DNA from: Saprospiraceae bacterium
GTDB lineage: Bacteria; Bacteroidota; Bacteroidia; Chitinophagales; Saprospiraceae
DNA length: 32,312 nucleotides
Assembly (NCBI GenBank): GCA_026996805.1
Contig: JALWKB010000230.1
Location: 1 to 32,312 of the forward strand
Direction: 5' to 3'
A program made the translations under genes and the position numbers. Below, piece after piece: positions 1 through 32,312 of this stretch. The notes beneath the pieces were generated by a model. That model searched no databases. It had not been told where the DNA came from and was given only the letters and a program-made list of their open reading frames with translations. Position 1 is the first letter of the stretch. Each line of letters opens with the position of its first letter.

Positions 1-3000
1 TAGCTGGAGGATTCAAACCACTCGACGGCATCCATGCGCGTGTTGCGTATTTCAAAGCCCGAAGCCACCTTGAAATCCAGCGCCATATTGTAAAGGCCCT
101 GATGGGTTGGATTATGCACGGTGACCTCGACGACTACATCGGTATTCTGGCGGAGGGTGTCCAGTGAGAGAGGTTTGCCCTCGACGTCGAGATACCTGAG
201 CTGCACCTTGAGATTGTTTTCTATGGGTTGTTTGCGATCGAAGTACAGGGGCACGCCCTTGTTGAAGAAGTTGACGTAGACGGGATCGTCGTTGAGATTG
301 GTGATCGTCAAGCGCAGGGGAAAATCGGTGTATTTGAGTTCGACGATTTTATTATCCGCGCTCTTGATATGCTGTGTCTTCGACCCGTCGAATACCTCCA
401 CATCGATCGAGCTCGTCTTTGATGCACGCACGACGTGGGACAGTGCCAGCAGGGAGAAGGAAATTTCATGGGTGGTGAGATGTCTGTTTGAGGAGAGGGC
501 TTCCGCCACCTGTTGGGCGAGCGCTTGAGCTTGTCCCCAGCGGTTCATCCGCACGAGGGCATAGAGGGCCATGGCCCGATCGCGGTATTCCGATCCAAAG
601 GTCAAGTAGCTATCGCGATAGGAGGCGAAGACGATCTGCTGTTGGGGAGCGAGGAGCTGTTCGGCAATGTAGGATTTGCCCGTTTCGCTGTAGGCACAAG
701 CAAGGAGTACCTTGGCCAGTTGGGGGAGGTCTTTCATCGCCCGGAGTCGATTCATTGCCCCGTATTGCGGCCGGCCGCCAAGAGCCAGGGTGAAGAGCCG
801 GTAGGCCTGAAGTGTCTTTTGATAATCCTCTCCTCCTTCGTATTTGTCTCTATCGTACGAGTACTTCCCTGGAGACCATTCATTGGCTTGTCTTTCTTGA
901 TAATTCAGCCATATGCGGAGCATCTCATGGGACACGTAATAGCCCTTTTTCTTTGCTTCTATGAGGAAGTGGCCCGCATAGGTATTGGTCCATTCACGCA
1001 GACAGCACCCAGGCCAGAGGGTAAACGCACCGTCGTAGCGTTGACGAAGGGCAATGCGTGCTATGGTCGCCCGGATGTTGCGATCAATTTCGTCTCTTTG
1101 CTGATCGCTGAGCTGCATCACTTCTGTGAGAAACAATTGCGGAAAGCCCGACGAAGTAGTCTGCTCCAAGCAGCCGTAGGGATAGCGTATGAGATAATCG
1201 AGGCGGCGCGAGAGGTCAAACTTCGCGTAAGTCGACAGCGTCACTTTCAGCTCGTTGGTGCCTTCGGCTCCGAGAGGGTTGAATACAAAGGTCTTCTGCC
1301 TGCCCGGCGCCACTTCATCTGCGCTGAATTCCGCTATGGGGGGATTTTGGAGCTTGATCTCCAGATGCGTCGTATCGGTCGAGCGCTCTGCTCCTGAAGT
1401 AGCTGCAAAGCTCAGCGTCGTAAATCCGACTTTATCTCCCGTTTCGAGTATGAAATGGATGACCTTTTCGCCGGGGCGGTCAAAGCGCACGCGCTTCGTC
1501 TGCTTTCCCGAACCCTTGAAATGCGTGGTCTCGTACCGCATCTCCACGCGCACGTCTTTGATGTGCGCATCGCTGACCATCACCGTCACGGGCACGTTGA
1601 CCGTTTCGAATGGAGAGAGGCTCCTCGGAAGCGTGGGCAGGATCATCAGCGGATTTTTGACCTTGACGATTCGCTGGCCTTTGCCGTAGGCAAGGGTTTC
1701 GTCGTCGGCAGCCACCACCATCACGCGCACAGAGCCGATGTAATTCGGCATCGGTATGCGGTGCACGTTTTCGCCGCCCTCCTTCAAGTAGTAGGGGCCA
1801 ATAAAGCGCACGACGGGTTTGAAGCGCGAGAGCTTGTCCTTGCCCTCGGCCGAGAGGGCATCGTCGCCTCCGATGGCATACACGCCCATAAACTTGCCCT
1901 CGTAAGCGCCCAGTACGTAGTGGTACATGTCGAAGGTCTTCACGCCCAGCGCTTCGGTTTGATAAAAGGTCTCCCACGGTGAAGGTGTCTGGTAATTGGT
2001 CAGGTCCAGCAGACCCTCGTCGACGACAGCAAGGGTATAGGCCATGGCCTTGCCACTGCTCTCGCTGACGCGCACGACCATCTCCGACAGCGGGCGCACC
2101 TCATCGGGCACTTCAATCACAGGCTCGAGCTTGGTCTCCTTGTCTTCTACATATATTCGCCGTATGCCGTACAGTCGGATCGGCAAGTCGTTGTCGGGGT
2201 GGTGATAGGGCTGTATGAAATGGACGACGAGGTACACATTGGGCGTCATGTCCTTCGTGATGGGCAGTCGCACTTGATGTTGATCAGCTGAGACGTCGAC
2301 CCAGAAATGCCGCAGCACGCGCGATGCATTTTCGACACTGATCAATGCGCGCGCCTTCTCGGCAGCCGGCAAATTGATGATGCACTCCTCCCCTACGCGA
2401 TAGCGCTCTTTATCGGTCGAAAAGTTCAAAATCTCCGCCGCCTCATGGTCTGTGTCCGCTTCTTCATAGCCATAACTACTGACATACACGATTTTGCCGC
2501 TCGAATGCCCAGATGAGAGATTTTCAAAGCAGAGATAGATTCTGCCGTTCAAGCGTTCGGGAAAGCGCAGGGTGTAGTCATGCCTTCCCCCTCGGACGGT
2601 GATGGTATCCCCCTGCACGAACTGCAGGTACTCTTCTCTCAAATAGTTGTGATCGCTGCCGCTTCGGTATTCCCACCACCACCGATAGTCCACCTCGTAT
2701 AGCCGCACGGCCACCTTAGAAGTGCCTTTGACGAACTCGCCCGTTTCGTCGACAATGACGACGGGTACCTTGACGGGCACCTCGGTCTTGAGGCTCTCCC
2801 ACCAGCTCTCTCCACCTTCGAGTTTGAATCCGATGTACTCCCGATAGGGGGAGATGCGATAGTGGGCACGCCCAATGCTGAAATCACCCGAAGGCTCGAA
2901 CACCTTGGTATGGAGATAGAGATTGAGCAGGCCGGGCGCCCCCTCCGTGTCAAATCCGTCAATGGTTATGGAGGCATTGCCCTTATCGTCGAGTGCATCA

Positions 3001-5342
3001 TCGTAGAGGTAGACCATATCTTGATAAAACTCCTTGCGGAGGTCTTCGAAGATGTAGCCTTGTAAATTGGCAAATTGGGTAGAAGAACGCATTATAATGC
3101 CCTCGACGCGAGCACTTAGATTGGGCGAAATGCCGCCGTGCAGCCACTCGGCGTGGAGCTGGATCGTGGGCTTATTTTTCATCGCCAAGAGGGTGCCATC
3201 CTCGGGTGTAAAGAGAATCTTGAGCCGGTTGGGCTTGATGGTTTCGATCTTCAACTCCTTGGAAAACTGCCTGTCCCCTACGATGATCTTTGCTGTCCAC
3301 GTACCCGTCTTGGCCTCCTCAGGCACTGCAAACCGAAAGTCGTAAAAGCGATGAAACGATTCGGTATTGACGCGCCTCAAGAACAAGGTGTTTTCAGGGG
3401 TATATACCTCTAAGATCACCGGGTGGTTGTAGGGCAGGGTCTTGTCTTTGTCTTGTAGTATAAACTGTAGGAAGATCGAATCGCCCGGCCGCCACACGCC
3501 CCTCTCGGCATACACAAAGCCCTTGATGCCCTTTTTGGTCTTGACTCCGTCGACATCGAATACCGAGGTGGAGAGCGCCGAGGCATCATCGATGCGCAGA
3601 TAACCATACTCGTTTTGGCGACGCGCCACGAGGAAGAAGGGATTTTTGTCGAGCTGGACGTGTAGATACCCGTCGGCATCGGTTTCGTCTTCATAGATGA
3701 TTTCGCCTTGGTAGTTGTAAAACTGCAGCCTCACGGTTCCCGCCGGCTCGGCCGTGCGCAGATCGCGGACAAAGACGTCGAATGCGCGATTTTCGGTCTT
3801 CTTGACGACAATGCCCAAGTTCGAGCCAAACAAGTTGCGCACGATGTAGTTATCGGGATTGGCGTAATAGGCGATGTGGCAGGGATTCTTTCGATCCGAC
3901 CAATAATTGTAGTAATGCCAAGTCTGCGCAATGTCGTTGTAGCTGAAATACTGCTCACGAACTCTGTATTCGAGGAAGGGCATAAAATCGCGATCGACCG
4001 AGGGCTTGGATTCTTCCTCCGGACAATCGATCAAGGTGTGTCGCGGCAGAAAAGAGAGATAGATGCGGTAGAGCGCTCCGGGTTGGACCTCCATCAACTC
4101 GGACAAGTCGATGGCGAAGCTGTTCCACTTGCCGTAGTCGATATCGCTCTCCGAAGTCAGCTCAATATCCCGATCGAGTATCACACGCCCGACGCGGGCC
4201 AGCTCCGTAGACCCATCCCAATCGTTTACTTGAAAAAACTGGTGCACATTGGCATCGGCTATCCGCACGACGGTCAGCCGCACGGCCTTGAGATTGACCG
4301 CCTCAAACGGAAAGATAGTCCCCGAAGTAGTGGGCACGATCACACCCTTCGTCAGCGCACGTATCCTCGGCTTGAGCACTTCAAAATACACTGAGTGCTT
4401 GTATACACTATCCAGCTGTTTACCCTTGGCACTTCGGATGTGCCCATCAAAGATCACCGTTTTATCTCCGACCAGCCTTGTGGTGGGATAGATCTTGACG
4501 ACATTGCCCTTGATGAGCATCTTGAGCTCTTCGCCCGACTCGAGGTAGATCAATCCCTTGAGATCTTGCTTGGGATCAAGCGCCTTGGTAAAATACGCCT
4601 CCATGGTCTGCGATTCCTGATCCACAATGCGGAGGTTCGATAGTTTGAAATCGTTGATGGCAGGTACGGGTATGCGCTGCACGATGAGGGTATCGCCCCG
4701 ATCTTTACTGGTCTCAAAGCGCAACACCACCTCACTGGCCACATCCGTCCGACGGACGCTGTCGATCGTGAAATGGTGGATTTTCTCACTCCTGTTGTGA
4801 ATCCACCGCACGGGTAGCTCTCGTCCTTCCTGGGTGACCTTCAATCCACTCTCCACTTCGTCGGCGGGAATGTAATCCGACGAGGCGATGTCGCCCGATA
4901 GCGTACTCCATCGATCATCTCCGTATTTATACGAATGCAACCCGCTGACATTGAGCTCGACCTTGAGCGGTATAACTTGAAACTCAAAATCAAACTCGGC
5001 CTGATCGCGCGGCACATCAATGAGTTTACCGAGATAAAACACGCCCTTGTACCGCTGACCCGAGGGCAATGGCGCATCAGGAATGAATAAAAAAGTCCTG
5101 CGATCCTTAATCACCGCTCGTCCGCGTATCTTCGGAGTAAAGGAAAACAAGCTCTGTGGATCGATACGCGCGGATAGGGGCACATCGGCACGCAAGTGCA
5201 CGGTGATGAAATTCGAATTGGAAATGATCCCCGAGGTGTGCGACTCCACATAGTTGATAAAAGCGCTCCTGTCGGTCTTCTTTTCCTTGCAACCTACGAG
5301 GAGAACCATCGAGAGGACTACTGCGAAATACCACTTCTTCAT
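1..5342 (-). CDS. Alpha-2-macroglobulin family lipoprotein (bacterial A2M, thioester type), C-terminus truncated by left window edge
   Basis: Minus-strand frame starting at cat 5340-5342 (MKKWYFAVVLSMVLLVGCKEKKTDRS..., lipobox LVGC) stays in frame at points checked (3734, 1172, 35). Motif RYPYGCLEQTTSSGFP at about 1150-1195 is the canonical bacterial A2M thioester region (CLEQ). Also MG-type text such as AERGVWRPGDSIFLQFILQDKDKTLPYNHPV. Not in the ORF track because no stop lies in the window. Confidence 0.93.
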   Translation of the reverse strand, partial: MKKWYFAVVLSMVLLVGCKEKKTDRSAFINYVESHTSGIISNSNFITVHLRADVPLSARIDPQSLFSFTPKIRGRAVIKDRRTFLFIPDAPLPSGQRYKGVFYLGKLIDVPRDQAEFDFEFQVIPLKVELNVSGLHSYKYGDDRWSTLSGDIASSDYIPADEVESGLKVTQEGRELPVRWIHNRSEKIHHFTIDSVRRTDVASEVVLRFETSKDRGDTLIVQRIPVPAINDFKLSNLRIVDQESQTMEAYFTKALDPKQDLKGLIYLESGEELKMLIKGNVVKIYPTTRLVGDKTVIFDGHIRSAKGKQLDSVYKHSVYFEVLKPRIRALTKGVIVPTTSGTIFPFEAVNLKAVRLTVVRIADANVHQFFQVNDWDGSTELARVGRVILDRDIELTSESDIDYGKWNSFAIDLSELMEVQPGALYRIYLSFLPRHTLIDCPEEESKPSVDRDFMPFLEYRVREQYFSYNDIAQTWHYYNYWSDRKNPCHIAYYANPDNYIVRNLFGSNLGIVVKKTENRAFDVFVRDLRTAEPAGTVRLQFYNYQGEIIYEDETDADGYLHVQLDKNPFFLVARRQNEYGYLRIDDASALSTSVFDVDGVKTKKGIKGFVYAERGVWRPGDSIFLQFILQDKDKTLPYNHPVILEVYTPENTLFLRRVNTESFHRFYDFRFAVPEEAKTGTWTAKIIVGDRQFSKELKIETIKPNRLKILFTPEDGTLLAMKNKPTIQLHAEWLHGGISPNLSARVEGIIMRSSTQFANLQGYIFEDLRKEFYQDMVYLYDDALDDKGNASITIDGFDTEGAPGLLNLYLHTKVFEPSGDFSIGRAHYRISPYREYIGFKLEGGESWWESLKTEVPVKVPVVIVDETGEFVKGTSKVAVRLYEVDYRWWWEYRSGSDHNYLREEYLQFVQGDTITVRGGRHDYTLRFPERLNGRIYLCFENLSSGHSSGKIVYVSSYGYEEADTDHEAAEILNFSTDKERYRVGEECIINLPAAEKARALISVENASRVLRHFWVDVSADQHQVRLPITKDMTPNVYLVVHFIQPYHHPDNDLPIRLYGIRRIYVEDKETKLEPVIEVPDEVRPLSEMVVRVSESSGKAMAYTLAVVDEGLLDLTNYQTPSPWETFYQTEALGVKTFDMYHYVLGAYEGKFMGVYAIGGDDALSAEGKDKLSRFKPVVRFIGPYYLKEGGENVHRIPMPNYIGSVRVMVVAADDETLAYGKGQRIVKVKNPLMILPTLPRSLSPFETVNVPVTVMVSDAHIKDVRVEMRYETTHFKGSGKQTKRVRFDRPGEKVIHFILETGDKVGFTTLSFAATSGAERSTDTTHLEIKLQNPPIAEFSADEVAPGRQKTFVFNPLGAEGTNELKVTLSTYAKFDLSRRLDYLIRYPYGCLEQTTSSGFPQLFLTEVMQLSDQQRDEIDRNIRATIARIALRQRYDGAFTLWPGCCLREWTNTYAGHFLIEAKKKGYYVSHEMLRIWLNYQERQANEWSPGKYSYDRDKYEGGEDYQKTLQAYRLFTLALGGRPQYGAMNRLRAMKDLPQLAKVLLACAYSETGKSYIAEQLLAPQQQIVFASYRDSYLTFGSEYRDRAMALYALVRMNRWGQAQALAQQVAEALSSNRHLTTHEISFSLLALSHVVRASKTSSIDVEVFDGSKTQHIKSADNKIVELKYTDFPLRLTITNLNDDPVYVNFFNKGVPLYFDRKQPIENNLKVQLRYLDVEGKPLSLDTLRQNTDVVVEVTVHNPTHQGLYNMALDFKVASGFEIRNTRMDAVEWFESSS

Positions 5343-5744
5343 GACTTGGGTGTTTTTTTAACCATAACAATCGGCATGCGGTAAAATATTCACTACCTAC
5401 ACGCCGCTCGTATCAGTAGTGTGAAAGGGCATTTCGCAGGTGATTAGTCGCAGTCATTTGCACAGCGAGAGTGCCCGCTGCGTACACTCATGTCGTAAAT
5501 GCGCGATCTGCAATGCTCGAACACTTGACGCGTGGATGCTCCGATAAAACAACACTACACCCTAAGCCCCCAGGAGCAGCTTGAGGCCTGATCACCGCAA
5601 CGGGTGGAATGCCCAAAAGGCTGAGGGGATTCCATATCGAAACTCCCCCTACCGCAGGAGCAAGCGAACACCTGCCCTCCGGGCTATATATAAAAAAATG
5701 TGTATTCCGCCTCTTTGCGGATCGTGTAGGGAGGTCTGCCTACC

Positions 5745-6185
5745 TTACTTGTAGTACTTTTTCATCACAAACAAGGCGTGGATCACTCCCGGAAGCCAAC
5801 ACAGCATGGTGAGCAAGAGGTTGATAAGCCAGTCGTTGCCTTCCCAGTCGGAGAGTATGCCTATAGCCAACCACCCCAAGAAAAGGAGAGACAATATGAT
5901 GTACACCGCCTTGTCGATCTTGGGCTGTGCCTTCATTTCGGCGCGAAGTGATTGCTGTGTAGCCTTCAGCGTCTGGATTTGCTCGATCGACATGGTCCTC
6001 CCGGTGAGCTCCTCGTATTTCTGTGGAGTGAGCTGGAGAAAGGCCTCGACAGACATGCCAGCGATCGCTGGGTCGACCTTTGCCATCTGGGATTGCTCCT
6101 TCGGTACGACAGCCGTACCCACTGCAAAGGCAGGTGCCGAAAGCAATAACGCCATCAATAGTCCATACAACCGTCTCATACGCAT
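5745..6185 (-). CDS. YqaE/Pmp3-family membrane protein with N-terminal signal/hydrophobic segment
   Basis: ORF 5745..6233; C-terminus YIILSLLFLGWLAIGILSDWEGNDWLINLLLTMLCWLPGVIHALFVMKKYYK matches the YqaE/Pmp3 pattern (NLLLT.LCWLPGVIHA). Start placed at MRMRRLYGLLMALLLSAPAFA (6185) because a TATGTTTG box lies at 6227-6234 on the minus strand. Confidence 0.85.
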   Translation of the reverse strand: MRMRRLYGLLMALLLSAPAFAVGTAVVPKEQSQMAKVDPAIAGMSVEAFLQLTPQKYEELTGRTMSIEQIQTLKATQQSLRAEMKAQPKIDKAVYIILSLLFLGWLAIGILSDWEGNDWLINLLLTMLCWLPGVIHALFVMKKYYK

Positions 6186-6226
6186 GATTTTGATTGGGTT
6201 TGAATACTTTCGCTTCCAATTACGAG

Positions 6227-6234
6227 CAAACATA
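6227..6234 (-). promoter_or_regulatory. Bacteroidota -7 type promoter box (TATGTTTG, TAnnTTTG consensus)
   Basis: caaacata on + strand = TATGTTTG on - strand, about 42 nt upstream of the MRMRRL start. No clear -33 TTTG recognised. Confidence 0.4.
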
Positions 6235-6318
6235 CATTTTTCTCTTCAATCTACGCTTCCGTTCGAAGATTTCTACTCTTAAGTACTACAACAATAGCAG
6301 CACTTCCCGTTTTTTGTC

Positions 6319-6326
6319 TACCTTTG
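6319..6326 (+). promoter_or_regulatory. Bacteroidota -7 type promoter box (TACCTTTG) upstream of esterase
   Basis: TAnnTTTG match about 80 nt upstream of ATG 6408. No clear -33 box. Confidence 0.35.
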
Positions 6327-6407
6327 CTGTTGTACAAGGGGCCCACATCACTGTTGATTGATTTCCCGCCTTGCGTACATCGAAGGACCACAAATGCAAT
6401 TTCGGCC

Positions 6408-7421
6408 ATGAACAAGCCAGAACGAAGACGATCGACTACAATTTTACGCTACATCCTGCTATCCTCTGCCCTGACCGCTGTAGTGCTTTTCCTCACGGGC
6501 TGCTACAAGGAAGATCGCACCCCTGATCAAGGGGATGACGACAAGCTCGAGTGGAGGGTAGGCAAAAACAGCTACACTCTCGCCATCGGGGATACTGTGC
6601 GGCAATGGATCCTCTACGTGCCGGCGAGGTATTCCCCCGACCGCCCAGCCCCGCTGGTGTTGATGTTGCACGGCTCTTCGGGCACGGGAGAGAAGTTTTA
6701 CCGCATCAGTGGTTGGACGGCAGTAGCCGACCGCGTGGGCTGTGTGGTAGTGTTTCCTACGGCCCTGGCCTATCCGATCGTCTCCAAACAGCGACGCATC
6801 ACGCGATGGACGGAAGCCGAGCTTGCCGACGATTTGCCGCCGGGCTATCCCATCGTCGACGATGTGCCCTTCCTTCGGGAGCTAATACGGCGCATCGTGC
6901 GCAGCATGCACATCGACACGACGCGCATCTACGTGAGCGGCTTTTCCAACGGCGGCCGCTTCGTGGCCAATCGCCTGCTGCCCGAGATGAACGACCGCTT
7001 TGCGGCCTGTGCCGGCTGGGGCATCGGCTTTAACGCACCTACCGCCATCGACGGGCGCATTCCGCCGTATTTTCAAATCGTCGGTACCGACGACCAACGC
7101 CTTAAGGAGGGACTGATGTTGGACGAAAGCCTGCCCCACCACTCCCTCGAAGCGCTCCTGCAGTACGATGCCCTGCGCGAGCGTATACAGTACATGACGA
7201 CGAGCCTCGGTCTCACCGACCGCTATACCGAACATCCCAGGCTGCCCGCCTTCAACCGCATACGGTGGGCGGAGGCGCGATCGGCCAACGCCAGCGAAGC
7301 GACCCTCCTGCTCATCGACGGCCTTGCCCACGAGTACGCCAACGGCCGCAACAACCCACACGCCATCGACGCCGCCGAAGTACTCTGGCGGTGGTTTTCA
7401 ACCCACCAACTGCCCCAGTGA
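6408..7421 (+). CDS. PHB depolymerase / feruloyl-esterase-like alpha/beta hydrolase, lipoprotein
   Basis: ORF 6324..7421; likely start MNKPERRRST at 6408; lipobox FLTGC; LVLMLHGSSGTGEKFYRISGW...; nucleophile elbow GFSNGG; terminal His region GLAHEYANGRNN. Confidence 0.85.
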   Translation: MNKPERRRSTTILRYILLSSALTAVVLFLTGCYKEDRTPDQGDDDKLEWRVGKNSYTLAIGDTVRQWILYVPARYSPDRPAPLVLMLHGSSGTGEKFYRISGWTAVADRVGCVVVFPTALAYPIVSKQRRITRWTEAELADDLPPGYPIVDDVPFLRELIRRIVRSMHIDTTRIYVSGFSNGGRFVANRLLPEMNDRFAACAGWGIGFNAPTAIDGRIPPYFQIVGTDDQRLKEGLMLDESLPHHSLEALLQYDALRERIQYMTTSLGLTDRYTEHPRLPAFNRIRWAEARSANASEATLLLIDGLAHEYANGRNNPHAIDAAEVLWRWFSTHQLPQ

Positions 7422-7454
7422 GCTGACGTACTGCCGGAAGAGCTTCTGAAGTCT

Positions 7455-7590
7455 ACGCCGTGTGAGGGGCCCGGAGGGCGCCGCGCCGATAGGCGACGGC
7501 GGTCCGAGCCCGCAGGGCGAAGGACCGAACGAACAGTGAGCCCGAAGGGGCCCGACCCGAAGCCCGCAAGGGCGAAGGGGCACACCCCTA
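7455..7590. repeat. Cluster of short GC-rich palindromes (GCCCGCAGGGC, GCCCGAAGGGGCCC, GCCCGCAAGGGC), REP-like spacer element
   Basis: Palindromic cores at 7508-7518, 7540-7553 and 7562-7573 with the recurrent context 'gcccg(a)nagggcgaagg'; immediately 3' of the esterase gene. Confidence 0.6.
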
Positions 7591-8008
7591 TCCCTTTCCC
7601 TACGGCATCCATCACGCACTTCGATAGTAGGATGAGACAAATGCATTATGATTTTTTGATATGTATAAAATGTTGATTTAAAATTGTTTTTTCAGAATTC
7701 AAAGTGGTTTTTCCATGCGGTGTCGGAATCCCACGGTGCAGGATGAGCGGGGAATTTCAAGCGCTAGGATGCTTTCCACGGTGCCATTTCGACCGACTCC
7801 TCTCGGCAAGAGCCCTTAATTGAGCACGTTCGCTTTCATGAGCGCTTTCGGCCAACGGCGCCAGTGGGCGTACACCTTCCGGAGGACCCGTGTGCCCGTA
7901 TAGGGTGCAATAATGCCCTCCTCGATGACAAGGTCCGAAGCGCTCTATCAACTCCCTGCCGACTACTCTTTTGTGCCGAGCTTTCCCTTCGAGCCGCACG
8001 CGTAGTAC

Positions 8009-8185
8009 CTAACATTTTCGGCTGTGCATGTCTCGACGTTCGTCATGGACATAGATGGCATAATCATCGCGGGTGTCGCGGTAGGTAAACCATACCCCAT
8101 CCAATCCGCCGAGCCGCCGTAGGATCAGCAGGGCGTCTTCGTGACTGGTATACTTCGTCGCTATTTCGCCAAATTTTGTCCACAC
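8009..8185 (-). pseudogene. Short orphan open frame, probable gene remnant (VWTKFGEIATKYTSHEDALLILRRLGGLDGVWFTYRDTRDDYAIYVHDERRDMHSRKC*)
   Basis: Protein-like composition but bounded by in-frame stops with no ATG (only GTG); sits in a stretch with no intact gene. Confidence 0.3.
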
Positions 8186-8433
8186 CTATCGTTGCATTTT
8201 TGATCGTGCAGGATATCGTGCATCTGCTTGTCTGGCCGCCTTCCGATAGGTCGATACGGTGCGTGGTACTCCATCGGAGGACGAACACTTTATTATTACT
8301 GTCTCATAATTATGAACACTTTCCTTGCACGACGAGGTGCACACCCCCTACTGCGATGCCGCTCTTCACAGGGTATCGGAGTTGGACACCGCATTTTTCG
8401 CTTTGGGCCGTTTGCTTGGGGCGAGGGGTGCCG

Positions 8434-8679
8434 TTAGTTCTTGTTCAGGCCGTACACTTCCACGATTTTGCCGTTGGGGGCAAAGACGTATCGCACGGTG
8501 CTATTGACGGTCTTCCACTGGTGGCGGCGCAGGTCGTAGTAACGGAAGTCGGTGTTGAGGAGGTAGGTGCTGTCGTTTTCGCGGCGTATCCAACGAACGG
8601 TATTGCTGGAGTTTTTGGTGCGCTTCCACGCTCGGTAATACGCCTTTGGGCATCTGCTCTGTTGTCCAATCTTCGCATT
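8434..8679 (-). pseudogene. C-terminal remnant of a gene lacking a start (…KAYYRAWKRTKNSSNTVRWIRRENDSTYLLNTDFRYYDLRRHQWKTVNSTVRYVFAPNGKIVEVYGLNKN*)
   Basis: Open frame from upstream stop (8680-8682) to stop at 8434-8436, no ATG in frame, coherent protein-like sequence; abuts the AT-rich island. Confidence 0.4.
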
Positions 8680-8841
8680 TTACACTCCATACTATCAATC
8701 AATTACAGTCACATTATGTATATTTGAGTTGACAACAAGATGTAATGTATAACAGAAGACAGGCATCTTCGACAAAAAACTAATGTTTTATGTCGTATTA
8801 TATTGATATTCTTCATTTTACACACATAAATTTAATATAAT

Positions 8842-10761
8842 ATGTATGAGTTTACCATTATTAATTTAGCTTTAACCTTATTTGCAATTCTATTAGTAAT
8901 TTATCTTTACATCAGTGTATATAGGCCACGGGTTAAGCCATCATCTGAGAAACAATCATCAGATGATGAGAATATAGAAACCGGAGATGGAATAAAAGTA
9001 GATACTGAAAACACACAGAACACACAGCAAAGCAACATTGATAATAATGATAGTGAAGATGTTTGGGATGAACTTGAATTTGATAGTGATAAAATAGGTG
9101 ACACATTAGCTGAAAATGATTATATTCCTGATGACGATTATGATATACCTTATCAGTATAAGGATACAATTGGCAAAGACTATGATTATTCATATCTTCC
9201 AGAGCTACCCAACCTTAAGGATGTTAATTTATATTGCTGGTTTAATAATGGCCTCTGGAGCATCGGCTTAATTGCACCAATTCACACTAAGAGCTCTATA
9301 CAGATCTCTACTAACAACCAAACTCTAAAGGTAATAGATGGATTTTATAACACCTATTATTTACCACAAAATCTGCTCGGTGATATTATCATAAGTCAAA
9401 ATGGTAAACAACAAATAATAAGATTACTAAACAATGAGAGGTCTAGTCGTTATTTGGTATTTAAAATTGGTAATAAATGGAGGGATGTTGGTAGATATAT
9501 CAAATCTAACACTATTAAAAAGGGATACTACTTAATAGTTACACATAAGGGAAACGAAGAAATAATTAAAGATGAACTGGGTGAGCCAATATCAGAATCG
9601 GAAAACACAGTCTTTGACGATGTTATAGTCTATGTTTATTACGTGCACGAGAAAAAAGAAAAACCACTTCTTTCAAGACCAGATATTAGAATAACTATTA
9701 CAGATAGCTCTGAGCATATCGAAGTCGAACATGAGAAAATACCAGTTGAGATACAGCACATAGACATATCATCAAACTCTAACAAGTTTATAAAATTACA
9801 AATCAACAATATTCACCAATTTAATGAGGCAAAGTTGCTATTTGAAAGCGGGAAATATATTAATTTAGACTTAGATAAAGTATATCAAATAATACCATTA
9901 TGGAGGCTTAAAGAATACTTAGATGATATCGAAGTGCCTTATGTGGGTAATAACAGTGAGACGATTCATCTCAAGGTCTCTCCTAGTCAAGAAAATATTA
10001 TACCTATTATTGAGCTCAAGTATAACTACAAATATATTTGCTATAATTGCAACTTTAAAACAAATGATTTAAAAATTGCTCTTGAGCATATAAAAAACAA
10101 TATTAATGACTCTTTTCATAGTATTAATAATTGCGTAAAGAATTATATACCATTTTTAGAAAAAGTATACAAAAGAGATATATATCACAATATAAGTTTG
10201 AGTTGCAATTCTAAGGAAAGATTCTTGCTTGTGTTGAGTGCTTTTCAGAATAACGTAAAACTTGTTCATAAAATATTCAAATGTAAATATTGCAAGTACA
10301 TTGTTTTTGATGAAGGTGGTGTTAGTCCTATTGAGTTAGTATATAATCATATTGAAAAAGAGTGCGAAGAAGCCCCTAGAATCCATGGAGTAGCAGTAAA
10401 AAAATATCTTGTAATTGATTCTGTCCAACACTTAATAGAGTATATTGAAGATAACGATGTTTTTGATTTGATAAATATAATATTTCAGTTTAATACTGAG
10501 CTTGAAGATAATGCATTTATTTTATGCATTACATTTCTAGTATATGAATGTACACTCTGTGGCCATCATTTTTGTGATTGTTTTGTGTTTGATGACGTAT
10601 ACGGCTTAAAGACCTATAATAACAACTTTATACCTGTTCAAGAAATTAGCCACATACTTGATGATTTGAGATACGATTTATACAATCAAAGGATATCGCA
10701 TATGATTGAGCATCATCCAGAAGAACTCACAAAATGTTATTTCTATGACTCAACACAGTGA
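8842..10761 (+). CDS. Membrane-anchored protein of unknown function with Cys/His zinc-finger-like clusters; putative partner of the downstream helicase
   Basis: 639-aa ORF; N-terminal TM (FTIINLALTLFAILLVIYLYISVY), acidic linker, then YICYNCNFKTNDLKIALEHIKNN, FKCKYCKYIVFDEGG...VYNHIEKEC, and YECTLCGHHFCDC clusters. AT-rich relative to flanks. Confidence 0.85.
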   Translation: MYEFTIINLALTLFAILLVIYLYISVYRPRVKPSSEKQSSDDENIETGDGIKVDTENTQNTQQSNIDNNDSEDVWDELEFDSDKIGDTLAENDYIPDDDYDIPYQYKDTIGKDYDYSYLPELPNLKDVNLYCWFNNGLWSIGLIAPIHTKSSIQISTNNQTLKVIDGFYNTYYLPQNLLGDIIISQNGKQQIIRLLNNERSSRYLVFKIGNKWRDVGRYIKSNTIKKGYYLIVTHKGNEEIIKDELGEPISESENTVFDDVIVYVYYVHEKKEKPLLSRPDIRITITDSSEHIEVEHEKIPVEIQHIDISSNSNKFIKLQINNIHQFNEAKLLFESGKYINLDLDKVYQIIPLWRLKEYLDDIEVPYVGNNSETIHLKVSPSQENIIPIIELKYNYKYICYNCNFKTNDLKIALEHIKNNINDSFHSINNCVKNYIPFLEKVYKRDIYHNISLSCNSKERFLLVLSAFQNNVKLVHKIFKCKYCKYIVFDEGGVSPIELVYNHIEKECEEAPRIHGVAVKKYLVIDSVQHLIEYIEDNDVFDLINIIFQFNTELEDNAFILCITFLVYECTLCGHHFCDCFVFDDVYGLKTYNNNFIPVQEISHILDDLRYDLYNQRISHMIEHHPEELTKCYFYDSTQ

Positions 10762-13700
10762 TCCCATACGGCTATCCAGAGAAATAGTCGATAGATATCG
10801 ACGTTATCTTCAGACAATGTTCTATTTCCGTGACCCGGAACTACGCCAATCCTTTAATGATGCTCTTTATTCTGAGTCGATGCCGCTCAGCAAGGGCCCT
10901 ATTTTAGAAGCATCCCCTCCTTTTAAACGCGGATTAACCGTAGGAGCGCTCATTGATGAATTTTTTCAACCGGATCCTGATGGTGAGTTGGAGAAATTAA
11001 AGCAGGCATTGTTCAAGGATAGGGAGCTTTACGTCCATCAAGAGAAAGCCATACGTAAAGTCTTTGGTCAAGATCGCAATATCCTTGTAGCTACAGGTAC
11101 AGGAAGTGGCAAAACCGAATCTTTTCTCTACCCTATTATTCTATATCTTTACAGAGAGTTTTTATCTAATGAATTGGAAAAACCTGGTGTGCGTGCACTT
11201 ATCCTTTACCCTATGAATGCATTGGTCAATGACCAACGCGAGCGTCTCGGAGAGATTTGTAAACGATTAAAAAATTTAGAAGCCAAATTCAAATTTACGT
11301 TTGGACAGTATATCGGAGAAACCCCTAATAATCCCGATGATTATAAGAAAAATGCCCAAGATTACATGGATCAAAAATTTGAGGGGGAATTGATCTTTAG
11401 AGACCAAATGCGAGATAATCCTCCTCATATTCTCATTACAAATTATTCAATGTTGGAGTACATGCTCATTCGACCTAAAGACAGCCCATTTTTCGATAGG
11501 GGCTCTGCTTCACGATGGAAATTTATTGTGATTGATGAAGCACATCAATACCGAGGTACAAAAGGCATGGAAATGGGCATGCTCATTAGAAGGTTAAAGC
11601 AAAGACTTCGTGAAGGTGGAAAAGAGGGCAAATTCGTTTGTATTGCTACAAGCGCCACAATTGCCAGTGGCAATAACTACAAAAAGGATGTGGCTCGGTT
11701 TGCTGATAATCTTTTCGGTGAGGGGTTTGATCAGGATGACATTATATTTGGGGAGAGAGAGCAACTATTTGACGAAGCATCTAATGCTACTATCGAGTTG
11801 ACATGGGAGGATTACAAGTACCTGCATGATATTATTATAAAAGAAGGTGAGAGTTCTATTACTCCTTCAAATGAACTTCAGAACATTAAAATCCCCCCGG
11901 GCTTATCAAAACATGAACGAGTAGGTCACATTCTATTACAAGACCAACGAGCGTTAAAATTGCTCCGTCTGATATCAGGCCAGGACTCCAACATTAAATA
12001 TGATTCTAATAAAAGTCCATACTCCAAGAGAGATGTTCATCAGTTGATCAAACATCCCATCTTTGCTGATCTGAATGATGTAGAAAGTAAGTTAACCGCA
12101 CTATCCACCTTAGTTGAATTGCTGACCATCGCGAAACGTCCCTATCAAAACGCCCCTATCATAACTGCGCGATATCATCTCTTCTTAAGATCCCTCGAAG
12201 GTGCCTTCATTAATTACTTACCCAAGAAATACATTTCACTAACGCGCGTGAGCGATTCTGGAAAGGGGAAACCCTTTGAAATAGCACTTTGTAGGGACTG
12301 CGGACAACATTACATTGTAGGAAGGATTAGTAGCTCCTTTTTGAGAGAGGCAATCCGTGATCCCGGTGAACCAGACTTCGGAACAAAGTTCTTTCTACAG
12401 TTGAATGATTTATACGACACCGATGAATATATAATAGCATCACAAGTAAATACTTCACCTAATACTAAGTCAGAAATCAAAAAACTATGTGTAGAATGTG
12501 GAAGGATTAATAACATAGATAGCGACAAACTTGATTGTGGACATAAATCATATATTCGCATCATACGCCTGCAGCAGCCAGATGAAAAGTCAGATCAATT
12601 GTCGAAGTGCCCGGTTTGCGAATACCGGGGTAACGACCCAGTTCGAGAGGTCATACACGGTTCTGATGGGCCACATGCGGTTATAGCCACCACTCTTCAT
12701 CAAAAATTACCCAAAGATCGTAAGAAAATACTCATCTTCGCCGATGGTCGTCAGGAAGCTGCTTTTTTTGCATGGTACCTCGAAAAGTCCTACAGGGAAA
12801 TAATTAGTCGGAATGTCATCAACAAAATTATAAGCAATATCGAGGATTATCCCAGTGATGGTGTAAGTCTTAAGTCATTAGCAGATAGAGCATATAAGAA
12901 TTACAAGAGCTTCTTCACAGAAAGCAAAACAGATGACAACCTTACGATACGTAAAAACATATGGAAGGCTCTTTATAGAGAGTTCCTATTTTCAGTAACA
13001 AGGTTTTCTCTTGAAGGTGTAGGGTTGATTCGTTGGGACTTCGATTTGATGAAAGATGGCCACTTTAAAATCCCCGATATTCTCTTTAGAGATCCATGGT
13101 CATTATCAGAGAAGGATGCCATGGAGTTGATAAAAATCCTATTCTACTACACCCGCATCGGTAGAGCAGTGGAATTGCGAACACCTTTAGAAATTTCATT
13201 AAATTGGGATGATTTAAACATTCCTTATCCTCAAACAAGTCTATATATAGGAAAGCCTAATAAGAAAAGAAACGTCACAGACTGGGAGGGTTTAACAACA
13301 AGTAGGGGTAGATTTCTTATAAAATATCTCTTGAGCAAACACAGTATGAGTAAAGACAAAGCTAAGAGGCATGCGCAGGAGTTGCTAAAGAGTATTTGGA
13401 ATGCAATGATAGATCATGACAAGCATTATAAATCCAATGATAAATTTTTAATCAACATCCACTCCAGTAAGAGGTTAAATCCATTTTGGTGGAGAGTATA
13501 TCCCATTTCTGAATACGAAACTATTTATCAATGCACGACTTGCTCCAACATTCAATATCTCAATATCGACAATTTATGCATCCGTCATAACTGTCCCGGT
13601 ACAGTCCAACCGATAAAGACCCACGACTTAACAACCAACCATTATCGAATTCTTTATAAAGAGGACTTACCAGAGCAGCTGAAAGTGGAAGAGCACACAG

Positions 13701-15556
13701 CACAATTGAGTAAAGAAAGGGCACGAGAAGTCCAAAATGACTTCAAGAAAGGTCATATTCACGCATTGAGTTGCTCCACAACCTTTGAGCTCGGAGTAGA
13801 CCTGGGAGACTTAGACACAGTGTTTTTGAGAAATGTACCTCCCGAACCCTTTAATTACATGCAAAGAGTTGGAAGAGCTGGCCGTAGAAGTGGCCATCCG
13901 GGTTTTTCAATTACCTACTGCAAACGTAGCCCACATGACTTATACCACTTTGTAAACCCTGAAGAAAGAATTATTGAGGGCAATATTATGCCTCCACGAT
14001 TATCGTACAATAACGAAAAAATAATAACTAGGCATATTACCGCTGTAGCATTGTCTTTCTTTTTTAGGGAGTATCCTGAGAGATTCCATAACGTAGAATC
14101 CTTTTTTGTAAAGTTAGAAGAGCCTCAAGCAGTAAGAGACTTGTACTCATTCCTTGAGCAGAAGAAAGATACACTCCAGAAATCCATCAATTCTGTATTT
14201 AAGGATAGTTTTTTTGATTTTAAGGATACTAAAGAAAATCTCATGGTCATCTCAACTGACCTACAAAGACAATTGGGATTGCACAATGGCCAATGGATAG
14301 ATAAAATCACTTTTAGAGATAGTCAACTTGCCAAAGGTGAAATAGAAATTATGAATGATTATAAGGATGTAAAGAGGTTAAAAGAAGATGCGATAGAGAG
14401 AGATGACTTCAAAACAGCACATTGGGCTAAGAAGAGATTGAATACTATTGCCAATGAAGATGTACTCTCTTTCCTTTCCAGGAAGGCCATTATACCCAAA
14501 TATGGCTTTCCTGTAGATGTGGTTGAATTAGACTTACATAAGACATACCATTCTGTTTCTCAAGCTGTAGATCTACAAAGAGACCTATCCATTGCTATAT
14601 CTGAATATGCCCCAACAAGTAAGGTCATTGCTAATAAACAAGAATGGCAGTCTTACGGCATTAAAAAGGTCGTTCAAAAGGAATCTCCAATTAAAGAGTA
14701 TTATTTATGCCGAAAGCACAATTTCTTGTTTTCTAGCAACATAGGCAAAAATGGCGTCAAAGATAAATGCTGCGACGATTTCAAAAAACGAGGGAAATAC
14801 CTTATCCCTCAATTTGGATTTATTACGGCAACACACAAAAAGCCGTCCCCCCCTTCACGCCGTCCATATAAACTGTTCTCCACTAGGCCATATTTTATGG
14901 GCTTTGAAGATGGACAATCACAACGTCAAATTATTGAATTCAACGGTTTTGAGCTTACAGGTGCAAGGCCAGGAAAAATGGTGGTTATTTGTGAAGGGAG
15001 AAAAGGAAGAGGGTTTCTTATCTGTAAGAAGTGTGGAGCTGGATTTACCACCTATGTCCCTGAACACAAGACCCCTTTTGGTTATTCTTGTGATGGAAAG
15101 TTGGAACGTCTTTGCTTAGCTCATGAGTTTGTTACCGATGTCCTCAGTATAAACTTTCCACTACCCACCAACAAAATTAACACATCAGCCCCCGGCTTCG
15201 CCTATTCGCTTGCTTATGCCCTTGTAGAAGGTACAGCTAATGTTCTCGATGTGCCGTCTACTGATTTAGCCGTCACGGTATCTTATGCTTCAGGGAGCAA
15301 AATTCCCCCTATTGTACTCTACGATAATGTACCTGGAGGAGCTGGTCTTGTTCAGCATCTTGAAGATCAAGAAATATTCTTTAAATGTCTTAATGCGGCT
15401 TATAATAGAGTGGATGGTAGATGTAATTGCGGTTATAATGAGAGTTGTTACGGTTGCCTACGATCCTACCAAAACCAATTTGTTCACCCATACTTGACAA
15501 GGGGTCCAATCAAGGATTATTTAGAAAATATTTTAAAGGATCTCAAAGTATTGTAG
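10745..15556 (+). CDS. Large DEAH-box superfamily 2 helicase with C-terminal DUF1998/MZB-like cysteine cluster (Druantia DruE / MrfA-YprA-like)
   Basis: ORF 10706..15556; probable start MTQHSDPIRLS at 10745, overlapping the previous stop by 17 nt. Walker A ATGTGSGKTES, LYPMNALVNDQRERL, NYSMLEYMLIRP, DEAH in VIDEAHQYRG, motif III ATSATIA, motif VI QRVGRAGRR, internal CxxC pairs, C-terminal CNCGYNESCYGCLRSYQNQFVHP. Confidence 0.93.
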   Translation: MTQHSDPIRLSREIVDRYRRYLQTMFYFRDPELRQSFNDALYSESMPLSKGPILEASPPFKRGLTVGALIDEFFQPDPDGELEKLKQALFKDRELYVHQEKAIRKVFGQDRNILVATGTGSGKTESFLYPIILYLYREFLSNELEKPGVRALILYPMNALVNDQRERLGEICKRLKNLEAKFKFTFGQYIGETPNNPDDYKKNAQDYMDQKFEGELIFRDQMRDNPPHILITNYSMLEYMLIRPKDSPFFDRGSASRWKFIVIDEAHQYRGTKGMEMGMLIRRLKQRLREGGKEGKFVCIATSATIASGNNYKKDVARFADNLFGEGFDQDDIIFGEREQLFDEASNATIELTWEDYKYLHDIIIKEGESSITPSNELQNIKIPPGLSKHERVGHILLQDQRALKLLRLISGQDSNIKYDSNKSPYSKRDVHQLIKHPIFADLNDVESKLTALSTLVELLTIAKRPYQNAPIITARYHLFLRSLEGAFINYLPKKYISLTRVSDSGKGKPFEIALCRDCGQHYIVGRISSSFLREAIRDPGEPDFGTKFFLQLNDLYDTDEYIIASQVNTSPNTKSEIKKLCVECGRINNIDSDKLDCGHKSYIRIIRLQQPDEKSDQLSKCPVCEYRGNDPVREVIHGSDGPHAVIATTLHQKLPKDRKKILIFADGRQEAAFFAWYLEKSYREIISRNVINKIISNIEDYPSDGVSLKSLADRAYKNYKSFFTESKTDDNLTIRKNIWKALYREFLFSVTRFSLEGVGLIRWDFDLMKDGHFKIPDILFRDPWSLSEKDAMELIKILFYYTRIGRAVELRTPLEISLNWDDLNIPYPQTSLYIGKPNKKRNVTDWEGLTTSRGRFLIKYLLSKHSMSKDKAKRHAQELLKSIWNAMIDHDKHYKSNDKFLINIHSSKRLNPFWWRVYPISEYETIYQCTTCSNIQYLNIDNLCIRHNCPGTVQPIKTHDLTTNHYRILYKEDLPEQLKVEEHTAQLSKERAREVQNDFKKGHIHALSCSTTFELGVDLGDLDTVFLRNVPPEPFNYMQRVGRAGRRSGHPGFSITYCKRSPHDLYHFVNPEERIIEGNIMPPRLSYNNEKIITRHITAVALSFFFREYPERFHNVESFFVKLEEPQAVRDLYSFLEQKKDTLQKSINSVFKDSFFDFKDTKENLMVISTDLQRQLGLHNGQWIDKITFRDSQLAKGEIEIMNDYKDVKRLKEDAIERDDFKTAHWAKKRLNTIANEDVLSFLSRKAIIPKYGFPVDVVELDLHKTYHSVSQAVDLQRDLSIAISEYAPTSKVIANKQEWQSYGIKKVVQKESPIKEYYLCRKHNFLFSSNIGKNGVKDKCCDDFKKRGKYLIPQFGFITATHKKPSPPSRRPYKLFSTRPYFMGFEDGQSQRQIIEFNGFELTGARPGKMVVICEGRKGRGFLICKKCGAGFTTYVPEHKTPFGYSCDGKLERLCLAHEFVTDVLSINFPLPTNKINTSAPGFAYSLAYALVEGTANVLDVPSTDLAVTVSYASGSKIPPIVLYDNVPGGAGLVQHLEDQEIFFKCLNAAYNRVDGRCNCGYNESCYGCLRSYQNQFVHPYLTRGPIKDYLENILKDLKVL

Positions 15557-15714
15557 CATAGTTTTTTACCTAAGGGTCATGAATGAAACTCATGCTCGCT
15601 TTCCATCCCATATGCCTTCAATATCTTTATTTTCTTTATTTAATCTCCACACCAACTCCTAACCCCCGCAACTTCCTCCTCCCCCCAACTGTTTTTTAAT
15701 AAAAGCCATTCCCT

Positions 15715-16464
15715 ATGACGACGATTGACATACCCGAAAAGCCCTTCCAAGAGGCGCACCAGATGTTTGTCGACTATTACGAACACCACGAAGGATGGCC
15801 GCACATCCCTTTTCGGAGTTTTTCCCATCCCGCCTTCGTCATGACCGAGCTGTGCTACAAGTACAACGCCTACCAGCAGGCGCACAAGGCGCTTCAACTC
15901 CATAAGTGGGACGGGTGGATCGAAGACAATCCACTGATGATCTTCCGGGCTACCGAGCGCGCCTGCGATCCCAAACTCACCACCAACCTGTTCATCCTGC
16001 GCCACGGCGTGGAGCATTCCCCTCTCGCTCCGTTTGCGCAGGCACAGTCGGAGGCCGCCCAAGTCGAATTGGCACACCAACTGTACGAGCTCTTCCTCGG
16101 TGGCAGCAGCGATCCCGAGGCGCTCGGACCCCGCTTCGACCGGTTTGTCGAATTCCTTGCCCATCGCGGCTATCGACGCAGGTGGACGCTCATGAGCTAC
16201 CTGCTCTTCCTCATCGACATCGAGCGGTATTTCCCCATACGCGCACGATACATGGACAAAGTAATGGAATTTTACGGCCTCTCACTTCGCCTCTCCCATC
16301 ACATCCAATGGCAGTACTTATACGAGCTACTGCAAATATTCGACGCCCTTCGACAAAAGCTCCGCCCCTATCGCCCCAGCACCAATCTCGACATCCAATC
16401 GTATTGCTACATCATCGGCGCCCTCCTCAAGCGACGAGACGAGGAGGGCATCGATATTCCATAG
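15715..16464 (+). CDS. Conserved-looking hypothetical protein, no family recognised
   Basis: 249-aa ORF, host-like GC content, clean ATG and stop; the opposite-strand ORF 15640..16164 is less protein-like. Confidence 0.75.
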   Translation: MTTIDIPEKPFQEAHQMFVDYYEHHEGWPHIPFRSFSHPAFVMTELCYKYNAYQQAHKALQLHKWDGWIEDNPLMIFRATERACDPKLTTNLFILRHGVEHSPLAPFAQAQSEAAQVELAHQLYELFLGGSSDPEALGPRFDRFVEFLAHRGYRRRWTLMSYLLFLIDIERYFPIRARYMDKVMEFYGLSLRLSHHIQWQYLYELLQIFDALRQKLRPYRPSTNLDIQSYCYIIGALLKRRDEEGIDIP

Positions 16465-16525
16465 GATCATTCAGGCACGATCACGCATCTGCGATTTCAT
16501 ACCCTAAACCCTAAAACCCTTAGCT

Positions 16526-16993
16526 ATGCACACGATCAACAAGGCGCTCATCGTACTCTTTCGATTTCCGTCGGCCTTAGTGGCGCCCTTTACGACCTTG
16601 CTCTTCACACTGGCCACGATATTGACGCTGGGGCTCTTTGCCCTTGTGGCCTTGCTGTTGAAAAACTGGCTCTTCCACGTGCCGACCTATTTAGCATCCT
16701 TGGCGTACGAAAAGGGCGGTCCCCTCGGCAAGGTGGTGGCTGTATTGGGATTGCCATTTGCACTGGCGGGCTCCATCGTGAGCACCCTGATGGGAGGCAT
16801 GGGCGATGTGCGGATCAAGCTCTACGACATGTTCTTCTTCGAGCTCTTTCCGTACAGCTATTCCTTCCACAAGTTTATCGACGGTGCCAAGCCGCTCCAC
16901 GCACTCACCCCCGAAGCGCGCGCAGTGATCAGTGAGTATTTAGAAGACCCCCTCTTTGCCCGCTTCGCACAAAAGGTATTAGCAGACTTCTAA
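16526..16993 (+). CDS. Small multi-pass membrane protein, hypothetical
   Basis: 155-aa ORF with hydrophobic segments (ALVAPFTTLLFTLATILTLGLFALVALLL; VVAVLGLPFALAGSIVSTLMGG); start context ...ccttagctATG resembles that of the B genes downstream. Confidence 0.75.
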   Translation: MHTINKALIVLFRFPSALVAPFTTLLFTLATILTLGLFALVALLLKNWLFHVPTYLASLAYEKGGPLGKVVAVLGLPFALAGSIVSTLMGGMGDVRIKLYDMFFFELFPYSYSFHKFIDGAKPLHALTPEARAVISEYLEDPLFARFAQKVLADF

Positions 16994-17115
16994 TGCCTCC
17001 CGGCACGGCTGTGCTACTGTCTGTTTTTTGTATAAAATCTTTGACCTGCTGTTGCGTTTTAGCAATGAGGGTAGTACTGCAGCGCACGGCGGAGGCTTTT
17101 TTATTTGTTTTTCGG

Positions 17116-17123
17116 TATAAAAT
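17116..17123 (+). promoter_or_regulatory. TATAAAAT box 8 nt upstream of ATG 17132
   Basis: Same octamer precedes A1, A2, A3 and A5 at nearly the same spacing. Confidence 0.4.
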
Positions 17124-17131
17124 GGTGCGCC

Positions 17132-18535
17132 ATGTTGGGGATCAGCAAAGTGCCGTCAGCTGGGGCGGGAGTGCTGTGGGAGGGGCTCCATCGGCCGTGG
17201 TATTGCGGCACGTGTAAGGCGCTGCACCGCTATTACGGCTTGTGGAGCAGGGGCATCCTGCATTTCGATATCGTGCTGTTGGGGGAGCTCCTCGCCGCTG
17301 TAGCCGATATCGAGCCGCCGCGCCGTTACAACAATGGCTTGTGCCTGGACATCCCCGCGCACTGCGAGTTCTTGCCCTTGCATCGCTATTTGGCCGATTT
17401 ACACGCGGCTTTTATGTATGTGCGTCGTCGCGATGCGTTGCGGGATGGCGAACACCGATTGGCGGTGGCCCTCAGTGGCCTTGCCACACAGGCCATGCAG
17501 CGCGCTTTGGACAATCTCGAATGTCAGGGCATCCCGCGCGAGGTATGGGACCACTACCTGCGCGACCAATGGCATCTCGAAGGCGAAAGACATCACGTAT
17601 TGGCCTACGCCCAACCTACCGAACAACTCTGTGCCTTGCTCCTGCGCAGGGGAGCTGATGTGGCGGGCTGTGCCGACAGGGCCGTAGCCCTCGAGCGCTT
17701 CGGACATGCACTCGGGCGATGGATGTACTTGGCCGATGCCCTGCGCGATTTGAAAGACGACCAGCGCCGAGGACGCTTCAATGCCTTCAGCCACAGCATC
17801 GAAGACGTACACACGGTCGAAGAGGCACTGCCCTATGTTCAGAGCGCTCAAGATGGTCTTATCCGTGCCATAAAAGAGTTAGGGCTCCCAACCGAACGCG
17901 AAGCCTACTTTATCGAGCGCCTGGACTTTGTGGGCAGATATGGAGCGAATGCGCAGCACTCCTGTAGTCATGAGCAGCTACATCCGCAATCGCGGCTGCA
18001 CACGCGGCGCCGTGCCTGGACCCTTGCCGCCGCTGCAAGTGCTGCACTTTTGCTTTTTGCCGGCTGGCATATCCACGCAGGACTACCGCCTTGGGTAGCT
18101 ACCGCGACTGGGTCGAATGCGACGTGGAGCTCACTGCTCCGCTCCGCCCTGCAGTGGCTTTGGCTGCCGTGGGCGATCGGCGCGAGTTATGTCTTCTGGA
18201 AGCGCAGGGCCGTGCTCCACCGATGGTGGCACGAGTGGAAAGCGGGATGGCATAGCCTGTGGAAGGAAGCCACGGAAGAGCACAAAAAGCGCAAGCCGTG
18301 GTGGAAAATCCTGCTAAAGGTATTGCTCTACCTGCTCCTGACGGTCGTCGGCATCGCGCTATTGCTGATCTGTTGTCTGGCCATCCTCATCGCTAACAGC
18401 GACAGCGACGACTGCACTTGCCAGTGCCAGAGCTCGCCGCAGTGCAACTGCGGCGACGGGGGTAGCGGATGTAATTGCAACTCCGGCGGAGGCGGCTGCA
18501 ACTGCGGAAACAGCGGAGGAAGTTGCTGCAACTGA
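17132..18535 (+). CDS. DUF5685-like protein with C-terminal TM helices and a Cys/Gly/Asn-rich tail
   Basis: ORF 17105..18535; start at MLGISKVPSAGAG (17132). CGTCKALHRYYGLWSRGILHFDIVLLGELL and GHALGRWMYLADALRDLKDDQRRGRFNAF resemble DUF5685. Tail DCTCQCQSSPQCNCGDGGSGCNCNSGGGGCNCGNSGGSCCN. Confidence 0.8.
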   Translation: MLGISKVPSAGAGVLWEGLHRPWYCGTCKALHRYYGLWSRGILHFDIVLLGELLAAVADIEPPRRYNNGLCLDIPAHCEFLPLHRYLADLHAAFMYVRRRDALRDGEHRLAVALSGLATQAMQRALDNLECQGIPREVWDHYLRDQWHLEGERHHVLAYAQPTEQLCALLLRRGADVAGCADRAVALERFGHALGRWMYLADALRDLKDDQRRGRFNAFSHSIEDVHTVEEALPYVQSAQDGLIRAIKELGLPTEREAYFIERLDFVGRYGANAQHSCSHEQLHPQSRLHTRRRAWTLAAAASAALLLFAGWHIHAGLPPWVATATGSNATWSSLLRSALQWLWLPWAIGASYVFWKRRAVLHRWWHEWKAGWHSLWKEATEEHKKRKPWWKILLKVLLYLLLTVVGIALLLICCLAILIANSDSDDCTCQCQSSPQCNCGDGGSGCNCNSGGGGCNCGNSGGSCCN

Positions 18536-18720
18536 CCCTTCGCTCAACCGACACACCCCACGGCCCTTACGCCTAAATCGCGTACTCTTGCCTTCAACGC
18601 TCGTGAGAAGAGCTCCTGCACCTCGAGCAAAAACCCTGTGGACATCACCTAACTTGCCCATCCTCCGACAAGTGGATTCCGTATACCTGTGGAGCTCACA
18701 GTAGGACCCAAAATCAATTT

Positions 18721-18734
18721 GTTGCAATTGCAAC
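18721..18734. promoter_or_regulatory. Perfect 14-bp palindrome GTTGCAATTGCAAC upstream of A1 (possible operator)
   Basis: Exact self-complementary 14-mer followed by a partial repeat ttttgcaattc (18737-18747); TTTGCAATTG recurs at 31891-31900 upstream of A5. Confidence 0.35.
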
Positions 18735-18767
18735 TATTTTGCAATTCATGACAAATTTGCTACCGCT

Positions 18768-18804
18768 CGTCGAAAAAGTATGCGCATTGATGACATATCC
18801 CTTG
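18768..18804 (+). promoter_or_regulatory. Conserved upstream block (copy 1) CGTCGAAAAAGTATGCGCATTGATGACATATCCCTTG
   Basis: Aligns without gaps with 31799-31835 (CGTCGAAAAAATATGTACATTCATTACATCTCCCTTG) at a similar distance (126 and 120 nt) from the A-gene ATG. Confidence 0.55.
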
Positions 18805-18876
18805 CATCTTTAGCACAGCGCCCAAATATTTGCATTGACGAACTCTTGATAATTGCAGGTATGTTGCGAGTATGGG

Positions 18877-18884
18877 TATAAAAT
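18877..18884 (+). promoter_or_regulatory. TATAAAAT box 9 nt upstream of A1 ATG
   Basis: gTATAAAATggtagtaccATG. Confidence 0.4.
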
Positions 18885-18893
18885 GGTAGTACC

Positions 18894-19412
18894 ATGATTG
18901 CTCTACTCCGGCGATCTACGATTTTCATGGGTTTGTCCACTTGGCTTTTACTTCATGCCACATTGGGAAATGCCCAATTCGCCGTCTTGCCCATCGGCGG
19001 CGATGCTACTGGTCCAGACGGATCAGCTTCCTACTCCGTCGGACTGCCCGCCTACCAACACTACCGCAGCGCCATCCTCTACGTACAGGAAGGCGTTCAA
19101 CAGCCCAATCTCCCCCGCAACACGCGCACGGCCACTCCCGCAGCCATCCCCCTACAACTCTATCCCAACCCCGCTGCGGAACAGCTCTTCCTGCACTTTC
19201 CCAGCGATGCACCCGAAGGGCTCCACTACCGCATCATCGACACCCGAGGACGCACCGTCCAAGTGGGGCGACTGTCCCACACTGCCGCTATTCCCTCCAT
19301 CGACCTGCGCGCACTGCCCAATGGGCTGTACCTATTGCAGATCTACCGCCTACAAAAGGGGCTGCCATCTGCGATTTCATACCACAGCTTCATCAAACAA
19401 CTGGGACAATGA
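18894..19412 (+). CDS. A1: small secreted protein with T9SS type A (Por) C-terminal sorting domain
   Basis: Signal peptide, then QFAVLPIGGDATGPDGSASYSVGLPAYQHYRSAILYVQEGVQQPN, then CTD LQLYPNPAAEQLFLHFPSDAPEGLHYRIIDTRGRTVQVGRLSHTAAIPSIDLRALPNGLYLLQIYRLQKG... Confidence 0.9.
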   Translation: MIALLRRSTIFMGLSTWLLLHATLGNAQFAVLPIGGDATGPDGSASYSVGLPAYQHYRSAILYVQEGVQQPNLPRNTRTATPAAIPLQLYPNPAAEQLFLHFPSDAPEGLHYRIIDTRGRTVQVGRLSHTAAIPSIDLRALPNGLYLLQIYRLQKGLPSAISYHSFIKQLGQ

Positions 19413-19438
19413 CCTCAAAAACATAAAAACCTACAGCT

Positions 19439-22400
19439 ATGAAAACAATCACTACACTTTTCGGATGTGTATTCTGCGCAGTGCTTTGCACCTTGAATCT
19501 CACGGCTCAGGTGCCCGACAAGATGAGCTATCAGGCCGTCTTGCGCGACGCCTCCAACCGGCTACTCGTCAACCAGACGGTGGGCATACGTGTGTCCATC
19601 CTACAGGATGCCCCCAACGGCCGCGAAGTCTTCGTCGAAACCCACACCGCCACCACCAACGACAACGGCTTGGTGACCATCGAAATCGGCGGTGGCAACC
19701 GTATCCTCGGTAGGCTCCTCGCCATACCGTGGGCCAATGCCGCTTACTTCCTCAAAGTCGAATGGGATCCCGACGGCGGCACCGACTACACGCTCAGCCA
19801 TACGGCCCAGCTCCTCAGTGTACCCTATGCCTTCCATGCCCGTACCGTCGAAATACCCGACGATGCCGATGCCGACCCCACCAATGAGTTTCAAACACTC
19901 ACCAAAAACGGCAACCTCATCATCCTCTCCAACGGCGGCAGCGTCGTCGACGAAGTCGATGATGCCGACCCCGATCCGCAAAACGAAATCCAAACACTCT
20001 CCAAAACGGGAAACACCATCACCCTCTCCAAAGGCGGCGGCAGCGTCGTCGATGCAGTCGATGATGCCGATGCCGACCCCAACAACGAGCTGCAGACACT
20101 CTCCATCAGCGGAGATCAGCTCAGCATCTCCGGTGGCAATACCGTCACCCTGCCCGACGCCGATCCCAACAACGAGCTGCAGACGCTCTCCATCAGCGGT
20201 GACCAGCTCAGCATCTCCAACGGCAACACCGTCACTCTACCCGATGCCGATCCCAACAACGAAATCCAGACCCTCTCCATTACGGGCGACCAGCTCTCCA
20301 TCTCCGACGGCAACACCGTCATCCTGCCCGATGGCGACGAGTTCAACGAAATACAAATGCTCTCCCGATCGGGCAACATCGTCACCCTCTCTCCCGATGG
20401 AGGTTTTGTCAGCATAGAAGACGACGACTCAGATCCCGCCAACGAGCTGCAGACGCTCTCCATCTCGGGCGACCAGCTCTCCATCTCCGACGGCAATACC
20501 GTCACTCTACCCGATGCCGATCCCAACAACGAAATACAAACCCTCTCCGTCAGCGGTGACCAGCTCTCCATCTCCGACGGCAACACCGTCACCCTACCCG
20601 ATGCCGACCCAAACAACGAAATACAGACCCTCTCCAAAGTGGGAAACACCATCACGCTCTCACACGGTGGCGGTAGTGTCACCGACGAGGTCGACGATGC
20701 CGATGCTGATCCCAACAACGAAATACAGACGCTTTCCGTCAGCGGCAACATGCTCACCATTAGCGGCGGCAACACTGTCACCCTACCCACCGGTGCAGAA
20801 AAGGTAGACGACCTGCTCGACGGCAATTCCGAGCCCGGAGGAGAGAGCGTCTTCATCGGCGAAAACGCCGGCGCCAACGACGACGAAACCGACAACTACA
20901 ACACCGGCATGGGTTTCAATGCCTTGACGAGCAACACCTCCGGTGAATTCAACGCCGCCTTTGGCGCTTATGCATTGCAGTCCAACACCACCGGAAATAG
21001 AAATACCTCCTTCGGTTACAGAGCAATGGTCAATAACACTACGGGTGTCGACAATGTCGCTGTCGGTGTACACGCCCTTCGATCAAACACTACCGGCTCA
21101 TTCAATGTCGCCCTTGGCCCTTACGCCCTATGGCTCAACACCGACCGATCCGAATTAGTCGCTATAGGTTACAATGCACTGTACAACAACGGTACAGGGG
21201 CTATTTTAGCACATCAAGCAACAGAAAATACCGCCGTAGGAGCACATGCTCTCAGGGAAAATACGACCGGATACTACAATACCGCCATAGGTAGCTACGC
21301 CCTGTATTCCAACACAACAGGATCTCAAAACACTGCCATAGGTACAAGAGCCCTGTATTCCAACACAATAGGATATAATAATACCGCCATAGGTAGAGAC
21401 GCTATGTATTTCAACACAACAGGATCTCAAAACACTGCCTTAGGTAGAAGAGCCCTGTATTCCAACACAACAGGATATAATAATACCGCCATAGGTAGAG
21501 ACGCCATGTATTTCAACACAACAGGATATCAAAACACTGCCTTAGGTAGAAGAGCCCTGTATTCCAACACAACAGGATCTAATAATACCGCCATAGGTAG
21601 AGACGCCATGTATGACAACACAACTGGAATTGATAACACTGCCGTAGGCAGAAGTGCTATGTTTAACAACATTTCAGGTGATTCCAACACTGCTGTAGGA
21701 ATGTTGGCATTATATGCCAACACCTTTGGAAAACTTAACACCGCACTTGGCAATAGTGCCCATTCTACCTGCGACAACTGCAATAACTCCACCGGCATCG
21801 GCTACAATGCCAGTCCCACCCTCTCCAACCGCATACACATCGGCAATACCGCCATCACATGGATAGGCGGGGAAGTCACATGGTCTACTTATTCCGATCG
21901 GCGATTTAAGCGCAACATCAGCGACGACGTCCACGGCCTCGACTTCATCCTCCGACTGCGACCCGTCACCTACTACATCGACAAAGACCTCCAAGACTCC
22001 CTCATGGGCGTGGTTGACAACGCCGACTACCCCGAAAAGTACGACATCGAAAAGATCAAGTTCTCCGGCTTCCTCGCCCAAGAAGTCGAAGCCGCCGCCC
22101 AAGCCGTGGGATACGACTTCAGCGGCCTCACTAGACCTAAACACGACAGAGATCTCTACTCCCTCTCCTACGCCTCCTTCGTCGTGCCCCTCGTCAAAGC
22201 CGTCCAGGAACAACAAGCACTCATCCAGCGGCAACAAGACCTCATCGCCACACTGCAAGAAAAAAATGAAGGCCTAAACGCACAGGTCAAAGCACATGAG
22301 GATAAAATAGCTACTCTTTTACACAAAAAGGAGGCGCTTGACGCTGAAGTTCAGTTTCTCAAGGAGCAAAACCAACAACAACAGCAGTGGCTCCAACAGC

Positions 22401-22501
22401 TGGCACTACAAGTCCAACAGCTCAAAGCCGAACTCGCCCAACAGCGCTCATCGCAGCAAAACAACTCGACAACAGCACAGCAGTACAATCAACAACCGTA
22501 A
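19439..22501 (+). CDS. B1: secreted adhesin / 'tail fiber domain' protein with stalk repeats, YadA-like head repeats, peptidase S74 intramolecular chaperone and C-terminal coiled coil
   Basis: Signal peptide MKTITTLFGCVFCAVLCTLNLTAQ; VPDKMSYQAVLRDASNRLL N-domain; DADPNNE(L/I)QTLS(I/V)SGDQLSISDGNTVTLP repeats; NTAIGRDAMYFNTTGYQ repeats; YSDRRFKRNISDDVHGLDFILRLRPVTYYID (S74); Gln-rich coiled coil. Confidence 0.92.
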   Translation: MKTITTLFGCVFCAVLCTLNLTAQVPDKMSYQAVLRDASNRLLVNQTVGIRVSILQDAPNGREVFVETHTATTNDNGLVTIEIGGGNRILGRLLAIPWANAAYFLKVEWDPDGGTDYTLSHTAQLLSVPYAFHARTVEIPDDADADPTNEFQTLTKNGNLIILSNGGSVVDEVDDADPDPQNEIQTLSKTGNTITLSKGGGSVVDAVDDADADPNNELQTLSISGDQLSISGGNTVTLPDADPNNELQTLSISGDQLSISNGNTVTLPDADPNNEIQTLSITGDQLSISDGNTVILPDGDEFNEIQMLSRSGNIVTLSPDGGFVSIEDDDSDPANELQTLSISGDQLSISDGNTVTLPDADPNNEIQTLSVSGDQLSISDGNTVTLPDADPNNEIQTLSKVGNTITLSHGGGSVTDEVDDADADPNNEIQTLSVSGNMLTISGGNTVTLPTGAEKVDDLLDGNSEPGGESVFIGENAGANDDETDNYNTGMGFNALTSNTSGEFNAAFGAYALQSNTTGNRNTSFGYRAMVNNTTGVDNVAVGVHALRSNTTGSFNVALGPYALWLNTDRSELVAIGYNALYNNGTGAILAHQATENTAVGAHALRENTTGYYNTAIGSYALYSNTTGSQNTAIGTRALYSNTIGYNNTAIGRDAMYFNTTGSQNTALGRRALYSNTTGYNNTAIGRDAMYFNTTGYQNTALGRRALYSNTTGSNNTAIGRDAMYDNTTGIDNTAVGRSAMFNNISGDSNTAVGMLALYANTFGKLNTALGNSAHSTCDNCNNSTGIGYNASPTLSNRIHIGNTAITWIGGEVTWSTYSDRRFKRNISDDVHGLDFILRLRPVTYYIDKDLQDSLMGVVDNADYPEKYDIEKIKFSGFLAQEVEAAAQAVGYDFSGLTRPKHDRDLYSLSYASFVVPLVKAVQEQQALIQRQQDLIATLQEKNEGLNAQVKAHEDKIATLLHKKEALDAEVQFLKEQNQQQQQWLQQLALQVQQLKAELAQQRSSQQNNSTTAQQYNQQP
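21268..21650 (+). repeat. 51-bp (17-aa) tandem repeats encoding NTAIGRDAMYFNTTG(Y/S)(N/Q) head units (B1)
   Basis: ggatct at 21422 and ggatat at 21473 are 51 nt apart; repeated units encode NTA(I/L)G(R/T/S)xA(L/M)Y(S/F)N(T)TG. Confidence 0.85.
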
Positions 22502-22585
22502 ATGGTCCGCCTCATGCCATCAGCACATCCAAAAGATAGAGCTTTGTACCAACCTATGCCAAGCCACACCACACAGACCGACCTC

Positions 22586-22612
22586 GGAAGGGGAGTGCTC
22601 AGCTCCCCTTCC
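22586..22612 (+). terminator. Candidate terminator hairpin after B1 (GGAAGGGGAG-loop-CTCCCCTTCC)
   Basis: 10-bp perfect inverted repeat, followed by cacccctcttttc. Confidence 0.6.
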
Positions 22613-22701
22613 ACCCCTCTTTTCACCTATACCACTAATCACAAAAACCCTGAAAAGATCTACGACATAGAGGCAAACATGAAGGATAACTTTTACAATG
22701 G

Positions 22702-22709
22702 TATAAAAT
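22702..22709 (+). promoter_or_regulatory. TATAAAAT box 10 nt upstream of A2 ATG
   Basis: gTATAAAATcgttggcactATG. Confidence 0.4.
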
Positions 22710-22719
22710 CGTTGGCACT

Positions 22720-23238
22720 ATGATTGCACGACTCTTGAAACACTTCCAACACGCACTTTGGTTTGCGGGGATAACTTTCTTCGTTCATCCATCCTCCGCC
22801 CAATTCGCCGTCTTGCCCATCGGCGGAGATGCTTCCGGGCCAGACGGATCAGCTTCCTACTCCGTCGGACTGCCCGCCTACCAACACTACCGCAGCGCCA
22901 TCCTCTACGTCCAGGAAGGCGTTCAACAGCCCAATCTCCCCCGCAGCACGCGCACGGCCACTCCCGCAGCCATCCCCCTACAACTCTATCCCAACCCCGC
23001 TACGGAACAGCTCTTCCTGCACTTTCCCAGCGATGCTCCCGAAGGGCTTCACTACCGCATCATCGACACCCGAGGACGCACCGTCCAAGCGGGGCGACTG
23101 TCCCATACTTCCGCTACTCCCTCCATCGACCTGCGCACACTGCCCAATGGGCTGTACCAATTGCAGGTCTACCGCCTACAAAAGGGCCGGTCATCTGCGA
23201 TTTCATACCACAGCTTCATCAAACAACTGGGACAATGA
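22720..23238 (+). CDS. A2: small secreted protein with T9SS type A sorting domain
   Basis: Near-identical to A1 after the signal peptide; signal peptide differs (MIARLLKHFQHALWFAGITFFVHPSSAQ). Confidence 0.9.
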   Translation: MIARLLKHFQHALWFAGITFFVHPSSAQFAVLPIGGDASGPDGSASYSVGLPAYQHYRSAILYVQEGVQQPNLPRSTRTATPAAIPLQLYPNPATEQLFLHFPSDAPEGLHYRIIDTRGRTVQAGRLSHTSATPSIDLRTLPNGLYQLQVYRLQKGRSSAISYHSFIKQLGQ

Positions 23239-23264
23239 CCTCAAAAACATAAAAACATACAGCT

Positions 23265-26200
23265 ATGAAAACAATCACTACACTTTTCGGATGTGTATTC
23301 TGCGCAGTGCTTTGCACCTTGAGTCTCACGGCTCAGGTGCCCGACAAGATGAGCTATCAGGCCGTCTTGCGCGACGCCTCCAACCGGCTACTCGTCAACC
23401 AGACGGTGGGCATACGTGTGTCCATCCTACAGGATGCCCCCAACGGCCGCGAAGTCTTCGTCGAAACCCACACCGCCACCACCAACGACAACGGCTTGGT
23501 GACCATCGAAATCGGCGGTGGCAACCGTATCCTCGGTAGGCTCCTCGCCATACCGTGGGCCAATGCCGCTTACTTCCTCAAAGTCGAATGGGATCCCGAC
23601 GGCGGCACCGACTACACGCTCAGCCATACGGCCCAGCTCCTCAGTGTACCCTATGCCTTCCATGCCCGTACCGTCGAAATACCCGACGATGCCGATGCCG
23701 ACCCCACCAATGAGTTTCAAACACTCACCAAAAACGGCAACCTCATCATCCTCTCCAACGGCGGCAGCGTCGTCGACGAAGTCGATGATGCCGACCCCGA
23801 TCCGCAAAACGAAATCCAAACACTCTCCAAAACGGGAAACACCATCACCCTCTCCAAAGGCGGCGGCAGCGTCGTCGATGCAGTCGATGATGCCGATGCC
23901 GACCCCAACAACGAGCTGCAGACACTCTCCATCAGCGGAGATCAGCTCAGCATCTCCGGTGGCAATACCGTCACCCTGCCCGACGCCGATCCCAACAACG
24001 AGCTGCAGACGCTCTCCATCAGCGGTGACCAGCTCAGCATCTCCAACGGCAACACCGTCACTCTACCCGATGCCGATCCCAACAACGAAATCCAGACCCT
24101 CTCCATTACGGGCGACCAGCTCTCCATCTCCGACGGCAACACCGTCATCCTGCCCGATGGCGACGAGTTCAACGAAATACAAATGCTCTCCCGATCGGGC
24201 AACATCGTCACCCTCTCTCCCGATGGAGGTTTTGTCAGCATAGAAGACGACGACTCAGATCCCGCCAACGAGCTGCAGACGCTCTCCATCTCGGGCGACC
24301 AGCTCTCCATCTCCGACGGCAATACCGTCACTCTACCCGATGCCGATCCCAACAACGAAATACAAACCCTCTCCGTCAGCGGTGACCAGCTCTCCATCTC
24401 CGACGGCAACACCGTCACCCTACCCGATGCCGACCCAAACAACGAAATACAGACCCTCTCCAAAGTGGGAAACACCATCACGCTCTCACACGGTGGCGGT
24501 AGTGTCACCGACGAGGTCGACGATGCCGATGCTGATCCCAACAACGAAATACAGACGCTTTCCGTCAGCGGCAACATGCTCACCATTAGCGGCGGCAACA
24601 CTGTCACCCTACCCACCGGTGCAGAAAAGGTAGACGACCTGCTCGACGGCAATTCCGAGCCCGGAGGAGAGAGCGTCTTCATCGGCGAAAACGCCGGCGC
24701 CAACGACGACGAAACCGACAACTACAACACCGGCATGGGTTTCAATGCCTTGACGAGCAACACCTCCGGTGAATTCAACGCCGCCTTTGGCGCTTATGCA
24801 TTGCAGTCCAACACCACCGGAAATAGAAATACCTCCTTCGGTTACAGAGCAATGGTCAATAACACTACGGGTGTCGACAATGTCGCTGTCGGTGTACACG
24901 CCCTTCGATCAAACACTACCGGCTCATTCAATGTCGCCCTTGGCCCTTACGCCCTATGGCTCAACACCGACCGATCCGAATTAGTCGCTATAGGTTACAA
25001 TGCACTGTACAACAACGGTACAGGGGCTATTTTAGCACATCAAGCAACAGAAAATACCGCCGTAGGAGCACATGCTCTCAGGGAAAATACGACCGGATAC
25101 TACAATACCGCCATAGGTAGCTACGCCCTGTATTCCAACACAACAGGATCTCAAAACACTGCCATAGGTACAAGAGCCCTGTATTCCAACACAATAGGAT
25201 ATAATAATACCGCCATAGGTAGAGACGCTATGTATTTCAACACAACAGGATCTCAAAACACTGCCTTAGGTAGAAGAGCCCTGTATTCCAACACAACAGG
25301 ATATAATAATACCGCCATAGGTAGAGACGCCATGTATTTCAACACAACAGGATATCAAAACACTGCCTTAGGTAGAAGAGCCCTGTATTCCAACACAACA
25401 GGATCTAATAATACCGCCATAGGTAGAGACGCCATGTATGACAACACAACTGGAATTGATAACACTGCCGTAGGCAGAAGTGCTATGTTTAACAACATTT
25501 CAGGTGATTCCAACACTGCTGTAGGAATGTTGGCATTATATGCCAACACCTTTGGAAAACTTAACACCGCACTTGGCAATAGTGCCCATTCTACCTGCGA
25601 CAACTGCAATAACTCCACCGGCATCGGCTACAATGCCAGTCCCACCCTCTCCAACCGCATACACATCGGCAATACCGCCATCACATGGATAGGCGGGGAA
25701 GTCACATGGTCTACTTATTCCGATCGGCGATTTAAGCGCAACATCAGCGACGACGTCCACGGCCTCGACTTCATCCTCCGACTGCGACCCGTCACCTACT
25801 ACATCGACAAAGACCTCCAAGACTCCCTCATGGGCGTGGTTGACAACGCCGACTACCCCGAAAAGTACGACATCGAAAAGATCAAGTTCTCCGGCTTCCT
25901 CGCCCAAGAAGTCGAAGCCGCCGCCCAAGCCGTGGGATACGACTTCAGCGGCCTCACTAGACCTAAACACGACAGAGATCTCTACTCCCTCTCCTACGCC
26001 TCCTTCGTCGTGCCCCTCGTCAAAGCCGTCCAGGAACAACAAGCACTCATCCAGCGGCAACAAGACCTCATCGCCACACTGCAAGAAAAAAATGAAGGCC
26101 TAAACGCACAGGTCAAAGCACATGAGGATAAAATAGCTACTCTTTTACACAAAAAGGAGGCGCTTGACGCTGAAGTTCAGTTTCTCAAGGAGCAAAACCA

Positions 26201-26327
26201 ACAACAACAGCAGTGGCTCCAACAGCTGGCACTACAAGTCCAACAGCTCAAAGCCGAACTCGCCCAACAGCGCTCATCGCAGCAAAACAACTCGACAACA
26301 GCACAGCAGTACAATCAACAACCGTAA
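23265..26327 (+). CDS. B2: adhesin with S74 chaperone, near-identical duplicate of B1
   Basis: 1020 aa; differs from B1 only at the N-to-S change in LNLTAQ/LSLTAQ by comparison of the supplied translations. Confidence 0.92.
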   Translation: MKTITTLFGCVFCAVLCTLSLTAQVPDKMSYQAVLRDASNRLLVNQTVGIRVSILQDAPNGREVFVETHTATTNDNGLVTIEIGGGNRILGRLLAIPWANAAYFLKVEWDPDGGTDYTLSHTAQLLSVPYAFHARTVEIPDDADADPTNEFQTLTKNGNLIILSNGGSVVDEVDDADPDPQNEIQTLSKTGNTITLSKGGGSVVDAVDDADADPNNELQTLSISGDQLSISGGNTVTLPDADPNNELQTLSISGDQLSISNGNTVTLPDADPNNEIQTLSITGDQLSISDGNTVILPDGDEFNEIQMLSRSGNIVTLSPDGGFVSIEDDDSDPANELQTLSISGDQLSISDGNTVTLPDADPNNEIQTLSVSGDQLSISDGNTVTLPDADPNNEIQTLSKVGNTITLSHGGGSVTDEVDDADADPNNEIQTLSVSGNMLTISGGNTVTLPTGAEKVDDLLDGNSEPGGESVFIGENAGANDDETDNYNTGMGFNALTSNTSGEFNAAFGAYALQSNTTGNRNTSFGYRAMVNNTTGVDNVAVGVHALRSNTTGSFNVALGPYALWLNTDRSELVAIGYNALYNNGTGAILAHQATENTAVGAHALRENTTGYYNTAIGSYALYSNTTGSQNTAIGTRALYSNTIGYNNTAIGRDAMYFNTTGSQNTALGRRALYSNTTGYNNTAIGRDAMYFNTTGYQNTALGRRALYSNTTGSNNTAIGRDAMYDNTTGIDNTAVGRSAMFNNISGDSNTAVGMLALYANTFGKLNTALGNSAHSTCDNCNNSTGIGYNASPTLSNRIHIGNTAITWIGGEVTWSTYSDRRFKRNISDDVHGLDFILRLRPVTYYIDKDLQDSLMGVVDNADYPEKYDIEKIKFSGFLAQEVEAAAQAVGYDFSGLTRPKHDRDLYSLSYASFVVPLVKAVQEQQALIQRQQDLIATLQEKNEGLNAQVKAHEDKIATLLHKKEALDAEVQFLKEQNQQQQQWLQQLALQVQQLKAELAQQRSSQQNNSTTAQQYNQQP

Positions 26328-26411
26328 ATGGTCCGCCTCATGCCATCAGCACATCCAAAAGATAGAGCTTTGTACCAACCTATGCCAAGCCACACCACAC
26401 AGACCGACCTC

Positions 26412-26438
26412 GGAAGGGGAGTGCTCAGCTCCCCTTCC
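26412..26438 (+). terminator. Candidate terminator hairpin after B2
   Basis: Same inverted repeat as 22586..22612. Confidence 0.6.
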
Positions 26439-26527
26439 ACCCCTCTTTTCACCTATACCACTAATCACAAAAACCCTGAAAAGATCTACGACATAGAGGC
26501 AAACATGAAGGATAACTTTTACAATGG

Positions 26528-26535
26528 TATAAAAT
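26528..26535 (+). promoter_or_regulatory. TATAAAAT box 10 nt upstream of A3 ATG
   Basis: gTATAAAATcgttggcactATG. Confidence 0.4.
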
Positions 26536-26545
26536 CGTTGGCACT

Positions 26546-27061
26546 ATGATTGCACGACTCTTGAAACACTTCCAACACGCGCTTTGGTTCGCGGGAATAA
26601 CCATTTTCACTCAACACGCCTCCGCCCAATTCGCCGTCTTGCCCATCGGCGGCGATGCTTCCGGGCCAGACGGATCAGCTTCCTACTCCGTCGGGCTGCC
26701 CGCCTACCAACACTACCGCAGCGCCATCCTCTACGTCCAGGAAGGCGTCCAGCAGCCCAATCTCCCCCGCAGCACGCGCACGGCCACTCCCGCAGCCATC
26801 TCCCTACAGCTCTATCCCAACCCCGCTGCGGAGCGGCTCTTCCTGCTCCTACCCAACGACATACCCGCAGGGCTCCACTACCGCATCATCGACTCCCGAG
26901 GACGCACCGTCCAAGCGGGGCGACTGTCCCATACTGCCGCTACTCCCTCCATCGACCTGCGCGCACTGCCCAATGGGCCGTACCAATTGCAGGTCTACAG
27001 CCTACAAAAGGGCCAGTCATCTCCGATTTCATCCCACAGCTTCATCGTACAAAGTCACTAA
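26546..27061 (+). CDS. A3: small secreted protein with T9SS type A sorting domain
   Basis: Homologous to A1/A2; more divergent CTD (AERLFLLLPNDIPAGLHYRIIDSRGRTVQAGRLSHT...). Confidence 0.9.
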   Translation: MIARLLKHFQHALWFAGITIFTQHASAQFAVLPIGGDASGPDGSASYSVGLPAYQHYRSAILYVQEGVQQPNLPRSTRTATPAAISLQLYPNPAAERLFLLLPNDIPAGLHYRIIDSRGRTVQAGRLSHTAATPSIDLRALPNGPYQLQVYSLQKGQSSPISSHSFIVQSH

Positions 27062-27076
27062 TCAAAACGCTGAGCT

Positions 27077-29161
27077 ATGAAGACATTTGCTGCATACTTC
27101 GGATGTGTGATTTGCACGGCACTTTGCACCTTGAGTCTCACGGCTCAGGTGCCCGACAAGATGAGCTATCAGGCCGTCTTGCGCGACGCCTCCAACCATC
27201 TGCTCTCCAATCAGACCGTGGGACTGCGCATAGCCATCTTGCGCGATGGGCCCACGGGAGCGGAAGTGTATGCCGAGACCCACACTGTCACCACTAATAC
27301 CAACGGTCTCGTCACCCTCGAAATCGGTGGCGGCACTGTCGTGGTGGGTAGCTTCGATTCCATCGATTGGAGTGCGGGTACCTACTTCCTCAAGGTCGAA
27401 TGGGATCCCGACGGCGGCACCGACTACACGCTCAGCCATAGCGGCCAACTCCTCAGTGTACCCTACGCTTTCCTCGCCCGCAATGCCGCGATAACGGACA
27501 ATGACGATAATGACCCGACAAACGAACTGCAGACGCTTTCCATCGTAGGCAACCAGCTCAGCATTTCCCGCGGCAACACGGTCACGATACCCACGGGGGC
27601 ACAAAAAGTAGACGACCTGCTCGATGGAAAGACCGACTCGAGCGGATCCAGCAACTTCATCGGTTATAAAGCTGGTGAGAAAGACGACGGAACGGAAAAT
27701 AACAACACCGCCTTGGGATATCAAGCCCTTGCGAACAACACATCGGGCTCGCACAATACAGCCTTAGGCGCATCGACCCTACAGTGGAATTCCACCGGCA
27801 CTTCAAATACGGCCATTGGTATAGAAGCTCTACATCCAAACACACGTGGTTCGAACAATATCGCTATAGGATACAGAGCAATAACTGCCCGCACTACGAG
27901 TTCCAATAACTTAGCAATCGGAAACATCTCTTTATTTCGAATCACCAAGGATGGAACGAATAACACCGGTATTGGAGAGGCCTCTCTGTATTCCAATACC
28001 TCCGGAAAGGGAAACACTGCAATAGGTCCCAATACCTTAGCGCATAACACTACGGGCGAAAACAACACCGCCATTGGTTATTTTACCTTAGGGGAAAACA
28101 CTCAAGGATCGAAGAACACTGCCATAGGATCATTACAGAGCAATGTGGATGGTTCGGGAAACACCGCATTAGGTGTTAATGCATTGGATAGTAATAGGCA
28201 TGGTAGCTTCAATACCGCCTACGGTAGCTATGCGCTACATGCATACGACTCCTTTGGAAAATCCAACACAGCAGTGGGTGCTAATGCAATGACTCTCAAC
28301 AAAATCCATGGGAATTATAACACAGCAATTGGCCACTTGAGTGGCAAGTCCAACGATACGTGTAACAACTCCACCAGTATTGGCTACAACACCACACCTA
28401 TTTCCTCCAACCGCATCCACATCGGCAATACCTCCGTCACTTGGATCGGCGGACAAGTCGCATGGTCCACTTATTCCGATCAGCGCATTAAGCGCAACAT
28501 CAGCGACGACGTCCACGGCCTCGACTTCATCCTCCGGCTGCGACCCGTCACCTACTACATCGACAAAGACCTCCAAGACTCCCTCATGGGCGTGACCGAC
28601 AATGCCGATTACCTCGCAAAGCACGACATCGAAAAGATCCGCTTTTCGGGCTTCCTCGCCCAAGAAGTCGAAGCAGCAGCCCGCGCCGTGGGCTACGATT
28701 TTAGCGGCCTCCAGCGTCCCGCCAACGACCGCGAACTCTACTCCCTCTCCTACGCCTCCTTCGTCGTACCACTCGTCAAAGCCGTCCAAGAACAGCAAGC
28801 TATCATCAGCCGTCAACGGGATCTCCTCGAAGAGCTTACCGTTGACGAGGAACGCCTCAGCACTCTTTTGCAAAATCAAACGTCGAAGATTCAATCCCTC
28901 GAGGGGAAAAACACCGTACTGCGCAAAGAGCTCAAACAGCAAGAGGAGAAAATACAAAAGCAAAAGGACCACATACAGTCCCTACAAGACAAGAGAAAAG
29001 ACATCTCTTCCAGGATTGCCACACTTCAGGACCTAATGCGACACAGACAGCAGCGCTTACATCAGCTCACACACCATATCCGTCTCCTTCAGGCCGAACT
29101 CAACCACTATACAGCACAAAATTCGCAAGGCGACGATACAACGCAAAATCGCAATCAGTGA
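27077..29161 (+). CDS. B3: adhesin with short stalk, YadA-like head repeats, S74 chaperone and coiled coil
   Basis: 694 aa; same N-domain, single ELQTLSIVGNQLSISRGNTVTIP stalk unit, divergent head, YSDQRIKRNISDDVHGLDFILRLRPVTYYID. Confidence 0.92.
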   Translation: MKTFAAYFGCVICTALCTLSLTAQVPDKMSYQAVLRDASNHLLSNQTVGLRIAILRDGPTGAEVYAETHTVTTNTNGLVTLEIGGGTVVVGSFDSIDWSAGTYFLKVEWDPDGGTDYTLSHSGQLLSVPYAFLARNAAITDNDDNDPTNELQTLSIVGNQLSISRGNTVTIPTGAQKVDDLLDGKTDSSGSSNFIGYKAGEKDDGTENNNTALGYQALANNTSGSHNTALGASTLQWNSTGTSNTAIGIEALHPNTRGSNNIAIGYRAITARTTSSNNLAIGNISLFRITKDGTNNTGIGEASLYSNTSGKGNTAIGPNTLAHNTTGENNTAIGYFTLGENTQGSKNTAIGSLQSNVDGSGNTALGVNALDSNRHGSFNTAYGSYALHAYDSFGKSNTAVGANAMTLNKIHGNYNTAIGHLSGKSNDTCNNSTSIGYNTTPISSNRIHIGNTSVTWIGGQVAWSTYSDQRIKRNISDDVHGLDFILRLRPVTYYIDKDLQDSLMGVTDNADYLAKHDIEKIRFSGFLAQEVEAAARAVGYDFSGLQRPANDRELYSLSYASFVVPLVKAVQEQQAIISRQRDLLEELTVDEERLSTLLQNQTSKIQSLEGKNTVLRKELKQQEEKIQKQKDHIQSLQDKRKDISSRIATLQDLMRHRQQRLHQLTHHIRLLQAELNHYTAQNSQGDDTTQNRNQ

Positions 29162-29535
29162 TGACACCACGACAAGCCCTCCAGCGACAGCTAATGAGTA
29201 GGCATTATACTTCATGCCAAATGTCACGAGCTCTTGGCTCTTCATACGCCTCCCTCACAAGGATGAAGGGCATGGAAGAACCTCGATACTATGTGTATCC
29301 AACGACCACCGAGCTTCAGCACGGCAAAACCAATGGAACAACGACACGACATATGGGTGTATGCGAAGTCCACATCCTTTATGAGCAATTTGCACAACCA
29401 ACTCTGCAGATACTGTATCGTAGTGCATTTCATACGGATCTAAAACATGACTTCTGGAATCAAAAGCCACAGGGTACGAGGAAGCGCCACGGTTCGGGTC
29501 TATTTTTCGGTTACATCTCTAATCCACTTCAATAA
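29161..29535 (+). CDS. Hypothetical ORF in the position where an A gene would be expected
   Basis: ORF-track entry 29158..29535 (GTG at 29158, ATG at 29161 overlapping the B3 stop); no signal peptide or CTD; may be non-coding. Confidence 0.25.
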   Translation: MTPRQALQRQLMSRHYTSCQMSRALGSSYASLTRMKGMEEPRYYVYPTTTELQHGKTNGTTTRHMGVCEVHILYEQFAQPTLQILYRSAFHTDLKHDFWNQKPQGTRKRHGSGLFFGYISNPLQ

Positions 29536-29610
29536 GGATAAAAACAGTAAAAACAATCGCTATAAACCATACACACACAAAACAAAATCACAAACTAAAA
29601 CTCTTGAGCT

Positions 29611-31698
29611 ATGAAAACACGAATGAGCTGGACAGTCTTCATCGCCACTTTGGTCTCGATCGTTGCGTTAAACGTTCGCGCACAAGTGCCCGCCAAGATG
29701 TACTATCAGGCGGTACTGTTTGACCCCTACGATAGGGTCCTCAACAACCGAACGGTTGGACTTCAACTCAGCATCATCCGAAGAGATTCCATCGATACCG
29801 TCGTCTATTCCGAAACCCACACGACGACAACCAATGCCAGCGGCTTGGCGAGCATTGTGATCGGTGACGGTACACCGATTTCAGGTAGTCTGTCCGACAT
29901 CGACTGGAGCACGGGCAGTTACTTTCTCCAAGTTAAATGGGATCCCAATGGAGACACCAACTACATCCTCAGCAACACAGCTCAGCTCCTCAGCGTGCCC
30001 TACGCGTTTTACGCGCAGACCGTCGAAGAAATCAACGACGCCGATACGGACTCCACCAACGAGTTGCAGACGCTTACCATCTCCGGCAACCAGCTCAGCA
30101 TCTCCGATGGCAATACCGTTACCCTGCCCATTGGTGCACAAAAAGTCGACGACCTGATCGATGGAAATAGCAACCGTACGGGATCAAGCATCTACGTTGG
30201 CTTAAATGCCGGTGCACACGCCAACGACTCTGCAGTGGACAACACTGCCATGGGCTACAACGCCTTATACAAAAACACAATCGGCGGTAGAAATGTGGCA
30301 TTTGGATCCAACGCCCTTTATTCCAATACCACGGGGTATGCAAACATCGCCATCGGCAGCTCCGCGCTGTATTCCAACACTACCGGGTACCGCAACATTG
30401 CTATCGGCCCTTCCGCAATGCATAATCTCATCGATGGACGCGACAACATTGCCATTGGCACAGAAGCGCTATCGAATAGTACCTGGTGTCAATTTAATCT
30501 CGCCATCGGTCATTATGCGCTGTACTCCACTACCACCGGTTCTTCCAATATCGGAATAGGATACCGCGCCCTCTACGCAAATTCCACAGGGGGAGGTAAT
30601 ATCGCAGTGGGAGAAAGTTCTTTAGAAAACAACACCGAAGGATTTGGCAATATCGCAATAGGCTCCAATGCGCTCAAGAACAACACTTTTGGGGAGAACA
30701 ATATTGCTGTAGGATATCAAGCCATGCACGACAATACCAAGGGCACGAAGAACGCCGCTCTTGGATATTCCGCATTGCTCCGTAATACCACCGGCAACTC
30801 CAATACGGCCATCGGATATAAAGCATTGTCGACCAATACCATCGGCTCCTTCAATACAGCCATCGGTTTCGAGGCCTACAGCTCCTGCTCGGGATGCAAT
30901 AACACCATCAGCATCGGATACAACGCACGACCGCCCTACTCTAATTACGCACACTTCGGTAACTCTTCCATCACCTGGATCGGCGGGCAAGTCCCATGGT
31001 CGATTTATTCCGACCAGCGCATCAAGCGCAATATCAACGACGACGTCCACGGCCTCGACTTCATCCTCCGACTGCGACCCGTCACCTACTACATCGACAA
31101 AGACCTGCAGGATTCCCTCATGGGCGTGATCGACAACGCCGACTACCCCGAAAAGTACGACATCGAAAAGATCAAGTTCTCCGGCTTCCTCGCCCAAGAA
31201 GTCGAAGCAGCAGCCCGCGCCGTGGGATACGACTTCAGTGGCCTCAGGCGACCTAAACACGACAGCGATCTCTACTCCCTCTCCTACGCCTCCTTCGTCG
31301 TGCCCCTCGTCAAGGCCGTCCAAGAACAACAGACACTTATCGACCGTCAAGAGGACCTCATCCACGCTCTACTCGAAAGAAAAGAGCAAGCACTCACACA
31401 AATACAACAACACAGCGAGAAAATCCACGCCTTTGAAGCAGACAACAAAAGACTCACTTCCCTCCTCCTGACCAACGACGAAAAAATCCAAGCCCAAACC
31501 CAACAAATACACGCGCTCCAAAGGGAAATAGACACTTCCCTCGAGCAGCTCCACACCCTCGAACAACTGAGTCAGCGTCAACAGCAATGGCTCCAACAGC
31601 TCGAACAACAAGTCCAGCAACTCAAAGCCGAACTCGCCCAACAACGCACATCACGCCCGAAGAGCTTTACCACTGCCCAACAACCCAACCAACCATAG
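29611..31698 (+). CDS. B4: adhesin with short stalk, divergent head repeats, S74 chaperone and coiled coil; no A gene immediately upstream
   Basis: 695 aa; QVPAKMYYQAVLFDPYDRVL N-domain, NTTGY/NIAIG head repeats, YSDQRIKRNINDDVHGLDFILRLRPVTYYID. Confidence 0.92.
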   Translation: MKTRMSWTVFIATLVSIVALNVRAQVPAKMYYQAVLFDPYDRVLNNRTVGLQLSIIRRDSIDTVVYSETHTTTTNASGLASIVIGDGTPISGSLSDIDWSTGSYFLQVKWDPNGDTNYILSNTAQLLSVPYAFYAQTVEEINDADTDSTNELQTLTISGNQLSISDGNTVTLPIGAQKVDDLIDGNSNRTGSSIYVGLNAGAHANDSAVDNTAMGYNALYKNTIGGRNVAFGSNALYSNTTGYANIAIGSSALYSNTTGYRNIAIGPSAMHNLIDGRDNIAIGTEALSNSTWCQFNLAIGHYALYSTTTGSSNIGIGYRALYANSTGGGNIAVGESSLENNTEGFGNIAIGSNALKNNTFGENNIAVGYQAMHDNTKGTKNAALGYSALLRNTTGNSNTAIGYKALSTNTIGSFNTAIGFEAYSSCSGCNNTISIGYNARPPYSNYAHFGNSSITWIGGQVPWSIYSDQRIKRNINDDVHGLDFILRLRPVTYYIDKDLQDSLMGVIDNADYPEKYDIEKIKFSGFLAQEVEAAARAVGYDFSGLRRPKHDSDLYSLSYASFVVPLVKAVQEQQTLIDRQEDLIHALLERKEQALTQIQQHSEKIHAFEADNKRLTSLLLTNDEKIQAQTQQIHALQREIDTSLEQLHTLEQLSQRQQQWLQQLEQQVQQLKAELAQQRTSRPKSFTTAQQPNQP

Positions 31699-31729
31699 CC
31701 ACATTCGTCCCCACACACCACACCAGATC

Positions 31730-31752
31730 GGGGTGGAGCATAGCTCCACCCC
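31730..31752 (+). terminator. Candidate terminator hairpin after B4 (GGGGTGGAGC-ATA-GCTCCACCCC)
   Basis: Perfect 10-bp stem, 3-nt loop; no T-tract. Confidence 0.5.
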
Positions 31753-31798
31753 ACCCCCATACCTCAAACATGCATTTTATGTCGTAATTTACACCATT

Positions 31799-31835
31799 CG
31801 TCGAAAAAATATGTACATTCATTACATCTCCCTTG
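31799..31835 (+). promoter_or_regulatory. Conserved upstream block (copy 2)
   Basis: Ungapped match to 18768..18804 with few differences. Confidence 0.55.
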
Positions 31836-31900
31836 GATAGAACCTTCGGCCTTCAAATCTTTGCAGTGGCGATCCATTGAAAAGGGTAAGTTTGCAATTG

Positions 31901-31908
31901 TATAAAAT
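31901..31908 (+). promoter_or_regulatory. TATAAAAT box 10 nt upstream of A5 ATG
   Basis: tTTGCAATTG-TATAAAATcgttggcactATG. Confidence 0.4.
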
Positions 31909-31918
31909 CGTTGGCACT

Positions 31919-32312
31919 ATGATTGCACGACTCCTAAGACACTTCCAACACGCACTTTGGCTCGCGGGGATAACTTTCTTCGTTCATCCATCCTCCGCCC
32001 AATTCGCCGTCTTGCCCATCGGCGGCGATGCTCTCGGGCCAGACGGATCAGCTTCCTACTCCGTCGGTCTGCCCGCCTACCAACACTACCGCAGCGCCAT
32101 CCTCTACGTCCAGGAAGGCGTCCAACAGCCCAATCTCCCCCGCAGCACGCGCACAGCCAATCCTGCAGCCATCTCCCTACAGCTCTATCCCAACCCCGCT
32201 ACGGAACAGCTCTTCCTGCACTTTCCCAGCGATGCACCCGAAGGGCTCCACTACCGCATCATCGACACCCGAGGACGCACCGTCCAAGTGGGGCGACTGT
32301 CCCACACTGCCG
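31919..32312 (+). CDS. A5: small T9SS type A sorting-domain protein, truncated by right window edge
   Basis: MIARLLRHFQHALWLAGITFFVHPSSAQFAVLPIGGDALGPDGSASYSVG... continuing into LQLYPNPATEQLFLHFPSDAPEG; same start and promoter context as A2/A3. Confidence 0.88.
   Translation, partial: MIARLLRHFQHALWLAGITFFVHPSSAQFAVLPIGGDALGPDGSASYSVGLPAYQHYRSAILYVQEGVQQPNLPRSTRTANPAAISLQLYPNPATEQLFLHFPSDAPEGLHYRIIDTRGRTVQVGRLSHTA

What the first reader, a model, noticed from the sequence alone, without database searches (positions are those of the whole stretch)
8842..15556. Two-gene AT-rich island: membrane-anchored Zn-finger-like protein overlapping a DruE/MrfA-like DEAH helicase, a candidate defence system
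Seen: 639-aa and about 1604-aa genes, co-directional, overlapping by 17 nt (ATG 10745, previous stop 10759-10761), markedly more AT-rich than flanks and bordered on the left by gene debris. Established: large SF2 helicases fused to DUF1998/MZB-type cysteine regions are hallmarks of defence modules (Druantia DruE) and of MrfA-type repair helicases. Inference: the pair is a horizontally acquired anti-phage system, either a divergent minimal Druantia-like type or a new two-gene type in which the partner is a TM-tethered zinc protein instead of known Druantia subunits.
Basis: partly seen in the sequence, partly recalled or inferred. Interest (0 to 1): 0.85.

Follow-up and report, generated by a model that had tools for sequence, protein, structure and literature searches.

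The report
Two-gene Druantia-like phage defence module
A horizontally acquired gene pair, a large DNA helicase of the Druantia anti-phage family and a fast-evolving partner with an exchangeable sensor-like tail, looks like a new subtype of a known bacterial phage-defence system.

Summary
In detail: a 639-aa gene (8842-10761) overlaps a 1603-aa helicase gene (ATG 10745-15556) by 17 nt in an AT-rich island (GC 30% and 40%, surroundings 54%). The helicase is a YprA-family protein of the Druantia branch (best PADLOC model DruE1, 595 bits; inside the Druantia clade, SH-aLRT 99), not a housekeeping MrfA. It has no C-terminal nuclease. Close orthologues (44-52% identity) occur in a few Bacteroidota-like genomes and in candidate phylum KSB1. 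Every one with sequence upstream has the same type of partner gene directly before it. A profile built without the window protein recovers it (E 4e-14). The partner is not DruH or any other Druantia subunit in PADLOC. It is modular: some copies have an N-terminal membrane helix, and the tails differ (three zinc fingers here, uS9-like in one, eL13-like in another). It evolves about twice as fast as the helicase, as DruH does. Three KSB1 genomes carry solo partner genes, so the association is strong but not absolute. Most likely: a two-gene Druantia-type defence in which a modular sensor controls a DruE-like helicase. Anti-phage activity, membrane tethering and zinc binding are inferred, not shown. 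New variant of a known kind.

The parts
7450..8730 (.). Left border: no intact gene, abrupt fall in GC at about 8,700
   Evidence: Only small overlapping ORFs; GC profile
8842..10761 (+). Partner gene, 639 aa (P0001): putative sensor/regulator of the helicase
   Evidence: ORF; profile of the other seven paired partners, built without it, hits it at 47.6 bits, E 3.8e-14, best of 500 shuffles 6.2 bits; whole-genome profile search E 4.2e-10
8857..8913 (+). Predicted N-terminal membrane helix of P0001, residues 6-24
   Evidence: Kyte-Doolittle 2.58; the only stretch with pLDDT over 50 in an otherwise unusable model; TM-like helices at the same place in two orthologues
8932..9216 (+). Acidic linker of P0001 (residues 31-125; 28 D/E against 6 K/R)
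9226..9543 (+). Conserved N-domain of the partner family (residues 129-234; FKL..GR motif)
   Evidence: HMM domain 1, 29.2 bits; hhalign probability 93.6, E 2e-7
10039..10119 (+). Zinc-finger-like motif 1 (C400, C403, H416, H426)
   Evidence: Aligned C-terminal module of five partners
10282..10365 (+). Zinc-finger-like motif 2 (C481, C484, H503, C508; KIFKCKYC...HIEKECEEAPR, compare KSB1 KIYQCPYN...HIERECKDARR)
10549..10716 (+). Zinc-finger-like motif 3 (C570, C573 ... H620, H625) with a window-specific insertion
10745..15556 (+). Helicase gene, 1603 aa (P0002): DruE-like YprA-family SF2 helicase
   Evidence: PADLOC DruE1 594.6 bits; Pfam DEAD, Helicase_C, MZB; tree
10745..10761 (+). 17-nt overlap of the two genes (includes the stop of gene 1)
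11096..11116 (+). Walker A GTGSGKT, residues 118-124
11534..11545 (+). DEAH box, residues 264-267
13664..13888 (+). Helicase_C (RecA2) residues 974-1048
   Evidence: Pfam PF00271, 7.5e-14
15209..15460 (+). MZB / DUF1998 zinc-binding domain, residues 1489-1572; the protein ends 31 residues later
   Evidence: Pfam PF09369, 4.1e-11

Best explanation
The pair is a horizontally acquired two-gene defence module of the Druantia kind. The helicase is a DruE-like YprA-family motor without a nuclease. The overlapping upstream gene encodes its dedicated regulator, which stands where DruH stands in Druantia III but belongs to a different, modular family. Proposed mechanism: the partner is anchored (by a membrane helix in this copy, by a coiled coil or other N-terminus in others) and uses its conserved core plus an exchangeable C-terminal, probably nucleic-acid-binding tail (three zinc fingers here) to recognise an infection signal. 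It then licenses or loads the helicase on 3'-tailed single-stranded phage DNA intermediates, blocking phage replication by unwinding or occupancy rather than by cutting. Shown here by computation: the gene pair, its conservation, the branch of the helicase, absence of a recognisable C-terminal nuclease, and the modularity and fast evolution of the partner. Inferred: anti-phage function, sensing, zinc binding, membrane location, and helicase activation.
For: DruE is the best PADLOC match. The tree puts the helicase in the Druantia branch with DruE I and III, apart from ARMADA/BRIGADE. Orthologues in G130, G096, G107, G330 and KSB1 G452, G533, G528 have a homologous partner directly upstream, overlapping or abutting. 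The partner profile hits exactly the five genomes with helicase orthologues among 396. The partner diverges about twice as fast as the helicase, e.g. 20% against 52% and 42% against 70% identity, like the pattern reported for DruH/DruE (PMC13192584). Defence neighbourhood: TIR-domain gene, serine recombinase and type I RM genes at G096; RT and DNA methylase at G513. The sister helicase lies in a two-gene module carried by a Ruminococcus phage between endolysin and exonuclease. Patchy distribution and aberrant GC. E. coli DruE loads on 3'-tailed DNA and DruH is its likely sensor (PMC13192584).
Against: No experiment exists. Three KSB1 genomes have partner-like genes with no helicase beside them and no match to P0002 at E<=1e-60 anywhere, so the partner can act alone or in other settings. 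At G107 and G130 the genes I recognise around the pair look like ordinary housekeeping genes (not searched against families). The membrane helix and zinc fingers are not universal. The structure models were unusable (pLDDT 27-29), so no fold supports a sensor role.
Confidence: 0.7

Rival explanations
1. The helicase is an MrfA/YprA-type DNA-repair enzyme and the upstream gene is unrelated to it.
For: Shares the DEAD, Helicase_C and MZB domains with MrfA; Bacillus YprA is among the solved relatives (6znp, 1.1e-25).
Against: Twice the size of MrfA (1603 aa; the 6znp YprA chain has 751), with extra CxxC pairs between the RecA domains; matches a 2108-aa DEAD/DEAH helicase in the PDB far better (9tu7, 3e-76); close orthologues in 5 of 396 genomes of the phylum and in none of the sampled relatives; always paired with the partner where this can be checked.
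Confidence: 0.05
2. It is a true Druantia type III system and the 639-aa protein is a highly diverged DruH.
For: Same gene order and number (one large gene directly upstream of DruE); DruH is also fast-evolving and has Ig-like domains (PMC13192584); one weak hhalign overlap recurs, about 103 columns, E 0.15-0.5.
Against: No PADLOC DruH model matches any partner, while those models score 2466 and 131 bits on two DruH controls; hhalign probability below 1%; helicase lacks the PLD nucleases and lies outside the DruE III clade.
Confidence: 0.13
3. The partner is an independent membrane or nucleic-acid-binding protein of unrelated role (stress, transcription) that sits next to the helicase by chance or for another reason.
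For: Solo copies exist in KSB1, one with membrane helix, coiled coil and three fingers (G516), two in the same gene order in G521 and G522.
Against: Pairing with overlapping or abutting genes in seven further genomes across two phyla, kept although the partners have drifted to about 20% identity.
Confidence: 0.12

Closest known systems
Druantia type III (DruH-DruE)
   Same: Two co-directional genes; a large, fast-evolving partner directly upstream of a DruE-family helicase; DruE branch of the YprA family
   Different: Partner is not detectably DruH; helicase 1603 aa without PLD nuclease domains (DruE III is about 2100 aa); separate sub-branch
Druantia type III-like, mostly nuclease-less YprA branch (type III-B) of Bell et al. 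2025, PMC12458937
   Same: Phylogenetically distinct from canonical DruE III, most frequently no nuclease domain; probably the branch that holds this helicase
   Different: Representative GIH50614.1 could not be fetched, so identity of branch and partner is untested; the main text does not name this partner family
Druantia types I, II and IV
   Same: DruE core; DruE1 is the top PADLOC model
   Different: No DruA (PF14236) in this genome; one partner only; no PADLOC hit of P0001 to any Druantia subunit
ARMADA types I and II
   Same: YprA helicases related to Druantia
   Different: No BrxHII-like helicase or PglX-like methylase next to this gene; outside the ARMADA clades. This genome's second YprA helicase (L061) groups with ARMADA I
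MrfA/YprA
   Same: Helicase core plus MZB domain
   Different: Half the size; MrfB partner; DNA-repair role (own knowledge and PMC12458937)

Membership tests
YprA-family helicases | SF2 DEAH helicase core plus DUF1998/MZB zinc domain | tested here: met
   Pfam DEAD 3.5e-21, Helicase_C 7.5e-14, MZB 4.1e-11; Walker A and DEAH
Druantia (any type) | DruE helicase | tested here: met
   PADLOC DruE1 1.5e-178; in the Druantia branch, SH-aLRT 99. A true DruE1 scores 1946 bits, so it is a relative, not an orthologue
Druantia type III | DruH partner | tested here: not met
   No DruH model hits the partner; DruH positive control 2466 bits; hhalign probability 0.1-0.4%
Druantia type III | C-terminal PLD nuclease domains on DruE | tested here: not met
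   Protein ends 31 residues after MZB; no HxKx4D motif
Druantia type I | DruA-DruD present | tested here: not met
   Own genome has no PF14236 (DruA) match; no PADLOC hit for P0001
Druantia type II / IV | DruM, DruF, DruG (II) or DruF and DruL (IV) | tested here: not met
   No PADLOC hit for P0001; neighbouring ORFs have other Pfam domains or none; the neighbours were not scanned with PADLOC
Druantia III-like nuclease-less branch (III-B) | Groups with GIH50614.1 in a YprA tree | not testable with these tools
   Sequence not in the collections reachable here; two features agree (no nuclease, separate from DruE III)
[quoted passage not shown] helicase in the ARMADA clade | tested here: not met
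   Neighbours at 15.7-18.5 kb are DUF5685 and unknown; tree
DISARM | Helicase (DrmA) and DUF1998 protein (DrmB) as separate genes | tested here: not met
   Fused in one ORF; DrmA only 53 bits
MrfA/YprA repair helicases | About 750-aa core helicase, kept in relatives at this locus | tested here: not met
   1603 aa; no match at E<=1e-40 in the sampled genomes of its genus, family and order
New partner family | Homologous gene directly upstream of the helicase clade | tested here: met
   7 of 7 assessable orthologues plus the window; G513 is cut at the contig end, G473 is degraded
Anti-phage defence system | Reduces phage plating | not testable with these tools
   Needs the bench

The most novel reading that the evidence does not exclude
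The partner family defines a new Druantia type whose specificity lies in an exchangeable C-terminal tail. The tails are borrowed nucleic-acid-binding modules, including ribosomal proteins (uS9-like in G130, eL13-like in G330) as well as a three-zinc-finger array. The system would then sense phage take-over of ribosomes, rRNA or translation, or use ribosomal mimics as bait, and couple this to a nuclease-less DruE helicase, in some copies at the membrane.
Probability: 0.2. Interest if true: 0.85.

Novelty: new variant of a known kind. Interest (0 to 1): 0.6.

Why it matters
Recent work holds that DruE is the common motor of Druantia and that each subtype's partner decides how it is activated (PMC13192584). 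A partner family with no detectable relation to DruH, with swappable tails that include ribosomal-protein modules, would be an independent solution to triggering the same motor. Tails could be exchanged between homologues to test directly what a Druantia sensor recognises. A DruE-like helicase without a nuclease would also test whether unwinding alone can stop a phage.

Tried and rejected
Housekeeping MrfA: rejected (size, tree, distribution). DruH homology: searched with PADLOC and hhalign against four DruHs, nothing found. Relation of the partner to those of the Ruminococcus phage, cyanobacterial plasmids and G225: none found. Structure prediction of P0001 and KSB1 P0006 with a two-sequence alignment: mean pLDDT 29 and 27, not used, so no fold search was run. 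PDB and PHROG searches with the partner: nothing usable. Plasmids and viral contigs by protein: no P0001 relatives, and none of P0006 in plasmids. DruA (PF14236) loci of the phylum used to look for type I references: none had a DruE nearby; a real DruE1 locus was found with the PADLOC model (G436). Direct or inverted repeats as island borders: nothing convincing. Empty site in the one congeneric genome: flanks not conserved there. Further viral-contig scans failed because the machine did not answer.
Full report
What is there. The island at about 8.73-15.57 kb holds two co-directional genes that share 17 nt: 8842-10761 (639 aa, P0001) and ATG 10745-15556 (1603 aa, P0002). Their GC is 30.4% and 39.5% (GC3 26.7% and 36.7%); the rest of the window is 53.8% and neighbouring genes have GC3 of 60-72%. 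The left border is a stretch without intact genes. The host is probably a member of Bacteroidota: its genome has 52 type IX secretion tail matches (inference). The partner gene was not found in the 59 relatives sampled (genus, family, order; one weak match in G042 has an internal stop), and in the only other genome of the genus the DNA right of the island has no counterpart beyond 98 bases. Acquisition by transfer is the natural reading.

The helicase. P0002 has DEAD, Helicase_C and MZB (MrfA zinc-binding) domains, Walker A GTGSGKT and DEAH. DruE models dominate the PADLOC scan (DruE1 594.6, DruE3 517, DruE2 428, DruE4 392 bits; the best non-DruE model, SngC, 101). The best solved relative is a 2108-aa DEAD/DEAH helicase (9tu7, 3e-76), ahead of Bacillus YprA (1e-25). 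It has CxxC pairs at 516, 582, 622 and 930, between the two helicase domains, as described for the Druantia/ARMADA lineage (PMC12458937). It ends 31 residues after MZB, so there is no room for a PLD or Vsr nuclease, and no PLD motif occurs. A tree of 33 YprA helicases (LG+C20, SH-aLRT) puts the window clade inside the Druantia branch (99), as sister to a Ruminococcus-phage helicase (98), then G225 and a cyanobacterial plasmid group; DruE I and DruE III form the neighbouring branch (92), and ARMADA I, ARMADA II and a haloarchaeal BRIGADE-like protein lie outside. Some long branches (DruE1, G225) make the deeper order uncertain. DruE II and the published III-B representative could not be obtained. 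ARMADA and BRIGADE labels were given from neighbouring genes.

The partner. P0001 alone matches nothing significant in Pfam, NCBIfam, PADLOC, PHROGs, PDB, plasmids or viral contigs. Helicase orthologues showed what it is. G130, G096, G107, KSB1 JAKEEU010000327/G452, G533, G528 and G330 each have a 666-898-aa gene directly upstream of the helicase. These partners are homologous to one another (for example G130-G096 8e-86, G107-KSB1 2e-43, KSB1-G330 2e-16). A profile of them, without P0001, scores P0001 at 47.6 bits (E 3.8e-14; best of 500 shuffles 6.2 bits). The core profile picks P0001 out of its whole genome at 4e-10 and, among 396 genomes of the phylum, hits only the five with a close helicase orthologue (a sixth hit, 17 bits with four stops, is noise). 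By position, P0001 keeps the N-domain, part of the C-domain and the zinc module, and lacks the middle domain.

The tails. The C-terminus of P0001 has three zinc-finger-like motifs that align with those of G107, G452, G533 and G528, together with the linking motifs (KIFKCKYC / KIYQCPYN; HIEKECEEAPR / HIERECKDARR). Other partners of the same family have different tails: a uS9-like domain in G130 (Pfam 2.7e-14; PDB uS9 chains up to 3e-12), an eL13-like motif in G330 (PDB 3.4e-4; Pfam 0.007 and below the cut-off), and an unassigned tail in G096. In G130 the reading frame runs through the tail into the overlap with the helicase start. N-termini differ too: a membrane helix in the window, G130 and G096, a predicted coiled coil in G107, neither in the rest. 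Anchoring and zinc fingers are therefore options within a modular design.

Exceptions. KSB1 genomes G516, G521 and G522 have partner-like genes with no helicase beside them. G516 has a membrane helix, coiled coil, core and three fingers; G521 and G522 share an N-domain gene in the same gene order. G513's helicase starts at its contig end, so its partner cannot be judged, and G473 is broken.

Why defence. (i) Homology: the Druantia branch holds validated anti-phage systems (PMC12458937, PMC13192584). (ii) Context: G096 has a TIR-domain gene, a serine recombinase and type I restriction genes nearby, and G513 has a reverse transcriptase and a DNA methylase; G107 and G130 show no obvious such company. 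(iii) A Ruminococcus phage carries a like-sized pair (917 and 1558 aa, 4-nt overlap) between endolysin and exonuclease, although its partner is not detectably related. (iv) The partner changes about twice as fast as the helicase, like DruH relative to DruE. (v) Rare and patchy distribution in two phyla.

Mechanism. In E. coli Druantia III the helicase loads on 3'-tailed DNA, and DruH is the likely sensor (PMC13192584); the authors suggest that subtype-specific partners decide how DruE is activated. By analogy P0001 senses infection and licenses P0002. Without a nuclease, the output is more likely unwinding, blocking of replication, or recruitment of a host nuclease. The common property of the tails, likely nucleic-acid binding (zinc fingers, uS9, eL13), suggests that they read a nucleic acid or a ribosome. 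This step is inference.

Known or new. The core helicase kind is known, and a largely nuclease-less Druantia III-like branch has been described (PMC12458937). Hence: new variant of a known kind.

Noticed in passing
window 18894-31698: Tandem duplication: a 172-aa protein with a type IX secretion tail plus a 1020-aa Peptidase_S74 protein occurs twice (1020-aa copies 99.9% identical), followed by 694- and 695-aa relatives.
   Followed up: partly
G000:C5, locus L061:6219-11363 (-): The same genome has a second YprA-family helicase (1714 aa) that groups with ARMADA type I; a 295-aa gene overlaps its start.
   Followed up: partly
L022:5853-8168: A partner protein with a C-terminal ribosomal protein uS9-like domain, fused to a putatively membrane-anchored defence partner in G130.
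   Followed up: partly
L057:547-2925: The G330 partner ends in a tail that resembles ribosomal protein eL13; the sequence before it looks Ig-like by eye.
   Followed up: partly
L083:6242-13665 (PV036439.1): Ruminococcus phage NatCom_28274 carries an unannotated two-gene module with a DruE-like helicase (30% identity over the full length) between endolysin and exonuclease genes.
   Followed up: partly
L034, L035, L036: Cyanobacterial plasmids share a DruE-like helicase of about 2100 aa preceded by a 307-310-aa gene and, further upstream, a longer partner; no PADLOC model matches the two Nostoc partners.
   Followed up: partly
L101:6245-8539, L102:5376-6980, L103:4365-5963: Solo relatives of the partner in KSB1 genomes without the helicase; two lie in the same gene order in two genomes.
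   Followed up: partly
L054:9874-10383 (-), L055:9708-10217 (-): A 169-aa gene overlaps the start of the partner gene in two KSB1 genomes, possibly a third component there; no Pfam or PADLOC match for the L054 copy.
   Followed up: no
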